The notes under the pieces were generated by a model. It did no database searches, was not told where the DNA came from, and saw only the letters and a list, made by a program, of their open reading frames with translations. Below, piece by piece: positions 1-64,000 of a stretch of DNA of 64,000 nt. The position numbers and the translations under genes are program-made. Source of the stretch: Planctomycetota bacterium (GTDB lineage: Bacteria; Planctomycetota; Phycisphaerae; Phycisphaerales; UBA1924); the NCBI GenBank assembly GCA_024280755.1, contig JAJRPN010000036.1, positions 1-64,000 on the forward strand, given 5' to 3'. Position 1 is the stretch's first letter; every line of letters begins with the position of its first letter.

Positions 1-51
1 GAGGGAGAGCCCGGCGATTGCGAGCAGGCGCAGTGGGGAGTTGGTGTTCAT
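1..51 (-). CDS. Exported protein, N-terminus only (partial)
   Basis: Only the first 17 codons are in the window; the gene runs off the left edge. Read on the minus strand from the ATG at 51, it gives MNTNSPLRLLAIAGLSL, the n-region and start of the hydrophobic core of a Sec signal peptide. An AAAAGGA ribosome binding site lies about 8 bases upstream. Another ATG a few bases earlier, in a different frame, sits too close to that site and gives a polar peptide. The product is probably exported; nothing more can be said. Confidence 0.5.
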   Translation of the reverse strand, partial: MNTNSPLRLLAIAGLSL

Positions 52-130
52 GGTGCATGTCCTTTTTGTGAATCGTTCGTGGAGTAGATCGTTTGAATGA
101 TACGCACAAACCGGGCTGTTCGGTTCTGCG

Positions 131-165
131 GGCGCAAAAGAAAACCTGACGATTGCTCATCAGGT
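131..165 (-). terminator. Rho-independent terminator of the small basic protein gene
   Basis: On the minus strand a 6-bp stem (ACCTGA/TCAGGT, at 160-165 and 144-149) is followed directly by TTTTCTTTT. It lies about 35 bases after the stop of the gene at 198-515 and would end that transcript before the next start at position 51. Confidence 0.5.
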
Positions 166-197
166 CTGTGTTTGTTTGTGAAGACGCGAAGCGTTTT

Positions 198-515
198 TTA
201 GCTCTTTGCGAGCGTGAGGTATTTCTCTACTGAAGAGAGATCTGGTGTGATGTCGTGTGTGAAACGCATCGACCACTCGTTGCCTTGCTCGCACATGGCG
301 ATGCGTGCGGCTTTCTCGCGTGAGTACCAAAGGCGTCCGCCTCGGATGTAGGCGTGCATGCGTTGGCGACGCATGCGCTGGGCGCGTGCGAGGTTTCGCT
401 TGATGTCTGGATCACGACGCATCATGCGTTCGATGGTATCGCATGCTGCTTTGTTTTGAGGCACTTTGTTGATGGTGCACTTGATGGTGTCGCCTGCGTT
501 GAGTGTGTCAATCAT
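198..515 (-). CDS. Small basic protein of unknown function
   Basis: A 105-residue protein I do not recognise. The N-terminal 25 residues contain a beta-like stretch (AGDTIKCTINKVP). A central Arg-rich helix follows (RRDPDIKRNLARAQRMRRQ, about residues 33-51), then an aromatic and basic segment (HAYIRGGRLWYSREKAARI). The charge and Arg-rich helix would suit a nucleic-acid or ribosome-associated role, but that is inference only. The gene stands alone, divergent from the MEMO gene and followed by its own terminator. It could be a lineage-specific housekeeping protein. Confidence 0.55.
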   Translation of the reverse strand: MIDTLNAGDTIKCTINKVPQNKAACDTIERMMRRDPDIKRNLARAQRMRRQRMHAYIRGGRLWYSREKAARIAMCEQGNEWSMRFTHDITPDLSSVEKYLTLAKS

Positions 516-676
516 GACCCGGTCCTTTGTCTTTATCTTTTACTACGATCATGCTTTTTCAAATCAAGCAGATCGGGACGACAAGTTTAGCACCTCCAAC
601 CATTTCGTCCAGTGAAGTACCTACACTATTGGCTCGCAAGTTCAATTCCATGCACAGTTTCCGCTCAGGAGCAGCG

Positions 677-2077
677 ATGACCGATCAACCATCCGACAAC
701 CCGTCTGGCAATCAGCCACCCGCACAAACCCCGCCCGTCTTTGATCCCAGTGCCGGGCATCAAAATACGCCCAAGCTCCGCAAGGTGCGAGGCGTGCCGG
801 TGCCTGTCAATACTCCAGACGGGAAACAAGCCAATATGCTCGGGATCGCAGATGCCCAGCAGATTTCGCCAAAGATGGTGATCACGCACCCGGCGTTTCA
901 GTTGGTGCTGCCCATGATGGATGGCACGCGGGATCTTGATCAGCTCGTTTCTGAAGCTGGCAAGGGGCTCGAACGCCCAATGCTTGAGCAGTTAGTCGCA
1001 CAGCTCGACGATGCTGGGCTTTTGTTTGGGCCTGTGTTTGATGAACTGGTTCAGAAAATGCGCGATGCGTTTGATGACTCAGATACGCTGCCTCCGGGTT
1101 CAACCGCTCAGATCGCAGACATGCTGGTCACGAAAGAGATCGGTAAAGAAGCGACCCAAGAGCAGAAAATCGAGCTTGGAGGCGTTGAACTGGGCAAGCA
1201 GTTTGATCTGTGGATCGATGAATCGCTCAAAAACGCTGAAAACACCAGCTTTGACACCCTTCCAGCAGCAGTGATCGCGCCTCATATCGACTATATAAGA
1301 GGATGGATGAACTATGGGCATACCTATGGGCGGCTCCGTGTGGTGGATCGTCCTGATCGGGTGATTATTTTGGGCACAAACCACTTCGGTCAATCGACTG
1401 GCGTGTGTGGGTGTAATAAAGGGTATGAATCGCCGATCGGCACCTGTGATCTTGATTTAGAGTTTCTTGAAGCCCTCAATCGCGAGCTAGGGGTTGAAAA
1501 CGCTGAGAAACTGCTTGAAAATCGGTATGACCATGAGAATGAGCACTCGATCGAGCTGCACATTCCTTGGATCCAGCATGTGTTTGGGGCGGATGATTTT
1601 GGTAACTATCCGAAGGTTTTTGGGGCATTGATCCATGACCCAACTGTAAACAATGGCGAGAGTTACGACGAAAACGGGCTTGGGCTCGATGGATTTGTCG
1701 AAGCACTCAAAGCTGCGATTGGCAAGATGCCCGGGACCACTTTGGTGATCAGTTCTGCGGATTTGAGCCATGTCGGGCCTGCATTTGGTGATCAACAGGC
1801 ACTCGCGGGTGATTCTGAGGAGGCTGCCGCGTTTAGAACCCAGGTCGCGACGCATGATCAGGACATGCTCAAGATGATTGCTGACAACAAGATGGATGAT
1901 CTGATCGGATCGATGGCCTGGCAGCAGAATCCGACGCGATGGTGTTCGATCGGGAATATCGCAGCGACGATGCGGGTGATCGAGCCTACGAGGATTGACC
2001 TGCTCAACTATGCTGCAGCGATGGATCCGCAGGGGACTGCGTTTGTGTCGTCGGCATCATTGGCGATGTATCGCTGA
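677..2077 (+). CDS. MEMO-family protein (AmmeMemoRadiSam system protein B-like) with N-terminal extension
   Basis: A 466-residue protein. The C-terminal part (about residue 195 onward) carries MEMO-fold signatures: APHIDY with a His near residue 203, LGTNHFG with a second His, an ENEHSIELHIPW segment, SSADLSHVGPAFGD, and WCSIGN near the end. These match the His/His/Cys metal-site pattern of the extradiol-dioxygenase-like MEMO family. Residues 1-35 are Pro/Gln-rich and disordered. Residues 40-150 look like a small helical, PqqD- or winged-helix-like domain. The start is set at 677, where AGGAGC precedes the ATG; the frame is open further upstream but reads poorly. The usual partner genes (AMMECR1-like and radical SAM) are not in the window, so the substrate is unknown. 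Confidence 0.8.
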   Translation: MTDQPSDNPSGNQPPAQTPPVFDPSAGHQNTPKLRKVRGVPVPVNTPDGKQANMLGIADAQQISPKMVITHPAFQLVLPMMDGTRDLDQLVSEAGKGLERPMLEQLVAQLDDAGLLFGPVFDELVQKMRDAFDDSDTLPPGSTAQIADMLVTKEIGKEATQEQKIELGGVELGKQFDLWIDESLKNAENTSFDTLPAAVIAPHIDYIRGWMNYGHTYGRLRVVDRPDRVIILGTNHFGQSTGVCGCNKGYESPIGTCDLDLEFLEALNRELGVENAEKLLENRYDHENEHSIELHIPWIQHVFGADDFGNYPKVFGALIHDPTVNNGESYDENGLGLDGFVEALKAAIGKMPGTTLVISSADLSHVGPAFGDQQALAGDSEEAAAFRTQVATHDQDMLKMIADNKMDDLIGSMAWQQNPTRWCSIGNIAATMRVIEPTRIDLLNYAAAMDPQGTAFVSSASLAMYR

Positions 2078-2295
2078 TTGATCAGTGATTGTGTGCGGGC
2101 GGATATGTCACAGGTGTGTCACAACTGTGGTATAAAGAGGAACAAGGCGATCAAAGTATCGTATTGTATCGTGTTCATGTAGATTGTGTTCATGGGGTAT
2201 GCGTATGTGGTGTTGTTTGAATACCATAGCGTTCCCATGAGATGCTGGGCGTTGGATCTGGCGGGTGTGGGTTTAGGTTAAGCTGGGAGACATTC

Positions 2296-4260
2296 ATGGC
2301 TTCGTCGAATATTTGTTGGGGCATCGAGATGGGCTTTGGGGCGATTAAAGCGCTCAAGCTCGAGATGGATGGTGATGGTTATAAGGTGTTGGATTTTGCG
2401 GTGATCAATCACGCCAAGATCCTTTCGACTCCAGAGTTGGACCAGACGGACGCGATGCGTGTTGCGTTGGGGACGCTGGTGAATCAGCATGATTTGAGCA
2501 ATGCTCGGATCGCGGTTTCGCTGCCTGGGCATCAGAGCTTTGCTCGGTTTGCCAAGTTGCCTCCGGTTGAGCCTAAGAAGGTTCCTGATATTGTCAAGTT
2601 TGAAGCGGTCCAGCAGATCCCGTTCCCTCTTGAGGAGGTTGAGTGGGATTATCAGACCTTTGTTTCGCCGGACTCGCCTGAGATCGAGGTGGGGATCTTT
2701 GCGGTGACTCGTCCGAGGATTATGGAGCAGCTTTCGATGCTCAATGATGTCGGGTTGACTCCTGATCTGGTGACGCTCTCGCCGATCGCTGCGTATAACG
2801 CGTTGGCGGTGGATCTTGGGTTTACCGATGAGACACCGGGCACGATTATTCTGGATATTGGTACGGTCGCGACGGACATGATTATCGCTGAGGCGGGTCG
2901 TGTGTGGGTTCGTACCTTCCCGATCGGTGGGCATCAGTTTACTGAGGCATTGGTCAGTGCGTTCAAGCTAAGCTATTCAAAGGCTGAGAAGCTCAAGCGT
3001 GAAGCCGAGCAGAGCAAGCACGCTCGCCATGTATTCCAGGCGATGCGTCCTGTGTTCTCTGATATTGTTCAGGAAATCCAGCGTTCGATCGGGTTCTATA
3101 ACTCGGTGCATCCTGAGTCTGATCTCAAGCGATTGGTTGGGCTTGGTTCGACTTTCCGTTTGCCGGGCTTGCGGAAGTATCTCAAGCAGCAGTTGCAGCT
3201 TGATGTGTATCGTTTGGAGCAGTTCAAGAAGATTTCGGTTGATGATCCTCGCGCTGGTGAGTTCCAGGCGGCGAGCTTTAACCTGGCGACAGCGTATGGG
3301 TGTGTGCTTCAGTCATTCGAGCAGGCGCCGATGGCTGCCAACTTGATGCCTGTTCCTGTGATTAAGGAAGCGATGTGGAAGCGGAAGATCCCGTACTTTG
3401 TGACGGCTGCGGGTTTGGCTGCTGCGACTGCGGGGGCGATGTTTATTCGTCCTTTGATGGATTCAACCGCGTTTACTGGCGCGAGCAAGCCCGCGATATT
3501 GGCGACGGTTGCCGATGAGGCTGGGCGACTGGCTGAAGATGCACAGGCTGCTGGCGTGACTGATAGTGCGCAAGCCAACTTGCAGGGATCAGAAATTGTT
3601 GGGTTGCTCAATGGTCGTGCGTTGTATGCTCAGATTTTGGAAGATTCATCGCGCTTGTTGACGCTGGTCAACGAGAGCGCTGCGCTTGCTGCCGAGGATG
3701 ATGTTCGGTTGGCTGCGGCGATTTTGGATCGTCCGGCGTTTACGATGTTGAGTTTGTCGACCGAGTACCACGCTTCGGGCAACTTTGATACGAGTGCTGC
3801 CACTGGTGGTAAGAGCGATGTTGATCCGGTTATTGCATCGATCGCGAGCAAGCGCCATGTTGAAGTGACGGCGGAGTTCGAGATTCCGCTTGCTGATGTC
3901 GGGGTGTTCATGCTTGATCATGTTGATCCGATTCTGCGTGAGCAGCTCGATCGTGACGACACGATGTACACGGTTGTTGTTTCTCAGAAGGAGCCTTGGG
4001 ACGACGGTACAACGATTGGTCGTCGTGGGGGGGCAACTCGAACGGCGCGTCCAACACGCGCCACTGGAAACATTGGTGGTGTTCGCGGCGGTGCCCGTGG
4101 CGGGGGCTCAACACGCAGCGGCAATATTGATAGCATGGCGCCGATCGTCCGTCCTGTGGATGACACGGATACGGATGCAGCGATGACAAAGGTTGTATTG
4201 ACTTGGTACGCGGTGCTTGATCCGATGGACGGCATAGAAAATAACGGAGAAGAGCCATGA
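2296..4260 (+). CDS. pilM: PilM-like actin-fold protein fused to a membrane-anchored C-terminal domain
   Basis: Residues 5-345 are a PilM/FtsA-type actin-fold domain: phosphate-1 loop (GIEMGFGAIKAL), the PilM core (LPPVEPKKVPDIVKFEAVQQ), phosphate-2 loop (ILDIGTVATDMI) and adenosine loop (VGLGSTFRLPGLRKYL). PilM normally sits in the cytoplasm and binds the tail of PilN. Here the chain continues through a membrane helix (about 366-388) into a 265-residue extracytoplasmic region that includes a Gly/Arg/Thr-rich linker (about 575-611). This looks like a PilM-PilN-type fusion. The start follows GGGAGA. The stop overlaps the next start by ATGA, so the two are probably translationally coupled. PilM identity is secure; the role of the C-terminal half is inferred. 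Confidence 0.85.
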   Translation: MASSNICWGIEMGFGAIKALKLEMDGDGYKVLDFAVINHAKILSTPELDQTDAMRVALGTLVNQHDLSNARIAVSLPGHQSFARFAKLPPVEPKKVPDIVKFEAVQQIPFPLEEVEWDYQTFVSPDSPEIEVGIFAVTRPRIMEQLSMLNDVGLTPDLVTLSPIAAYNALAVDLGFTDETPGTIILDIGTVATDMIIAEAGRVWVRTFPIGGHQFTEALVSAFKLSYSKAEKLKREAEQSKHARHVFQAMRPVFSDIVQEIQRSIGFYNSVHPESDLKRLVGLGSTFRLPGLRKYLKQQLQLDVYRLEQFKKISVDDPRAGEFQAASFNLATAYGCVLQSFEQAPMAANLMPVPVIKEAMWKRKIPYFVTAAGLAAATAGAMFIRPLMDSTAFTGASKPAILATVADEAGRLAEDAQAAGVTDSAQANLQGSEIVGLLNGRALYAQILEDSSRLLTLVNESAALAAEDDVRLAAAILDRPAFTMLSLSTEYHASGNFDTSAATGGKSDVDPVIASIASKRHVEVTAEFEIPLADVGVFMLDHVDPILREQLDRDDTMYTVVVSQKEPWDDGTTIGRRGGATRTARPTRATGNIGGVRGGARGGGSTRSGNIDSMAPIVRPVDDTDTDAAMTKVVLTWYAVLDPMDGIENNGEEP

Positions 4261-5666
4261 GTAAGATCATCGGATTTATCAAAGCAAACTTGTTTGTCAC
4301 GATTTCGGTCGTGCTGATTTTGGCCTTCTTGCCGACCGGGTTCTTTTTCGCCAATGGGTGGAACAAGAGCGTGCACGAAGAAGCCGACAAGGCGTATAAA
4401 AGCGAGAAGAGCAAGCTCACGCGCAAGGGATCGATTAACTACTCGCTCCCAGCTGTTCTCGAAGGCGAAGAAGATTTGTCAGAGTCTCGCGCCCCAAACA
4501 GCGCGGTGACGGATTTTTATGCTGCTCGTAAGGGTGAGCGCGAAGATCAGGTTCGTGAAGTGGTTGAACGCGGGACCGCGTTTAATCAAGAAGGGCATGC
4601 TGAGCTGGTTCTTGGGATTTTGCCTAAGGCTCCAGACAACAAGACTCAAAAACGACTTGGGCGCGAGATGAGCGAGCTGATCGTTGGGACCGAGGCGAAC
4701 CCTTCGGTGTATCAACGCAAGCTCCAACGGCTCAACGCCGGCTCGCCACCAGATGCCGAGAGTTTGCTCGCGACCATTATTGATGCACGCGACGAGCAGC
4801 AGAAGGTGTATGAAAGCGAAAACGCGGATGGCCGAATGACCCCCGAGCAGATTAAGTCGTTGAGCAACGACATGATCGCTCGTCGGATGGGTGAGTATAT
4901 TGGGCGTGCGAAGTCGCTGACTTTTTATTGCTCGACGGATGCGATTGTCAATAGCGATGCCAATGTGAATGCTCGCTCGAAGGGTGCGTATTCAATCGTT
5001 CCTGGCGAGGCTCAGGTTGTGAGTGCGATTAATGAATCGGTTGTGTTTACCTGGCTTTGGGATTATTGGATGATCTCGGATGTACTCGAAGCTGCTGCTT
5101 TGGCGAATACTGATGCCCAAACGGGTGCGATGGCTGTGCCTGTTGCGCCGGTCAAGAGCATTGAGTTGATCCGGGTTTCCAAGCTTGAGGTGAGTGATGC
5201 TGTTGGAGCGGTGACCGATACAGCTACGGATCCAACGGCTGGATATCAGGGAGGCGGTAGTCGTGGTCGCGGCGGAAGTGGGGGCGGGCAACAAGCAAGC
5301 ATTCCTAGCTCCAAGGATGGCCCAAAGGCAAGCTTTACTGGTAGAGCAGGTGGCGATGCGATGAGCGCGTTTGATGTGCGGACGATTGACATCGTTGTGG
5401 TCGCATCTTCGCAAGATCTGCCTCGGTTTATCGATGCGATCGGCAAAACCAATTATATGACTGTAATCGATGTCGATCTTGAACAGGTTGATGTGTGGGA
5501 AGACCTTGGAAATGGTTATTACTATGGTGAAGACCATGTCGTGCGTGCGTCGATCACGATCGAAAGCGTGTGGCTCCGTTCGTGGATGACACCGATCATG
5601 CCTGATCCGGTGAAGACTGCGTTGGGTATTCCTTTGACAAATGAACTCGAAGAATCTGACGGCTAA
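4257..5666 (+). CDS. Single-pass inner-membrane protein of the PilM operon (PilO-like candidate)
   Basis: A 469-residue protein with a short cytoplasmic N-terminus, one membrane helix (about 12-33) and a large extracytoplasmic part. A charged helical region follows the membrane helix, then a mixed domain, a Gly/Arg/Ser-rich linker (about 331-345), and a final alpha-beta segment (AFDVRTIDIVVVASSQDLPR and onward) in which beta strands surround the phrase DLPRFIDAIGKTNYM. That pattern resembles the ferredoxin-like periplasmic domain of PilO/GspM proteins. It overlaps pilM by 4 bases, which supports a shared complex. PilO identity is inferred from topology and position, not from a firm sequence match. 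Confidence 0.65.
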   Translation: MSKIIGFIKANLFVTISVVLILAFLPTGFFFANGWNKSVHEEADKAYKSEKSKLTRKGSINYSLPAVLEGEEDLSESRAPNSAVTDFYAARKGEREDQVREVVERGTAFNQEGHAELVLGILPKAPDNKTQKRLGREMSELIVGTEANPSVYQRKLQRLNAGSPPDAESLLATIIDARDEQQKVYESENADGRMTPEQIKSLSNDMIARRMGEYIGRAKSLTFYCSTDAIVNSDANVNARSKGAYSIVPGEAQVVSAINESVVFTWLWDYWMISDVLEAAALANTDAQTGAMAVPVAPVKSIELIRVSKLEVSDAVGAVTDTATDPTAGYQGGGSRGRGGSGGGQQASIPSSKDGPKASFTGRAGGDAMSAFDVRTIDIVVVASSQDLPRFIDAIGKTNYMTVIDVDLEQVDVWEDLGNGYYYGEDHVVRASITIESVWLRSWMTPIMPDPVKTALGIPLTNELEESDG

Positions 5667-5696
5667 TCCGATTCCTTTTATTGAAATGAGACTGAT

Positions 5697-7625
5697 ATGA
5701 AACTCAAAGGCGTCAACCCACTCGAGCTGCACATCGAAAAGATTGTGCTCGGAGTCATGCTTGTGCTTTTCTTGGCGGTAATCTCGATGCAGTTCGTGAG
5801 CCGACCCAATGATGTGAATGTGGGGAACCGAAAGGTTTCTCCGAGCCAGATCTATACCTCGCTTGAAGGACAAGCGACGCAGTTACAGAGCCAGCTTTCG
5901 GATCGTAATCCGGAACTCCCCCAGCTTGCACATGTAGATCTTGTTGAGCGATACAACGATGCGTTTGCCAACTCTGGCGGATTGCTTCGGCTTTCGTCAT
6001 CGCTTGGTCAAGGTGTCGATATCACTAGTGGGATCGAGATTCCAGATCGCACAATTGGCGGGGGCGAAGGTCCGGTTGCTGGTTTGCAGGTGCCGATGAC
6101 TACTCGTCCGGTTGCTGCATCGTTATGGTCAACGCTTGATCCGTATGCGGTGGGTGTGGTTCCTGAGTATGGGCAGTTTATACCCTCAGCCCAGCCCTTT
6201 GATTTCGCATCGGTTTCGATCGAAGCGACATTCAATGGCAAGGATCTCGAAGCGGTCTTGCTTGGCAAGAATGATTCAGGGACCGCGATTCCTCGACGAT
6301 TCTGGTCGGCGACAGGCATGGCAATCTTGGGCTTTGAAGCTGAGCGACAGAAGTTGATGGATGATGGGTCATGGGGCGAGGTTCAGCCAATTGTGACGCC
6401 TCCGCATACACCGATCCCAATGCGTGCTATTGATGATGATGCGGGTCTTTTGGAGCTCACCGAGTTAGTTAAGACGGCTGCGAGCGTTGAAAATGAGGTT
6501 GCTCGTCCGATGTTCCCGCCAACCATCGCGGGCATGGCGTGGGCACCGCCGAGCGATTCGATTGATTCGGGCGATGAAACCGAAGCTTCGAAGATTGCCA
6601 AGCTCCAGCGTCGATTGGGTCTTGCGATTATGGAGCTCGATCGGCTTCAGAACGGTCGACCTGCGCAGCAGACGAATCCTGGGCCAGGCGGCAAAACCGG
6701 GCGAGATCCTGGCCGTGACCCAGGAAACACGCAAAACCCCGGTTTTAAACCAAATCCAAGGTTGATTAAACGAGCTGAGAAGAAGATCAAGGATCTGAAG
6801 GAACAGCTCAAAGACCTTGGTGTAGAAGTAGAAGATACGATTCGTGGCCGACTTGGCCGTGGTGCTGATGTTGAAGCGAAACCGATCCTTGAACAAGAAG
6901 CGGTCGCTCTTTGGGCACACGATCTTGGTGTCGAACCAGGGGCGACCTATCGATATCGTACACGGGTTGTATTGAACAACCCATTGTTTCGCAAGAGCAG
7001 CGAGCTTGATCCTGATGATGCTGATCAGCAGGCATTGACCAAGAACCCGCTCTCGCGTGGTGAATGGTCAAAGTGGTCCGATTCAGTTGTAGTGGGGGCT
7101 GAGGAATACTTCTTCGTCACCGGCGGCACCAACGGCACGCAGGCCAATATTGAGTTGTACAAGATTTTCTACGGGCAGTATCGCAAATCATCGCTCAAGG
7201 TCGCACCTGGTGATGAGTTGGCTGCGACGATTCGGATGTCGGGCGATTTACTGATGTTCGACTCGTCGGTTGTTGATGTGCAAGAGGCTGCCAAGGCTGT
7301 CGAAGCACTCAGCGAGAAAGATTCTGAGCTTCCTGATGGGATCACAGAGCTTTCTAGCCGGATCAAGATCGATCTAGGTGTATTCTTGCTCGATGTGTAT
7401 ACAGGGCAAGGGAGCTCGGTGGTCCAGTTTGGGCGTCAGGCCATTCCAATGCAGGCCGTATTGCGTGGAAAGGACGGAAGTTTGCTGGTTCGCTCTGATT
7501 TGGGTGATGAGGCGTCGCTGGCGTATGCGTTTGTGTCCAAATCAGCGTCCTCTCACGAGCTTCGTGCGCCTGGTGCTCCTGCCAAGTCGCCTGCAGCGGA
7601 ACTCTTTGAACCCAAAGAGCCTTAA
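5697..7625 (+). CDS. Third protein of the PilM operon, single-pass membrane protein with coiled coil
   Basis: A 642-residue protein with a membrane helix near residues 14-33 (IVLGVMLVLFLAVISMQFV). The extracytoplasmic region contains repeated beta-rich stretches, a Pro/Gly/Asn-rich linker (about 318-350), and a Lys/Glu coiled coil (about 355-385, LIKRAEKKIKDLKEQLKDLG). The C-terminal domain starts at EPGATYRYRTRVVLNNPLF, reminiscent of a fibronectin-like or beta-sandwich fold. It lies 30 bases after the preceding gene and before a strong terminator, so it is the last gene of the operon. No family is recognised. By topology it probably forms part of the same envelope-spanning pilus or secretion platform. 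Confidence 0.6.
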   Translation: MKLKGVNPLELHIEKIVLGVMLVLFLAVISMQFVSRPNDVNVGNRKVSPSQIYTSLEGQATQLQSQLSDRNPELPQLAHVDLVERYNDAFANSGGLLRLSSSLGQGVDITSGIEIPDRTIGGGEGPVAGLQVPMTTRPVAASLWSTLDPYAVGVVPEYGQFIPSAQPFDFASVSIEATFNGKDLEAVLLGKNDSGTAIPRRFWSATGMAILGFEAERQKLMDDGSWGEVQPIVTPPHTPIPMRAIDDDAGLLELTELVKTAASVENEVARPMFPPTIAGMAWAPPSDSIDSGDETEASKIAKLQRRLGLAIMELDRLQNGRPAQQTNPGPGGKTGRDPGRDPGNTQNPGFKPNPRLIKRAEKKIKDLKEQLKDLGVEVEDTIRGRLGRGADVEAKPILEQEAVALWAHDLGVEPGATYRYRTRVVLNNPLFRKSSELDPDDADQQALTKNPLSRGEWSKWSDSVVVGAEEYFFVTGGTNGTQANIELYKIFYGQYRKSSLKVAPGDELAATIRMSGDLLMFDSSVVDVQEAAKAVEALSEKDSELPDGITELSSRIKIDLGVFLLDVYTGQGSSVVQFGRQAIPMQAVLRGKDGSLLVRSDLGDEASLAYAFVSKSASSHELRAPGAPAKSPAAELFEPKEP

Positions 7626-7648
7626 GGAAAAAACTTGAAGAATAACTG

Positions 7649-7678
7649 AGCCTCATGATTTCGGTCATGGGGCTTTTT
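7649..7678 (+). terminator. Terminator of the PilM operon
   Basis: A 10-bp stem (AGCCTCATGA at 7649-7658 with TCATGGGGCT at 7665-7674) with a TTTCGG loop is followed by a T5 tract. It separates the pilus operon from the rRNA promoter region. Confidence 0.85.
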
Positions 7679-7817
7679 ACTGCGCTGAATTGGGCATATA
7701 AGGCATGAATTCGGTGGGTTTTGGGCACAGATTGCGCTCGATTGGTGAGAAGTGGGAGGGCGAGGGGAATCGTTGTAAAGAATTGTGAGATAAGGAGCTG
7801 AATTGTTGCCCTTGCAA

Positions 7818-7845
7818 TTTGACGACGCATTTATGCTGCCTATTA
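7818..7845 (+). promoter_or_regulatory. Candidate sigma70-type promoter of the 23S-5S unit
   Basis: TTGACG (7818-7823) and TATTAT (7840-7845) are separated by 16 bases and followed by a GC-rich discriminator (CTCCCCGCG). Transcription would begin near 7852, giving a leader of about 330 bases before mature 23S. No 16S or tRNA gene lies in that leader. The stretch 7680-7817 holds nothing else I can identify. Confidence 0.55.
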
Positions 7846-8170
7846 TCTCCCCGCGTCCAAACGACGCAAACGAAACTTGGCCAGCTGGCCTGACCAAGAT
7901 TCAGCATCTTTGACAAGTGGATTACGACGAGCGGAACTCAGATGACCGTGCTTCAAAGGAGGCGCGGGAATGGCTTTTACGAGCTGTTCATCAGGCTGAG
8001 TTCGGCAAATATACTAACTGAGAAATTCTCAAGATGCGTCTGAAATGGTGCTTGTTTGAATCGCTTTCCTTCACGGGATGATTCAAGCAGGTCGATAGAC
8101 CTTGCCGGCAGGCAAGGGAGGTCGTAAGAGATGTTCGGAATGTTGTTGATTGCTGTTTTATACAGAGGAT

Positions 8171-8187
8171 CGGCATCAGGTCGGATT

Positions 8188-8194
<7 letters not shown>
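8171..8194 (+). repeat. 5' arm of the 23S rRNA processing stem
   Basis: The 24 bases at 8171-8194 are the near-perfect reverse complement of 10930-10953; the long matching blocks are GGTCGGA and TGATCAAA. Such stems bring the ends of pre-23S together for RNase III-type cleavage. This pairing fixes the approximate ends of the mature RNA. Confidence 0.8.
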
Positions 8195-10929
<2,735 letters not shown>

Positions 10930-10937
<8 letters not shown>

Positions 10938-10953
10938 TTCCGACCAAGTGCCG
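10930..10953 (+). repeat. 3' arm of the 23S rRNA processing stem
   Basis: Reverse complement of 8171-8194 with four mismatched positions out of 24. The rest of the spacer to 5S (10954-11204) is AT-richer and contains no tRNA cloverleaf that I can find. Confidence 0.8.
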
Positions 10954-11204
10954 ATTGGCTTGTTTGAGTTCGCTGCCTACGCAGCGAAAGATAATCCGCT
11001 GTGCAAACAGTGGTGAAACAAGTTTGATCGAAACAGGTCGAGATGGTTTCAGAACCATTTCAACGCGTGTTGAGATTTTTAAAGTAAAAGAGATTTTAAG
11101 TAATCAAGTATATTTGTCAAAGCTACTGAGTTCGCTCAGTGGCTTCCGCTCGTCGAAATCTTTGTCAGTCATGGCAAATCGAGGAATCGGTTTGTTTCGT
11201 GATT

Positions 11205-11310
11205 GTTGGTGACCATAATGTCGGGGTCACACCTGTTCCCATCTCGAACACAGTAGTTAAGCCCGACATGCCGATGATACTGTTCAGCGGGAAAGTAGGT
11301 TATCGCCAAC
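11205..11310 (+). rRNA. rrf: 5S ribosomal RNA
   Basis: About 106 bases closed by helix I (GTTGGTGA with TCGCCAAC). Internal 5S landmarks are present: CACACCTGTTCCCATCTCGA, ACAGTAGTTAAGCCCGACAT and the GCGGGAAAGTAGGT region. It is co-oriented with 23S and is followed directly by a terminator. Confidence 0.95.
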
Positions 11311-11315
11311 TTTAG

Positions 11316-11348
11316 AGCCCTTCAAGGTAATGCTTGAAGGGCTTTTTT
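11316..11348 (+). terminator. Terminator of the 23S-5S unit
   Basis: An 11-bp stem (AGCCCTTCAAG at 11316-11326 with its complement at 11333-11343) and a 6-base loop, followed by a T tract. It lies 6 bases after 5S. Confidence 0.92.
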
Positions 11349-11446
11349 GCGTTTTGACTTTCCATTGATTTCCAATTGGATGCAGATGATTAAACGAACC
11401 GATTGGCTGATGGGCATACAATCAGATGTCAATAGAGGAGTACACT

Positions 11447-12160
11447 ATGCCAAAGAATACGAGTGTTCAGTTGTATAATGATGGGGCGGATGATTTGCTT
11501 TCGCCGGAGAACTTTCCGGATCGGGTGTCGTTGTTGCCTTCGGATCATGGTGCGCCCCAGGCGGGGTCTCGGCTTCGGGTGATGTGGGGGCAGGATCTGC
11601 TCGCTGATGTGCTCGATGGTCGATATCGGGCGGTGATTTGTGGGGTGAATGATTCGGATAACTCGCATGGGGTGATCGCACAGATTGTTTCGTTGTTGAC
11701 GACTTCGCAGTGGTCGCCTGCGGCGGTGACGAGTTATGCCAAGATGTTCCAGGAATCGGCGCAGGTGCATGCGGCGCATGATCGTGAGCCTTACATTTTG
11801 AAGTATGATTTGGATTCGGTGTTGGTGCTTGCGTTGTTGCGTCCGCGGGGGCGTGAATATTTTACAACGGGCGATCTTTCACGCGGGTTCCAGACGATTA
11901 ACAAGATGCTGCAAGGTCGTGCGGATCGTCGGCCGGTGTGTTCGGTATCGTTTTTGGGTGCGATGTCGAACAAGTTGGTGATTGATGATCAACATCTTGA
12001 TGAGCCAAGCTTTGAAACGGTTGCGCAGACGATGCACGATTCAGGATTCCGAGGGGATGTGTATCCTTCGCCTGGAATGTGGCACTGTGCAGATGTTGGG
12101 GTGTTCCCGAGCTATCCATACCCGAAAGGGATCGATCGGATGCGTGCGGGAAGCAGTTGA
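11447..12160 (+). CDS. Conserved-looking protein of unknown function
   Basis: A soluble 237-residue protein with no signal peptide or membrane segment. Notable stretches are MWGQDLLADVLDGRYRAVICGVND, ILKYDLDSVLVLALLRPRGR and SVSFLGAMSNKLVIDDQHL; I do not recognise the family. The start is at 11447 because AGAGGAG lies 8 bases before that ATG; an earlier in-frame ATG at 11426 lacks a ribosome binding site. The stop overlaps the start of the DinB-like gene (TGATG), so the two products are probably made together. Confidence 0.6.
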   Translation: MPKNTSVQLYNDGADDLLSPENFPDRVSLLPSDHGAPQAGSRLRVMWGQDLLADVLDGRYRAVICGVNDSDNSHGVIAQIVSLLTTSQWSPAAVTSYAKMFQESAQVHAAHDREPYILKYDLDSVLVLALLRPRGREYFTTGDLSRGFQTINKMLQGRADRRPVCSVSFLGAMSNKLVIDDQHLDEPSFETVAQTMHDSGFRGDVYPSPGMWHCADVGVFPSYPYPKGIDRMRAGSS

Positions 12161-12705
12161 TGACCGGCGAGGGGACATATAAAGCAGGGTTTGATTCTGA
12201 AACCCTCATTGGTCGGCTCGCGCGGTTTTCGCACGCATTACCTGCGGTTGTGCGCTGTTTTTCTTCGACGGATGTGGTTTGGAAGCCTGATGCGGCTTCA
12301 TGGTCGGCGCTTGAAATCGTGTGTCACCTTGCGGATGAAGAAGCGGAAGATTTTCCGACGCGTGTCTTTTTGACACTTGAAGATCCTGCAATGGATTGGC
12401 CGGGGATTGATCCTGAGGGGTGGGCGGCTTCGCGCGGGTATCAATCGCGTGATCTCAAAGCCGAGCTCGCACGGTTTGTCGATTTACGGGCACAGAACAT
12501 TGAGAAGCTTGGTTCTTTGGAGAATCCTGATTGGTCAAGCACCAAGGTTCATCCAGAGTTTGGTGATATGGTGGCTTCGGATTTACTTGCTGCATGGTGT
12601 GCGCACGACGCGTTGCATCTTCGCCAGTTGGCGAAGCGGTTGCATCAACTTGCCAACCGTGATGCCGGCACAGATTCTACAACTCGGTATGCTGGAACCT
12701 GGTGA
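12160..12705 (+). CDS. DinB-family (four-helix bundle) protein
   Basis: A 181-residue protein with the arrangement of the DinB/YfiT-like superfamily. An N-terminal helix is followed by LEIVCHLADEEAED, with the first metal-ligand-type His, and a C-terminal helix has AHDALHLRQL, with two more His in the characteristic HxxxH-like spacing. These proteins bind a divalent metal through three His; some are thiol-dependent transferases or hydrolases. The start overlaps the previous stop by one base, so its partner is the unknown protein upstream. Family assignment is good; the substrate is unknown. Confidence 0.75.
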   Translation: MTGEGTYKAGFDSETLIGRLARFSHALPAVVRCFSSTDVVWKPDAASWSALEIVCHLADEEAEDFPTRVFLTLEDPAMDWPGIDPEGWAASRGYQSRDLKAELARFVDLRAQNIEKLGSLENPDWSSTKVHPEFGDMVASDLLAAWCAHDALHLRQLAKRLHQLANRDAGTDSTTRYAGTW

Positions 12706-12762
12706 CGGATTTGCCCGAATAGGCATTGGGCATGTAGGGTACGATTCGGATTGGGGACGACA

Positions 12763-13596
12763 ATGAGTCGAAAGCAGATGGCGCTGTTTGGATTTCTTGG
12801 GTTTGTAGGTTTGGCCATGTTGACGGGCGCGGTTGCAATTTTGTTTCCTCGTCGAATAGTCAGCGACCGAATTTTGGGTTCGCTTGTTCTCATCGGGTTA
12901 TACGCTTTGGGTATCATGCTGGTCATGACCTTCGGCGGTCGGATGCGATGGGTTCGGCGGGGGTGCGTGGCCGGGTTTGTTGTTTCGCTGATCCTGTTTT
13001 TGGTTGGGATATGGTTTGAGCGGGTATTGGAATGGCGGTGGGAGAACTACATTTGGGTATCAGGTGCGATCGCGTTGACTATCGGGAGCTGTTTCTCGCA
13101 TCTACTTTTTATATGGCCGATTAAACCGACACAACTGAGTAGTAGTGCGATCAGATGGGCCGCACTCTTGATGGGATTGTTCACTGCGGGCGTTGTTCTT
13201 GTTGGATTCGTACAAGAGGGGTTCGGTTATTGGGGGAGGATGCACATTCGGATTATGGGGATGAGTGCGATCGTCACCGCGGGGACAACCATCGCCACGA
13301 TTGCGATCGCGATGTTTGCTCCCAAGCCCGGCGAAGATGAGCCTGGGCTGATTGGGTCTGCAATACAAGTGTCAATGACCTGTCCTCGATGTGGATCAGC
13401 TACCAAAGCAGTTGCAGATCGAGAATCACGATGCACAGGATGTCGGCTTAAAATCCGGGTTGAGGTTGAGGAGCCTCGGTGTGCGTGTGGGTATTCGTTG
13501 TATCAGCTTGAGTCGAATGTGTGTCCTGAGTGTGGGCGATCGGTCGCCGATGAAGATCGGTGGGTAAAAACTTTGGCAGTAGATTCAGATTGTTAA
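12763..13596 (+). CDS. Polytopic membrane protein with C-terminal zinc ribbons
   Basis: A 277-residue protein with about six membrane helices in residues 8-185, followed by a cytoplasmic Cys-rich tail (205-262). The tail contains CPRC, CTGC, CACGY and CPECG, enough for two zinc ribbons. The CPECG motif also appears at the N-terminus of the four paralogues at 32.3-36.3 kb, so the ribbon type recurs in this genome. The start is the ATG at 12763, preceded by GGGGA. Its stop overlaps the convergent stop of the dockerin-type gene by 4 bases. Function unknown. Confidence 0.65.
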   Translation: MSRKQMALFGFLGFVGLAMLTGAVAILFPRRIVSDRILGSLVLIGLYALGIMLVMTFGGRMRWVRRGCVAGFVVSLILFLVGIWFERVLEWRWENYIWVSGAIALTIGSCFSHLLFIWPIKPTQLSSSAIRWAALLMGLFTAGVVLVGFVQEGFGYWGRMHIRIMGMSAIVTAGTTIATIAIAMFAPKPGEDEPGLIGSAIQVSMTCPRCGSATKAVADRESRCTGCRLKIRVEVEEPRCACGYSLYQLESNVCPECGRSVADEDRWVKTLAVDSDC

Positions 13597-14363
13597 GGGC
13601 AACCAGTTGCAAACTCTGCAAGGAACGAAGAGATATCAAAGAAGTTGAGCAGCCCGTCGTTGTTGATGTCTGCCGAGAGATCCATCGCGCTGAATGCTGC
13701 GAGGAATGCGGAGACATCAAAGAAGTTGAGTACGCCGTCGGCGTTAAAGTCTGCGGCATTGCAACCGGGAACGGTGAGGGTAAGGGTGAAGTCCCCGTTT
13801 CCGATCGCTGGAGAAGTGCTTGATGTATAGTTTGCAGCATGGAACCAGCTCAGCTCATAGGTCCCCGCGTTGAGTGTGCCTTGAGATAGGATCGCACTAA
13901 AATCTACAGGCCTGTTCGGGTGCCCAAAGTTGGGAGTCGCAATGTATCGAATGGTGCCAGAAGGTTGCTGGCGAATTCGTATAACGGGGCCAATTGATGG
14001 TATATCTGTGATTGTTTCGAGTAGCCCAGTAAACTCAAACTCGGTGTCTTGTGGGACGGTGAATATAAACTGCCCGTCGGTCGCGCCGCTACCCACAGGA
14101 ACAGAGCCGGTATCGAGTGTATGCACAACATGCACTGTTGAAATGTTACTTGCAGATGTGAGCGTGACACTGACATGAGCGTTTGCATCGAGAAAGAAAG
14201 CCTCAACTGTGCCGCTGGGGATCGCAGTGGTTGAGAGATCGATGGTGTGTCGGTCTTCTTGTCCACTCCTTGATGCGAGCGCAAGGGCTGTGCCTTCGAT
14301 CTCAATATCAGCAGCAGCTAAGGATGCGAAAATACAGAGTGCGATTGTGATTCTATGATTCAT
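13593..14363 (-). CDS. Secreted protein with C-terminal dockerin-like (EF-hand) repeats
   Basis: A 256-residue protein with a signal peptide (MNHRITIALCIFASLAAA), a beta-rich body with many Thr/Ser, and two C-terminal calcium-loop repeats: ADFNADGVLNFFDVSAFLAA and ADINNDGLLNFFDISSFLAE. Both have the Asp/Asn spacing of dockerin EF-hands. The chain ends in Gly-Cys-Pro, as in the dockerin-like tails that I recall from Phycisphaerae exported proteins. The tail probably anchors or sorts the protein at the cell surface. The start at 14363 has AGAGGGA upstream. No cohesin partner or sorting enzyme is seen here. Confidence 0.8.
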   Translation of the reverse strand: MNHRITIALCIFASLAAADIEIEGTALALASRSGQEDRHTIDLSTTAIPSGTVEAFFLDANAHVSVTLTSASNISTVHVVHTLDTGSVPVGSGATDGQFIFTVPQDTEFEFTGLLETITDIPSIGPVIRIRQQPSGTIRYIATPNFGHPNRPVDFSAILSQGTLNAGTYELSWFHAANYTSSTSPAIGNGDFTLTLTVPGCNAADFNADGVLNFFDVSAFLAAFSAMDLSADINNDGLLNFFDISSFLAEFATGCP

Positions 14364-14442
14364 TGTGTTCCCTCTTGTGCTCGTTGGTGGATTCATTGAG
14401 TGTAGCAGATTCTGCGGCTAAAAGATACAGGAAATTGATAAG

Positions 14443-16128
14443 TCAGCGAGTCCAACGGTGGGCAATGGGCATGCGTCGACCGGGGCCGAAGGCTTTGGTG
14501 GTGACCTTTAAACCCACCGCCATCTGTTGTCGCTTGTATTCATTGCGGTCGATGAGCTTGCATATTCGATTTACGGTATCGGTATCGAAGCTTGTTTCTT
14601 CGATGATTCTTGAAGCGTTTTGGTGGCCTTCGATGTGGCGTTCGACGATCTCATCAAGGATGGTGTAGTCGGGGAGTGAATCGGAATCGAGCTGATTTGG
14701 GGCGAGTTCTGCGCTCGGTGGTTTCTCGATGGTGTTGACCGGGATCGGTGGAGAATCATAACCGAGCGATGCGAAGTGTTCGTTCATGTATCGGCATACT
14801 TTGAAGACCATTGTCTTTGGGATGTCGGCGATGACCGCGAGCCCGCCGTTCATGTCGCCGTAGAGTGTGCAATAGCCGACAGCGATCTCGGATTTGTTCC
14901 CGGTGGTCAACACGAGTGCGCCGGTACGATTGGAGAGGGCCATCATCATGGTGCCTCGGATGCGAGATTGGAGATTTTCTTGGGTGAGATCGGGGAGCGA
15001 TTCACCAAGTGTTGGCTGGTCGATCGAGATGAATGCCGGGTTGAGCGACTCGCAAACCCCTCGAAAACCAGTCTCGATCGGCATGGTGATGCAGTTCATG
15101 CCCATGTTGTCAGCGAGGTCATAGGCATCGGCCTTGGAGTGATCGCTCGAAAACTTGCCGGGCATTGATACGCCTAGGACATTGTCTTTGCCCAATGCGC
15201 GAACACCCAGGGCGGCGACGATTGCCGAGTCGATGCCTCCCGAGAGCCCGAGGCAGACTTTTTTAAACCCGCACTTGGTGACATAGTCATGGATGCCCAG
15301 TGTGAGTGCTTTGATGATGATGTGTTCGTCGGGGAGCGTTGTTTGTTCGATTGGCTTGAGGTTGTCGGTGTCGACGATGACAAGGTCTTGGGCAAATGAT
15401 TTGCATTGGGCACAGACTTCGCCGCGTTCATTGACGACGGTTGATTGCCCGGCAAAGACAAGGTCATCGTTTGCGCCCACCTGATTGACCGAGACCACCG
15501 GCACCGAATGGGTGCGTGCGTGGGCTGCGAGGATGTCGATGTGTTTATGCGATTTTCCTAAAACAAACGGGGACGCAGAAGGAGCGATGATGATCTGTGC
15601 GCCGGCGCGGATCAGTTCGGAGACCGGATCGATGTCATCGGTGTAGCGATTTGAGAACCCCGCGTCGCCGCCCTTCCAGAGATCTTCACAGATCGCGAGC
15701 CCGATCTTTGTTGTGCCAACTTCAACGATGCGATGTTCGTTTCCTGGGGTGAAGTAGCGGTCTTCATCGAACACATCGTAAGTGGGGAGCAGGCGTTTGT
15801 CGTAGTAGTTGATGTACTCGTTGTTGCTGTAGACGAGCAGCGAGTTGGCAATGCCACTTTGATCATCGTCTGGCAACGGCGATCCGATGATGATGGCGAT
15901 GTCTTTGGTGTGGTTTTCGCCGATAGATTTGACCATCGCAGCGCACTCTTCGACAAACCCTTCGACCAGGAGTAAATCACGAGGCGGATAGCCACAGATC
16001 ACGAGTTCGGAGAAGACAACGAGCTCGGCGCCCTGGCCGCGTGCGTTGGTGATGGCATCGATAATCTTGCGGCTGTTGGCTGCGAGATCACCGACGGTTG
16101 GGTTGAGTTGGGCGAGTGCAATTTTCAT
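14443..16128 (-). CDS. nadE: Glutamine-dependent NAD+ synthetase
   Basis: Makes NAD+ from deamido-NAD+, ATP and glutamine. Residues 1-260 are a nitrilase-type glutaminase with the Glu (VVFSELVICGYPPRD, Glu41), Lys (YDKRLLPTYDVF) and Cys (GLAICEDLW) triad. From about residue 290 comes the synthetase with the ATP pyrophosphatase loop LSGGIDSAIVAALGV and TTGNKSEIAVGY. Length (561 aa) is normal for the two-domain form. The start at 16128 matches the usual MKIALAQ N-terminus. An ATG at 16155 overlaps the previous stop (TGATG) and would add nine residues. The gene is probably co-transcribed with the two membrane-protein genes upstream of it. Confidence 0.95.
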   Translation of the reverse strand: MKIALAQLNPTVGDLAANSRKIIDAITNARGQGAELVVFSELVICGYPPRDLLLVEGFVEECAAMVKSIGENHTKDIAIIIGSPLPDDDQSGIANSLLVYSNNEYINYYDKRLLPTYDVFDEDRYFTPGNEHRIVEVGTTKIGLAICEDLWKGGDAGFSNRYTDDIDPVSELIRAGAQIIIAPSASPFVLGKSHKHIDILAAHARTHSVPVVSVNQVGANDDLVFAGQSTVVNERGEVCAQCKSFAQDLVIVDTDNLKPIEQTTLPDEHIIIKALTLGIHDYVTKCGFKKVCLGLSGGIDSAIVAALGVRALGKDNVLGVSMPGKFSSDHSKADAYDLADNMGMNCITMPIETGFRGVCESLNPAFISIDQPTLGESLPDLTQENLQSRIRGTMMMALSNRTGALVLTTGNKSEIAVGYCTLYGDMNGGLAVIADIPKTMVFKVCRYMNEHFASLGYDSPPIPVNTIEKPPSAELAPNQLDSDSLPDYTILDEIVERHIEGHQNASRIIEETSFDTDTVNRICKLIDRNEYKRQQMAVGLKVTTKAFGPGRRMPIAHRWTR

Positions 16129-16154
16129 TACACAATCGTATGACACCTGCGCCA

Positions 16155-17201
16155 TCAGGGCGAGGTCGATTGATCAACTTGAGCCAAGCCGGGCCTTGCT
16201 TTGAGCCATGCAAGCCCAAAGCCCGCACAGGCGAGGTTGACGATCGCTTCGATGGCGGTCACGAAGAGGACGGCGATGATGATCGGGGTCTCCCCGCTTT
16301 GATTTTCAGTCAGAGCAGCCGATGAGATGCCGACCATCGAAGCGATGGCGATGGTACCCGCTTCGCGCGTGCCCAGCATACCAACGGGTGAAGCCATGCC
16401 AATCAGGAAGTAGGTCGCGCCCAAGAGCAACGAATCGGTCGCCGAGATCGGTAAATCAAGCACGATGGCTGCGACATAGAACCGCAGGGCAAACGAGAAG
16501 ATATCGAGCACGCGAAAGAGATTGCCGATGATGGCCGCTTTGATATTGGCGAGCATTTTGAACCCGATATGGAGCCGGGCGTAGGAGTCTGAGGAGGTAA
16601 TTTTTTCGCCCAAGAGCTTTGCGATTCGGCGTGTTCCTTTCTCGCCTTCGAGTTGTTGGGCGATCAGTGAGCCGATGATGGTCGAGGTGATGATGCCGAC
16701 GGCAGAGACAGCGATCCATGCGGGGTTGATCTCTCGTTGCCACAGGCTCGCCAAGGTGATCGGTCCGAACACCGCGAGCATAAGGAGCGTAACAGCGACG
16801 ATCCAAGCGCCGATGGTCAAGATGGGGATCTTGTCGCGCCGGTTATGAATCACAAATCGCGAAACAATCGACAGCTTGAACGGGAGATACGCGAGCAGTG
16901 TCGAAATCGCGTTGGTCGCGATGACATCGGTGGGGCGGAGCTTGTGGACAGGGTTGATGACCACCCAGAAGAGCATGCCGTTGAATCCGACGGAGATCGT
17001 TGCCAGCCCCATGAGCATGAAGAGTTCGCCCGGTGTTGCTTGCGAGAGCTTGGCGAGCTGGTCGCGGTTTTCTTGGCGAAGCGCAACGCTTACCGCCCAC
17101 CCGAGCGCAGAGATCGAGCCGAGGAATCCGATGATCTGCACAACCATCATCGGGATCGATCGTTTCTTGCTCGGCGCGTTATATTCGATGGGTTCGCTCA
17201 T
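16155..17201 (-). CDS. Polytopic membrane protein, lysylphosphatidylglycerol synthase TM-domain (AglD-like) family candidate
   Basis: A 348-residue protein with about eight membrane helices. The pattern AYLPFKLSIVSRFVIHN in the first third, and GMASPVGMLGTREAGTIAIA near the C-terminus, resembles the flippase-like LPG-synthase TM/UPF0104 family, whose members have PxxxG and GxREG-type motifs. The start is 17201, with AAGGA six bases upstream and an ATGA overlap with the upstream glycosyltransferase-like gene, so an envelope-glycan or lipid role is plausible. Family assignment is moderate and the transported or modified molecule is unknown. Confidence 0.6.
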   Translation of the reverse strand: MSEPIEYNAPSKKRSIPMMVVQIIGFLGSISALGWAVSVALRQENRDQLAKLSQATPGELFMLMGLATISVGFNGMLFWVVINPVHKLRPTDVIATNAISTLLAYLPFKLSIVSRFVIHNRRDKIPILTIGAWIVAVTLLMLAVFGPITLASLWQREINPAWIAVSAVGIITSTIIGSLIAQQLEGEKGTRRIAKLLGEKITSSDSYARLHIGFKMLANIKAAIIGNLFRVLDIFSFALRFYVAAIVLDLPISATDSLLLGATYFLIGMASPVGMLGTREAGTIAIASMVGISSAALTENQSGETPIIIAVLFVTAIEAIVNLACAGFGLAWLKARPGLAQVDQSTSP

Positions 17202-19300
17202 GGATTCCTTAAACGATACGCAGCACGGATTGGTTCGGTGCTTTGTGGCAAGTTCCAGATATATATCGGCTCGGGGAGCGATTTGATCCACTCTCGAAGT
17301 TCGTTGGTGTCGATTGTTTCTGGGAGCCATCCCGATTGATCGAAACGGTTGATTTCGGACATTCCAATAACCACGACATCAACACCCGCATCGAGAAGCG
17401 ATGCCGACCATTTGCTCGGTGTGTGCGGGTGTGCTTCGATTGCATCTTGGATCAGCCAGCGATCATACACGGTGTTGACGATGAGTGGAGAGCGGACATA
17501 AAAGGCGGTAGCATCGCCGAGGAGATAGACTGTTTCGTTTGGTTCAAGAATGGTATTGAGGGTGCTGGTCCAGGGGGCTATTTCTGGATTGATCTCGCCG
17601 GTGTAGATATTCGTGCCAAAGACAAGCGTTGCAAACGGGTCTGACTTGAGCTGGATGGAAACCACAAAGGCTGTCCATAGGCATGCCCATGAGGTGAGTA
17701 TGGCGATGATGGTTCGTTGGAGTTGAAGATTGGGAATGACAGCGAGCGCGATCGTTCCAGCAAGAATCAAAGGCGGCGCAATGGGGATGAGGAATCTTGA
17801 TTGGAGATGGGTCAAGGCAAGCCAACCAACGATTGGTAGCGCGATGCTCAGGGTTGCGATTTGACCAAGTGTTCGTGTTTTTTTGTTGAGTAAAAGCACA
17901 ACGCACCCAATGAAACCAAGCCAAGGGGTGAGTGCCCATTGCATATTGGTGAACCCGCGATAGGTTGATGCGTGGTCTGTTCCAGCTCGATCTGGAATGA
18001 CAAGCATTGAGAGGCGTTGCGCAACAGAGCCTTGAAAATGATGGGCGGCTTGATACACATCGTGCTGGGCTTGTGTCCAATGGGCAACGCCAAAGACAGA
18101 TGCCCCCTGGGGAAACACGATACTCCCTGTTGCAACTTGATTGCGAATCAACCAGGGGGAGAGTGTGATGAACCCGACGAACAACCCAAGTGCGATCGGT
18201 TTGAGCCATTGGCGCAAGGGAGTTGTAGAGAGAAGCACCACCCCGACAGCGGGGGCGAGGAGGAAGATCGCGGTGGGTTTGCAACTACACGCGCCAGCAA
18301 CAATGAAGGCCGCAAGCATGGATCGGGTGTTGGGATTGATCGATTGTTCGAGTGCGACCGCGAGCGCACCGATCCCGAGCAAAAGCACACCCGTTTCGTT
18401 GTAGGACAACGATCCAACGAGCGTGAGCCAGGGCGTGCACATCATCAACGCCTGTGCGCACAACGCGGGCGCTTTGGGGTTGGCGTTTGGTAGAGAGAGC
18501 TCGATGATTCGCTTGGTGAGTGCGCCGATTGCCAGCGAGCTGATGATAAGCAAAAGGGCTGAGAAGAGATGCGTACTCATCGCAACGCGCGCCTCATTGG
18601 CGAGCATGTCCGAAAGCCCCGAGGGCATTGTTGGTTTTACGCCTGCGAGGTGCGCAAAGTGGAGATAGGCAGCTTCTATGTAGCTCGGTAAGAACGAATA
18701 GACATTGTGCTCGCTGGGAAAAATACGCCCTGCTTCGAGCCATTCGCGCGGGAGCTCAAGGTGATAGCTCAGCGCGTCGTAGCTTCCATATTCCGAGTCC
18801 CAAGAAATACCGGGCGGGACGCAACTCATCAACACGACCAATACGCAACCCAACACAAACGCAATGCCCGGAACAGAAACCCGAATGCGCCGGATCGATT
18901 GGGCGATCGATGGCGTATATGTTGCCCGATCTTGGAGGAGTGATAGACAACCCAAGCCTGTGATCATCCATGCGGTGATCGGATTGAGCAAGCCAAGCAC
19001 GCCCAAGGCGTGTGTGAGTGTCAGCGTGATGGTCAAGCCCGTTGCCAGCTCGATGATCCACCGGGTTTGGAGCTGAGCAACCCATTTTCGGACAACTCGA
19101 CCAAGCCCGAACGCCCCGATCAGATACACGGCTGGGATCCAGAAGCTATTGAGTATGATAAAGATCACGGCGATGACTCGGTCGGCTCGTTCGTCTGGGT
19201 TGCCCAGAGAGAGCACGAGCAGCGCGAAGGCGGCCGCCAAGAGTGCATACAGCGCGATCGCTCGTATATTGGCATTTGAGGATTTTGGCTGGGTCTCCAT
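17198..19300 (-). CDS. Large membrane protein, GT-C fold glycosyltransferase candidate
   Basis: A 700-residue protein with roughly a dozen membrane helices. After the first helices, a loop reads SWDSEYGSYDALSYHLELPR, with the acidic-aromatic loop expected of GT39/ArnT-like enzymes that use polyprenyl-phosphate sugars. Downstream come LPSYIEAAYLHFA and a soluble C-terminal domain (about 570-700) with LLGDATAFYVRSPLIVNTVYD. Such enzymes transfer sugars on the outer face of the inner membrane. The gene is first in a three-gene run ending with nadE and is divergent from the Fur-like regulator by only 40 bases. The family is inferred from topology and the acidic loop. Confidence 0.6.
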   Translation of the reverse strand: METQPKSSNANIRAIALYALLAAAFALLVLSLGNPDERADRVIAVIFIILNSFWIPAVYLIGAFGLGRVVRKWVAQLQTRWIIELATGLTITLTLTHALGVLGLLNPITAWMITGLGCLSLLQDRATYTPSIAQSIRRIRVSVPGIAFVLGCVLVVLMSCVPPGISWDSEYGSYDALSYHLELPREWLEAGRIFPSEHNVYSFLPSYIEAAYLHFAHLAGVKPTMPSGLSDMLANEARVAMSTHLFSALLLIISSLAIGALTKRIIELSLPNANPKAPALCAQALMMCTPWLTLVGSLSYNETGVLLLGIGALAVALEQSINPNTRSMLAAFIVAGACSCKPTAIFLLAPAVGVVLLSTTPLRQWLKPIALGLFVGFITLSPWLIRNQVATGSIVFPQGASVFGVAHWTQAQHDVYQAAHHFQGSVAQRLSMLVIPDRAGTDHASTYRGFTNMQWALTPWLGFIGCVVLLLNKKTRTLGQIATLSIALPIVGWLALTHLQSRFLIPIAPPLILAGTIALAVIPNLQLQRTIIAILTSWACLWTAFVVSIQLKSDPFATLVFGTNIYTGEINPEIAPWTSTLNTILEPNETVYLLGDATAFYVRSPLIVNTVYDRWLIQDAIEAHPHTPSKWSASLLDAGVDVVVIGMSEINRFDQSGWLPETIDTNELREWIKSLPEPIYIWNLPQSTEPIRAAYRLRNP

Positions 19301-19340
19301 GTGTGTGATTGTATCGTGATGGGCTCAACTCGGAGCTGTG

Positions 19341-19850
19341 ATGCCCCTAGAATCGAGCATGGGTTTAGAACCAATTAAGCCGGTGCCGACAGATGGTGCT
19401 CATGGGCATGATGATTCGTTGGCAATCATTGAGCCTTTGTGTGCGGTCTTTCGTCGTGCATTGAAAGAAGAGGGGCTTAAATACACCCCCGAACGCGCTC
19501 GGATTCTCGATACGATCATCGAGTTTGATGGATTGTTTGAAGCCGATCAGCTTCTTGATGCGCTCAAAGCCAAAGGCTATTCCGTATCAAAGGCCACCGT
19601 CTATCGAACGCTCAAGCTGCTCGAATCGTGCTCGATTGTTCAGCAGGTTTTGTTCGATCGTGATCAGTCTCACTACCAGCTTGCCTTTGGCAAGCAGGGC
19701 AACACGCTGATCATTCATGTCGATACCGGCGAAGTCGAGACGCTCGAACTCCCCGAACTCATCGCATTACGAGATCAGATCTGCAACGCCCGCGGGCTCA
19801 AAGCCCAAGGGCACAAGCTGCAGATCTTTGTGATCGCAGACGATTCCTAG
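19341..19850 (+). CDS. Fur-family transcriptional regulator with altered metal-site region
   Basis: A 169-residue protein with a classical Fur winged helix: LKEEGLKYTPERARILDTI, a FEADQLLDALKAKG helix, and the recognition helix VSKATVYRTLKLLE. In the dimerisation domain, SHYQL and GHKLQIFVI are present. However, the His-rich HHDH-type motif and the CxxCG pair usually found here are replaced by GNTLIIHVDTGEVETL. It therefore lacks the structural zinc cysteines and most regulatory ligands. It may respond to another signal or bind DNA constitutively. The start at 19341 has CGGAG upstream. Divergent from the GT-C gene and convergent with the exbD operon. Confidence 0.85.
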   Translation: MPLESSMGLEPIKPVPTDGAHGHDDSLAIIEPLCAVFRRALKEEGLKYTPERARILDTIIEFDGLFEADQLLDALKAKGYSVSKATVYRTLKLLESCSIVQQVLFDRDQSHYQLAFGKQGNTLIIHVDTGEVETLELPELIALRDQICNARGLKAQGHKLQIFVIADDS

Positions 19851-19873
19851 TTCTGGCTTTTATTCCTGATGGT

Positions 19874-20338
19874 TCATCGGATCGCGACACGCATCGACAT
19901 CGATGCCGCTGCGTCGTGAAGGGCAACGATCGCCCAATAGGGCACATCGTCTGCAGCCCGGATGCTCAAAATAAGCCCGCTGGTAGCTGATGGATCCATG
20001 CCTTTGAGTTGTCCGATCACCACATCAAGCGTTCGGGGCTCGTCGCCGATCCCGCGTATAAGAATGCGATCATTTTGGAGAAACAGATCCGCTCTGAGCA
20101 TCGGAGTAGGGAGTGAAAACCCGGAGCTGACAAGATCAGGATCTTGAACTTCTGGAAGTTCTGCCCGCAAAAACCACTCATATCCTGCGATGGACGCGCT
20201 GGCCATGAAGAAGATGAGGATCACGAGCGTCACATCCACCATCGGGGTCATGTTCGGGCCAAACCGTGATGAACGCGTTAAAACAGTGCGCTGCTTGAGC
20301 GGGCGAGGGCGTTTGTGCTCGGCGTTTGAATCGTTCAC
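19874..20338 (-). CDS. ExbD/TolR-family protein (second ExbD)
   Basis: A 154-residue protein with a short N-terminal cytoplasmic tail, one membrane helix beginning NMTPMVDVTLVILIFFMA and a periplasmic domain. The Asp of MVD is the proton-carrying residue of the family. It overlaps the upstream exbD gene by 4 bases and is the last gene of an exbB-exbD-exbD operon. These complexes use proton motive force to drive outer-membrane transport or envelope processes. No TonB or receptor gene lies nearby, so the client is unknown. Confidence 0.88.
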   Translation of the reverse strand: MNDSNAEHKRPRPLKQRTVLTRSSRFGPNMTPMVDVTLVILIFFMASASIAGYEWFLRAELPEVQDPDLVSSGFSLPTPMLRADLFLQNDRILIRGIGDEPRTLDVVIGQLKGMDPSATSGLILSIRAADDVPYWAIVALHDAAASMSMRVAIR

Positions 20339-20751
20339 GGGCGTTGCTCCGTGACGAGTCCGACGCGGGAAATCTTCGCATCGCGGAGCTGATTCATAAT
20401 CGGGCGAACAACACCAAAGGGCGCATCGCGGTGCGCACGGATGCGGATCGGCGTGCCCGGCGCGCGGGTGTGCATGCCTGCGATCTCGCCGGCGAATCGG
20501 TTGGAGTCGATCGCGTTGCCATTGATGGTGAGCGATCCATCTGCGGTAATCCCGATGATAATTGGATCTTGCTCTTTGGTTTCTTCGATCCCGATCGATG
20601 ATGATGGGAGTTCGATCGCGGCTTTGCGATCAATAGCGAGCTGGCCGACGAGCAGATAAAACACGATCAATACCATGACCACATCGATCATGGGAGTCAC
20701 ATTAATCCGAGCGCCGCTGCCCTCGTTCGAGATGATCGAGCGGGCTCTCAT
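20335..20751 (-). CDS. ExbD/TolR-family protein (first ExbD)
   Basis: A 138-residue protein with the membrane helix and proton-carrying Asp in INVTPMIDVVMVLIVFYLLV, and a periplasmic domain (IIIGITADGSLTINGNAID, then APGTPIRIRAHRDAPFGVV) typical of ExbD. It overlaps the preceding exbB-like gene and the following exbD gene by 4 bases each, so all three are probably translated together. Two different ExbD subunits per ExbB is a common arrangement and allows a heteromeric dimer in the pore. Confidence 0.9.
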   Translation of the reverse strand: MRARSIISNEGSGARINVTPMIDVVMVLIVFYLLVGQLAIDRKAAIELPSSSIGIEETKEQDPIIIGITADGSLTINGNAIDSNRFAGEIAGMHTRAPGTPIRIRAHRDAPFGVVRPIMNQLRDAKISRVGLVTEQRP

Positions 20752-21428
20752 GCGTGTGGGTGCTCGCTGTTTTGAGAGCGATCAACCGGAATCATATCTA
20801 CGATTTCGCCCGCTTGGGCCATCGCGGTGTTGCAGTGTTTTTCGACCACCGAACGGTACAGCCCATAGATCAACAAACACGGAACCGCAAGCACAAGCCC
20901 GAGCATGGTGTGGAACAATGCTTTGGAAATACCGAGCGAGAGATCGGTCGGGCCCGCCGAGCCGCCAGCTTGTCCGAGCCGAACAAACGCAATAATCATC
21001 CCCCACACCGTGCCGGCCAGCCCGACCAATGGGCCGAGTTCGCCGATGATTCGGAGGGTATCAAGCGGGCGAACCCATCGGGCACATGCGTTGGAGGCTG
21101 CGAGTTCGGCAGCGTCGCGCATCGCGTCTTTTCCTCCGCTTCTCGCACGATATGCAGCACTCGACGCGATCGAAACAATTGAGCCGTCTTCAGCGAGTCC
21201 CTTTTCAAACCCGCCCAGGTTGTCTTGGATGAGGTGCTCACGCAAATTCTGGAAGGTTGATTCGGGTGCGATGACTGATCGGCGAGCATCCATGATGATG
21301 CGCACAATCAGGGTCATCGCAAAGAGCGAGCCGATGATCAGGGCGACAGAGAAGATATCGAACGAATCGACAAACAGCGACCAGGCGTTGGCAGCGGATT
21401 GAGGCTCGGCTTGGGCAAGTGTAAGCAT
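20748..21428 (-). CDS. MotA/TolQ/ExbB-family proton channel
   Basis: A 226-residue protein with three membrane helices: about 26-47, then the conserved GELGPLVGLAGTVWGMIIAF region, and AGGSAGPTDLSLGISKALFHTMLGLVLAVPCLLIYGLY. The Gly/Pro/Thr pattern of the last two is diagnostic. It forms the pentameric channel around the ExbD dimer. First gene of the exbB-exbD-exbD operon, transcribed away from the repeat cluster at 21.46-21.75 kb. Confidence 0.9.
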   Translation of the reverse strand: MLTLAQAEPQSAANAWSLFVDSFDIFSVALIIGSLFAMTLIVRIIMDARRSVIAPESTFQNLREHLIQDNLGGFEKGLAEDGSIVSIASSAAYRARSGGKDAMRDAAELAASNACARWVRPLDTLRIIGELGPLVGLAGTVWGMIIAFVRLGQAGGSAGPTDLSLGISKALFHTMLGLVLAVPCLLIYGLYRSVVEKHCNTAMAQAGEIVDMIPVDRSQNSEHPHA

Positions 21429-21460
21429 GCCTCAACAGTATCACCTTGCCGAGCGCGTTT

Positions 21461-21746
21461 CTTGTTCCTCCCCCGTCCTGGCGGGGGAGGTGTCGAACGA
21501 AGTGAGACGGAGGGGGGCTTTCTCTTGTCCCTCCCTGCGCCCCGCGGGGAGGTGGCTGCGCAGCAGACGGAGGGGTGTCTTCTCTTTATTCTTCATATAT
21601 CATCAAGAGAAGAAATACGAAGACACCCCTCCGTCTCACTTCGTTCGACACCTCCCCGCGGGGCGCAGGGAGGGGCAAAGAGGAGAGAACCCCCTCCGTC
21701 TGCGAAGACGCAGCCACCTCCCCCGTCAGGACGGGGGAGGGACAAG
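21461..21746. repeat. Palindromic intergenic repeat, family A, copy 1
   Basis: A 286-bp element built of nested inverted repeats. The outer ends pair (CTTGTTCCTCCCCCGTC with GACGGGGGAGGGACAAG). Inside are conserved arms (GGAGGTG and GACGGAGGGG) that enclose different hairpin tips, then a GCGCCCCGCGGGGAGG arm and its complement. A central AT-rich hinge (TTCTTCATATATCATCAAG) separates the halves. It fills the gap between the exbB-like gene and the end of tsaE. No ORF of its own. Related copies are at 39.4, 40.8, 52.6 and 62.2 kb. Confidence 0.85.
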
Positions 21747-21770
21747 AAGGTTCTGGGGAGGGACAGGGAG

Positions 21771-22412
21771 TTATTCGCCCAGTTCGATATCCGTTTGCTC
21801 GATCGGGCGCGAGATGGTGTGCTTTTCGTTGAACCACGCGTTGAGATCGGCCATCCGGGCTTGCTCAGAAGCAAACGGCCAGGTCAGGCTGTCGCCCGGG
21901 ACCACGGTGCCGGTGGTTGGACAAGTGGTGTCCGGGCGCGGGCGGATCGCATCGAATCCGGCGCGATCGAGCCAAGATTTAGGGATCTCAAACCGGAAGT
22001 GGCGGGTGGTCTCGTCGACATGATCGATGTGAATGGTGAGGCAATTATCAGGGAGCGCACCAGCGATGCGGTCGGGCCATTCGATGAGGATGATCGCGCC
22101 GGAGTCAACAATCTGATCCCACCCGAGCGCATCGAGTTCGGATTCATCGCCCAAGCGATAGCAGTCCATGTGCGCAAGTGGTGGGTGCCCGTTTCCACGA
22201 TCGTAGATATTCATGATCACAAAGGTGGGCGATGAGACGGCGCTCTCTGCGATGCCAAACGATTGGGCGAGCATGCGGGTGAAGGTGGTTTTGCCCGCGC
22301 CCATCTCGCCGACGAGTTTGACGATGTCGCCGGGGCGCAAGACGGCTGCGAGGTCATTGGCGATGACGCGGGTGTGGTCGAGCGAGCGGGCTGGTCGTTG
22401 GACTTGGATCAT
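21771..22412 (-). CDS. tsaE: tRNA threonylcarbamoyladenosine biosynthesis ATPase TsaE, with C-terminal extension
   Basis: TsaE is the ATPase that works with TsaB and TsaD to make t6A37 in ANN-decoding tRNAs. A Walker A loop is clear (VGEMGAGKTTFTRMLA, about residue 35-50), followed by VSSPTFVIMNIY, HMDCYRL and ILIEWPDRI, the family core. The protein is 213 residues against about 150-160 usual. The last 60 residues (from DTTCPTTGTVV to the end) have no counterpart that I recognise. The start at 22412 gives MIQVQRPARS; longer in-frame starts would run through the hairpin at 22461-22486. TsaB and TsaD are not in the window. Confidence 0.88.
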   Translation of the reverse strand: MIQVQRPARSLDHTRVIANDLAAVLRPGDIVKLVGEMGAGKTTFTRMLAQSFGIAESAVSSPTFVIMNIYDRGNGHPPLAHMDCYRLGDESELDALGWDQIVDSGAIILIEWPDRIAGALPDNCLTIHIDHVDETTRHFRFEIPKSWLDRAGFDAIRPRPDTTCPTTGTVVPGDSLTWPFASEQARMADLNAWFNEKHTISRPIEQTDIELGE

Positions 22413-22460
22413 GGGAGGATTGTTCGCAGGCAGAAGGATAATTTCTCGAATAGGGTTTTC

Positions 22461-22486
22461 TGGTGGGCTGGAAGCCCATCCCACCA
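22461..22486. repeat. Short intergenic hairpin
   Basis: TGGTGGG and CCCACCA (7 bp) enclose GGCTGGAAGCC-type inner pairing. It lies just after the serA stop and before tsaE. There is no T tract, so it is not a standard intrinsic terminator; it may protect the serA mRNA 3' end or be a small dispersed repeat. Confidence 0.4.
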
Positions 22487-22490
22487 AGAA

Positions 22491-23744
22491 CTACCAGAGA
22501 ATTCGTGTGCGGATTGACTCTTGGATCGCGTTGATCCGTTCATGAAGGGCCGCGGCGTTGGAGGGATCGGCATCGAGGACGAGATACCCGATCTGGCTGT
22601 TGGTTTGGAGGTATTGCCCGGAGATATTAATGTGCAGATCGGCAGCAGCTTCATGGATCTTGTTGAGCACGCCGGGCACATTTGTATGGAAGTTAAGGAT
22701 GCGGTGCGAACGGTCTGTATCTGTTCTGTGTTGATCTGGAAGATCAACCTCAGGCACATTGACCGCTCCGGTCGTGGTGCCCAAGTTCATGTACCGGGTG
22801 AGCTTGTTGGCGACATCAAGGGCGATCGCTTCTTGTGCTTCGATGGTTGAGCCGCCGACATGCGGGGTGAGAATCACATTGTCCAACCCTTGCAATGGGC
22901 TTGAGAATGATTCGCCAGACTTGGCGGGTTCATCTGGGAACACATCGACGGCTGCGCCTGCGAGGTGTCCGGATTCAATCGCATCGCGCATCGCGTTGAG
23001 ATCGACGATCGACCCACGGGCGTTGTTGAGCAGGTAGCTGGCGGGTTTCATCTTGGCGATTTGATCAGCGCCGAACATGGATCGGGTGGTGTCCGTGTCG
23101 GGGACATGAATCGTGATGACATCGCTTGTGCGCAAGAGTTCATCTATCGAGCCGACGGGCGTTGCGTTGCCGAGCGGGAGTTTCGAGGTGGTGTCGAAGA
23201 ACTGGACCTTCATGCCCAGTGCTTCAGCGAGGATCGAGATTTGTGACCCGATGTGCCCGTATCCGATAATGCCCAGGGTTTTGCCTCGGACTTCGTGCGA
23301 GCCCGATGCGCTCTTGTCCCAGGTGCCGGCATGCAGGGCGTGGGAGCGGGCGGTGAGTTTGCGGTGCAGCGCGATGATTTCGGCGATGGTGAGTTCGGCG
23401 ACGGAGCGGGTGTTGGAGAAGGGGGAGTTGAAGACCGCGATGCCTTTGGTGGCTGCTGCTTCAAGATCAACCTGATTCGTGCCGGCACAGAAGCACCCGA
23501 TGGCGAGCAAGCGATCGCATTGATTCAGCACCTCGCTGGTGAGCTGGGTCTTTGATCGGATGCCGACGATGTGGGCGCGTTTGATTTCGTTGATCAGGGC
23601 GTCGCCAACGAGTGCGCCCTTGTGTGTGCGAACGCTGAACCCGTCGGCGACGAGTTGGCTGGTGCCTGATTCATGGGTGCCTTCGAGGAGGACGATCTCG
23701 ATTTGGGCTTTGGGGAACGATGTTTTTTGCGTTTCAGCGTTCAT
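22491..23744 (-). CDS. serA: D-3-phosphoglycerate dehydrogenase
   Basis: Catalyses the first step of serine synthesis, 3-phosphoglycerate to 3-phosphohydroxypyruvate with NAD. At 417 residues it has the length of the E. coli-type enzyme with one C-terminal ACT domain. Visible features are the NAD loop GIIGYGHIGSQ, catalytic Arg in LLNNARGSIVD, Glu in DVFPDEP and His in ILTPHVGGST. The final 75 residues (from ILNFHTNVPGVLNKIHE) form the ACT domain that binds serine as feedback inhibitor in this type. The start overlaps the uppP stop by ATGA. Together with glyA at 36.3 kb, the window carries two genes of serine and one-carbon metabolism. Confidence 0.95.
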   Translation of the reverse strand: MNAETQKTSFPKAQIEIVLLEGTHESGTSQLVADGFSVRTHKGALVGDALINEIKRAHIVGIRSKTQLTSEVLNQCDRLLAIGCFCAGTNQVDLEAAATKGIAVFNSPFSNTRSVAELTIAEIIALHRKLTARSHALHAGTWDKSASGSHEVRGKTLGIIGYGHIGSQISILAEALGMKVQFFDTTSKLPLGNATPVGSIDELLRTSDVITIHVPDTDTTRSMFGADQIAKMKPASYLLNNARGSIVDLNAMRDAIESGHLAGAAVDVFPDEPAKSGESFSSPLQGLDNVILTPHVGGSTIEAQEAIALDVANKLTRYMNLGTTTGAVNVPEVDLPDQHRTDTDRSHRILNFHTNVPGVLNKIHEAAADLHINISGQYLQTNSQIGYLVLDADPSNAAALHERINAIQESIRTRILW

Positions 23745-24673
23745 TGATCAAGATCCAAGAGTGGCGTTGGTTCTGCGGCTGGCGCGTCGAGCGAGACAGT
23801 GCCGGTGGCGATCAAGATGCCCAGCACTGCTGCGAGCACCAAGCGATAGTATCCAAACGGGGCGAGCCCGTGCTTGTTGAGGAAGTTGACGAGCCACCGG
23901 ACAGCCAATGCCGCAGCGACCGCAGCAACGACGATGCCGATGACGATGGGCATCCATCCGAGGGTCTCGAACATGTTGGGCGTGCCCATTTCGGAGGCGT
24001 TCTTAAGGTTCTTGGCGAGTGAGTAGACGCACGCGCCCCCGAGGGTTGGCAAGCCAAGCAGGAAGCTGAACTCGGCGGCTTGTTTGGGTTTGAGTCCGAC
24101 GATCACGCCGCCAGCGATGGTCATCATCGATCGGCTGGTGCCCGGCCACATCGCGACGCACTGCATGAACCCGATGAAGAGTGCTTGTTTCCAACTTAGC
24201 TCGGTGATGTCGTTGGAATGATCATCATCTGAGTCGACTTCTTTGAACTTGATTTTGTCGAGTGCGATCATGAAGACGCCGCCGAGTGCGAGCGCGGTGA
24301 TGACGGCGGGGGTGTTGAAGAGTTTTTCTTCGATGAAATCATTGAAGAGCACGCCCAAGACAGCAGCGGGCATGAAGGCGATGATGATATTGAGCGCGAG
24401 CTTGAGTCCGATGGTGTCTTTGCCGAGCAAGCCTTTGATCATCTGGATGACACGGGGGAAGTATAATCCAAGCACCGCCAAGATCGCGCCGCCCTGGACG
24501 ACAATATTAAAGGTGTCGACGGCTTCGCGCTGGGTCAAGGTGTCGCCAAGCCCGAGCAGATCCGATACGATAATCAGATGCCCGGTTGAGGATACAGGCA
24601 GGAATTCGGTGATGCCTTCGACCAACCCGAGGATGATGGCTTGAAAGATGGTCATGGTTTCGGGAGTGATCAT
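23741..24673 (-). CDS. uppP: Undecaprenyl-diphosphatase (BacA type)
   Basis: Dephosphorylates undecaprenyl diphosphate to recycle the lipid carrier for peptidoglycan and surface glycans. The two active-site motifs are intact: EGITEFLPVSSTGHL near the N-terminus and MWPGTSRSMMTIAGG in the second half. About eight membrane helices are predicted. The protein has 310 residues (usual 260-280) because of a charged insertion (FKEVDSDDDHSNDITEL). Start at 24673; an alternative ATG at 24655 is possible. It is followed by serA with a 4-base overlap, although the two have no shared pathway. Confidence 0.93.
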   Translation of the reverse strand: MITPETMTIFQAIILGLVEGITEFLPVSSTGHLIIVSDLLGLGDTLTQREAVDTFNIVVQGGAILAVLGLYFPRVIQMIKGLLGKDTIGLKLALNIIIAFMPAAVLGVLFNDFIEEKLFNTPAVITALALGGVFMIALDKIKFKEVDSDDDHSNDITELSWKQALFIGFMQCVAMWPGTSRSMMTIAGGVIVGLKPKQAAEFSFLLGLPTLGGACVYSLAKNLKNASEMGTPNMFETLGWMPIVIGIVVAAVAAALAVRWLVNFLNKHGLAPFGYYRLVLAAVLGILIATGTVSLDAPAAEPTPLLDLDQ

Positions 24674-24705
24674 GGTGGTCGGTCTCGTATCGTGAAGAGA
24701 ATGAA

Positions 24706-25596
24706 ATGGGTACTGAAAGGATGATCGGCTCAATGATTGAAATCCATGATGCGAAAGACCCGAGAATCGGGGTGTTTCTTAATCAAAAAGATGCCTGGCT
24801 CAAAGCAGGGCATAACCCAGAAGCGGACGCGTCTGAGGCAAAGGCTCCCGCTGATGGGGTGTTTATCGCAGAGGGTGTGCTGGTGGTCGAGCAACTGATT
24901 CGCTCGCGTTTTCCGGTGCAATCGGTGCTGGTGACGACGAATCGAGCCAAAAACATCACGGCTGTGCTCGATCAGGTGCCCGAAGGCGTACCGATTTATG
25001 GTGCTTCACAGACGGTGATCGATGAAATTGTTGGATTCCCGATGCACCGAGGGTTGCTTGCCTGTGGGCAAAGGCTGCCCAATCCTGATCCAATCGAGTT
25101 GGCAAAGGGGTGCCGGGCGTTGGTGGTGATGGAGGATCTGAGTAATCATGACAATGTGGGTTCGGTGTTCCGATCGGTGGCTGCGATGGGGGGCAAAGGC
25201 GTCGGGATATTGATGACCAAACGGTGTTGTGACCCGTTGTATCGCAAGGCTTTACGGGTTTCGATGGGGCATGTGCTCAATGTGCCGTTTGCAGCGATTG
25301 ATGATCTGGAATCGGCGATGAATCAGTTGGGTGAGCTTGGGTTTACTTCGATCGCGTTTACGCCCGATAACCAATCGATGACGATCGACGAATCCCTGAA
25401 ACAGGGGGGAAAAAATCAAATAGAACCAATACGCAAACCGATGTTGATGTTTGGGGCGGAGGGGCCGGGTTTGAGCGAAGGGGTGAAGGCGGCTGCGGAT
25501 CAGTGTGTGCGGATTGAGATGACAAAAGATGTAGATTCATTGAATATCGCGGTGTCGGCTGCGGTTGGTATTCACAGATACATCAAACCCGCCTGA
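24706..25596 (+). CDS. SpoU/TrmH-family RNA 2'-O-methyltransferase
   Basis: A SPOUT methyltransferase for ribose methylation of rRNA or tRNA. An N-terminal L30e-like substrate-binding region (about 45-130) precedes the three SpoU motifs: MEDLSNHDNVGSVFRSVAAM with catalytic-type Asn and Arg, MLMFGAEGPGLSEG, and VDSLNIAVSAAVGIHRY. These build the trefoil knot and SAM site. Length 296 from the ATG at 24706; ATGs at 24721 and 24733 are possible, the last giving MIEIHDAKDPRI. It is divergent from uppP with a 32-base gap. Which RNA it modifies cannot be told. Confidence 0.88.
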   Translation: MGTERMIGSMIEIHDAKDPRIGVFLNQKDAWLKAGHNPEADASEAKAPADGVFIAEGVLVVEQLIRSRFPVQSVLVTTNRAKNITAVLDQVPEGVPIYGASQTVIDEIVGFPMHRGLLACGQRLPNPDPIELAKGCRALVVMEDLSNHDNVGSVFRSVAAMGGKGVGILMTKRCCDPLYRKALRVSMGHVLNVPFAAIDDLESAMNQLGELGFTSIAFTPDNQSMTIDESLKQGGKNQIEPIRKPMLMFGAEGPGLSEGVKAAADQCVRIEMTKDVDSLNIAVSAAVGIHRYIKPA

Positions 25597-25650
25597 ATGT
25601 TCTACTACGAGAGATGGGCAGGCGACAACACCTTCTAAGGAGTAACGGAT

Positions 25651-26493
25651 ATGACTTTCATTTCAATCATCATCGCATCAGCAGGGATGTCCCTCGGGTT
25701 CGTCGGGCTGGGTGCTGTGGACGACGGTGCCAAGGCATGTTGTGCGACCGCCGAGGCCGAGCCATCGTGTGCAATGTGCGAGAAGATGGAAGACGGCAAA
25801 AAATGTTCGATGTGTGAAGCAAAGGCAGGCGCCAAAGATACGATGGCAGATCACGCAGCGTGTGCAACATGCGATGCGCTTGGCGAGGGCAAAATGTGTG
25901 CATCATGTGCCGCCCATGCGGACATGGGCGGCAAAGTGGGAGTCGACGATCAGGGCAGGATTGTTATTACATACAAAGCGACGCCAAAGATCGACAGCGC
26001 TCTCTATGGCAACGCTGCTTGGCCAACCCACAACACCGGCGATTCGCTCTACGCCAAGGACTTCCAAGGCCAAGCACTCCCCGTCGCGCTCGGCAACGAG
26101 ACCTGGATCTCAAAGAAGACCAGCACCGAAGGCAAGGTTGTGATTCTCGATTTCTGGGCGACCTGGTGCCCACCATGCCGATCAGCGATGCCGATCCTCG
26201 ATCAGCTTCAGAAGGACAACAAAGAAAATCTGGCTGTGCTCGCGATCGGTGGTCAGCGTGAAGATGAAGCGACTGTGCGGAGCTTTGTTGCTGAGCATAA
26301 GGAATCGATCAGCAATCTTTTCGATGCTGATCAGTCTGTCTATAGCAAGTTCGAATCCCGAGGCATCCCCCTCGTTGTGGTGATGTCGACCGATGGTGTG
26401 ATCCGCTGGATCGGGAACCCACATGATGCAAACTTCAAGAAGGCGGTTGCTCAGGTGCTTAAGGTTGATCCGTTGATCAATGCCAAAGGCTGA
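25651..26493 (+). CDS. Exported TlpA-like thioredoxin-fold protein with Cys-rich N-terminal region
   Basis: A 280-residue protein. A hydrophobic signal (residues 1-22) is followed by a region (29-93) with repeated CxxC pairs: CAMCEKMEDGKKCSMC and CATCDALGEGKMCASC. From about residue 120 comes a TlpA/ResA-like domain with the redox motif FWATWCPPCRSAMP near residue 172, the cis-Pro region RGIPLVVVMSTDG, and GVIRWIGNP. It probably reduces or oxidises envelope thiols, and the CxxC array may bind metal or relay electrons. AAGGAGT precedes the ATG. A terminator follows. The next gene has a closely similar C-terminal domain. Confidence 0.8.
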   Translation: MTFISIIIASAGMSLGFVGLGAVDDGAKACCATAEAEPSCAMCEKMEDGKKCSMCEAKAGAKDTMADHAACATCDALGEGKMCASCAAHADMGGKVGVDDQGRIVITYKATPKIDSALYGNAAWPTHNTGDSLYAKDFQGQALPVALGNETWISKKTSTEGKVVILDFWATWCPPCRSAMPILDQLQKDNKENLAVLAIGGQREDEATVRSFVAEHKESISNLFDADQSVYSKFESRGIPLVVVMSTDGVIRWIGNPHDANFKKAVAQVLKVDPLINAKG

Positions 26494-26527
26494 ACCATTC
26501 ACTTCAAATCGGTATAAAAACCCTGCA

Positions 26528-26551
26528 AACCCGCTTTCGAGCGGGTTTTTT
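26528..26551 (+). terminator. Terminator after the Cys-rich TlpA-like gene
   Basis: An 8-bp stem (AACCCGCT with AGCGGGTT) closed by a TTCG tetraloop and followed by T6. It lies 35 bases after the stop codon. Confidence 0.93.
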
Positions 26552-26667
26552 GGTGATCTGGTGCAGATTGCCGATAAGAATGAACCGAGAATACAATATA
26601 TCGGTTAAAGTAAGCAACGGCCATTGGGCTATCAAACACAGAATTACACGCAGTGGAGGAAGATACA

Positions 26668-27810
26668 TTGGCATACACAACAAAGTCTATTTTTGGGATC
26701 GTCGGGTGCGGAGCTTTGCTCGCAGCAGGTTTGGGAATGGGTTTGAACAATGGCCCGGGCATTCTTCGTGAGGGGAACGCGGCGCATATCGAGGCTTTGC
26801 GTGCGATTGAAACGAAGCCGTTCTCTATGGATCTCTTTGCAGGTCTTGATGGCTGGACGCTTGGGCAGGCACTCGATAGCGAAGCAATCAAAGGCAAGGT
26901 TGTCTTGATCGGTGTGGTTGCATCAGATAACCCGCAATCCACCATGACGCTCTCAAGCCTCGCTCGGCTCGAACGCAAGAACGCAGATAAAGGGCTTGTT
27001 GTGCTGGCAGTTCATCCAGAAAATGGGTGGGATGTGATCAACGAGCAAGTGAACTCTGGGCGTGTAAAGGTTCAGGTTGCTCGCGATGTGAACGGTGCCT
27101 TCGTCGAAGGCGTGCATGCAGATAACTATCCAGACCTATTTTTGATCGATCGTGCCGGGCAGCTTCGCTATGCGGACATTGAGAATAAGTCGCTCAAAAC
27201 AGCGGTATCGCAACTGCTCAGCGAGACGGTTGAGGTTGCGATCTCCAATGCCCAAGACCAAGCCAACGGCATCGAGGTTGTGTATGAAGTCGCAGCCAAG
27301 AAGGTCAAGAGCATCCCGCCTGCGAAGTATGCCAAGGCGGATTGGCCATCACAGAACAAGAACAAACTCAGTGCGCTCGACTACCAGGGCAAGCAGCTTC
27401 CTGTAGCACTGGGCAACGAGGAGTGGATAACCGATAAAAAAGATTTGGAAGGCAAGGTCATTGTGCTCGATTTCTGGGCGACCTGGTGTGGGCCATGCCG
27501 AAAGGCATCGCCGATTCTCAACAAGCTTCAGATCAAGCATGAGAGCAAACTCGAAGTGCTCGCGATCGGCGGCGCAAACGATGACGAGGGCAAACAACGC
27601 AAGTATGTCCTCAAGCACAAGAATGCCTACTCGAATCTGTACGATAAGAGAGATTCGATTAACAACGCGCTTAAAGTTCGGGGCATCCCACACACCGTAA
27701 TCATGTCGACCGATGGCGTGATCCGCTGGCAGGGCAACCCGCTCAACTCATCGTTTACGAAGGTTCTTGAGCAGATTATCGCTGCGGATCCAATGTTTGC
27801 AGATGGTTGA
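26668..27810 (+). CDS. Membrane-anchored double thioredoxin-fold protein, N-terminal domain without CxxC
   Basis: A 380-residue protein. The start is the TTG at 26668, placed 7 bases after a strong GGAGGA site. A hydrophobic segment (SIFGIVGCGALLAAGLGMGL) is a signal or anchor; IVGC resembles a lipobox but lies very close to the N-terminus. Domain 1 (about 45-185) has thioredoxin-like strands (GKVVLIGVVASDNPQSTMTL, then NYPDLFLIDRAGQLRY) but no cysteine pair at the active position. Domain 2 (about 230-380) is TlpA-like with FWATWCGPCRKASP near 273 and RGIPHTVIMSTDG. It appears to be a paralogue of the gene upstream with an added inactive domain. Confidence 0.78.
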   Translation: MAYTTKSIFGIVGCGALLAAGLGMGLNNGPGILREGNAAHIEALRAIETKPFSMDLFAGLDGWTLGQALDSEAIKGKVVLIGVVASDNPQSTMTLSSLARLERKNADKGLVVLAVHPENGWDVINEQVNSGRVKVQVARDVNGAFVEGVHADNYPDLFLIDRAGQLRYADIENKSLKTAVSQLLSETVEVAISNAQDQANGIEVVYEVAAKKVKSIPPAKYAKADWPSQNKNKLSALDYQGKQLPVALGNEEWITDKKDLEGKVIVLDFWATWCGPCRKASPILNKLQIKHESKLEVLAIGGANDDEGKQRKYVLKHKNAYSNLYDKRDSINNALKVRGIPHTVIMSTDGVIRWQGNPLNSSFTKVLEQIIAADPMFADG

Positions 27811-27843
27811 GCCTTGGGCGATTTGTGAGCCAACAATCTTGGC

Positions 27844-28437
27844 ATGGCTGAGATAGAAAACAATGAATCCAAACCCGCACCCGATTCGGATGAGTCGGCT
27901 GCGGGTTTTTGTGTGGGGCGTCCACAGTTGGAACGACCGAAACTCAATATTGTGCTTGTAGAACCCGAGATCCCCAATAACACGGGCAACATCGGGCGGA
28001 CCTGCGTGACTACGGGGTGCAAGCTGCATTTGGTGAAGCCTTTGGGCTTTGATATTGATGAGAAGGCGTGTCGGCGTGCGGGGCTTGACTACTGGCCTCG
28101 GCTCGATATGCAAGAGCATGATTCGCTCGGGTTGTATGTCGAGACCCACCCGATTGGGGCGAGGACCTGGTTCTTGACGACCAAAGCAACGCGAACGATA
28201 TTTGAGGCCCCGATCGCGATGGGGGATCATCTGGTCTTTGGTCGCGAGAGCGCAGGGTTGCCTGCGTGGATTCATGATGCGAACCCGGATCAGCGAATTT
28301 GCGTGCCTTTGGTTCCTGATGAACGCTCATTAAACTTGTCAACATGCGTAGCGATTGTGGTGTATGAAGCGATTCGTAAAATGATTGATTCTGGTGAGTT
28401 AGCGGTGAACTCGTCTGGTCGGCTTGTTGAGCCGTAG
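27844..28437 (+). CDS. trmL: tRNA (cytidine/uridine-34-2'-O)-methyltransferase TrmL-like
   Basis: SPOUT enzyme for wobble-position ribose methylation of tRNA-Leu. Family motifs are LVEPEIPNNTGNIGRTC, KPLGFDIDEKACRRAGLDYW, LVFGRESAGLP and SLNLSTCVAIVVYEA. The family core begins near residue 37; the first 36 residues are an acidic extension. A terminator-like hairpin (27871-27910) overlaps codons 10-22, so translation may really begin at GTG 27913 or TTG 27928, which would remove most of the extension. The target assignment rests on family resemblance. The gene follows the double-thioredoxin gene by 33 bases. Confidence 0.87.
   Translation: MAEIENNESKPAPDSDESAAGFCVGRPQLERPKLNIVLVEPEIPNNTGNIGRTCVTTGCKLHLVKPLGFDIDEKACRRAGLDYWPRLDMQEHDSLGLYVETHPIGARTWFLTTKATRTIFEAPIAMGDHLVFGRESAGLPAWIHDANPDQRICVPLVPDERSLNLSTCVAIVVYEAIRKMIDSGELAVNSSGRLVEP
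27871..27910 (+). terminator. Terminator-like hairpin overlapping the annotated 5' end of trmL
   Basis: AAACCCGCA (27871-27879) pairs with TGCGGGTTT (27900-27908), with an inner CCGA/TCGG pairing, and runs into T5 (27906-27910). It sits 60 bases after the stop of the double-thioredoxin gene, a normal place for its terminator, but inside the longest trmL frame. Confidence 0.5.
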
Positions 28438-28476
28438 GGCGTGGTTTTATTGTAAATTGATGAATCTTTTGCAATT

Positions 28477-28647
28477 TGTACTTCTGGTAGAACTAGGTGA
28501 GAAGAAATCGCGTATATATGGTGTTGAAGTCTTTTTCTCTCTGAGGCGTTGGTGAACGCCTTGAGGATGCGTATCGAGTGCTGACCCGCATTCTCTCCTC
28601 TCTCTCCAGAACAGTGTGCCGTCGTAATAGGCGGTACACTGTTTTTT
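28477..28647 (+). ncRNA. Candidate structured small RNA or long 3' UTR
   Basis: This gene-free stretch (28438-28761) holds consecutive potential hairpins: CTTCT/AGAAG around 28480-28505, AGGCGTT/AACGCCT around 28542-28559, and GATGCG/CGCATT around 28565-28592. A pyrimidine tract (CTCTCCTCTCTCTCC) comes next, then an intrinsic terminator. A TATATAT box lies near 28513. No protein frame of quality is present and no known RNA family was recognised (not tmRNA, SRP RNA or RNase P RNA by their conserved motifs). It may simply be the trmL 3' UTR. Confidence 0.3.
28610..28647 (+). terminator. Strong intrinsic terminator
   Basis: AACAGTGT (28610-28617) pairs with ACACTGTT (28636-28643), extended by GCC/GGC pairing, and is followed by a T6 run. 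It ends trmL transcription or the candidate small RNA. Confidence 0.88.
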
Positions 28648-28707
28648 ATTGATTCCATGGGCGAATGTACACAGGCAAAAAAGCACAAGCAACAGCATGG
28701 TTCTTTG

Positions 28708-28716
28708 TGCTATGAT
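28708..28716 (+). promoter_or_regulatory. Candidate extended -10 promoter of the lipoprotein gene
   Basis: TGCTATGAT matches the extended -10 form (TGnTATAAT with one mismatch). It lies 46 bases before the ATG at 28762. No good -35 hexamer is visible, as is common for extended -10 promoters. Confidence 0.35.
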
Positions 28717-28761
28717 CTTTGAACCAAGCCAAGTTGGTGGTTTGCCAAGGAGTCGGTTTTC

Positions 28762-29025
28762 ATGATGATCAACCAAAATGAAACGCATTCAAGAACAGTC
28801 GCCAAGGCCAACTTTTCGTTGATTGGTTCAGCCTTGATCGGGGTGGTTCTCATGAGTGGTTTGATGGCAGGGTGTCAGAAGACCGCGCTTCGCCCTGATG
28901 ACGATCGGAGCCAGTTTGATCGGTATGACCAATCGCGATCGAACCGCGCCCAGCCATTCCTCGAAGACGAGTTTGGTCGGCGGACGCCCAACCTGGCCGA
29001 GCGGCTATTGGATCGGGGCGATTGA
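28762..29025 (+). CDS. Small lipoprotein of unknown function
   Basis: An 87-residue protein. A long n-region leads to a hydrophobic stretch (LIGSALIGVVLMSGLMAGC) whose end LMAGC is a good lipobox, so the mature protein would start at the Cys near residue 38. The mature part of about 50 residues is highly charged (PDDDRSQFDRYDQSRSNR) and probably disordered. AAGGAG lies 9 bases before the ATG. It is flanked by its own terminator and promoter elements, so it is probably a single transcription unit. No family recognised. Confidence 0.7.
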   Translation: MMINQNETHSRTVAKANFSLIGSALIGVVLMSGLMAGCQKTALRPDDDRSQFDRYDQSRSNRAQPFLEDEFGRRTPNLAERLLDRGD

Positions 29026-29274
29026 GCTTGGTGCATTGCTCGAATGGTGTCGAGCCGGTGGATGAATGAATCGGCAAGCGTCCGATTATTGATTGGGTTT
29101 GATCGAATCGTTCTGTTTGTTCGGGATATGCAAGTAGGTCTTGGGCATCTCGCAGAAACATGCGCTCGATGACAACAAATTGCGCGAGAAAGTGCAAGGA
29201 AAACCCTTCACCATTCCGAATGATATTGATACTGTAAGGAACACATCTCTTCCCCGCAAAGGACGCCCAACGCT

Positions 29275-29940
29275 TTGGCCACTGTATCTGTCTCAACCCG
29301 ATCTCGAACGAGTATTCGCACCAAGGTTGTTTGGTCTGTGCTTGGTGTTGGCATGGCTTTGAGCGTGGCGATGTTGTCGATTTTGGACCCTGGCACTACT
29401 GGTGCGAGAGCAGGGGGGGTGAGTTTGTCGCCTTTGATGGGGATCTCGGGCACCGTCGGGATGGATTCGATCTTTCAGACTTCCGCTGCCATCGAAGATT
29501 CGCATTGGGACTCGATCGTGATTGTGCATTCGGGCACTATTGCAGGATCGGCTGCTGACATTGCTTCAGAGCATCGTTCGCTTGGGTATGACGGTCTCGG
29601 TTTCCACTTTGTGATCGGTAACGGCACTCGGATGGGTGACGGGGAGATCCATGTTGGGTATCGGTGGATTGATCAACGCGATGGGGCAGAGCTTGCTGGT
29701 GTAGGAACCGATTTCTCGACTTCGGGCGTGATTGAGATCTGTTTGGTAGGCGATGGCGATCGACGCCCGTTTACCGATGAGCAACTCCATCGGCTCGCAC
29801 AGGTTGTGACCGCACTCGCCAAGAGGCTCGATATCCCGGCAGACAAGATCAACCTGCATAAAGACCTCGCTGGCACCACAAGCCCGGGGCAATATTTCCC
29901 GCAGGCCGAGTTTGAGCAGATGCTCGCTTCGATGGGTTGA
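29275..29940 (+). CDS. PGRP/amidase_2-fold protein, predicted inactive
   Basis: A 221-residue protein: a membrane or signal segment (VVWSVLGVGMALSVAMLSIL) and then an N-acetylmuramoyl-L-alanine amidase type 2 domain. Family landmarks are WDSIVIVHSGT with the first zinc His (85), GYDGLGFHFVIGNG, VGYRWIDQRDGA, GVIEICLVGD, FTDEQLHRLAQVV and INLHKDLAGTTSPGQYFP with the second His (195). The third zinc ligand, normally the Cys of a CPG motif, is Ser203, and the catalytic-type Tyr before HFVI is Phe110. It probably binds peptidoglycan without cleaving it. The start is a TTG with AAAGGA upstream. The terminator follows closely. Confidence 0.82.
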   Translation: MATVSVSTRSRTSIRTKVVWSVLGVGMALSVAMLSILDPGTTGARAGGVSLSPLMGISGTVGMDSIFQTSAAIEDSHWDSIVIVHSGTIAGSAADIASEHRSLGYDGLGFHFVIGNGTRMGDGEIHVGYRWIDQRDGAELAGVGTDFSTSGVIEICLVGDGDRRPFTDEQLHRLAQVVTALAKRLDIPADKINLHKDLAGTTSPGQYFPQAEFEQMLASMG

Positions 29941-29947
29941 GTGTTTG

Positions 29948-29968
29948 GGTCCAATCTGGACCTTTTTT
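29948..29968 (+). terminator. Terminator after the PGRP-fold gene
   Basis: A short stem GGTCCA/TGGACC with an ATC loop, followed directly by T6. It lies 8 bases after the stop codon. Confidence 0.8.
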
Positions 29969-29969
29969 C

Positions 29970-30422
29970 ATTACATTACTGATTTTCTTTTGGCGATTTT
30001 GTGAATGCTTCGGTGTGCGCTTTGGTGGGGTATCTCTGGTCGAGCGAATGGGTTGTGGGCTGTGATGTGCGGGTTCAATGCTCGTGGGGCACTGAAAATT
30101 GTCCAATCAGGAGATCCAAATGTCGTATCGTGCGTAGAGTGTGGTGTCGCGATTGATGTTATGAATGTCCTTTCTCGCACGAGGGCGTTTATCAAGGACA
30201 TGCATTTCATCGTCGACAATCTCCCGAAAACATCAAGTCTCTGTGTATCGAGTCGGCCAAAAGCACACAGGGCGTATACGATCATGTCGCCGATAACTGT
30301 GGTTCTGGTGATTGATGCTGGAATCCGAGGGAGAACTTGCCGAAAGAGGACATCAGGCTGGTACACATGCGGTGTGCTTTTGATTGGTAGCTGACTTCGG
30401 ATTTTGCGAGAGCTTTGTACAG
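29970..30422. other. Gene-free stretch upstream of the Ser/Thr kinase
   Basis: About 450 bases with no convincing gene. Open frames exist on both strands (about 130 codons each), but neither has a ribosome binding site, a recognisable domain, or the codon preference of the neighbours. Stable hairpins and repeats are not evident. It may carry the long leader and promoter of the kinase gene, or a decayed gene. Confidence 0.4.
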
Positions 30423-31307
30423 ATGACTGAACTGACCGCAGCTTGGAAAAAGGGTGACACCGTAGAGGGGTATCGGATTATGTCCGAGATCGGACGCGGT
30501 GCGGCTTCGGTGATTTATCTCGTGCAAGAGATCAAGACCAAGCAGATCTGGGCGCTCAAGCATGTGATCAAGAACAATCCCAAAGAGCAGCGGTTCCTCG
30601 ATCAGACCGAAGCAGAGTATAAGATCGCGAGCAATCTCGATCATGATTCGGTCCGTAAGATTCCACGCATTATCAAGAAGGGTTCGTTGCTCAAAACCAA
30701 TGAGTTGTATCTGGTGATGGAGCTTGTCGATGGCATCTCTTTGCATGAAGAGCAGCCCGATGATTTGGCGACGACGGTTGATATTTTTCATCAGACCGCT
30801 TCGGCTTTGGCGCATATGCACGATCGCGGATATGTACACGCGGACATGAAGCCTCACAATGTGATTGTGGGTGTGGATATGGCGGAGAACTATTCTGCCA
30901 AGTTGATCGATCTTGGTCAGAGCTGCAAATCGGGCACGATCAAGAAGCGTATTCAGGGCACGCCTGATTATATTGCTCCTGAGCAGGTTCACCGCCGCGA
31001 GATTACCTCCAAGACCGATGTCTATAACTTTGGTGCGACGATGTATTGGGTGCTTACAGGCAAGAACATCCCAACAGCGATGGGTGTCGGGGGCGATTCG
31101 TTGACGGGCTCACGCGATGATTCGTTGATCGCCAAAGCGACGCCTGTGATTGAGATTAATCCATTGGTCCCCGATCGGCTCAATGATCTGGTGATGCAGT
31201 GCATCGAGGTTGATCCTGAGAACCGGGTCGAGGATATGAACATTGTTGCTGACAAGCTCGATTTAATCCTCGGGATCTTGCGTGCCGATCCGATCAAAGC
31301 GGATTGA
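30423..31307 (+). CDS. Serine/threonine protein kinase (Hanks type)
   Basis: A 294-residue soluble kinase consisting of little more than the catalytic domain. Visible motifs are the Gly loop (IGRGAASVIYLV), the ATP-anchoring Lys (WALKHVIK), the alpha-C Glu (TEAEYKIASNL), the catalytic loop HADMKPHN, DLG instead of DFG, and the activation segment end (GTPDYIAPEQ). The HRD Arg is Ala, a non-RD kinase, so activation-loop phosphorylation may not be required. No membrane segment or sensor domain follows, unlike many PknB-type kinases. The start at 30423 is preceded by a weak GAGAG. The substrate is unknown. Confidence 0.9.
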   Translation: MTELTAAWKKGDTVEGYRIMSEIGRGAASVIYLVQEIKTKQIWALKHVIKNNPKEQRFLDQTEAEYKIASNLDHDSVRKIPRIIKKGSLLKTNELYLVMELVDGISLHEEQPDDLATTVDIFHQTASALAHMHDRGYVHADMKPHNVIVGVDMAENYSAKLIDLGQSCKSGTIKKRIQGTPDYIAPEQVHRREITSKTDVYNFGATMYWVLTGKNIPTAMGVGGDSLTGSRDDSLIAKATPVIEINPLVPDRLNDLVMQCIEVDPENRVEDMNIVADKLDLILGILRADPIKAD

Positions 31308-31382
31308 TCGTTGAGATGAGCATTTAGAAGGCTGCTCTCAAAGAACACAATCGTTGATGGGCTGCGCTACACTGTGCTTGCG

Positions 31383-32270
31383 ATGTACACGCTTGATTTG
31401 ACAGATATTGATGAGGTGGTGGATGCTCTGCGAGCTGGGGCTGCTGCCTGCCGAGAGGCGAGTTGTCGACAGGGCTCGATCGAGGTGATCAATGCTCCGG
31501 GTCAGCTTATCGCGACGGGCGATACGCATGATCATCCGGCGAACTTCAAAGCGGTGTTGGGTGCAGCCGGGCTCGATGGCGAGTTTGGAGCGGAGGAGAA
31601 ACACCTCACGCTCCACGAGATCATCCACCCTGATCTGCCCGAGAGCCGAGAGCTGCCTTTGGATACTTCGTTCAGAGGGTTGACGCGGATCGCGTATTTG
31701 AAATCGCAATATCCTGAGTTGGTTCATGTGCTTTTGGCGAATCATGAACTTGCCCAGGCGATCGGTTCGGGGATTATGAAAAACGGGATAAAGTGCGTTG
31801 ATGCGTTTAACGCGGGGATTCAATCGGTCTTTGGTGACGAGTCGTATCGTGTGCATGACGCGATTACGGATCTGGTGATGTCGCTGCCGATCGCGTTACG
31901 GTGCAAGTGCCCACAGGGCGATATCCTGTGTGCCCATTCGTTGCCTGGCCCGGCTTCGATGGGTCGGTTTGACGCTTCGATTTTGGATCGTGAGTTGACG
32001 CCTGATGACTATCAGCCTCGGGTTGGCTCGGCGCATTTGATGGTGTGGGGGCGCGGGTATGATCATGATCAGCTTGAAGATTTAACCGAGCGGTGGGGCG
32101 TGAACTTGTTTATCCTTGGGCACGAGCACGCGCCCAATGGGTTTGCGGTCGTCAATCCAAACGCGATCGTACTCAACACCGATCATGAACGGGCGGTGTA
32201 CTTGCCGATCGATCTCAACGATGAGCCTACGGTTGAGCAGTGCGTGAGCAACATGGTGCATATTCGTTAG
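31383..32270 (+). CDS. Calcineurin-like metallophosphoesterase
   Basis: A 295-residue protein with the metal-site series of the PPP/calcineurin-like superfamily: ATGDTHDHPANFKAVL (GDxHD-like), LLANHELA (GNHE-like), CAHSLPGP and LGHEHAPNGF. It probably hydrolyses a phosphomonoester or phosphodiester in the cytoplasm, since no signal peptide is present. Its position 75 bases after a Ser/Thr kinase gene in the same direction makes a kinase-phosphatase pair possible, but this is inference. The ATG at 31383 is used; an in-frame GTG lies 9 bases earlier. Confidence 0.85.
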   Translation: MYTLDLTDIDEVVDALRAGAAACREASCRQGSIEVINAPGQLIATGDTHDHPANFKAVLGAAGLDGEFGAEEKHLTLHEIIHPDLPESRELPLDTSFRGLTRIAYLKSQYPELVHVLLANHELAQAIGSGIMKNGIKCVDAFNAGIQSVFGDESYRVHDAITDLVMSLPIALRCKCPQGDILCAHSLPGPASMGRFDASILDRELTPDDYQPRVGSAHLMVWGRGYDHDQLEDLTERWGVNLFILGHEHAPNGFAVVNPNAIVLNTDHERAVYLPIDLNDEPTVEQCVSNMVHIR

Positions 32271-32308
32271 ATGCAACTTAGATTGCACTGAGCGTGTATG
32301 CTTATTGC

Positions 32309-33271
32309 ATGGTCTCTGCAAAACAAACAACACCAATCTGCCCCAAGTGCGGCTACGACCAGCGCGGCGAGATCGCGACTTGGGAATCGGTGTGCCCGGT
32401 GGAGGGGCGTTGCCCAGAGTGTGGGCTTGGGTTTGCTTGGGGCGAGGTGTTTGATCCAGATCACTTTGAGCTGGCATGGTATATCGAAACGGTACGGACG
32501 AAACGACAGATGGTTTGGCGGACAATCCCAACGCTCTGGTTTTTGTTTGTGCCGAGTTGGTATTGGCGCGAGGTGAATGTGCAGACGCGGTTTCGGTTTT
32601 GGGCGATTGTGCGATGGCTTTGTTTCCTGACGGTTTGCCTTCATGCATTGAGTTCGATTCTGGTTGCGATGGGGAACTGGACAGAGAATTGGCAATGGCG
32701 ATATGGCTCATTCAATTTGTTCTATTCTTCGTATGGAATCCGAGGCGTAGGGTGGGAGATTTTTAATGGGTTCGCGGCTCCGTTCTTTGAGGCTTCTTTC
32801 TCTTCAGCAGGCGGATTTACAATTGGAGTCATGGATTCTCGCTACCACGAGCCTTTGCACGGTGTTCGGGTGCTTGGTGGCTACTTTGGGTATATAGCGA
32901 CTTGGGCGGTGGTCCTGCTTTTGGTCATGCGTTTTCGCAAAGAAGTAAAGCTTGAGAGGTCGCATGTGCTTCGTGCATTTTTACTGAGTCTATTAGCGGT
33001 ATTGGCTGCCTTCGAGACTCAGCGTGCGTTTACAGGGTTGAATGCGTACTGGGATGGTTACGGCGACATCATCTGGGTGGTGGGCATTCCGATGATCATC
33101 AATATATTGATATTCATCTGGATTCAGTGGTTCTGGATTGCAGCGATTCATATTGGCTGGAGGATTCGTCCGGGTTGGCCCATCACGATTTTGGGGATGC
33201 TTGCATCTTTCGTTGCAGTTGCAGTCCTCTTTGTAAGCACAATCGTGTTCATGTATTTATCTGCATCATGA
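32309..33271 (+). CDS. Zinc-ribbon polytopic membrane protein, tandem paralogue 1
   Basis: A 320-residue protein. A cytoplasmic four-Cys ribbon ([11 protein letters not shown], then [12 protein letters not shown]) is followed by a short linker (DPDHFELAWYIETV), an amphipathic stretch, and about five membrane helices from residue 75 on. First of four adjacent genes of this architecture (to 36254). Its first 100 bases after the start are almost identical to those of paralogues 2 and 4, whereas the remainder differs strongly. The Arg/Trp-rich segment after the ribbon (WRTIPTLWFLFVPSWYWREV) is a family feature. Function unknown. Confidence 0.7.
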   Translation: MVSAKQTTPICPKCGYDQRGEIATWESVCPVEGRCPECGLGFAWGEVFDPDHFELAWYIETVRTKRQMVWRTIPTLWFLFVPSWYWREVNVQTRFRFWAIVRWLCFLTVCLHALSSILVAMGNWTENWQWRYGSFNLFYSSYGIRGVGWEIFNGFAAPFFEASFSSAGGFTIGVMDSRYHEPLHGVRVLGGYFGYIATWAVVLLLVMRFRKEVKLERSHVLRAFLLSLLAVLAAFETQRAFTGLNAYWDGYGDIIWVVGIPMIINILIFIWIQWFWIAAIHIGWRIRPGWPITILGMLASFVAVAVLFVSTIVFMYLSAS

Positions 33272-33294
33272 TTATTTTGCAGATCAGGAGTTTT

Positions 33295-34257
33295 ATGGAA
33301 CAGGCGAAACACACACCAATCTGCCCCAAGTGCGGCTACGACCAACGCGGCGAGATCGCGACTTGGGAATCGGTGTGTCCGGTTGAGGGGCGGTGTCCGG
33401 AGTGTGGGCTTGGGTTTGCGTGGCGGGATATCTTTGATCCGGTGCGTATGGAGCTTGGGTGGAATGTCGAGCATGCCCATTCGCTTTGGGAGATGTTTAA
33501 ACGAACGCCGAGGACATTGCTTCGGCTGATGATTCCATATTTTTATTGGCGGTCGGTCGGGGTCGAGACACCGATTCGGCTTTGGGTGTTGGTGCGCTGG
33601 CAGGTCTTGTTCTCGCTGGTGCTTCACTTGCTGGTGTCGATACCGTATGGCATGGGTATTTGGAACCGATCGAGCATCCAGGCCTATGGATCACTCGGTG
33701 AGTTGTTTAATCAAACGGGGTGGAAAGGCTTGTTGGTTCCGTTTGTGAACGCAATCGCGTATCCTTGGGTGAGTTTGGAAATTAGTTATAAAAACAATAG
33801 TTTCAGCATTTGGTATCCGGCATCTCAAGGGGGAGGACTCTCGAGCCTATTCGGGCCGGTGTTTTTGTTGATGGGGATGGTGTTGCTGTGGGCGATCGTG
33901 ATGCTTGCGATTCCAGTGACTCGGCGCCAAGCGAAGCTTCGCGCGAGGCATGTTGTGCGGGCGGCTTTGATCAGTGGGCTGGCGATGCTCTTTGCCTACC
34001 AAGGCTCGCGGCTCGCAGAGGGAATCGATGAGTGGACGCGTGTTGGATTAATGCTCAACAATATATATCAAGGGCTCTTTGGCGCAGTGGTGATGCCGGC
34101 GTTGGTGCTTTGGTTGATGATGTTCTGGTGGTTCGCGGTGATCACGGGCTGGAAGGTGCGTCCTTGCAGTGCGATCATTGTGCTGGGTACTGTTGCGTCG
34201 CTGCTTGGCGGGGTGGTGCTTTTGTATGTCGCTTCGATGTTGTTTGGGTGGTATTGA
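33295..34257 (+). CDS. Zinc-ribbon polytopic membrane protein, tandem paralogue 2
   Basis: A 320-residue protein with the same plan as paralogue 1: [31 protein letters not shown], then an amphipathic segment (LLRLMIPYFYWRSVGVE) and about five membrane helices. The ATG at 33295 follows AGGAG by 5 bases, which fixes this start against the longer upstream frame overlapping paralogue 1. The stop is immediately followed by the ATG of paralogue 3. The conserved ribbon is probably cytoplasmic and the membrane part carries the variable function. Confidence 0.7.
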   Translation: MEQAKHTPICPKCGYDQRGEIATWESVCPVEGRCPECGLGFAWRDIFDPVRMELGWNVEHAHSLWEMFKRTPRTLLRLMIPYFYWRSVGVETPIRLWVLVRWQVLFSLVLHLLVSIPYGMGIWNRSSIQAYGSLGELFNQTGWKGLLVPFVNAIAYPWVSLEISYKNNSFSIWYPASQGGGLSSLFGPVFLLMGMVLLWAIVMLAIPVTRRQAKLRARHVVRAALISGLAMLFAYQGSRLAEGIDEWTRVGLMLNNIYQGLFGAVVMPALVLWLMMFWWFAVITGWKVRPCSAIIVLGTVASLLGGVVLLYVASMLFGWY

Positions 34258-35226
34258 ATGCTTGAACAGAACGAATTAACGCAGCATTATCCGATCTGCC
34301 CCCAGTGCAGCTATGACCTTCGTGGCGAGATCGCGACTTGGGAGCGTCAATGCCCGGTTGATGGGCAGTGCCCCGAGTGTGGCTATGAGTTTGCGTGGAG
34401 CGAGGTGTATGGGATACTCGGTGAATGGGGCTCGGAGGTGAGTTGGTATGCTGAGTCGGCGGAGGGTTGGGTTGGGCTGATTGTGCGCACGCCGATGTCT
34501 TTGCTTCGGCTGATGGTCCCGTTGTGGTTTTTTCGAGATGTGAATCATCGGCGAAAGGTTCGACTCGGAATGCTGATGCGATGGATGGTTCTTGTCTTTG
34601 TGCTATTGCATGCTTTGGTTTCGCCGATCGGGTTCTTTGCCAATAAGGGCGAGTGGGCATGGTCGGATTCTGGGCGTAACGGGCAATGGTGGGTGAGTTT
34701 TCTTGATTCGATTTGTAATACTGTGAGCGCGATCGCGTTTCCGTTTTTTACGATTGATCAAACCAAGCCCGGTGTTTTTGAGATGCATACATCGATGATG
34801 GACTATTTCTTTGAGTGGGGCAACTTTATGGTGCTGACCCTGGTCATTGTGGGCGTGGTGCTTTCTTGGAGTTTGCTGATGGGGGCGGTGTTCTTGCTGC
34901 GTTGGCGTGAGAACTTGGATCACAGGCATGAGCTTGGGTTGTTCGGGCGGGTGATTTTATTGAGCTTGATGCCTGCGATTGTTTATTTTGAGATTATTCG
35001 ATTTGGATTTGGGATCTATGCGTCGACGGGGATGACATACAGCACGAACTGGGTGCCGGTGATGTACATTGTTTCGTTGTTGGTGTTGATCTTCTGGCAG
35101 CAGGTGCTTTGGACGCACAGCGTGCGCACGATATGGGAGATTAAGCGAAGCTGGGTGATTAACATCGGCGGGTGCTTTGGGTCGTTTATTGGCGGGGTGC
35201 TATTCACCGCTTGGATTCTGATTTAA
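34258..35226 (+). CDS. Zinc-ribbon polytopic membrane protein, tandem paralogue 3 (most divergent)
   Basis: A 322-residue member of the same set. The ribbon reads ICPQCSYDLRG and GQCPECGYEFAW, differing from the others at both protein and DNA level. The following segments keep the plan (LLRLMVPLWFFRDVNHRRKV, then about five helices). It begins directly after the stop of paralogue 2 with no spacer, so translation is probably coupled. Because its 5' end has not been homogenised with its neighbours, it is a useful internal comparison for the other three. Confidence 0.68.
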   Translation: MLEQNELTQHYPICPQCSYDLRGEIATWERQCPVDGQCPECGYEFAWSEVYGILGEWGSEVSWYAESAEGWVGLIVRTPMSLLRLMVPLWFFRDVNHRRKVRLGMLMRWMVLVFVLLHALVSPIGFFANKGEWAWSDSGRNGQWWVSFLDSICNTVSAIAFPFFTIDQTKPGVFEMHTSMMDYFFEWGNFMVLTLVIVGVVLSWSLLMGAVFLLRWRENLDHRHELGLFGRVILLSLMPAIVYFEIIRFGFGIYASTGMTYSTNWVPVMYIVSLLVLIFWQQVLWTHSVRTIWEIKRSWVINIGGCFGSFIGGVLFTAWILI

Positions 35227-35240
35227 CGAGGGGCTATGGA

Positions 35241-36254
35241 ATGAAACGCGACGAACACACACCAATCTGCCCCAAGTGCGGCTACGACCAGCGCGGCGAG
35301 ATCGCGACTTGGGAATCGGTGTGCCCGGTTGAGGGGCGGTGTCCGGAGTGTGGGCTTGCGTTTTCGTGGGCGGATGTGCTTGATCCGGGGCGGGTCGAGT
35401 TGGGGTGGTATGTCGAGCATGCGAAGACGCCTTGGGAGATGGTCAAGCGGACGATCCCGACGCTTTGGATGTTGTTGATTCCGAATCGGTATTGGCGTCG
35501 GCTTGGGATGGAAGCGCCGAGATCGTTGACTCGATATTCGCTTTGGGTATTGGCGATGATGTGCTTGTTGCATCTGGTCAGTTCGTTGGCGATGATCGGG
35601 GCGGTCCATGGGTACACGGTCAATACCAACGCGTCATACATGAGTTGGATGGCTGGTGCGTCTCCAGCGAGACAGGCATTGATCAAATCAAGCGTGGTCG
35701 ATACGACGACCTTTGATTATTGGTGGCCTTTGGTCGGCGAATCGGTGTTGTTTCCAGCGATAAACAGGACTGGGATGTTAGAAGGATTGTCGCTGAGTGC
35801 AGGTGGGTTTGCATTTGTGTGCTGCGGGATATCGGTGATGTGGTTTATTTTGTTCTGTATGTTCCCGGTAACACGGAGCCGGATGAAGTTGCGGCTGGTG
35901 CACATTGCCCGGGCGATGGTCGTTGTAGGGTTGTTGCCGTTTCTTTTCTTTGAGATCGCAAGGGTCCTCGAAGCGATGGTTGTGATGGGTGAATATTGGA
36001 AGCCGATGAAGAGTATGAGCACGATCATTGCACCAGCGATCGTTATTGGCGGTGGGATCTGGCTGATGGTCTGGATTCAATGGTTCTGGATCAGTGCGGT
36101 GTGGATCGGGTGGAAGGTGAAAGCTCGATGGTATGAGATGGTTCTGGTAACGATCGCCTCGTTCTTGGGGTTTGTTTTGGGCGGCGGAGCGATCGCGTTG
36201 GCGACACTCGTGAGCAAGGGGATCGATGCGTTGGCTCTTTGGGCAGGGATTTAG
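35241..36254 (+). CDS. Zinc-ribbon polytopic membrane protein, tandem paralogue 4
   Basis: A 337-residue protein. The ribbon ([11 protein letters not shown] and [12 protein letters not shown]) is nearly identical in DNA to paralogues 1 and 2. The linker [20 protein letters not shown] is closest to paralogue 2 (ELGWNVEHAHSLWEM). About five membrane helices follow, with a longer extracytoplasmic loop ([20 protein letters not shown]). The start at 35241 follows GAGGGG. It is the last of the set; glyA begins 32 bases later on the same strand. Confidence 0.7.
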
Positions 36255-36286
36255 AGAATAGGGCAGGACTGGGATATCATTGCCCT

Positions 36287-37603
36287 ATGACCACATCTAC
36301 CCAAGCCACCGACAGAACCATCGACAACGCTATTCTTGATACCATCGCTGCGACTGATCCGCAGGTTGCGGATCTTGTCCGCTCGGAAGCCGAGCGGCAG
36401 GAATATACGATTGAGTTGATCGCTTCGGAGAATCATGCTTCGCCAGCCGTCACGATCGCGGCGGGGACTTGCATGACGAATAAGTACGCTGAGGGGTATC
36501 CTGGGCGTCGATACTACGGCGGGTGTGAGTTTCATGATTCGGTCGAGCAACTTGCACGCGATCGGGCGAAGGAACTCTTTGGGTGTAAGTTCGCTAATGT
36601 GCAGCCTCACTCGGGGGCACAGGCGAACACCGCGGCGTTCATGGCGATGATGGAGCCGGGCGATACCTTCTTGTCGTTGGTGCTCAAGGACGGCGGGCAC
36701 CTGAGCCACGGCATGTTCCTCAACTTCAGCGGCATCTTCTACAAGCCGGTTCACTACGCGCTGCACTATGACAAGAACCATCCGCAGCACGAGCAGATTG
36801 ATTATGACTCGGTCCGCGCGGCAGCACTCGAACACAAACCCAAGATGATCCTGTGTGGATACTCGGCGTACTCGCGTCAGATTGACTTCGCCAAGTTCCG
36901 TGAAATCGCCGACGAGGTTGGCGCGACGCTGATGGCCGACATCGCGCATATTGCTGGGTTGGTGGCGGCGGGCGAGCATCCTTCGCCGTTCCCGCATGCG
37001 CATATTGTGACGACCACCACGCACAAATCATTGCGTGGCCCACGCGGCGGGTTGATCATGACCAACGATGAGGATTTGAACAAGCTCATCAACCGCAATG
37101 TGTTCCCGGGCGTGCAGGGCGGGCCGTTGATGCACATCATCACGGCCAAGGCGGTCGCGTTTGGTGAAGCACTCAAGCCAGAGTTCAAAGTCTACCAACA
37201 GCAGGTTATCAAAAACGCACGAGCATTGGCAGCCGCCATGATCGAGCACGGATTCCGCATTACTTCTGGCGGCACAGATAACCATCTGATGCTTGTTTCC
37301 CTTGTTGAAAAAGATCCAGAACTCACCGGCAAAGAGGCGGAGAAATGGCTTGAGGGTGCGGGGTTGATTGCCAATAAGAATGGGATTCCGGATGATCCGA
37401 GATCGCCGATGATTACATCGGGCTTGCGTCTGGGCACCCCGGCAACGACCACGCGTGGGTTCAAGGAAGCCGAGATGGGGATGATCGCTGAGTGGATCAA
37501 TCGAGTAATTGAATCCAAGGGCGACGAGGCAACCATCGCGAAGGTTCGCGCCGAAGTGAAAACATTGTGCCAAAAGTTCCCGCTGCACCACGCAGCGATT
37601 TGA
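36287..37603 (+). CDS. glyA: Serine hydroxymethyltransferase
   Basis: PLP enzyme that converts serine and tetrahydrofolate to glycine and 5,10-methylene-tetrahydrofolate. The 438-residue length is typical. Signatures include [44 protein letters not shown], the internal aldimine Lys in [14 protein letters not shown], and [14 protein letters not shown] near the C-terminus. The start at 36287 lies after the zinc-ribbon cluster. The cluster has no obvious link to one-carbon metabolism. The pentapeptide-repeat gene follows by 20 bases and may be co-transcribed. Confidence 0.97.
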
Positions 37604-37623
37604 GCAGGCCAGTAGGTTGAGCA

Positions 37624-38289
37624 ATGGGTAGCAAACCAATCAAAGAGATTTTGCCCGAACCGCCGAGCCAAGGCGAGTTTGTCGATGTTGATTGCGATCA
37701 ACTTGTCGATGGGGCGATGCTTGAATCTGTTTCGCTTTCGGGCAGTAGCATACAGCCAAAGATCGTGCAGCGTTTGGGGATCGAAGGGTCGCGCATTACT
37801 GGCAGCGTGCTGGCAGGCTCGAAGTTGCCCGGCGTTCGGATGGTTGATTGCTGCATTGATCGTGCTGATCTTGCGGGCGCGACCTGGAACGATGCAAGGC
37901 TTGTGCGCACACGATTTGACGAATCTCGATTGACCGGCTTTGACGCCCGCATGAGCGAGCTTCGCGATGTGGTGTTTCACAAATGCAAAATGCCTGAATC
38001 TTTCTTGAGCGAAACCCAACTTACGCGCGTGCGGTTTGATGACTGCCAGATGCCCGGGTTCGATCTTTCCAATGCCAAAATTCATTCGGTAGCGATCAAC
38101 GGGTGCGATGCCCGCTCGCTCAACTTGCTGGGCGCGAGGATTGAGTTTTTAGATCTGCGTGGGAGCATGATCGATGGGATCGCGATCGATCCGCTGTTTT
38201 TGAACGGGCTGATCATCGATGCAACACAAGCACCCGCCATCGCAATGGCGTTGGGTGTGCGGGTTGGTGATATTCATCTTTCGAGTTGA
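37624..38289 (+). CDS. Pentapeptide-repeat protein
   Basis: A 221-residue protein made largely of degenerate A(D/N)LxX repeats, such as SRITGSVLAGSKLPG, DRADLAGATWNDARLVRTRF and FDLSNAKIHSVAINGC. This predicts a right-handed quadrilateral beta helix. There is no signal peptide, so it is probably cytoplasmic. Some members of this fold mimic DNA and inhibit gyrase, but most are uncharacterised, and nothing here supports a particular target. It follows glyA on the same strand by 20 bases. Confidence 0.82.
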   Translation: MGSKPIKEILPEPPSQGEFVDVDCDQLVDGAMLESVSLSGSSIQPKIVQRLGIEGSRITGSVLAGSKLPGVRMVDCCIDRADLAGATWNDARLVRTRFDESRLTGFDARMSELRDVVFHKCKMPESFLSETQLTRVRFDDCQMPGFDLSNAKIHSVAINGCDARSLNLLGARIEFLDLRGSMIDGIAIDPLFLNGLIIDATQAPAIAMALGVRVGDIHLSS

Positions 38290-38328
38290 ATGGAGTCGAG
38301 GCTTGCGGAGGTGTGGCAGGCGATCGGG

Positions 38329-38880
38329 TCATTGATCAGATTTTTCATAAATCCATTTGCGAGTGCTTTCTGAGTATTCAGAATACTTATCGTCATCGAC
38401 CTCGTCGGTATTTGAGGCTGATGGCTTTGGTTGGGAATCTGCTGATTCCTCTTTGGTATCAGGTGCTTGAGCGTTGTTTACATCCAAGTTGATGGTTCCT
38501 GTACCGGCTTCAAGCACAATATGAAGAGATTTTTGATAACTTCCTGCTCGTCCAGAAGCTGCGTCGATCCCAGCACCAATGAGTCCACCAAAGAGAATGT
38601 TTCCAAAGCCGGCAGCAGCAATTTTGTTATCAAGCTCGATGATCACTGTTTTATAGCCACTGAGTTGAAACTGGATTATTTTATCGCCACCTTTTCGAGC
38701 TACAGGGATCACACACGGTGTTCTTCCCATCGCTACTCCGTCAATGGTGACGGTTGCATTCTCTGGAGCCGAGCTGAATGAGACGGGTTGGTGGTCTCCA
38801 TTGAGAATGGTGGCGCATCCGCCCATGAACCAACAGGCCAGAACGATAGTTGCAAAGCATCCGAGTGTTCTCATATTCAT
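38329..38880 (-). CDS. PEGA-domain lipoprotein
   Basis: A 183-residue protein with a lipoprotein signal (ATIVLACWFMGGC, lipobox MGGC). A PEGA-type beta domain follows (VSFSSAPENATVTIDGVAMGRTP, then GYKTVIIELDNK). A Gly-rich stretch comes next (AAGFGNILFGGLIGAGIDAASG), as in small proteins that insert into or cross a membrane. The tail is acidic and disordered, ending in KWIYEKSDQ. It was probably anchored at the outer membrane. DNA here is noticeably AT-richer than in glyA. Convergent with the pentapeptide gene. Confidence 0.75.
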   Translation of the reverse strand: MNMRTLGCFATIVLACWFMGGCATILNGDHQPVSFSSAPENATVTIDGVAMGRTPCVIPVARKGGDKIIQFQLSGYKTVIIELDNKIAAAGFGNILFGGLIGAGIDAASGRAGSYQKSLHIVLEAGTGTINLDVNNAQAPDTKEESADSQPKPSASNTDEVDDDKYSEYSESTRKWIYEKSDQ

Positions 38881-38945
38881 TTGATATTCCCCTTTGAGGA
38901 TAAGAGTGTACCAAATGCTACATAAAATTGCAAGTATAACCCTGC

Positions 38946-39293
38946 TTACTGAGGCAGGTCTCGGCTTTTGTAGCTCTTGTCAATCTTGATATCGCCCCAT
39001 GAGAAGTAGCCGTGAGCGGTGCGTTCGCCCTTGGGGATTTTGAGGTAGGTGATCGAGCCGTCGTTGTGGATGCGGTAGATGGTGCTGTCGGTCCCGGCGT
39101 AGCCGACAACTGCTTTGGGATCGTTTGGCTCAGGCTGGGGATCGAGTGTGGAGTTGGTGCCCATGCCGCCAATGAGCAGCCCCGCAAAGAGGGTGATCGA
39201 GCCGACAGCGACGAGGCGCCAGCGAGCGGATGAGCGTTCGAGCGATGCGAGACGGTTTTCGACAGCTTGTTCGTTGGGTGTATGTGTATTCAT
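38946..39293 (-). CDS. Small single-pass membrane protein
   Basis: A 115-residue protein. The N-terminal helix (EQAVENRLASLERSSARW) looks like a short coiled coil. One membrane helix follows (LVAVGSITLFAGLLIGGMG), then an extracytoplasmic part of 70 residues with beta-like stretches (AVVGYAGTDSTIYRIHNDGS and GYFSWGDIKIDKSYKSRDLP). The Ser/Thr/Tyr pattern resembles exported small proteins that I have seen in planctomycetes, but I cannot name a family. It lies 65 bases upstream of the PEGA lipoprotein on the same strand and may share its transcript. Confidence 0.65.
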   Translation of the reverse strand: MNTHTPNEQAVENRLASLERSSARWRLVAVGSITLFAGLLIGGMGTNSTLDPQPEPNDPKAVVGYAGTDSTIYRIHNDGSITYLKIPKGERTAHGYFSWGDIKIDKSYKSRDLPQ

Positions 39294-39378
39294 AGTGTTA
39301 GTATGACCGCAAACCGAAGCGAATGCTGACAGAAAAGAAAATATATGAAGATCAACTCAGATGCTTTGTAAGCAGTTT

Positions 39379-39615
39379 CTAGGGCGTGTCTGACGACTCA
39401 TTCCCCATACAAAGGACGCTCTTTTTTCGCCTCCCCCGGGCTTCCGGGGGAGGTGGCTGCGCAGCAGACGGAGGGGGTCTTAAGAGCTGTTTTTGCGATT
39501 AAAACAAAAGGAAACACAAAGCAAGACCCCCTCCGCCTCACTTCGTTCGGCACCTCCCCCGGAAGCCCGGGGGAGGCGAATAGTTGAAAAAAATGAGCCG
39601 TCAGACACCGCCTAG
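39379..39615. mobile_element. MITE-like element with terminal inverted repeats and CTAG duplication
   Basis: The termini GGCGTGTCTGACGACTCATT (39383-39402) and AATGAGCCGTCAGACACCGC (39592-39611) are inverted copies with 17 of 20 positions paired. Both are flanked by CTAG (39379-39382 and 39612-39615), a plausible 4-bp target duplication. The interior contains a family A palindrome, with CCCCCGGGCTTCCGGGGGAGG at its outer arm. No transposase frame is present, so movement would need an enzyme in trans. The insertion ends two bases from the rarD stop codon. Confidence 0.7.
39428..39577. repeat. Palindromic intergenic repeat, family A, copy 2 (inside the MITE-like element)
   Basis: Left arm CTCCCCCGGGCTTCCGGG, then GGAGGTGGCTGCGCAGCAGA with its GCTGCGCAGC hairpin tip, then GACGGAGGGGG. 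The right arm is the inverted counterpart but with a different tip (TCACTTCGTTCGG). The centre is AT-rich. It fits the family A layout of conserved arms and exchangeable hairpin tips. Confidence 0.8.
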
Positions 39616-39616
39616 G

Positions 39617-40579
39617 CTATTCGAGCAACTCGATCTTCGCGGATTTCATTTCTCGATGCCCGCGGATCATGTCCCAGGTATAAATCGCGATCGCGACCCA
39701 GATAATTGCAAACGAGGCAAACTTGAGCCCGGTGAAGGTTTCGCCGAAGGCAAGGTAAGATAAAATCAACTGTCCGGTGGGCGCGGTGTATTGCAAGAGC
39801 CCAACGGTGCTCAGCGGCAGCAATCGCACGGCATTGGTAAAGCAGATCAAGGGCACGATCGTCACGACCCCGCCCAAGAGCATCACACCATCGAGCCACA
39901 TTGGCGTGGAGTCGGCAAGGAAGATTCCTTGGTCATTGGTCCACAAGACATACACCGCGATGATTGCTAGGGGGAAAAGCATTCCCATCTCAAAGGTCAA
40001 TCCAACTGTTGCGCCGACATTCACTTTTTTGCGAAGCAGCCCATAAGTTCCGAAACTAAACGGCAGCAACAACGCAAGCCAAGGAAGCCCGAGTGAGTTC
40101 TCTGCGCCGAGCTCCGCAAAGCCCATCACAATCACTGCAACGCCTGCGAGTGCAATCGCACCCCATTGCACTGGGCGAGGCCGTTCGCCAAAGAACACGA
40201 ATCCGAGGGCGATCGAGAAGAGCGGGTTGATGTAATACCCCATCGATGCGTGGCTGAGCCGATTGGTCGAGATCGCATAGATGAAGAAGAACCAGTTGAT
40301 AAGAATGAAACAGGTCGAAGGCAGCAGGATTTTGAGCGATGACCATCTGGTGGCGGCTTTAAGGAGTTCGCGGATGTTCTTGGATGCGATCAGGATAAGA
40401 AGCATGATCGGGAGCCCAAAGATCACGCGCTGAGCGACCGCTTCGATCGGGTCTGCGTTGTAGTGCATCAACAGCTTGAAATAGCTGGGCACAATAAATG
40501 CCCACCACCCAAAGGCCCCGGCAGCGAACATAAGCCCCTTGGCTCGGTGTGGGTATTGCGTTTCTGGATCGGGTGACAT
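39617..40579 (-). CDS. rarD: EamA-family transporter RarD
   Basis: A 320-residue protein with ten membrane helices in two EamA halves. RarD signatures include the N-terminal GLMFAAGAFGWWAFIVPSYFK, EAVAQRVIFGLPIML, INWFFFIYAISTNRLSHASMGYYINPL, FGERPRPVQWGA, and TVGLLQYTAPTGQLILSYLAFGE. Members belong to the drug/metabolite transporter superfamily; physiological substrates are mostly unknown. The gene is bracketed by two copies of the same MITE-like repeat in direct orientation (39379 and 40793) plus family B repeats upstream, so it may have been moved or duplicated through them. Protein sequence itself looks intact. Confidence 0.93.
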   Translation of the reverse strand: MSPDPETQYPHRAKGLMFAAGAFGWWAFIVPSYFKLLMHYNADPIEAVAQRVIFGLPIMLLILIASKNIRELLKAATRWSSLKILLPSTCFILINWFFFIYAISTNRLSHASMGYYINPLFSIALGFVFFGERPRPVQWGAIALAGVAVIVMGFAELGAENSLGLPWLALLLPFSFGTYGLLRKKVNVGATVGLTFEMGMLFPLAIIAVYVLWTNDQGIFLADSTPMWLDGVMLLGGVVTIVPLICFTNAVRLLPLSTVGLLQYTAPTGQLILSYLAFGETFTGLKFASFAIIWVAIAIYTWDMIRGHREMKSAKIELLE

Positions 40580-40610
40580 GAGCAGAGACTTTAGACCCTT
40601 GGCCAGTCTG

Positions 40611-40753
40611 GTGCCTTGTTCTGACCCGAAGGGCAGAGCAGGTCTTTGGAGATCATATCATCTTTTCTGGGTGCCCTGTTCATGCGAATCATGTGCAGGT
40701 CTTTGTCATTGCGAAGACATGCAGGTGACGAAGACGCCACCAGCATGGCACCC
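40611..40753. repeat. Imperfect palindromic repeat, family B, copy 1 (with a tandem partial arm)
   Basis: The span 40669-40753 begins GGGTGCC and ends GGCACCC, with inner inverted pairing between ATGTGCAGGTCTT and AAGACATGCAGGT. A second left arm (CTGGTGCCTTGTTCTGACC, 40609-40627, and GCAGGTCTTTG, 40639-40649) precedes it as a partial tandem copy. It lies upstream of rarD and has no ORF. A better-preserved copy is at 50673-50774. Confidence 0.6.
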
Positions 40754-40792
40754 CGGCTCTATCGACCGCGAGTTCGGCGCATTGATCACCTG

Positions 40793-40980
40793 CTAGGGCG
40801 TGTCTGACGACTCATTCTCCATACAAGGACGCTCTCTTTTCGCCTCCCCCGGGCTTCCGGGGGAGGTGGCTGCGCAGCAGACGGAGGGGGTTCTTCCCGG
40901 AGTTCAGAGCACTCATGTATGCTCGAAGACACCCCTCCGTCGGCTTTGCCGACACCTCCCCGCGGGGCGCAGGGAGGGAA
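40793..40980. mobile_element. Second, right-truncated copy of the MITE-like element, with family A repeat copy 3
   Basis: The first 100 bases (CTAG, then GGCGTGTCTGACGACTCATT, and on through the outer arm, GGTGGCTGCGCAGCAGACGG) repeat 39379-39475 with only a few changes, in the same orientation. The right part is different: it ends with GACACCTCCCCGCGGGGCG from another family A subtype and has no right terminal repeat. It was therefore truncated or rebuilt by recombination. It lies just before rimO. Confidence 0.7.
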
Positions 40981-41027
40981 AAGAACAGAGCACCATGCGT
41001 TGCTTTTCGTGCATATGATTCGCTCCT

Positions 41028-42725
41028 ATGCCTACCGATACAGATCAAACCCAATCCGAAACCATCGAAACCATCTCATTCGTGAGTCTTGGGTGCCCCA
41101 AGAACCTGGTCGACTCTGAGAAGATGCTCGGGCTGTTGGCTGCCGACGGGTTGATGCCGGTTTCTGCCGAGATTATCGAAGACCAAGAACATGATGACCT
41201 TTCGGTGTCAGGCAGTGAACAAGACGCCTCGGCTGCTGAGGGTCGGGTCACGCCAGCCGACGCGGTGGTGATTAATACTTGCGGCTTCCTTGAAGCCTCG
41301 AAAGAAGAATCGCTGGGGGTGATCGCCGAAGCGGTGAAGCTCAAAGAGGAAGGCAAGATCAAACGCGTGGTCGTCGCCGGGTGCTTGGTGCAGAGGCACC
41401 GGGCCAAGATGTTCGATTGGGCGCCGGGGATTGATTCGATGGTGGGGGTGTTCGATCGCGAGCACATTATTGAAGCCGTGCGAGGCGTGAAGAGCGATCG
41501 CGAGACGCTCGGGGATGCACCCAAGTATTGGATCAACGCCAATGCGATTACCAGCGCAGATTCCCAAGGCATGAACACCGTGGGTCTCACTGTCGCCGGT
41601 AAAGACGGCAAAGGTATTGGGTACTTTGAATCTGACAACGCCCGCTTGCGATTAACCCCTCGCCATTATTCATACCTGCGCATTTCTGAAGGCTGCAACC
41701 AGAACTGTGCGTTCTGTACGATCCCGTCGATCCGAGGCAAGATGCGATCGAAGCCTGAAAACCGAATCATCGAAGAAGCCCGCGAACTCATGCGCGATGG
41801 CGTGTTCGAAATGCTCATGATCGGGCAAGATACGACGAGTTATGGCGATGACATCGGTGTTGGTTTATCACAGGTCGAAGGTGCCGACAAGTTCCGCGCC
41901 GGGTTGCCAAAGCTGCTCCGGTCGCTCTCTGACGCGATGAGCGAAGAGATCGGGCGAGGCTGGCTGCGGATGATGTACGCGTATCCCACCTACTTTAGCG
42001 ATGAGATCATCGACGCCTTCGCCGAGGTCGCCGATCGTGGGAACCTGTTGCCCTACTTGGATATCCCGCTCCAGCATGGCTCTGACAAGGTGCTTGAGCT
42101 GATGCGTCGCAATGTGACGAGTGCCCACCAGACCGAACTGTGCCATAAGCTCCGCGATCGGATCCCCGGCATGGCCATCCGCACGACCTTCATTACCGGG
42201 TTCCCCGGCGAGACCGATTCGGATCATCAACAGCTTCTTGATTTCATCGAAGAAGTGCAGTTCGATGCGGTCGGATGTTTTCAGTATTCCAAAGAACCCG
42301 GCACCGTCGCAGGGCGCATGGAAGAAGATCCAAAGCTTTTGGTGCCCAAAGAGGTCAAACAACAACGCCACGACGAGATCATGGCCCTCCAACAACAGAT
42401 CGCATTCGACCAGGCCGAGTTCGTCGCGTCCCAGTTTGATCCAACGAAACCAACCGAGACCGGGGCGCAGTTTGATGTGCTCATCGACAAATCCACCGGC
42501 AACCAGGTCGAAGCAACCCCGGGGGTCTCCGATGGAGGCACGCTCTACGCGGGGAGAACCTACTTCCAAGCACCACAGATCGACGCGACCACCCATGTCA
42601 TCGCCAAGAACAAGCTCGCTGCTGGCGAGTTGGTGCGATGCACCATCGTTGCCAGCGATGGCTACGACCTGATCGCTCGTCCGGTCGAGGAACTCGAACG
42701 CAAGGTTTCGTTGAACATCATCTAG
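41028..42725 (+). CDS. rimO: Ribosomal protein S12 methylthiotransferase RimO, with two insertions
   Basis: Radical SAM enzyme that adds a methylthio group to the conserved Asp of ribosomal protein S12. The UPF0004 domain has FVSLGCPKNLVDSEKMLG, INTCGFLEASKEE and VVVAGCLVQRH (three Cys for the auxiliary cluster). The radical SAM domain has RISEGCNQNCAFCTIPSIRG with CxxxCxxC. A TRAM domain ends the chain. At 565 residues it is about 120 longer than E. coli RimO, because of an acidic insertion at about residues 45-75 and another at about 160-205. The last 53 bases are duplicated 2.4 kb downstream at 45058, just before the GNAT gene. Confidence 0.95.
   Translation: MPTDTDQTQSETIETISFVSLGCPKNLVDSEKMLGLLAADGLMPVSAEIIEDQEHDDLSVSGSEQDASAAEGRVTPADAVVINTCGFLEASKEESLGVIAEAVKLKEEGKIKRVVVAGCLVQRHRAKMFDWAPGIDSMVGVFDREHIIEAVRGVKSDRETLGDAPKYWINANAITSADSQGMNTVGLTVAGKDGKGIGYFESDNARLRLTPRHYSYLRISEGCNQNCAFCTIPSIRGKMRSKPENRIIEEARELMRDGVFEMLMIGQDTTSYGDDIGVGLSQVEGADKFRAGLPKLLRSLSDAMSEEIGRGWLRMMYAYPTYFSDEIIDAFAEVADRGNLLPYLDIPLQHGSDKVLELMRRNVTSAHQTELCHKLRDRIPGMAIRTTFITGFPGETDSDHQQLLDFIEEVQFDAVGCFQYSKEPGTVAGRMEEDPKLLVPKEVKQQRHDEIMALQQQIAFDQAEFVASQFDPTKPTETGAQFDVLIDKSTGNQVEATPGVSDGGTLYAGRTYFQAPQIDATTHVIAKNKLAAGELVRCTIVASDGYDLIARPVEELERKVSLNII
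42669..42721 (+). repeat. 53-bp direct repeat, left copy (3' end of rimO)
   Basis: These bases encode the last codons of rimO (LIARPVEELERKVSLNI). They recur at 45058-45110 with one mismatch (C versus T at the 48th position). The two copies bound a block of three minus-strand genes. The layout resembles the duplicated gene 3' ends made by site-specific integration, though no integrase is present. Confidence 0.95.
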
Positions 42726-42730
42726 ATTTG

Positions 42731-43513
42731 TTAAATATCTCTTCCCAATATCCCATTGGGCGTTGTTCCAAAGGTAAAAGGCGACCATATTGGGTATCGG
42801 TAGACTGGGCGTGTGGCTTCTTTCTCATATATCTGATCAACATGCCCATCAATAAACCATACCGAGCCGGGCTGGGGCGATTGCCAATAGGCAAGGTCGC
42901 CAACAGGGAGCCCAGGTTCATGAATGCCGCGCCATCCATGCCATACAAAGAGTTCGAAGACGCCTGCCTTGGAAGAAGGATATCGAGTGGAGGACAATCT
43001 TTGAACTTGTGCGCCAAGCTGTCTTGAGTATGTGTTGAAATCAACATCTGGTGAAAGATAGTCAGGGTCGATATAGCCCGATGATGTGAGGATGTAATCT
43101 GGGGCAGCGATGTTTTCATACTCTTCTGGATGCCATTGGTTCGCTGGGCAGTACATGAACTCTGCATCCGAGTTGATACCCGCGTAGCTTTGCCAGTTTT
43201 CGCTTTCGAAAGTCCCAAAGATTTGATAGCTGTAATGTGCCCACTGGTCTGGGTTCGCGTTGGCAACGGATGTTGGGCCGAGCCATGTCGGGAACGAGTC
43301 TCGATTGTCTGTAGCGTAGAGTTGGACCAGGTTGCCCATGCTTCGGATATGCGTCATGCATTCGAGCTTTTGTCCCTTCTCGCGTACAGATCTTAATCCT
43401 GGAATTGCGATCCCTGCTAAGATCGCAATAATTGCAATCGAAACAAGGAGTTCGATCAATGTCACGCCTAGGCGGAGGGTGTGGGTTTTATGTTCAGCTT
43501 GACGAGTTGCCAT
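42731..43513 (-). CDS. Prepilin-leader protein (type II secretion/pseudopilin-like), DUF1559-like candidate
   Basis: A 260-residue protein with a prepilin N-terminal methylation segment (LGVTLIELLVSIAIIAILAGIAIPGL), processed after the Gly. The globular part starts with MTHIRSMGNLVQLYATDNRDSFP and ends with SVWFIDGHVDQIY, the WFxDGHV-type signature common in planctomycete exported prepilin-like proteins. The stop lies 5 bases from the convergent rimO stop. This is the innermost (rimO-proximal) gene of the island bounded by the 53-bp repeats, and it lies at the downstream end of a three-gene minus-strand run. GGGAAA precedes the ATG. Confidence 0.85.
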   Translation of the reverse strand: MATRQAEHKTHTLRLGVTLIELLVSIAIIAILAGIAIPGLRSVREKGQKLECMTHIRSMGNLVQLYATDNRDSFPTWLGPTSVANANPDQWAHYSYQIFGTFESENWQSYAGINSDAEFMYCPANQWHPEEYENIAAPDYILTSSGYIDPDYLSPDVDFNTYSRQLGAQVQRLSSTRYPSSKAGVFELFVWHGWRGIHEPGLPVGDLAYWQSPQPGSVWFIDGHVDQIYEKEATRPVYRYPIWSPFTFGTTPNGILGRDI

Positions 43514-43537
43514 ATATGCAGTTTCCCATTTGGGCGA

Positions 43538-44542
43538 TCAAGGCGATGATTTTGCTCTCAAGGCGAATGTTACACCCAAAGCGATTAAAATAAATACGCC
43601 ACCAAAGATAAGAACAGACGGTGCCCTGTTGAGTAGGTGTCTTAATCTGTTGGATTGTGTTCGTGGATTCGAGGCATGGTGGTCATCAGCAGGTGGCGGT
43701 GTATCGAGTTTGGATTCAGTTACAATCGGTTTGTGAACAGGTTTCTTTGGGCTAATACCTATTTTTTCTATAATTGCCGGCGGGCCTTCATAGATCCCAG
43801 TTTTGAGACCAGAAAAAGGGATTCGCATATGCCCTGTATACACATTTGTGGCCCCAATTTTATGAAAATCATCATACTCCCACCACAAAAGCAGGCTTTG
43901 ATCAGGGGCGAGGAGTTCGAGTTTACTGACAACCTGGTGCTCGGTTCCTGCTGGTGAGGTGTAAGTTTCTAGGTAGGCCTTGAGGTTGAGCGGGCTGAGG
44001 TAAATCGAGATTGAGCCGTCGGCAAGCGTGTTTGCAGTTTTAATAAGATCTGGATACTCAGCGAGCCAAACGCCTAAGAGGTACGGAGCTCGATAGGCGT
44101 GCTGTCCAACGACTTTTCGGAGTGATAGATCATCTCCTAAAGATTGAGTTCGGGTGGTTTTTAGCTTTCGTTCGACATGGTGACCCGTTGAGTCAATTTG
44201 ATATATCTTATCAAACATCATCGACCTAGTCGCATCAAGGGGGTTTTTCTGAGGCTCGGCGCGGGACTCGATAAGAACTTCGGTGGGCCAACTGAACTCG
44301 CATATCTCGCGGATTTCAAAGAACTCTACAAGGTTTCCCGCTGGATCATGTGCCTCATTTCCAACGAGCCATGTGATATGAGTCGATTTCAGTTTCTTCG
44401 TTGTATCAACCCAGTTTTGCAAAAGGTTGCTCGTGGAGGGCTGCCCCTGGGTGAAAGAGGCGATGAAGCACGAGCAGAGAAGGGTAACTAAACAGGTAGT
44501 CCGTAGAAGGCTTGAAGGAGTTGCAGCGAGAGTAAATGTCAT
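43538..44542 (-). CDS. Exported protein with C-terminal membrane anchor, unknown function
   Basis: A 334-residue protein. The N-terminal hydrophobic stretch (LLRTTCLVTLLCSCFIASF) is a signal peptide. The extracytoplasmic body is beta-rich, with STHITWLVGNEAHDPAGN and HQVVSKLELLAPDQSLLLWW. A Pro/Asn-rich linker and a C-terminal membrane helix (VLIFGGVFILIALGVTFALR) end with a short basic tail, as in surface-anchored proteins. The start at 44542 overlaps the previous stop (TAATG), so it is coupled with the Cys-rich gene. It lies within the repeat-bounded island and its DNA is AT-rich. No family recognised. Confidence 0.65.
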   Translation of the reverse strand: MTFTLAATPSSLLRTTCLVTLLCSCFIASFTQGQPSTSNLLQNWVDTTKKLKSTHITWLVGNEAHDPAGNLVEFFEIREICEFSWPTEVLIESRAEPQKNPLDATRSMMFDKIYQIDSTGHHVERKLKTTRTQSLGDDLSLRKVVGQHAYRAPYLLGVWLAEYPDLIKTANTLADGSISIYLSPLNLKAYLETYTSPAGTEHQVVSKLELLAPDQSLLLWWEYDDFHKIGATNVYTGHMRIPFSGLKTGIYEGPPAIIEKIGISPKKPVHKPIVTESKLDTPPPADDHHASNPRTQSNRLRHLLNRAPSVLIFGGVFILIALGVTFALRAKSSP

Positions 44543-44928
44543 TATTTTAATCCGCCATCGCAAGGTGTTGGGTTGGGGTAACCGGGTATTTGGGTAGTGA
44601 TCACATAGGGCATTTGGAGAGATCCGCCTTCGCATTGTTGTGTTTCATTATTCCAAGTGCCACCTACATAGTTCGCACAAACTTCCCAAAAATCATTCGA
44701 GGTGGTGCCGCAATCTTTGTACATGTCGCCATCTACACATTGATAAGATGTCAAACATTCTGTGTAGGTGCATGAACTCCCAGAACCCGAGTTTTCGGTC
44801 TGTTCCCAGCTCTCTTCAACGGCATAGTTGCAAATAGGCCTCTTGCCTATTCCAATTCCGGTTTGCGCAAGTGCAATGCCTGTAAATGAAAGGGCAAGTA
44901 TGGCAGTGATTGTGCGATTGAGTTTCAT
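44542..44928 (-). CDS. Small secreted Cys-rich protein
   Basis: A 128-residue protein with a signal peptide (ITAILALSFTGIALAQ). The mature part has eight cysteines (for example SCTYTECLTSYQCVDGDMYKDC), which suggests four disulfides, and many Ser, Thr, Asn and aromatic residues. I do not recognise a family; it could be an adhesin-like, toxin-like or receptor-like surface protein. AGGA lies 9 bases before the ATG. It is the first gene of the island's minus-strand run. Its upstream region has TTGACA followed by a nine-G tract, a possible variable promoter spacer. Confidence 0.65.
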   Translation of the reverse strand: MKLNRTITAILALSFTGIALAQTGIGIGKRPICNYAVEESWEQTENSGSGSSCTYTECLTSYQCVDGDMYKDCGTTSNDFWEVCANYVGGTWNNETQQCEGGSLQMPYVITTQIPGYPNPTPCDGGLK

Positions 44929-44975
44929 TTTGTTGTTCCTGTATTTGGTGTTCTATTGCAAATGGACATTGCAAC

Positions 44976-44999
44976 ACTGTACCCCCCCCCATCTGTCAA
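44976..44999 (-). promoter_or_regulatory. Candidate phase-variable promoter with a G9 tract in the spacer
   Basis: On the minus strand, a perfect -35 TTGACA (44999-44994) is followed by GAT, nine G (44990-44982) and TACAGT (44981-44976), a 4/6 match to the -10. The current spacing is 12, too short for good activity. Insertion of four or five G would make it 16-17. Homopolymer slippage would thus tune or switch transcription of the Cys-rich gene 48 bases downstream. Confidence 0.4.
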
Positions 45000-45057
45000 G
45001 TTCATGTTTGAATGGTGTGGAGAGAATTTTGATGAGCGAGTCGATAGATGACCTGAT

Positions 45058-45113
45058 CTGATCGCTCGTCCGGTCGAGGAACTCGAACGCAAGGTTTCGT
45101 TGAATATCATGTG
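45058..45113 (+). pseudogene. Remnant of a rimO 3' end (right copy of the 53-bp direct repeat)
   Basis: Reads LIARPVEELERKVSLNIM-stop in frame, a copy of the rimO C-terminus with ATC ATG TGA in place of ATC ATC TAG. Its TGA overlaps the GTG at 45111 of the GNAT gene as GTGA. This suggests that rimO once ended here, translationally coupled to the GNAT gene, before the island between 42722 and 45057 was inserted. 52 of 53 bases match the left copy at 42669-42721. Confidence 0.85.
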
Positions 45114-45116
45114 ATT

Positions 45117-45572
45117 ATGCAGATACACGAAGACGATCCAAGAAAGCCGGAGGTTTCGAGGTTGCTCAACGAGCACCTTGATGCGATGCGTTCGATCTCG
45201 CCGCCGGAGAGCAAGCACGCGTTGGATGTGGATGGGTTGTGCGTCCCTGAGATTGTTTTTTGGACCGCAAGGGATGAAGATCTGGTGCTTGGGTGCGGAG
45301 CATTGTGTGAGCTCGACTCAACGCACGGCGAGATCAAATCTATGCGTACGGCTCAATCCCATCTAAGAAAAGGCGTCGCCTCGAAGCTTCTCAAGCACAT
45401 CATCGAAGCCGCTCGATCGAGGGGGTATGCCCGGTTGAGCTTGGAAACGGGTTCGATGGAGGAGTTTGTTCCGGCGCGGGCGATGTACGCACGGTTTGGG
45501 TTTGAAGAGTGTGGGCCGTTCGGGGCGTATCGGGCTGATCCCAACAGCGTTTTTATGATGCTTGAGCTTTGA
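45117..45572 (+). CDS. GNAT-family N-acetyltransferase
   Basis: A 151-residue protein. The acetyl-CoA-binding segment is clear: SMRTAQSHLRKGVASKLLKH (motif A, RxxGxA-like with RKGVAS), then SRGYARLSLETGSMEEFVPA and ARAMYARFGFEECGPFG (motif B). The order resembles PaiA/YsnE-like proteins that act on amines or amino acids; the substrate is unknown. The ATG at 45117 is used; a GTG at 45111 overlaps the TGA of the rimO remnant and may be the ancestral start. It would now depend on a promoter within or before the remnant. Confidence 0.85.
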   Translation: MQIHEDDPRKPEVSRLLNEHLDAMRSISPPESKHALDVDGLCVPEIVFWTARDEDLVLGCGALCELDSTHGEIKSMRTAQSHLRKGVASKLLKHIIEAARSRGYARLSLETGSMEEFVPARAMYARFGFEECGPFGAYRADPNSVFMMLEL

Positions 45573-45695
45573 AAACTGAGTTGTAATCGAACTTTCTTTT
45601 CTGATGTATCTTGTGTGATTGGTGGGGGATGCAAGCGATCATGGCGGTTTTGGACGGTTTGTATTGAGTCGGTAGGGTTGATTCCCTAGTGATTG

Positions 45696-47339
45696 ATGTC
45701 TAAAACCCTGACCCGTTTTTCATTCCGAAATCTGTTTGGAGCCGATACTTTGATCATGGTCCGATCTGGTCATGTTGTGATGCTGTGCGCCCTCGTCTTG
45801 CTGACAATGGGTGTCGTGATGGTGCAATCCGCCGGGATGCAGGTGCGTCCATTGCAGGTCGATGCCGATCCGACGGCTGCTGCTGCGGTGTCTGGCGTGA
45901 CCGCCGAGTCTTTGCTGACCTCGCGGACAAGTATCTACTTAGTGATTGCGGTCCTGGCGATGGCGATCGCGTCGAGATTGCCCATCCGTAAGTTCGCCGA
46001 TCGGCTCGAACGCGTGGTCTGGTTCAAGCCCGGAGGCGATCTTGGGGTTTTGATCATCGGATCATTGATGCTCGTCGGGTTGCTCTCGTTGGTCTATGTG
46101 CCTGGGCTTGCCCGGGTGCAGAACGGATCTGGGCGATGGATCAATCTGCATATTCCAGGCTTGGAAAGCATTCAGCCATCAGAGATCGTGAAATGGTCGA
46201 TCATTGTGCTTGTCGCGTGGTACGCTGCTCGGCTGGGATCGTATCAAGAAAACAAACTCCGTAAGTTTTTTACCGGATTGCTGCCGGTGTGCTTGTGTGC
46301 TGGGGTGGTTGCTGGTGTTGTGGTGCTTGAGGATTTGGGCACCGGGGCATTGATGATCGCTGCGACGGGTGTGGTCTTGCTTGCTGCGGGTGCACGATGG
46401 ATTCACTTTGGGATGTTTATCCCTCCTGTGTTGATGAGCGTGGTGCTTGCGATCTTGGCTGCGCCCTATCGCAAAGATCGCATCGTCGCGTTTATGGATC
46501 CATACGCCGATCCATCGGGCACTGGATATCACCTGATCCAATCCATCGCCACCGTCGCAGGTGGCGGCGTGTTCGGACGCGGACTGGGCAACGGCTTACA
46601 AAAATTTGGATACCTCCCCGAAGATACGACCGATTTTCTGTTCGCCATCGTGAGCGAAGAACTCGGGCTCATCGGGGTGCTGATTGTTGTGTGTGCCTAC
46701 GCCGGGATCGCTTGGACCGGCACGAGCATCGCGATGCGTGAACGCTCGATGATGCTCAAGCTGATTACCCTTGGGGTCATCGCAACGATTTCGATGCAGG
46801 CATTGATTAACTTGGTGGTCGTCACCGGGCTTGGCCCGACCAAAGGCATCGCGCTGCCTTTGATGTCTTCGGGGGGAACCGGGTGGATCATGACCGCGTT
46901 CGCATTGGGCTTGGTTGTGTCGATTGATCGCACGCGTGAAAATGCCCGTGTGTATGTCGATGCGTTCGCGAGCGAGGACGAAGAACTTATCGCACTGCGG
47001 GCCCAGCGGGATTCAGAGATTGATGCTAAGCCGAGCTTTGCGGATCGTGCCGGGCTTTGGGGGGCATCGGTGATGCACACAGTTCGCGCTCCCGCTCAGC
47101 TTGTTCCGATTACGACTCCGCCAGCGATGCCTCAAGACTACAGCGCCTACGACGCGAATCCGATCGACGATGCCGAGATGGAAGAGCTGCTTGGCGGCTC
47201 GATCGCTTGGGAATCATCCGAACCAAAGACACCAATGAAGGTACAGATCATGGATCGGTTCCGATCAAAGCCCAAGCCGACACCAGATTCATACGAAGAA
47301 GCGGACGATCAGGACGAGCGGGCAGATTTGTTCTTATGA
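45696..47339 (+). CDS. ftsW: Peptidoglycan polymerase of the SEDS family, FtsW-like
   Basis: Polymerises lipid II during septal wall synthesis, with a class B PBP partner. About ten membrane helices are present. SEDS hallmarks are GSGRWINL, SIQPSEIVKWSIIVLVAW, DLGTGALM, FLFAIVSEELGLIG and GLGPTKGIALPLMSSGGTGW (FtsW/RodA consensus KGxxLPxxSxGG). Unlike most members it has a 120-residue soluble C-terminal tail after SIDRTREN, rich in Asp/Glu/Pro, and a long periplasmic insert after helix 1. A small hairpin (TAGGG/CCCTA, 45673-45688) sits just before the ATG. The stop overlaps murG by ATGA, and this pair is typical of division gene clusters. Confidence 0.92.
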   Translation: MSKTLTRFSFRNLFGADTLIMVRSGHVVMLCALVLLTMGVVMVQSAGMQVRPLQVDADPTAAAAVSGVTAESLLTSRTSIYLVIAVLAMAIASRLPIRKFADRLERVVWFKPGGDLGVLIIGSLMLVGLLSLVYVPGLARVQNGSGRWINLHIPGLESIQPSEIVKWSIIVLVAWYAARLGSYQENKLRKFFTGLLPVCLCAGVVAGVVVLEDLGTGALMIAATGVVLLAAGARWIHFGMFIPPVLMSVVLAILAAPYRKDRIVAFMDPYADPSGTGYHLIQSIATVAGGGVFGRGLGNGLQKFGYLPEDTTDFLFAIVSEELGLIGVLIVVCAYAGIAWTGTSIAMRERSMMLKLITLGVIATISMQALINLVVVTGLGPTKGIALPLMSSGGTGWIMTAFALGLVVSIDRTRENARVYVDAFASEDEELIALRAQRDSEIDAKPSFADRAGLWGASVMHTVRAPAQLVPITTPPAMPQDYSAYDANPIDDAEMEELLGGSIAWESSEPKTPMKVQIMDRFRSKPKPTPDSYEEADDQDERADLFL

Positions 47340-48478
47340 AACCAAGCCCAGAGCAAACCGGGCCAAGGGCGTTTGTCTTTGCGGGCGGTGGCACCGGCGG
47401 GCATATCTATCCTGCCCTTGCAATCATCGAACAACTCAAGGCGATTGATCCAGATGTTGATGTGCATATCTTGTGCTCGAGCCGGGCGATTGATACAGAG
47501 ATATTGAGCAAAGAACACATCGCGTTTTCGCCGATCGCTGCGATGCCGATCTCGACCAAGCCCAAAGGCTTAATCAAGTTTGTGACCAGTTGGGGCCCGA
47601 GCGTGCGGGCAACCAGAGATTGTTTGCAGAGCTTCAAGCAAACCCATGACTCGGTCGTGCTGGTTGCAATGGGCGGGTTTGTTGCAGCTCCAGCAGCCCG
47701 CGCCGGGCACGCTGAGAAGATCGCGGTGGTGCTGGTGAATCTCGACGCGGTGCCGGGCAAGGCCAATGTGTTGATTGCCAAGAAGGCGCGAGAAATCTAT
47801 ACCGCAGCATCGATCGTTGGCTTTGAATCATGGAAGCGTGTTCGCCCGATCGTTCGGTCTCAGGCCGACGGGTTGTGTCCTGCACAAGAGGCGCGAAAAT
47901 CGTTCGGGCTCGATGCCAACACCAACACCCTGCTCATCACCGGCGGCTCACAAGGTGCGCAATCAATCAACAACTTTGTGCGCACAATGGTTGAACAACA
48001 AGCTGAGGCTTTTGATGGGTGGCAGGTCATCCATCAGGTCGGTAACAAGCTAAGCGACGCCGAGATCGAAGCCATTCGATCGGTCTATGGTTCCGCCAAG
48101 ATCGGCGCATGGGTCGAGCCGTTTATTGATGACATGGGCATTGCATTATCAGCTGCAAGCGTCTCACTGGGGCGTTGCGGGGCCGGGACAGTCGCCGAGT
48201 GTTGGGCAGCCAAGCTGCCTTCGGTTTTCTTTCCTTATCCATTTCATGCGGACGAACACCAGAAGCACAATGCTCAGGTCTTGGTCGATGCCCGGTGTGC
48301 ATTGGTGTTGACCGATCTTGTCGATGCCGATCGGAACTTTGCCAAGCACAGCGACGCGTTTGCACAGGTGTTGGTGTCCCAAGCACATCGGCAAACAATG
48401 CAGGCGGGGTATGCAGATCTTGGATCACCCGATGGGGCAGAAGCAATCGCCAAAGAACTGATGTCCTTGCGCGGATGA
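47336..48478 (+). CDS. murG: UDP-N-acetylglucosamine:lipid I GlcNAc transferase
   Basis: Adds GlcNAc to lipid I to make lipid II on the inner face of the membrane. A GT-B fold enzyme of 380 residues. The N-terminal Gly loop is FAGGGTGGHIYPALAI, the second is LITGGSQGAQSINNF, and the donor site is SVSLGRCGAGTVAECWAAKLP followed by FPYPFHADEHQKHNA. All match MurG. The start at 47336 overlaps the ftsW stop (ATGA). With ftsW it indicates a peptidoglycan-making organism. It has no ribosome binding site of its own and probably relies on coupling. Confidence 0.95.
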   Translation: MKPSPEQTGPRAFVFAGGGTGGHIYPALAIIEQLKAIDPDVDVHILCSSRAIDTEILSKEHIAFSPIAAMPISTKPKGLIKFVTSWGPSVRATRDCLQSFKQTHDSVVLVAMGGFVAAPAARAGHAEKIAVVLVNLDAVPGKANVLIAKKAREIYTAASIVGFESWKRVRPIVRSQADGLCPAQEARKSFGLDANTNTLLITGGSQGAQSINNFVRTMVEQQAEAFDGWQVIHQVGNKLSDAEIEAIRSVYGSAKIGAWVEPFIDDMGIALSAASVSLGRCGAGTVAECWAAKLPSVFFPYPFHADEHQKHNAQVLVDARCALVLTDLVDADRNFAKHSDAFAQVLVSQAHRQTMQAGYADLGSPDGAEAIAKELMSLRG

Positions 48479-48616
48479 TTTCTGAAGATCGTTATTCGGA
48501 CGCAGTTCGATCGATGAAGCAGGAATATTCGAGTTTGGCTGGTTTTTGGGTGTTTTTGATGGCATGCGCGATACACTAGATGCGTGATATCACAAGAAAA
48601 CACACACAACTCGACA

Positions 48617-49159
48617 ATGCCCACGCAGGTTTGTATCCTTTGGCACGCAGCTGAAAGGTCTCCAGCAGATGCCTTGGTGCGTGCGTTGATCAATCGCGGA
48701 TTGTCGGTCACCCTCGCAACAAGCAAGCATGCGGTGTTTGCTGCTGCCTGTCAATGCGACCAATCGGCCAATCGGGTCGTGATTGTGCTTGATGAGCGAG
48801 AATCGCTTGTTGGTGTCGATCGTGTGCTCGACGGGCTTGAGCGATTTGGCCCGGGTGTGATTTGTTGGGAACATTGCCCTGGCGCGAACCCGCCGATGGT
48901 TCCGGTCGTACGAACAGTAGTGCCCAAGCCAAAGGTTCAGGTGCAGCAGGTGTGTGCAGATCCTGTCCCTGGGCGAGATATCCCCGCTGCCAAGCTTCGG
49001 CTTGTCAATGAGAACGAATCAATAGCAAACAAACCACCAGTGAAGTTGCTCAGGCCGATACCCAAGGGCGGCACAATCAGTTCGAGCGATGTGCTTGATG
49101 CCGACGAGCTTGATGCACTGCTCGCAGGCGAGATGGGTGAAGGCCGAAGAGGCAAGTAA
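48617..49159 (+). CDS. Unknown protein preceding the diguanylate cyclase
   Basis: A 180-residue protein. The first 100 residues look like a small alpha-beta domain: QVCILWHAAERSPADALVRALINRG, then VVIVLDERESLVGVDRVLDGLERFGP. This could be a receiver- or Rossmann-like fold without clear catalytic residues. A Pro/Val-rich linker (VPVVRTVVPKPKVQVQQV) leads to a C-terminal segment ending DVLDADELDALLAGEMGE, which resembles the short LSxxEIDALL-type peptides of flagellar and secretion proteins. It ends 6 bases before the GGDEF gene, so the two are probably co-transcribed. Start at ATG 48617; a GTG at 48584 is possible. Confidence 0.6.
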   Translation: MPTQVCILWHAAERSPADALVRALINRGLSVTLATSKHAVFAAACQCDQSANRVVIVLDERESLVGVDRVLDGLERFGPGVICWEHCPGANPPMVPVVRTVVPKPKVQVQQVCADPVPGRDIPAAKLRLVNENESIANKPPVKLLRPIPKGGTISSSDVLDADELDALLAGEMGEGRRGK

Positions 49160-49165
49160 GAGGAT

Positions 49166-50659
49166 ATGACAAGAGTGAGTTCAATCCCAAACCAACACGA
49201 AAACGACCAGCCTCATGACCAGCCGTCATGGCGCGTGATTCTTGTTGGGCGGACCGGGCTCGATCAGCTACTCCGGCGTGATGCTTCGATTGAGTTGATC
49301 CGGGCCAAAGACACCATCGATGCGATCGGCGAGCTTTCTGATCCGATCGATACTCTATCGCCTGCACAGGCTGCGGTTGTTGTTGCCGCGTCGATCGAGC
49401 CGAGCGATGACGAGCTTGTTGAGTTTATCGAGAGTTTACGATTAATCGATTCGCAGGTGCGTGTGCTTCGTGTTGGTTCGCAGCGAGCACCCTACGACGG
49501 GTGCATCGATGCGCAAGCAACGCGTGAAGAGATTCTCGAAGCGATCGAGCAGGCAGAGCCTATGGCTGAAGCGGTATCATTGCGGTTTGTTGAAGCTCCC
49601 CAAGCAGAAGCAGTTGTTGAAACAGTTGCTGAATCTGAAGTGGAACCCGAGCCAGAAACAGAACCCGAGATCGTGGTTGTCGCCAAGAACGAAGATTTCG
49701 AGCACAAAGCGCAGGAGTCTTTCGAGGAAGAATCTGATTTGCACAAGCAGGTGCTGATTGGCACCGAAGCGATCGACAAGCCAACATCAACAATGCAGCA
49801 GGCTCCATCAGCTGGGCCAAACGATGACCAAGCACTTGTCGAAGCAATGCTTGTAGGGCGATCGGTTCTTGAGATCGCTGTCGAACGAATCAACGCTCGG
49901 CTCGATCGTGATGATGTATCGTTCATGCCCGATGAAGAAGCGGTCGGCATGCCTGTGATGGTGGGGAACCAGATCGCGGGCAAGCTCGTTTGCAAAGATC
50001 AATCATGGGCGATGGGCGATGGTCACGAAGTATTAACCCAGCAGAGCCAATGGCTCGCCGGTTGGATCAAGCTTGAGATTCAACAAGCCGAGCTTCGCAA
50101 CGCTGCATTTACCGATTCACTCACTGGCGCATGGAACCGCCGATACTTCACGCGGTATCTCGATGCAGCGATTATCCAATCACGCATCGCGCGTCAGCCT
50201 TTGACCGTGATGTTGTTCGATATCGACGGATTCAAGCACTACAACGATACCTATGGGCATGCAGCGGGCGATGAGATCTTGGTCGAAACAGTCAAGCTGC
50301 TCAAATCGGTCATTCGGCCATCCGATCGTGTGTGTCGAGTTGGCGGCGACGAGTTTGCGGTGATCTTCTACGAGCCCAAAGGGCCAAGAGATTCAGAGAG
50401 CAAGCCGCTCGAATCGGTCTATCAGATCGCGACTCGTTTTCAGAGGCAGATCTGTTCGCATCGGTTCCCCAAGCTCGCTGGCGAAGCCCAAGGCACGCTG
50501 ACGGTTTCGGGCGGGTTGGCATCGTACCCGTGGGACGGGCACGATTCAGAGTCGTTGCTTGAGCAAGCCGATCAGCTCGCGATGGAATCCAAACGCAACG
50601 GCAAGAACGCCATGACCCTCGGGCCAGGCGCCGAATCAATCTGTAAAAACAAGTGTTGA
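49166..50659 (+). CDS. Diguanylate cyclase (GGDEF domain)
   Basis: A 497-residue soluble protein. An N-terminal alpha-beta domain (about 20-130) is followed by an acidic spacer (residues 150-200, rich in Glu, Val and Pro), a helical or GAF-like region (about 220-310), and a GGDEF domain (about 315-485). The domain has the usual start FTDSLTGAWNRRYF, FDIDGFKHYNDTYGHAAGD, and the active site RVGGDEFAVIF. An RxxD inhibitory site (RPSD) sits five residues before GGDEF, so product feedback is likely. It makes c-di-GMP, which in this context could regulate the envelope and polysaccharide systems seen in the window. The upstream gene may encode a partner. Confidence 0.9.
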   Translation: MTRVSSIPNQHENDQPHDQPSWRVILVGRTGLDQLLRRDASIELIRAKDTIDAIGELSDPIDTLSPAQAAVVVAASIEPSDDELVEFIESLRLIDSQVRVLRVGSQRAPYDGCIDAQATREEILEAIEQAEPMAEAVSLRFVEAPQAEAVVETVAESEVEPEPETEPEIVVVAKNEDFEHKAQESFEEESDLHKQVLIGTEAIDKPTSTMQQAPSAGPNDDQALVEAMLVGRSVLEIAVERINARLDRDDVSFMPDEEAVGMPVMVGNQIAGKLVCKDQSWAMGDGHEVLTQQSQWLAGWIKLEIQQAELRNAAFTDSLTGAWNRRYFTRYLDAAIIQSRIARQPLTVMLFDIDGFKHYNDTYGHAAGDEILVETVKLLKSVIRPSDRVCRVGGDEFAVIFYEPKGPRDSESKPLESVYQIATRFQRQICSHRFPKLAGEAQGTLTVSGGLASYPWDGHDSESLLEQADQLAMESKRNGKNAMTLGPGAESICKNKC

Positions 50660-50672
50660 TTGATTGTCATCC

Positions 50673-50774
50673 GGGTGCCACGGTTTGATCCGCGCAGCGG
50701 ACAAGCCGTGTCTTGGGTTGCGATCGTTCTGGCTGAAGACACGGCTTGCCGAAGACGGTCAAGCCATGGCACCC
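50673..50774. repeat. Imperfect palindromic repeat, family B, copy 2
   Basis: A 102-bp element from GGGTGCC to GGCACCC. The inner arms AAGCCGTGTCTT (50703-50714) and AAGACACGGCTT (50736-50747) are perfect 12-bp complements. The arms next to the ends carry GGTTTGATCCGC and ACGGTCAAGCCATGG. It lies between the diguanylate cyclase and HAD genes and has no coding content. The layout is like a MITE or a mobile hairpin. Confidence 0.8.
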
Positions 50775-50802
50775 ACTCGATTCCAAAGGTCTATGCTCTG
50801 CT

Positions 50803-51705
50803 ATGCCTGCTGCTCGTCATCCAGTCGATCTGATCGCTCTCGATCTCGACGGCACACTCATGGGCACCAACGAACTCGTCTCTCAAGCAAACATCGACGC
50901 GGTCTGCCGTGCCCGCGATGCCGGGATCACGGTTTTGGTGTGTACAGGTCGCGGGCTTGGTGAATCTGGCCGAGCGATGAAGGCGATCAATCAGCAAGAT
51001 CCGGTGATGGTCGCGGGCGGGTCGATTATCGCCGATCCGGTCTCAGGCGAAACGCTCCATCGGTTCACGATGTCACAACAAGTCGTCGCTTCGGCCACCG
51101 AGTTGTTCCACGAAGCAAACTGCCCTGCATTGATCATGAAAGATCCAACAGAGATCGGATATGACTATCTCGTTGTGCATTCCGATGACGAACATCCGAT
51201 CCATCCGATTACAAAGTGGTGGTTCGATGATCATCAGCTCAGTGTCAACTACGCCAAGCATGTGCATCACGACGAGCATCCTGAGCATACGGTGCGGGTG
51301 GGGGTGTGCGTCGAACAATCGGTATCGAATGCGATCTCGAAGAAGATTGGTGAGTTGCTCGGTGACGATGTGTGGCTGTACGATTTTCCGTGTGTGATGC
51401 CGGCAAATCATCGTGGCGAGGTGGTACATATCTTGGAGCTGTTCGCAGCCAAGATCAATAAATGGGCAGCCATCTCATGGTATTTGGATAGACACAATAT
51501 AGATCCTTCTCGCGTCGCGGCGATTGGAGATCAGGTCAACGATGTGCCCATGATCGAAGCGGCCGGCGTGGGGATCGCGATGGGCAATGCGATTGTAGAA
51601 GTTCAGAATCACGCGAAATATACCACCGCCACCAACGACAACGACGGCGTTGCCCACGCGATCAACGCGATTCTCGATGGTAATCTCGCTGCGTTGAAAT
51701 CCTGA
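50803..51705 (+). CDS. HAD-superfamily phosphatase, Cof type
   Basis: A 300-residue HAD hydrolase of subfamily IIB. Motif I is LIALDLDGTLMG (nucleophile Asp and acid Asp), motif II is VLVCTGRGL, motif III the Lys near FAAKINKWAAI, and motif IV GDQVNDVPMIEAAG. Between motifs II and III lies the large C2-type cap of the Cof family. Substrates are usually sugar phosphates, FMN-like compounds or pyridoxal phosphate. The start is at 50803; the open frame upstream runs into the family B repeat and is excluded. It is followed by rsmA 18 bases later. Confidence 0.9.
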   Translation: MPAARHPVDLIALDLDGTLMGTNELVSQANIDAVCRARDAGITVLVCTGRGLGESGRAMKAINQQDPVMVAGGSIIADPVSGETLHRFTMSQQVVASATELFHEANCPALIMKDPTEIGYDYLVVHSDDEHPIHPITKWWFDDHQLSVNYAKHVHHDEHPEHTVRVGVCVEQSVSNAISKKIGELLGDDVWLYDFPCVMPANHRGEVVHILELFAAKINKWAAISWYLDRHNIDPSRVAAIGDQVNDVPMIEAAGVGIAMGNAIVEVQNHAKYTTATNDNDGVAHAINAILDGNLAALKS

Positions 51706-51723
51706 TCGACTACTATACAAGCC

Positions 51724-52575
51724 ATGCAAACCCTCACCCAAATTCGAGATCTTCTGGCGATGGCCGGGCACGAACCCAAGAAAGCCCTCGGCCAAAACTT
51801 CTTGATCGATCACAACCTGATCCGCAAACTCGTCGATGCATCGGGTGTGCAGGCTGGTGATTTGGTCCTTGAGATCGGGCCCGGCACGGGTGCACTCACC
51901 GTCGAACTGCTCGAACGCGGGTGCATTGTCATCGCAGGGGAACTCGATAAAGATTTTGTTCGTGTGCTTGGTGAAACACTCGCTCAAGAATACCCCGATA
52001 CCCTGACCATCATCGAAGGCGATTGCCTCGCCAACAAACGCGCGATGCACGAAGATCTTGTTGATGCGATCGCAGGGCGTGAGTTCAAGATGGTGGCGAA
52101 CCTGCCCTATCACGCCGCGACGCCTTTGATGCTCGCGTTGATGACCCAGCATCCCAACTGTTTGGGTATGTACACGACGATCCAGCACGAGGTGGTCGAA
52201 CGGTTTGGTGCATCGCACAACTCGAAGGTCTATGGCACAATATCAATCATCGCCCAGTGTTTGGGCGAGGTCGGCACGATCGCCAAGTTGTCGCCGGGGT
52301 GTTTTTGGCCTCAACCCAGCGTCGGCAGCGCGATGATGCGTTGGGATCGCTCGATGGAAGCGATCGCGAACGAAGAGTCTGATTGGTGGGCAACGATGGC
52401 CGACATGACACAGTCGTTGTTCCAGCGAAGGCGTAAGAAGCTCGCCGGGAGCGTGAAGGTGATGACCAAGACCCCGATCGAGTGGCCTGAGGGTGTGTCA
52501 AGCGATGCCCGGATCGATGCGCTCATGCCAATGCAGGTCAATGCGCTGTGTAAGGCGATCGCCAACGCATATTGA
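51724..52575 (+). CDS. rsmA: 16S rRNA dimethyladenosine transferase
   Basis: Dimethylates two adjacent adenines in the 3' terminal helix of 16S rRNA during late 30S assembly. The 283-residue length is typical. Motif X is KALGQNFLID, motif I is LEIGPGTGALTVELLERG, motif II AGELDKDF, motif III EGDCLA and motif IV ANLPYHAATPLM (NLPY). The C-terminal small domain (PQPSVGSAMMRWDR and onward) is present. It follows the HAD gene closely, and a repeat separates it from the APH-like gene. Confidence 0.95.
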   Translation: MQTLTQIRDLLAMAGHEPKKALGQNFLIDHNLIRKLVDASGVQAGDLVLEIGPGTGALTVELLERGCIVIAGELDKDFVRVLGETLAQEYPDTLTIIEGDCLANKRAMHEDLVDAIAGREFKMVANLPYHAATPLMLALMTQHPNCLGMYTTIQHEVVERFGASHNSKVYGTISIIAQCLGEVGTIAKLSPGCFWPQPSVGSAMMRWDRSMEAIANEESDWWATMADMTQSLFQRRRKKLAGSVKVMTKTPIEWPEGVSSDARIDALMPMQVNALCKAIANAY

Positions 52576-52587
52576 GAAGTTGTCTTT

Positions 52588-52812
52588 GTCCCTCCCCCGT
52601 CCCGACGGGGGAGGTGTCCGTGTCTTCGCGGACGGAGGGGGGCTCTTCTTCTTCTTTTGCCCCTCCCTGCGCCCCGCGGGGAGGGGTCGAACGAAGTGAG
52701 ACGGAGGGGTGTCTTCGAACTTCTTCTCTTGATGACTTATGAAGAATAAAGAGAAGACACCCCTCCGTCTGCTGCGCAGCCACCTCCCCGCGGGGCGCAG
52801 GGAGGGGCAAGA
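52588..52812. repeat. Palindromic intergenic repeat, family A, copy 4
   Basis: A 225-bp element with the same layout as copy 1. The left part is CCTCCCCCGTCCCGACGGGG with a GTCCGTGTCTTCGCGGAC tip. A central inverted pair (GCGCCCCGCGGGGAGG) frames tips CGAACGAAGTGAG and GCTGCGCAGC, with an AT-rich hinge (TTGATGACTTATGAAG). It fills most of the gap between rsmA and the APH-like gene. Confidence 0.85.
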
Positions 52813-52891
52813 GGAGAGAACCGATTGCCTTTCTTGCTATCTTCATGCGAAATTCTCTCCCCACTCGCTCGCAGTGCGAACCTGATAGCAC

Positions 52892-52897
52892 TATAAT
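52892..52897 (+). promoter_or_regulatory. Candidate -10 element of the APH-like gene
   Basis: A perfect TATAAT 62 bases before the ATG at 52959. No convincing -35 is found 16-18 bases upstream, so the assignment is weak. Confidence 0.35.
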
Positions 52898-52958
52898 GCG
52901 TACTACAGAACGAACGCTGTTGATGTTTTTCTCCCGGTTTGTAAAGGATTAGTGCACG

Positions 52959-53984
52959 ATGCCCCAGCTCGATGGACAAGCACTCGCCAGCACGCTCGAT
53001 CCTGAACTTCATAAAGCATGTCATGGCCGACTCGGGCCGATCTCGTGGTTTCGCGCGACCTGGCAGCACGGGGGCGCGGGCACCGGGTTTTCAACATGGT
53101 CACTGCCAGATCGCACCTGCGGGCATCGAGAGATCCCTTGCGTGGTCAAAATGCCAATTGGGTACTCTGAATATTTTTGGACCAAGCGTCTCGGATTAGT
53201 CCATCCTGATGAATGGGATGAGCCGCGATCATTGGCGTTGCCTACGCCGAGGGTCTTGGCAGCGGGCTTTGAGCTTGGGGGCTATGACTTGGCCTGGGTG
53301 GTCATGGAGCGGTTTGAGAATCCGCCTTTGGCGTTGGAGAAGACCGAATCATCGATGTGGGAGATGTTCGAGTCGGCTGCCGAGTTTCATGCCGCAGCCA
53401 TTTTGGAGAAACCCATCGACATGACCCAGCTTCAACCACCCAAAGATTGGGTAGGCTTGGTCAGTAAAGGACTCGTTGCGATTCGTGAGAACGATATCGA
53501 AGATGGTGATCGTTGGATCAAGGCCCTTGAGCGTGTTCAAGGGTGCATCGATAAGCTAGTCGAGCGATGGGTTGGACGCGAGATTGATACCTGGTGTCAT
53601 CATGATTTACATCCGCACAACGCGATGAGGCGGGTGATGGAGAAGATTGATGGCCCAGTAGGCTCGAATCTACACGGGCATTGCGCATTGATCGATTTGG
53701 CCTTGGTCAGCCCAGGATCCTGGATCGAGGATGCGCTCTATATGGAAAGGCTGTTCTGGGGGCGTGAAGAGCAGTTGTGCAATATTGACCCGCTTACGAC
53801 ACTCGGAGCCACTCGCCAGGCGATCGGATTGCCCGCTGGTGACGAAGCTTTTGAGCTCGCAGATGTCCGAAGAGTGCTTATGGCCGCCTCTTCACCAGTC
53901 TTTTTACGAACAGAAGGCGATCAAGTCTATCTGAAAGCGGCTTTAAGCGTAGTTGAGCGACTTTTGCCCCGGTTTATAGGGTAA
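52959..53984 (+). CDS. Aminoglycoside phosphotransferase-like (APH/ChoK superfamily) kinase
   Basis: A 341-residue soluble protein with the protein-kinase-like fold of small-molecule kinases. The N-lobe has CVVKMPIGYSEYF (ATP-site Lys). The catalytic loop is TWCHHDLHPHNAM, and the metal-binding Asp lies in HCALIDLALVSPG. The sequence DLAWVVMERFENPP is the hinge. Substrates of this group include aminoglycosides, choline, sugars and homoserine; nothing here tells which. It stands alone after the family A repeat, with AAAGGA 11 bases before the ATG. No other antibiotic-resistance context is present, so a metabolic role is likelier. Confidence 0.82.
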   Translation: MPQLDGQALASTLDPELHKACHGRLGPISWFRATWQHGGAGTGFSTWSLPDRTCGHREIPCVVKMPIGYSEYFWTKRLGLVHPDEWDEPRSLALPTPRVLAAGFELGGYDLAWVVMERFENPPLALEKTESSMWEMFESAAEFHAAAILEKPIDMTQLQPPKDWVGLVSKGLVAIRENDIEDGDRWIKALERVQGCIDKLVERWVGREIDTWCHHDLHPHNAMRRVMEKIDGPVGSNLHGHCALIDLALVSPGSWIEDALYMERLFWGREEQLCNIDPLTTLGATRQAIGLPAGDEAFELADVRRVLMAASSPVFLRTEGDQVYLKAALSVVERLLPRFIG

Positions 53985-54084
53985 GATAGTGTACCAGCCT
54001 TGGCGATGGATCGTTGAGGTTTGATTATGCACACAAGACCGGGGACCAGTGGGTTTCCCATCGTACGGAAAGAGAGTGTCATCT

Positions 54085-54255
54085 ATGGATCAGCTCGAAC
54101 AACTCCAGCAGCTCGCCGAATCATGCCGCGAAGATTACAACAAAGCCAAAGGCGGCAACAAAGCCGCCGGCACACGCGTCCGTAAAATCATGCAGGATGT
54201 AAAGAATGTTGCCCAGGATATCCGCAAGGAAATGCTCGGCTCACGCGAAGATTAA
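54085..54255 (+). CDS. Short histone H1-like protein (Hc1 type)
   Basis: A 56-residue helical protein: LEQLQQLAESCREDYNKAKG, then GNKAAGTRVRKIMQDVKN. The phrase KGGNKAAGTRVRK matches the core of chlamydial Hc1 and its planctomycete counterparts, in which GNKAAxxRVR is the most conserved part. Long forms carry Lys/Ala-rich tails that bind DNA; this one lacks a tail entirely. The start at 54085 follows AAAGAGAG. It may be a small nucleoid or ribosome-associated protein. Between the APH-like and FabZ-like genes, on the same strand. Confidence 0.75.
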   Translation: MDQLEQLQQLAESCREDYNKAKGGNKAAGTRVRKIMQDVKNVAQDIRKEMLGSRED

Positions 54256-54298
54256 CTCTTCGGCTCCGAAAAACACACAGTCCCTCGGAGTTCGTGGC

Positions 54299-54844
54299 AT
54301 GGCCTCAGCACCAAGTACATCATCTCAGTCGGCTGAAGATGCCAAGGCATCAACCAGCCAGTTCCTACTTGATATTGATCAGGTAGATTTATCCCAAACA
54401 ATCGCTACACGCGAGCAGATGTTCAAGATGATCCCGCATCGTCATGAAATGGCATTGCTCGATCGCGTCGTCTGGAAGAGCGATAACGGACTCGCTGGTG
54501 TCGGAGCGCTCAAGGTTCGCGGCGATGAGTTCTGGGTGCGTGGGCATTTCCCAGGAACACCCATGTTCCCGGGGGTCCTCATGGTCGAAGCAGGGGCGCA
54601 GCTGAGCTGCTATCTCTACAACTGCCTCCAAGAAACCCCCAAGCTTTGTGCGTTCCTTCGGATCGACAAAGCCGTCTTCCGCCAGTCGGTGACGGTGGGT
54701 CAAGAAATCTTCTTGCTCTGCGATGTCATCAAAGCATCGGATCGAAGATTCGTCGCCGAGATCCAAGGCGTAGCCGATGGTCAGGTCTGTTTCGAAGCCA
54801 AAATCTCGGGCATGCGGATCGCTGATTTTGATCAAGATTCCTGA
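54299..54844 (+). CDS. 3-hydroxyacyl-ACP dehydratase, FabZ/FabA-like hotdog protein
   Basis: A 181-residue protein with one hotdog domain (about 40-175). The helix motif WVRGHFPGTPMFPGVLMVEAGAQ holds the catalytic His and Glu in the FabZ arrangement. MIPHRHEMALLDRV is the usual FabZ start (PHRxPxLLxDRV-like). It probably dehydrates 3-hydroxyacyl-ACP in fatty-acid or lipid-A-like synthesis. The first 35 residues are a Ser/Thr/Ala-rich extension not found in typical FabZ. The start at 54299 has CGGAG upstream. An intrinsic terminator follows the stop by 85 bases, so it may be a paralogue serving a separate unit. Confidence 0.85.
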   Translation: MASAPSTSSQSAEDAKASTSQFLLDIDQVDLSQTIATREQMFKMIPHRHEMALLDRVVWKSDNGLAGVGALKVRGDEFWVRGHFPGTPMFPGVLMVEAGAQLSCYLYNCLQETPKLCAFLRIDKAVFRQSVTVGQEIFLLCDVIKASDRRFVAEIQGVADGQVCFEAKISGMRIADFDQDS

Positions 54845-54928
54845 GTCATCTTTGAAAAGCAACAAGTGATTGAATCTGCACGCACCATCTCGGTTGATGT
54901 AGAAAAAAACAAAGAACAAAGCATTGTG

Positions 54929-54960
54929 CAAGGCACGCCTGACGGTGTGCCTTGTTCTTT
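54929..54960 (+). terminator. Terminator after the FabZ-like gene
   Basis: An 11-bp stem (54929-54939 with 54944-54954, one G-T pair) closed by TGAC and followed by TTCTTT. It lies within the longest upstream extension of the UvrC-like frame, which argues that translation of that gene begins later, at 54983. Confidence 0.7.
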
Positions 54961-54982
54961 GGTACCAACTTCTTTGGTATCA

Positions 54983-56065
54983 ATGATGTTCCCCTCATCG
55001 CGAGGTGTTGTCGAGATGATCGCCAACGATGGCTCGACGGTTTTGCTCGCAGCAACCGGGCATATCCGCTCGTTCATCGCACAACGGCTCAACGAAAACG
55101 CCGAGACCAGCAGCAAGGCGAATCTTGCCCCGATCACCGCCAAGATTATCGCCTATCCCACCGGCTCAGCGTTCGAATCTGACTGGATCGTCCACGAACG
55201 CGCCCGGGTGGTTGATGCCGATTTGTATACCAAACTCAACGATCAAAACCGCCGAGCGATGTTGGTGATGAATACGGGCTCAGGCACCTGGCGCGTCGAA
55301 GATACAGTCAGCCTGCAAGCAGGCGAGAAAGACATCGTCATCGGCCCAATCCTCACCAAAAAAGCAGCCGCTGCTTTGGGCGAAGCGTTCAACGATGTAT
55401 TCGAGTTGTGCAGGTTCCCCAAAGAACTCGCTTTGGCACCAATCGGAAATTCATGCGTCTACAAACAAATGGGGCACTGCCCGGGTACGTGCGATGGGTC
55501 AGAGCCTATGGATGCGTATCAGGAACGATTCGCAAACGCAATCGAGATCGCTTGCGCAGGCGTTGACGATTGGAGGCTACAGCTCAAATCCGAGATCCAA
55601 CAAGCAAGCACCGATCTCGATTTTGAACACGCTCAAATCGCCAAGCGCCAGCTTGACCAGGTCGAGAAGTTGCCTACAGATGCGATCGGGTTCGCACGCT
55701 CAATGCACACAATGAGCTGCGTCTGCATCACCCCATCTGTGCGCAAAGGCTGGGCGATGGTCTGGGTATTGGGAGCCGATGGATTAATCCCACTCGCTGC
55801 GGTGAACGAAGATCAGCAAGGCATCGAAACGACGATCAACATTACCCAAAGCCCAATCGGGCTTGGGCAGGTGCAACTCGATCGGTTCGCGTTGGTCGCC
55901 CGTCATTGGATGACTAAGCCCTCGCGCGCCAAACGCCGACGGGTGACGATTCTTGATACGAACACGACCAACTGGCAATCAAAGATCACGCAAGCGATCG
56001 CCGATGCGTGTTTGCCGGTCGATCTTGATCTCGACGACGAAGAACACACGCACATTGTGCGATAG
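54983..56065 (+). CDS. UvrC-like protein with degenerate GIY-YIG domain and UVR domain
   Basis: A 360-residue protein. Residues 1-85 align by pattern with the UvrC N-terminal nuclease: MFPSSRGVVEMIANDGSTVL corresponds to the PxxPGVYxxxDxxGxxLY segment, then HIRSFIAQRL corresponds to NLRxRL, and WIVHERARVVDADLYTKLND to the Glu-containing helix. GIY is GVV and the YIG Tyr is lost, although the Arg and Glu remain. Next come CVYKQMGHCPGTCDG, as in the UvrC Cys segment, and a UVR motif (LDFEHAQIAKRQLDQVEKL). The C-terminal RNase H-like and HhH domains of UvrC are missing. A start at 54983 fits UvrC starts and avoids the terminator. Function is uncertain; nuclease activity is doubtful. Confidence 0.7.
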   Translation: MMFPSSRGVVEMIANDGSTVLLAATGHIRSFIAQRLNENAETSSKANLAPITAKIIAYPTGSAFESDWIVHERARVVDADLYTKLNDQNRRAMLVMNTGSGTWRVEDTVSLQAGEKDIVIGPILTKKAAAALGEAFNDVFELCRFPKELALAPIGNSCVYKQMGHCPGTCDGSEPMDAYQERFANAIEIACAGVDDWRLQLKSEIQQASTDLDFEHAQIAKRQLDQVEKLPTDAIGFARSMHTMSCVCITPSVRKGWAMVWVLGADGLIPLAAVNEDQQGIETTINITQSPIGLGQVQLDRFALVARHWMTKPSRAKRRRVTILDTNTTNWQSKITQAIADACLPVDLDLDDEEHTHIVR

Positions 56066-56085
56066 AGTAAAGCGGGAGTATTGTC

Positions 56086-57168
56086 ATGAGCAAGCCATAT
56101 CCAATCGTGTTCGAACCGATCATCAAAGCCAAGGTCTGGGGCGGGCGTCGCTTAGCCGAGTATGGCAAGCACCTATCAAGTGATCAGCCCTATGGCGAAT
56201 CATGGGAGCTTGCGGATCTCGTTTCAACAAGCGTCTCTGGCGGCGGGGGCGATTCGGCGCATTCGTGTATCGCCAATGGCGAGCTCGAAGGCAAAACCAT
56301 TCAAGATGTGATCTTGCTCTGGGGCAATGATCTACTCGGCGATGCCAAGCTCACCGCAGAAGGCGGGTTCCCGCTCTTGGTTAAATACCTCGATGCACGC
56401 GAACACTTGAGCATCCAAGTTCATCCATCGCCAGCCTACGCCAACGCACATCCAGATGCGCACCTTAAAACCGAAAGCTGGTTTGTCCTCCAAGCAACCA
56501 CCGGCCCCAACGGCGAAGACCCGGTCATCTACAAAGGGTTCCAAGAAGGTGTTACCAAAGATGATCTCGCCAAAGCGATCATCGACGGCACGGTTCCCCA
56601 GCTTATGCGGAAAGAACTCGCCGTCGCCGGTCAATGCCACACCCTGCCTAGCGGCACAGTCCACGCGCTGGGCGCGGGGGTGCTGGTTGCTGAGATCCAA
56701 ACCCCAAGCGATACGACTTTCCGGGTATATGACTGGGCCAAGGAATATGGTCGTCAAGGGCGCGAGTTGCATCTTGAACAGGCAGTTGAATGTGCGAGCT
56801 TTGAGCATCCGCCCATCGCGACACATGCCGAGGCGTTCATGGCCGACGATATGGCGATGCTCGCCACGATGCCCCCTAAGATGGGCTCGACCCGTGATCG
56901 TGTCTCAACAACCGAGTTTTACACGATTGATGTGGTGAGCGCAAGCTGCGCAGCCGTTCCTGTGCTAGCTGATGACGAGTCGGGCGATCGACCGATCGTC
57001 GTGATGGTGATCAAGACGATGGGCGCTTCGATCGCTAGTGAATCCGAAGCGTTCGACGAAGTGGTGATCGAAGAAGGGCAGACGGTGTTGATTCCGTCAG
57101 CGATCGCCAAAGATTCAGTCTTGAGAGCAGGCCCAGGGACCGAGGCGATTGTGGCGAGGGTGCTTTAA
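56086..57168 (+). CDS. manA: Mannose-6-phosphate isomerase, class I
   Basis: Interconverts mannose-6-phosphate and fructose-6-phosphate, feeding GDP-mannose and related sugar nucleotides. Family landmarks are FEPIIKAKVWGGRRLAEYGK near the N-terminus, the zinc site with LSIQVHPSPAYA (Gln and His), TESWFVL (Glu) and SGTVHALGAGVLVAEIQTPS (His), and the downstream YDWAKEYGRQGRELH. The 360-residue length suits the short bacterial form. It is 20 bases after the UvrC-like gene, and its stop overlaps that of the convergent first AlgJ-like gene. A role in supplying the acetylated polysaccharide made next door is plausible. Confidence 0.93.
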   Translation: MSKPYPIVFEPIIKAKVWGGRRLAEYGKHLSSDQPYGESWELADLVSTSVSGGGGDSAHSCIANGELEGKTIQDVILLWGNDLLGDAKLTAEGGFPLLVKYLDAREHLSIQVHPSPAYANAHPDAHLKTESWFVLQATTGPNGEDPVIYKGFQEGVTKDDLAKAIIDGTVPQLMRKELAVAGQCHTLPSGTVHALGAGVLVAEIQTPSDTTFRVYDWAKEYGRQGRELHLEQAVECASFEHPPIATHAEAFMADDMAMLATMPPKMGSTRDRVSTTEFYTIDVVSASCAAVPVLADDESGDRPIVVMVIKTMGASIASESEAFDEVVIEEGQTVLIPSAIAKDSVLRAGPGTEAIVARVL

Positions 57169-58361
57169 CTTCCAAAGAACTCAATTGCTCGGCGAATAAT
57201 GTGGCGCTCGGCGGTTTGGAAGTAAACGCGGTCGTAGGTATCGAGGGCTTCTTTGAAGAAGGCCTGGTCTACGGTGCCGATGTGGATCAAATCTACTTCT
57301 TCGAAGAACTGCGACAAGGTCGGATGGAGGTAGTGCCCGATGAATGAATCGAAGAGGATCAGGGTCTTGCCAGGGATCAGAGGCTCGGCGTTTGGCCCCG
57401 CGATTGGGCGGTTAACCACATGGCGGGGGTTGTAGTAGGACACCTTGTTGATGGTGAGGTAGTCGGGGTTATCGACTCGTTTAGGAGTATCGGCAGTCAC
57501 CCCTTTTTTGTGTTCTGTTTCCCAGAGTTCGACAATCTCGATGCCCGGGCGATGGATCTGAACTCTGGTTTGGTCTTCGGTCATATCCCAGTCGCCGACG
57601 AGTTTGGCAATATCAGGGACAAGGGTTTCTTCCCATTCGATCGTTCGCTGGGAGTCATCCCAAAGCGATGGGTCCACAGCATCAATCATTGCGCGGGCGA
57701 GCACCATTGCACCCAAGGAGTTGTAGTGCGAGCCTGCGGGTTCGTAGATGAGTTCGTCGGAGACAGCTTTGAGTGCGAAGGTTGGCGTCCAGACATCAAT
57801 GAGGTAGGGGGCATCTGGCTTGGCGAAGTACCCATAGAGCAGTTCGCGCTGCTCTAGGCTCGTTGCGTACTTGGCCTGCGATTCTTCGGTGAGCATCTCA
57901 GGGTAGATGCTTACTTTGTTGGGTGCGACGACAATGAAAAGCTCAGCCTTGAAGGTGTTCTCGGCGATAAAGGATTCGATCGCATCGATCGCTTGGTGGG
58001 TTTCTTCGAGGGTGCCCAGGTCCTCGGCGAGCGATTTTTTAAAGAACAACCAGCCGGGCTTTCCAAGCTCGACTTTGTCGGAAATGTGATCGCCCGAGCG
58101 AGCAGGGAAGACCACACGCTTGGCAGTGACCATCTGTTTGCGGAAGGGGACTCGGTCTTCGATTGCTCGTGAGACGCCCGACCACCAGGCAGCATCGATA
58201 ATGCTTGAAGCTGACTGGAGATGGGGGAAGGAGTTGGGTGTACGGTTTTCTATGTCATGCACAAACGAGAGCGATTGCGCAATCCGAAACGGCGCAATCA
58301 CGATTGGCAGGCAAATCATGCCTAAGCAAGCGATTCCGGTGATGGTGCGCGATAAAGTCAC
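57165..58361 (-). CDS. AlgJ/AlgX-like SGNH acetyltransferase, tandem paralogue 1
   Basis: A 398-residue protein with an N-terminal signal anchor (TITGIACLGMICLPIVIAPF) and a periplasmic domain of the alginate O-acetylation type. The Asp/His element is near GSHYNSLGAMVLA. The nucleophile Ser is in LILFDSFIGHYLHPTLSQFF, where the usual GDSF is FDSF, and the active-site WWxxxSRAxEDRVPFR motif is present near residue 60. These proteins transfer acetyl groups, delivered across the membrane by the MBOAT protein, onto an exported polysaccharide. The start is a GTG that overlaps the preceding stop (GTGA). Last gene of the operon. Confidence 0.8.
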   Translation of the reverse strand: MTLSRTITGIACLGMICLPIVIAPFRIAQSLSFVHDIENRTPNSFPHLQSASSIIDAAWWSGVSRAIEDRVPFRKQMVTAKRVVFPARSGDHISDKVELGKPGWLFFKKSLAEDLGTLEETHQAIDAIESFIAENTFKAELFIVVAPNKVSIYPEMLTEESQAKYATSLEQRELLYGYFAKPDAPYLIDVWTPTFALKAVSDELIYEPAGSHYNSLGAMVLARAMIDAVDPSLWDDSQRTIEWEETLVPDIAKLVGDWDMTEDQTRVQIHRPGIEIVELWETEHKKGVTADTPKRVDNPDYLTINKVSYYNPRHVVNRPIAGPNAEPLIPGKTLILFDSFIGHYLHPTLSQFFEEVDLIHIGTVDQAFFKEALDTYDRVYFQTAERHIIRRAIEFFGS

Positions 58362-59530
58362 GGTGTGGATCCATCCGTTTGGCTGAAGTATTCGATCGCC
58401 CGCTCGGGGAAGTAGTGTTCGGCGCTCTGAAAGTATACCCGGTCGTAGGTATCGAGGGCTTTGCGGAACTCGCTTGGAGTGATGTACCCGACATGGATAA
58501 AAGTGATGTCGTTGAAGAACTGGCTCAGGGTTGGGTAGAGGTAGACGGCGATGAACGAATCGTGGATAATGAGGGTTTTTCCAGCAATCATTTTGTGGGT
58601 GGTTGATTCGCTGACGATGCGTTTGTGGTTGTGGTAGGCGATGTCTTGGATGCTCAGAAACTCTGGGTGCTCGATGAGCCGATTATCATCGTAGAGGGCG
58701 ACGATAGTGACGCCCGGGCGTTTGATTTGTGAGCGAGTGTAGGTCTCGGTGCGGTTCCATTCACCGCCGCGCTGGGCGAGTTCGGGGTTGATAGTCCTAG
58801 TCCACAGGTCGATCAGATCCGCATGATCCCAGAGCGAACGGTCTACAGCGTCGACCATTTCTCTCGCCATAACCATCGCACCGATGGAGTTGTAGTGCGA
58901 GCCCATTTTTTCGTAGATTAACTCATCGAGTTGATCTTTGCGACGGCGCATCGCAGACCAGATATCGAGTTGGCGATGCTGATCTTCTTGGGCGAACCAT
59001 GATTGGAGCCGATCGCGCTGGGGGATGCTCGGCTCGTAGATCGCTCGGGAAGAGTCGATAAGTTTCTCTGGATAGATCGTCGCTTTGTCAGGGGCCGCCA
59101 AGATGAACAGGTCTGCGCTGAAGTTGCTTGAAGCAAGGAAAGTATCCATCGCGTCGATCGCATGCTCGACATACTCCATCGATCCCAAGTCTTTGGCGAG
59201 GGAGGCGTACCAGAAGAGCCAGTCGCCCTCGCCAAATGCGATGGTCGTCGAGGCGATCCCGGCCGATCCCGAGATGTTTAATGTTCGTTCGAGTGAGATT
59301 ATCTGTTTGCGGAAGGGGATGCGGTCTTCAAAGGCTGCGGATATCTGGGACCACCAGTTTGAATCGAGCAGGTTGCGAGCGGACGCGAGGGGTGGGAAGG
59401 TATTGGGCGAGCGATTTTCTATTTTGCGGACGAAGCCCAGGGAGTTTTTGATCTGCATCGGTGCGAGTACCAATGGCGAGCAGGTCGCCGCGAGGCAGAT
59501 GATTCCAGAGATGGTGCGAGAGTTGGTCAT
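58358..59530 (-). CDS. AlgJ/AlgX-like SGNH acetyltransferase, tandem paralogue 2
   Basis: A 390-residue paralogue with the same layout. It has a signal anchor (TISGIICLAATCSPLVLAP), WWSQISAAFEDRIPFRKQII near the N-terminus, MGSHYNSIGAMVMAREMVD, and the nucleophile segment LIIHDSFIAVYLYPTLSQFF (HDSF rather than GDSF). It overlaps the next gene by GTGA and follows paralogue 3 by 6 bases. Sequence differences in the variable middle region (DQHRQLDIWSAMRRRKDQLD) suggest that the copies recognise different acceptor positions or polymers. Confidence 0.8.
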   Translation of the reverse strand: MTNSRTISGIICLAATCSPLVLAPMQIKNSLGFVRKIENRSPNTFPPLASARNLLDSNWWSQISAAFEDRIPFRKQIISLERTLNISGSAGIASTTIAFGEGDWLFWYASLAKDLGSMEYVEHAIDAMDTFLASSNFSADLFILAAPDKATIYPEKLIDSSRAIYEPSIPQRDRLQSWFAQEDQHRQLDIWSAMRRRKDQLDELIYEKMGSHYNSIGAMVMAREMVDAVDRSLWDHADLIDLWTRTINPELAQRGGEWNRTETYTRSQIKRPGVTIVALYDDNRLIEHPEFLSIQDIAYHNHKRIVSESTTHKMIAGKTLIIHDSFIAVYLYPTLSQFFNDITFIHVGYITPSEFRKALDTYDRVYFQSAEHYFPERAIEYFSQTDGSTP

Positions 59531-59536
59531 GCCCAG

Positions 59537-60700
59537 TTATTTCTTCCCGTTGTCAAAGTAGAGATTCACCCTTTGCGCAAATACCCGTTCCACGCTCTCA
59601 AAGTACACCCGATCATATTGATCGAGTGCTTGACGAAGTTGTGCAGGAGAAAGATGCCCGACATGAATGAACTTGATATCTTCAAAAAACTGAGAGATCG
59701 TGGGGTACAAATAACTCGCAATGAACGAATCATGAACGACCAGTGTTTTTCCTGGGATTAATTGACGATCACTCGATTGCTGTGTGACTCTTCTCGTGTG
59801 GTTATATTCGATTGTATCGATACTGAGATACTCGGGAGAGTCATAGAGTTGGTCGTTGTCCCAGAGAGCTGTTATCTCAACTCCATCTCGTCGGACTTGG
59901 AGCTTTGTTACTGTATCTTTGTAATCGAGCAATCCTCCCATTTTCGCAAGATCAGGCGTGAATGTACGCGTCCAAATAGGGGCAATTTCAGTCGAATCCC
60001 AAAGAGTCGGATCAACAGCATCGATCATGGCCTTTGCAAGGACCATCGCACCAAGCGAGTTGTAGTGTGAGCCGCCAGGTTCATATATGATCTCTTGCGA
60101 GCTCGCTTTGAGCTGGTGCATCGGCGTCCAAACATCAAGACGCTCAGGATAACCCGGGCTTGAGAACCAGCGATACATCAACTCACGCTGAGGCTTACTT
60201 GAAACAAAAAGGTCCAAAGCATGCGAAGAGAGCATTTCCGGGTATATCCCAGCCTTGTCAGGTGCTGCGACAAAGTACAAATCTGCTTTGAAACTCGAGT
60301 TCTCAAGAAATTGATCGATCGATGATAACGCTTTCTGGGTATCGTCGATCGAGCCGAGTGTATTTGCGAGCGAGTCATAATAAAATAACCAGTCGTCTTG
60401 GCCACGGATGACCTGATCGTTGAGCAGTTCGACTTGATCGCGAGCGAATAACCCTTGATGCAGACGAGTCACTTGTTCGCGATAGGGCACGCGATCTTCC
60501 ATTGCCCGTGAAACAGATGCCCACCAGTTTGCATCAATCAGATTTGATGCCGAGTTCAATGCAGGAAAAGAGTTGGGTGTTCGATTCTCTATGTTATGCA
60601 CAAATGCCAGAGATTGCGTGATTCGAAACGGTGCAACTGCCAAAGGCACGCAGATCGCACCAAGGCAGAGTATCCCAGAGATGGTGCGAGAGTTAATCAT
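59537..60700 (-). CDS. AlgJ/AlgX-like SGNH acetyltransferase, tandem paralogue 3
   Basis: A 387-residue paralogue, the first of the three in the direction of transcription. It has TISGILCLGAICVPLAVAPF as signal anchor, WWASVSRAMEDRVPYREQV, PGGSHYNSLGAMVLAKAMID and LVVHDSFIASYLYPTISQFF. DNA composition is a little AT-richer than in the other two copies. It lies 18 bases after the MBOAT gene and so is probably cotranslated with the acyl donor transporter. It shares with paralogue 1 the N-terminal ENRTPNSFP motif. Confidence 0.8.
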   Translation of the reverse strand: MINSRTISGILCLGAICVPLAVAPFRITQSLAFVHNIENRTPNSFPALNSASNLIDANWWASVSRAMEDRVPYREQVTRLHQGLFARDQVELLNDQVIRGQDDWLFYYDSLANTLGSIDDTQKALSSIDQFLENSSFKADLYFVAAPDKAGIYPEMLSSHALDLFVSSKPQRELMYRWFSSPGYPERLDVWTPMHQLKASSQEIIYEPGGSHYNSLGAMVLAKAMIDAVDPTLWDSTEIAPIWTRTFTPDLAKMGGLLDYKDTVTKLQVRRDGVEITALWDNDQLYDSPEYLSIDTIEYNHTRRVTQQSSDRQLIPGKTLVVHDSFIASYLYPTISQFFEDIKFIHVGHLSPAQLRQALDQYDRVYFESVERVFAQRVNLYFDNGKK

Positions 60701-60718
60701 GGGTATGTAAAAACAGGT

Positions 60719-62146
60719 TTAGAACTGGAAATACAAGAATGGTGAGAATGTGCCGTTGATGATCAGCATGAGCGTGAGCGGGAGTGCAATAAGCACAAGG
60801 ATGCCACGAAGCACCGCAGCAAAGCGTGTATCCGCGTTTTCAATGATCGGCCCGAGTGCAAAGTTGCGAGGCGCGAAGAAGATCAACGAGCCAATGCTCA
60901 ATGCGATGATGGTCTGGATAGATACGAGCCGGAGCAGGGCCGTCGAGAAGAACCCGGTATTGCCCCCGAAGAGTGCGTAGAAATAATCGCCAGCTTCACT
61001 GAGCGATTCCGCACGGAACACCACCCAGCCCATCATGACGAGGAACACGACGATAAAGCGATTGAGCACGAGTTTGAACCCGGTTGGGCGTTCTTTTTTA
61101 TCGAGGAAGCGATCGACGATGAGCCAGAACCCGTGGAAGATGCCCCAGACGATGAATGTCCAGTTTGCCCCGTGCCAGAACCCCGTGAGTAAGAATACAA
61201 AGATCAGGTTGCGATAGGTCATTAACTTCGAGCAGCGTGAGCCACCCAGCGGGAAGTAGACATAGTCGCGGAACCATTCCGAGAGCGTGACATGCCAGCG
61301 TCGCCAGAACTCAGTCATCGAGGCCGACGAGTACGGATGCTTGAAGTTTTCGGGGAAAGTAAACCCAAAGATCCGTCCAAGCCCGATCGCCATATCGGAG
61401 TAGCCTGAGAAATCGAAGTAGATCTGGATGGTGTAGGCGAGGATCCCGATCCACGCGTCGTTGGTGGTGATGTCGCCCGAGTTGTTGAAGGCGGCGTTGG
61501 CGATCGGGCTCACCGAATCCGCAATCAACACCTTCTTACAAAGCCCGAGCATAAACCTGTTCATGCCGGCGGTGACATTGTCAAGCGAGAAGGTACGCGT
61601 GACGAGCTGTGATGCGACTTGGTGATACCGAACGATCGGCCCAGCGATCAGTTGGGGGAACAGCGAGACATACAACGCAAAGTCGAGCGGATTCTTGAGC
61701 GCCTTGCCGTTGCCTTTGGCGATATCGAAGACATACGAGTTCGCCTGGAAGGTAAAGAACGAGATCCCGATCGGAAGCATGACCGGGGTCCAATCCATCC
61801 CCTGATAATCAATCGCAGCAGCGACCCCGTTGATCTGATCCACAAAGAAGTTGGCGTATTTGAACCACCCGAGGATGCCGATGTTGAAGACAACAGACCA
61901 GCCGACGATGTGCTTGAGTTTTCTCGATTGGTCGGCTTGCTTGGCTTTGCCCGCGAAGTGTCCAAAGACCCAGTTGCCCATGATCGAGACCAAAAGCCAC
62001 CCAATAAACCACCCGCCACCCCACAGATAAAACAGCATGCTCGCGGCAAGGAGTACAAAGTTGCGTGCACGCCGAGGAGCGATCGCGTACAACAACAGCA
62101 CGATCGGAAAGAAGACAAACAGGAATGTCTGGGATGAGAATACCAT
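60719..62146 (-). CDS. MBOAT-family O-acyltransferase (AlgI-like)
   Basis: A 475-residue polytopic protein with about eleven membrane helices. MBOAT landmarks are MTEFWRRWHVTLSEWFRDYV, YFPLGGSRCSKLMTYRNL, and GFWHGANWTFIVWGIFHGFW with the catalytic His. AlgI-type proteins pass acetyl groups from a cytoplasmic donor to the periplasmic AlgJ/AlgX proteins, which are encoded next (three copies). The true start is MVFSSQTFLFVFF at 62146; the open frame beyond it reads into a family A repeat and is not protein. It follows the DegT gene across that repeat, so it may be in the same operon. Confidence 0.92.
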   Translation of the reverse strand: MVFSSQTFLFVFFPIVLLLYAIAPRRARNFVLLAASMLFYLWGGGWFIGWLLVSIMGNWVFGHFAGKAKQADQSRKLKHIVGWSVVFNIGILGWFKYANFFVDQINGVAAAIDYQGMDWTPVMLPIGISFFTFQANSYVFDIAKGNGKALKNPLDFALYVSLFPQLIAGPIVRYHQVASQLVTRTFSLDNVTAGMNRFMLGLCKKVLIADSVSPIANAAFNNSGDITTNDAWIGILAYTIQIYFDFSGYSDMAIGLGRIFGFTFPENFKHPYSSASMTEFWRRWHVTLSEWFRDYVYFPLGGSRCSKLMTYRNLIFVFLLTGFWHGANWTFIVWGIFHGFWLIVDRFLDKKERPTGFKLVLNRFIVVFLVMMGWVVFRAESLSEAGDYFYALFGGNTGFFSTALLRLVSIQTIIALSIGSLIFFAPRNFALGPIIENADTRFAAVLRGILVLIALPLTLMLIINGTFSPFLYFQF

Positions 62147-62188
62147 ATGAGGGGAGAGTATACGCCGATATGCTCGCCGATGCCATTT

Positions 62189-62338
62189 CTCCTCCCCGGG
62201 CTTCCGGGGGAGATGCCCGCTCCTTCGCGGGCGGAGGGGGGCTTTGACATACTCCTTGTGAGTCATCAAGAGAAGAAAAAACCAAGACCTCCTCCGTCTG
62301 CTGCGCAGCCACCTCCCCCGCAGGCGCGGGGGAGGAGA
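62189..62338. repeat. Palindromic intergenic repeat, family A, copy 5
   Basis: A 150-bp copy between the DegT and MBOAT genes. The outer arms TCCTCCCCGGGCTTCCGGG and CCCGCAGGCGCGGGGGAGGA are not exact complements, unlike copy 1. The tips are CCCGCTCCTTCGCGGG and GCTGCGCAGC. A central AT-rich hinge (GAGTCATCAAGAGAAG) is shared with copies 1 and 4. Confidence 0.8.
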
Positions 62339-62437
62339 GTATGCGGGCATCGAAATGTATGGCAAAATAATTGCAGGATAGAAAAAACCGCTCCCTTACG
62401 GTCGCGGCTCGTTCAGTCTACTGATCATCTGAGCACC

Positions 62438-63607
62438 TTACTTGGCGAAGGCGGCTGCAACCTTGGCGAGTGCATCACACACACCATTGGCCTGCTCGTC
62501 GCTGAGCTTCTGGTGGATGGGGATACAGAACACGCAGGTTGCGAGTTTTTGTGCGATCTTGGGGGTGTCGCTGTTCTTGGCGATGCTGGCGAATACCGGC
62601 TGCTCGGTCAACGGCTTGGGATAATGCACAGCCGTCGGCACGCCTTCTTTATTGAGGGCCGCACAGAACTCATCGCGGGTACAGGTCAGCTTGTCGAGAT
62701 CGACTCGGCAGGTGTACAGGTGCCACGCAGGGTTCGAGCCTGCAGTGGGGACCGGACGAAGCACGCCTTCGATGGTGTCGATGCGATCGGCATAGATATT
62801 GGCAACAGCGCGTCGGCGGTTGGTTTCGTCGCCGAGGGTTTCGAGCTTGGATAAGCCGATTGCGCCGGTGATGTCGTTCATGCGGTAGTTGAACCCGATG
62901 GATTCGTGGAGGTACTTGCCGGTCTCGCCGTGGGAGCGAAGGAAGCCCATGTTCTTGGCGAGCTCTTCATCGTTGACGGTGACCATGCCACCCTCGCCGG
63001 TGCCCAGGTTCTTGGTGGCGTAGAACGAGTAAGTACATGCGTCGCCGAACGCGCCGATGCCCTTGCCGTTGTATTCAGCGAGGTGTGCCTGGGCACTGTC
63101 ATAGATGACCTTAAGATTATGCTTCTTGGCGATCGCTTCGATTGCGTCGATGTCGACGGGGATGCCATAGAGATGCGTGACGGCGATCGCCTTGGTGTTT
63201 GGTGTAATCAATCGTTCGATGTCCGCAGGATCTGCCTGGTATGAATCTTCAAGCACATCACAGAAGACAACCTTGGCGCCAGCCGCGACGAGCATCGAGA
63301 CGGTCGCGATGAATGTCCATGCCGGGGTGATGACCTCGTCGCCGCGTTCGAGCAGTGAGCCGTAGGCGAGCTGGAGGGCACAGGTGCCGTTGGCACAGGT
63401 GAGCCCGTAGTTTGCGTCTGATTGCTTGGCGAACTCTTCTTCGAGTGCTGCACATTTGGATGCTGCGCGGAGCATGCCCGACTTGAGCACCTCGGTGGCG
63501 GCTGCGATGTCTTTTTCGGTGAGTCCAACGGACATGAACGGGACATTGGCGTCGAAGACTGGGGTGCCGCCATTGATGGCGAGGTCTGATGCGGTCGCGG
63601 TGGTCAT
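62438..63607 (-). CDS. DegT/DnrJ/EryC1/StrS-family sugar aminotransferase
   Basis: A 389-residue PLP enzyme. Family features are ALQLAYGSLLERGDEVITPAWTF, the AVTHLYGIPVDIDAI loop, YDSAQAHLAEY with the conserved Asp, and the Schiff-base Lys in SFYATKNLGTGEGGMV. It transfers an amino group to a keto sugar nucleotide, a step toward amino-sugar components of a surface polysaccharide. It is the most upstream gene of the O-acetylation locus in the window. GAGGAAG precedes the ATG at 63607. The exact sugar cannot be told. Confidence 0.92.
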   Translation of the reverse strand: MTTATASDLAINGGTPVFDANVPFMSVGLTEKDIAAATEVLKSGMLRAASKCAALEEEFAKQSDANYGLTCANGTCALQLAYGSLLERGDEVITPAWTFIATVSMLVAAGAKVVFCDVLEDSYQADPADIERLITPNTKAIAVTHLYGIPVDIDAIEAIAKKHNLKVIYDSAQAHLAEYNGKGIGAFGDACTYSFYATKNLGTGEGGMVTVNDEELAKNMGFLRSHGETGKYLHESIGFNYRMNDITGAIGLSKLETLGDETNRRRAVANIYADRIDTIEGVLRPVPTAGSNPAWHLYTCRVDLDKLTCTRDEFCAALNKEGVPTAVHYPKPLTEQPVFASIAKNSDTPKIAQKLATCVFCIPIHQKLSDEQANGVCDALAKVAAAFAK

Positions 63608-64000
63608 GTGTACTTCCTCATTTAGGTCGGATTGGTCGTGGTTTGATTCGCGGCCTCAATCATATGCCTTCATATGAAAAAAACTGCCTTTTTATCAACC
63701 CAAAAACCGCCTCTAAATGGGCATAAAACGCCCATATCGTTCAAGGCCCGAAAAAAACATGACGAAAGACTGGCACAGGCGAAAACCTGATGTACTTTTT
63801 AGGCATCAGTGACACCGCTGACGAAAACACGAATCCACGCCGGTTTGGCTGACAAACCCACTTCGGCGTTCACAGTCTCTCTTTCTCTCTCTGCCAATAG
63901 GCAAACCCCAACCCGGACGACCCTCCGGGTTGTTGTTTTTTTGATGCAGATCTCTCCGAGCGACTGAAAACTTGTTCTATCCCATCGTCCTCAGCAAAAT
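63608..64000 (+). other. Gene-free right end with a possible small RNA or leader
   Basis: No convincing gene in these 393 bases. The first 60 hold the DegT start region. A short hairpin ATGGGC/GCCCAT lies near 63717-63736. Further on, a run CTCTCTTTCTCTCTCTGCC (63881-63899) precedes a strong terminator (63909-63942). The stretch from about 63790 to the terminator may be a small RNA, or a leader with early termination for a gene beyond the window. It is similar in layout (pyrimidine tract followed by terminator) to 28590-28647. Confidence 0.35.
63909..63942 (+). terminator. Intrinsic terminator near the right edge
   Basis: A 9-bp stem (CAACCCGGA with TCCGGGTTG) and 6-base loop, followed by TTGTTTTTTT. 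No plus-strand gene precedes it within 7.8 kb except antisense DNA, so it ends either a small RNA or a leader transcript. Confidence 0.8.

Follow-up and report, generated by a model that had tools for sequence, protein, structure and literature searches.

A Three-Gene Envelope Module Probably Inserted behind rimO with a Long Target Duplication in a Planctomycete

In a Planctomycetota bacterium, a block of three genes separates rimO from a GNAT acetyltransferase gene, and the 3′ end of rimO is present on both sides of the block. I consider it likely (with a probability of about 0.72) that a horizontally acquired three-gene envelope module was recently inserted between the two genes by insertion with long target duplication. 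The locus lies in a contig stretch of 64,000 nucleotides, which was analysed as a whole and is called the window here. What is new is that the block belongs to a three-gene module family found at many places, three of them with long target duplications.

Results

The rimO gene (41028-42725, plus strand), which I take to encode the ribosomal protein S12 methylthiotransferase, matches the Pfam models Radical_SAM, UPF0004, and TRAM_2, and was matched in 54 of 61 genomes, its own genome counted. Its last codons and TAG stop lie within or beside the left copy of the repeat. The inserted block (42722-45054, 2333 bp) has the lowest GC content of any 2.3 kb in the window (47.5% against a mean of 53.6%), and all three of its genes are on the minus strand, just as had been described for strand and composition. 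A prepilin-like protein of 260 amino acids is encoded at 42731-43513 (minus strand), and its stop codon is 5 bp from the rimO stop. It has an N-terminal prepilin cleavage/methylation motif that scores above the cut-offs of both PF07963 (23.7 bits; cut-off 21.2) and TIGR02532 (24.4; cut-off 16.3), and a C-terminal GRD motif that is conserved in an alignment of 18 sequences. A LolA-fold exported protein of 334 amino acids follows at 43538-44542 (minus strand), with an N-terminal helix at residues 9-31 and a C-terminal helix at residues 299-331. It has a half-open beta-barrel, the criterion used for the LolA fold, and none of the 19 members of its family matches any Pfam model at E 0.01. The third gene (44542-44928, minus strand) encodes an exported-looking protein of 128 amino acids with 8 Cys residues, for which no family match was found in Pfam or NCBIfam. 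Its stop codon overlaps the start codon of the LolA-fold gene by one base (TAATG).

The GNAT gene (45111-45572, plus strand; PF00583) lies beyond the block and is followed by the remaining conserved neighbourhood (45693-52575, plus strand), consisting of ftsW, murG, an unnamed ORF, a GGDEF gene, a HAD hydrolase gene, and ksgA; several of these gene names are my presumptive assignments. It had been proposed that rimO and the GNAT gene were once coupled by GTGA. Their former adjacency is borne out by the junction in a relative described below, but the GTG start is doubtful. Judging from the sequences of relatives, translation probably starts at ATG 45117 rather than at GTG 45111, which overlaps the TGA, because the locus L034 has TAA (no GTGA) yet keeps the ATG, and because the GNAT gene of L003 starts at an ATG that was aligned by eye with 45117.

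As for the repeat, positions 42666-42721 recur directly at 45055-45110, with 54 of 56 bases identical (96%; repeat search in the window) and an E value of 3e-19 in a self-BLAST. The two copies differ at positions 3 and 51 of the 56, and the longest exact run within them is 47 bp (42669-42715 and 45058-45104). Thus, the original prediction of a 53-bp duplication with one change was correct, and the repeat extends 3 bases further leftward with one further change. The flank-similarity score of the window is 103, while the cross-locus maximum is 32 (506 pairs). When random segments of 1.9-2.45 kb were drawn from the window and related loci, 4 of 6000 scored at least 100, and 3 of these 4 came from a single locus, L087.

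The copies deviate from each other at their inner edges. The left copy (42666-42721, plus strand) departs near its inner 3′ end, with AACATCATCTAG, from both the right copy and the junction of the relative G009. The right copy (45055-45110, plus strand) deviates at its inner 5′ start, where GATC is found. Before it, the inner edge (45048-45058, plus strand) has a degenerate rimO-like ATGACCTGATC and then a 5-bp tandem repeat, as seen by eye against the rimO genes of relatives. In its 3′ part, the right copy agrees with the G009 junction up to the GNAT gene. Since this junction (...AATATCATGTGATCATGCAG) matches the right copy, the right copy appears to be native on its 3′ side, and the left copy appears to be native on its 5′ side. 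An assembly artefact is unlikely, because the two copies are not identical and a single contig carries the module within a stretch of 64 kb.

In G009 (loci L004, L048, and L132), rimO is followed directly by the GNAT gene, and the two proteins are 94% (RimO) and 90% (GNAT) identical to those of the window. The 2333-bp block is missing from this abutting junction, as seen at L048 and L132. Among the 15 same-genus rimO loci (L003-L017), a GNAT gene is near rimO in five and abuts it in G009 only, while G014 (L034) retains a GNAT remnant at the same spot behind rimO. The prepilin, LolA-fold, and Cys-rich genes of the block were found in none of the 20 same-genus genomes, several of which are only 56-88% complete. 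Weaker, partial prepilin matches in six same-genus genomes and one more in the window's own genome were taken for ordinary prepilins. Since rimO and the GNAT gene abut in G009 as they do at the right copy, the simplest reading of these sequences would be an insertion of 2333 bp in the window's lineage. The comparison of junctions among relatives, which had been suggested together with this history, thus supports it, and no relative was found to carry the three genes between rimO and the GNAT gene without a repeat.

When the rimO end was used as a DNA query, the window's genome gave two copies, and 14 of the 20 same-genus genomes gave a single strong match each (E 1e-12 or better); the remaining six were not judged, since the DNA query missed even their known rimO end. 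Among the matches listed, no second rimO end was found in the 14 genomes judged, which speaks against the idea of other cargo at the same site in the genus. I also considered whether rimO is a repeated hotspot for other cargo, and rejected this: in 80 rimO-centred loci (1.01 Mb) plus the window, only the window's own pair of repeats covers a rimO end. The repeats at L072, L074, L078, and L082 and at 39379 and 32325 of the window look tandem, dispersed, or paralogous, those at L033, L035, L037, and L041 being left out of the inspection. The 100-bp repeats around a gene at 39379-40891, presumably rarD-like, were rejected as a second case, with half of the repeat being a dispersed element and such genes lying upstream of rimO in 10 of 17 relative loci.

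This block recurs in other genomes as a module of three genes, which encode a prepilin-like protein, an exported Cys-rich protein, and a protein with the LolA fold and a helix at its C-terminus. The module prepilin occurs in at least 19 of the 163 genomes of the family at no fewer than 28 places, which is a lower bound because the best 15 first-look candidates per genome (the best 8 in one search) were scored. The LolA-fold gene adjoins the prepilin gene at 24 of the 28 places, and the module therefore seems to be conserved as a unit. Relatives of the Cys-rich protein also occur in other module copies. The GC content of the module is lower than that of its locus in all 17 other copies compared. 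The sites are mostly unrelated; both flanks are common only to the g7 pair and to the g15 pair. In L193 and L195, which have related modules at different sites, the similarity is confined to the module interior. By eye, no conserved DNA was found beyond the stop codons of 24 prepilin genes and 22 LolA-fold genes, and the last codons of the 24 prepilin genes encode the conserved protein motif GRD. The module forms a patchily distributed envelope system. A search of the open-access literature, outside which most subscription papers lie, found no paper on this module.

Six of the 28 places are in one neighbourhood, rimO-ftsW-murG-GGDEF-HAD-ksgA (41028-52575 in the window). These are the modules of the window, G146, G140, and G257 and two modules of G296. 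The module of G257 begins 3 bp after the rimO gene. In the prepilin tree, which did not include G296:C71, the window, G146, and G296:C156 form a clade (support 100/98), and G140 and G257 are placed elsewhere. Probably, three lineages reached the rimO-ksgA neighbourhood. That several lineages reached the same neighbourhood points to some part played by the homology of shared neighbouring genes in the spread of the module.

Flank duplications were sought at 23 of the 28 places; G296:C71, G190:C1, and G026 (contig ends) and two places of G344 (no LolA-fold neighbour) were dropped. A duplication was found at three copies, namely L248 (score 187), L195 (134), and the window (103), and was not seen at the other 20. 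The duplicated targets are unrelated genes: rimO (56 bp), yajQ (86 bp, exact), and tspO/rhodanese (97 and 39 bp). Both the length and the sequence of the duplication vary between the three events, and complete host-gene ends are kept in all of them. Further flank similarity at L172, L193, L200, L247, and L171 is marginal and was left uncounted. At L200, the flanks are the alike ends of two genes, here presumed to be dockerin-like, and were read as paralogous genes rather than as a duplication.

At L248, in G311, the module starts about 19 bp behind a PF04461 gene, which I take to be yajQ. A segment of 86 bp near the yajQ end is exactly repeated beyond the module, and the gapped alignment covers 119 columns, stop codon included. 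The yajQ end is present twice in G311 and only once in all seven relatives. In one of these, G118, the DNA found 236-485 bp beyond the far copy of L248 lies at a matching distance behind yajQ (81%); matching DNA was not found behind yajQ in the other six. At L195, in G118, the module is flanked by tspO and a rhodanese gene, which converge on it and both have a duplicated 3′ end (97 bp at 88% and 39 bp at 82%). The rhodanese end is present twice in G118. Among six relatives with the rhodanese gene, G311, G214, and G190 have a module-free tspO-rhodanese adjacency, and G093, G235, and G257 have a rhodanese gene without tspO beside it. At the inner edges of the rimO and yajQ cases, rimO-like and yajQ-like sequence continues beyond the exact core, and the similarity fades gradually with small insertions (5 and 6 bp).

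No recombinase match was found in the module with Pfam, NCBIfam, or PHROGs, in line with the earlier statement that the block has no integrase. A viral origin was rejected on the basis of viral contigs, with phage proteins covered through PHROGs: no relative of the prepilin was found in viral contigs, and of six window proteins tested, none is encoded in the four viral stretches that share a 17-base piece with the repeat. Neither the prepilin nor the LolA-fold protein has a match among plasmids, and PADLOC gave no match for anti-phage defence. A restriction-modification unit was rejected, as none of the three proteins matches a methyltransferase or restriction enzyme. A transposon or insertion sequence was rejected as well: none of the 17 inverted pairs (at least 14 bases) in 41000-47000 lies at both block edges, and the duplication is 56 bp, not 2-14 bp.

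The Verru_Chthon cassettes (TIGR02596, TIGR02599) are repeated cassettes, and they resemble the module in having a prepilin-like protein in a unit of several genes with several copies per genome. In contrast, the proteins share the N-terminal motif only, with 16 bits against a cut-off of 70 for TIGR02596 and 12.2 against 256.5 for TIGR02599. The LolA-fold protein differs from the LolA/LolB lipoprotein carriers in its predicted C-terminal helix, which may anchor it in the membrane, in the lack of a Pfam sequence match, and in being encoded in an accessory module.

Discussion

If the insertion duplicated its target, the final ~56 bp of rimO would now lie on both sides of the module, leaving rimO with a complete end and the GNAT gene with its start. 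Such an event may require no dedicated recombinase. Most likely, incoming DNA would be captured and the target then be resumed, by copying or joining, at a point upstream of where it had been left, either by a template switch or by one-sided homology plus an illegitimate joint. The pattern of the repeat supports an insertion with long target duplication, with the left copy deviating at its inner 3′ end, the right copy at its inner 5′ end, and the core identical. The duplicated gene end could later act as portable homology for exchange between strains. The module proteins presumably act at the cell envelope, where the prepilin may be processed by the prepilin peptidase of the host and the LolA-fold protein may bind a lipid or a hydrophobic partner.

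Several observations temper this reading. Either the 20 copies without a duplication are of greater age and have lost it by decay, or most insertions came about by another route. The concentration of six of 28 places in one neighbourhood counts against random capture. The supporting junctions are few; the GNAT gene and rimO abut in one relative, and the DNA behind yajQ was matched in one of seven. The inner edges fit capture with upstream re-entry only partly, because the similarity fades, as though the incoming DNA had brought an inexact gene-end copy along. The rimO-like and yajQ-like sequence there is not predicted by a simple target duplication and would also fit an element that brings a gene-end copy with it. 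On this account, homologous import or an att-like function of the gene end keeps some plausibility.

Homologous import would mean that the module was already present behind rimO in a donor strain and reached this lineage recently by ordinary homologous recombination through the rimO end. I regard this as possible but improbable. Modules do lie at or near rimO in other genera (3 bp behind it at L202, and at L173), and the nearest module relatives of the window, L171 and L172, are in the same neighbourhood (tree support 100/98). The left copy ends in TAGATTTG, which is close to TAGATCTG behind the rimO of G011. But another species as the donor of this inner edge was rejected, since even the best rimO end, that of G011, differs at 7 of 30 sites and is a lead only. 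The 47-bp core is identical in both copies while the rimO of G009 differs at 4 of the 47 sites, and the core would therefore come from the window's species or a very near one. The module proteins of other genera are only 47-50% (prepilin) and 23-28% (LolA-fold) identical, and import leaves the origin of the duplication unexplained. A tandem duplication of the rimO end that preceded the insertion of the module between its copies, or an error of assembly, is very improbable. The repeat alone would be silent on the order of events, but the pattern is found at three module copies by unrelated genes and is rare in random segments, and the non-identical copies are no simple assembly duplicate.

Site-specific integration, with the repeats as attL and attR at a gene 3′ end and an integrase that was lost or acts in trans, is unlikely. 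The original prediction had likened the insertion to site-specific elements, and had also offered movement in trans or by homologous recombination, either of which may still apply. CIME-type remnants and attL/attR islands carry cargo between direct repeats that include a restored gene 3′ end, and have no integrase of their own. The module is likewise flanked by repeats of gene 3′ ends with the end restored, the foreign-like inner edges on both copies resemble attL/attR, and the host genome has 10 places matching PF00589 (tyrosine recombinase), so that action in trans is possible. What sets the module apart from a CIME-like remnant is that its three repeats share no core and that no integrase-bearing relative was found at these sites. 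The data do not agree with an integrase that uses one fixed site: the module occupies many unrelated sites, has no recombinase match of its own, and is flanked by repeats of different length, and the rimO end is single in the 14 same-genus genomes judged, with no second copy among the matches listed. An att core common to all three cases is excluded, because the repeats found at rimO, at yajQ, and at tspO/rhodanese differ in sequence.

Insertion with long target duplication goes back to Nobusato et al. (2000, Gene 259:99-108), as cited in PMC1643837, PMC3031569, PMC4978471, and PMC3154945. According to the accessible portions of these four papers, its cargo is restriction-modification genes, recognised by comparing Helicobacter pylori strains, and these portions name no transposase for it. 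As far as they describe it, a gene block is present in one genome and missing from a related one, with a long direct target duplication at its borders that varies between events. The cases found here agree in having an empty junction in a relative (weaker for yajQ), a target that is present twice versus once, and a variable length. They differ in their prepilin-like/Cys-rich/LolA-fold cargo, in the planctomycete host family, and in their three unrelated targets; envelope cargo is a departure from the restriction-modification genes of the earlier discussion, so far as those portions extend. Homology-facilitated illegitimate recombination, as partly covered in the accessible text of PMC3240628 and PMC5361080, would similarly place foreign genes behind a homologous anchor and can displace the old downstream part. 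In contrast, the product here is a duplicated anchor end, and no donor fragment or uptake was seen.

The module behaves like a mobile unit with no moving enzyme in sight, because relatives carry the same gene set elsewhere, twice more with a copied gene tail. Tentatively, and with considerable doubt, it may be a non-autonomous mobile unit without a recombinase that can land right behind stop codons and gains a gene-end copy, which would serve as an attachment site that needs no integrase. RecA-driven recombination between the gene ends would then free the module as a circle that retains a single gene end and could insert into the same gene of another cell, leaving that gene undamaged. If this is true, a surface function would spread and diversify across the planctomycete family in this way. 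As for insertion with long target duplication, the process is testable thanks to sequenced relatives, some carrying the module and some lacking it. Since the pattern was found three times for an envelope-protein module, it suggests a more general route for moving gene modules that have no recombinase.

Rearrangements at the rimO-GNAT junction

At L034 (7758-8110), a related locus of genome G014, it was found that about 25 bases of the start of the GNAT gene are retained 3′ of rimO and then give way to an unrelated ORF, which extends past the contig end and gave no match in a Pfam search. Thus, a different rearrangement struck the same rimO-GNAT spot. In three other related loci (L035, L036, and L037), short GC-rich palindromic repeats were seen by eye between rimO and GNAT, indicating that small insertions also gather at this junction.

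Other direct repeats in the window and a control segment

A 100-bp direct repeat (97% identity; 39379-39478 and 40793-40891) flanks a rarD-like transporter gene. The first 52 bp of this repeat occur in only two full copies. The second half consists of a GC-rich dispersed element, of which the window contains several incomplete copies. Another direct repeat, of 134 bp and 90% identity, lies at 32325-32457 and 33307-33440; it is perhaps one coding stretch common to two adjoining genes. Among the random control segments, L066 928-3262 was found to have strongly similar flanks (score 298).

Copy number, possible decay, and possible diversification of the module

A C-terminal motif, TT..G.RGRD, lies near the stop codon and is conserved in most copies of the module prepilin; it is perhaps a sorting or docking tail. 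A prepilin relative in another genome (G344:C44:27770-28528) has a single in-frame TGA, and no LolA-fold gene was found alongside it; this locus is possibly a decayed module. Genome G235 has four diverged copies of the module at four sites (L193, L194, L196, and L197), hinting at a diversifying multi-copy system.
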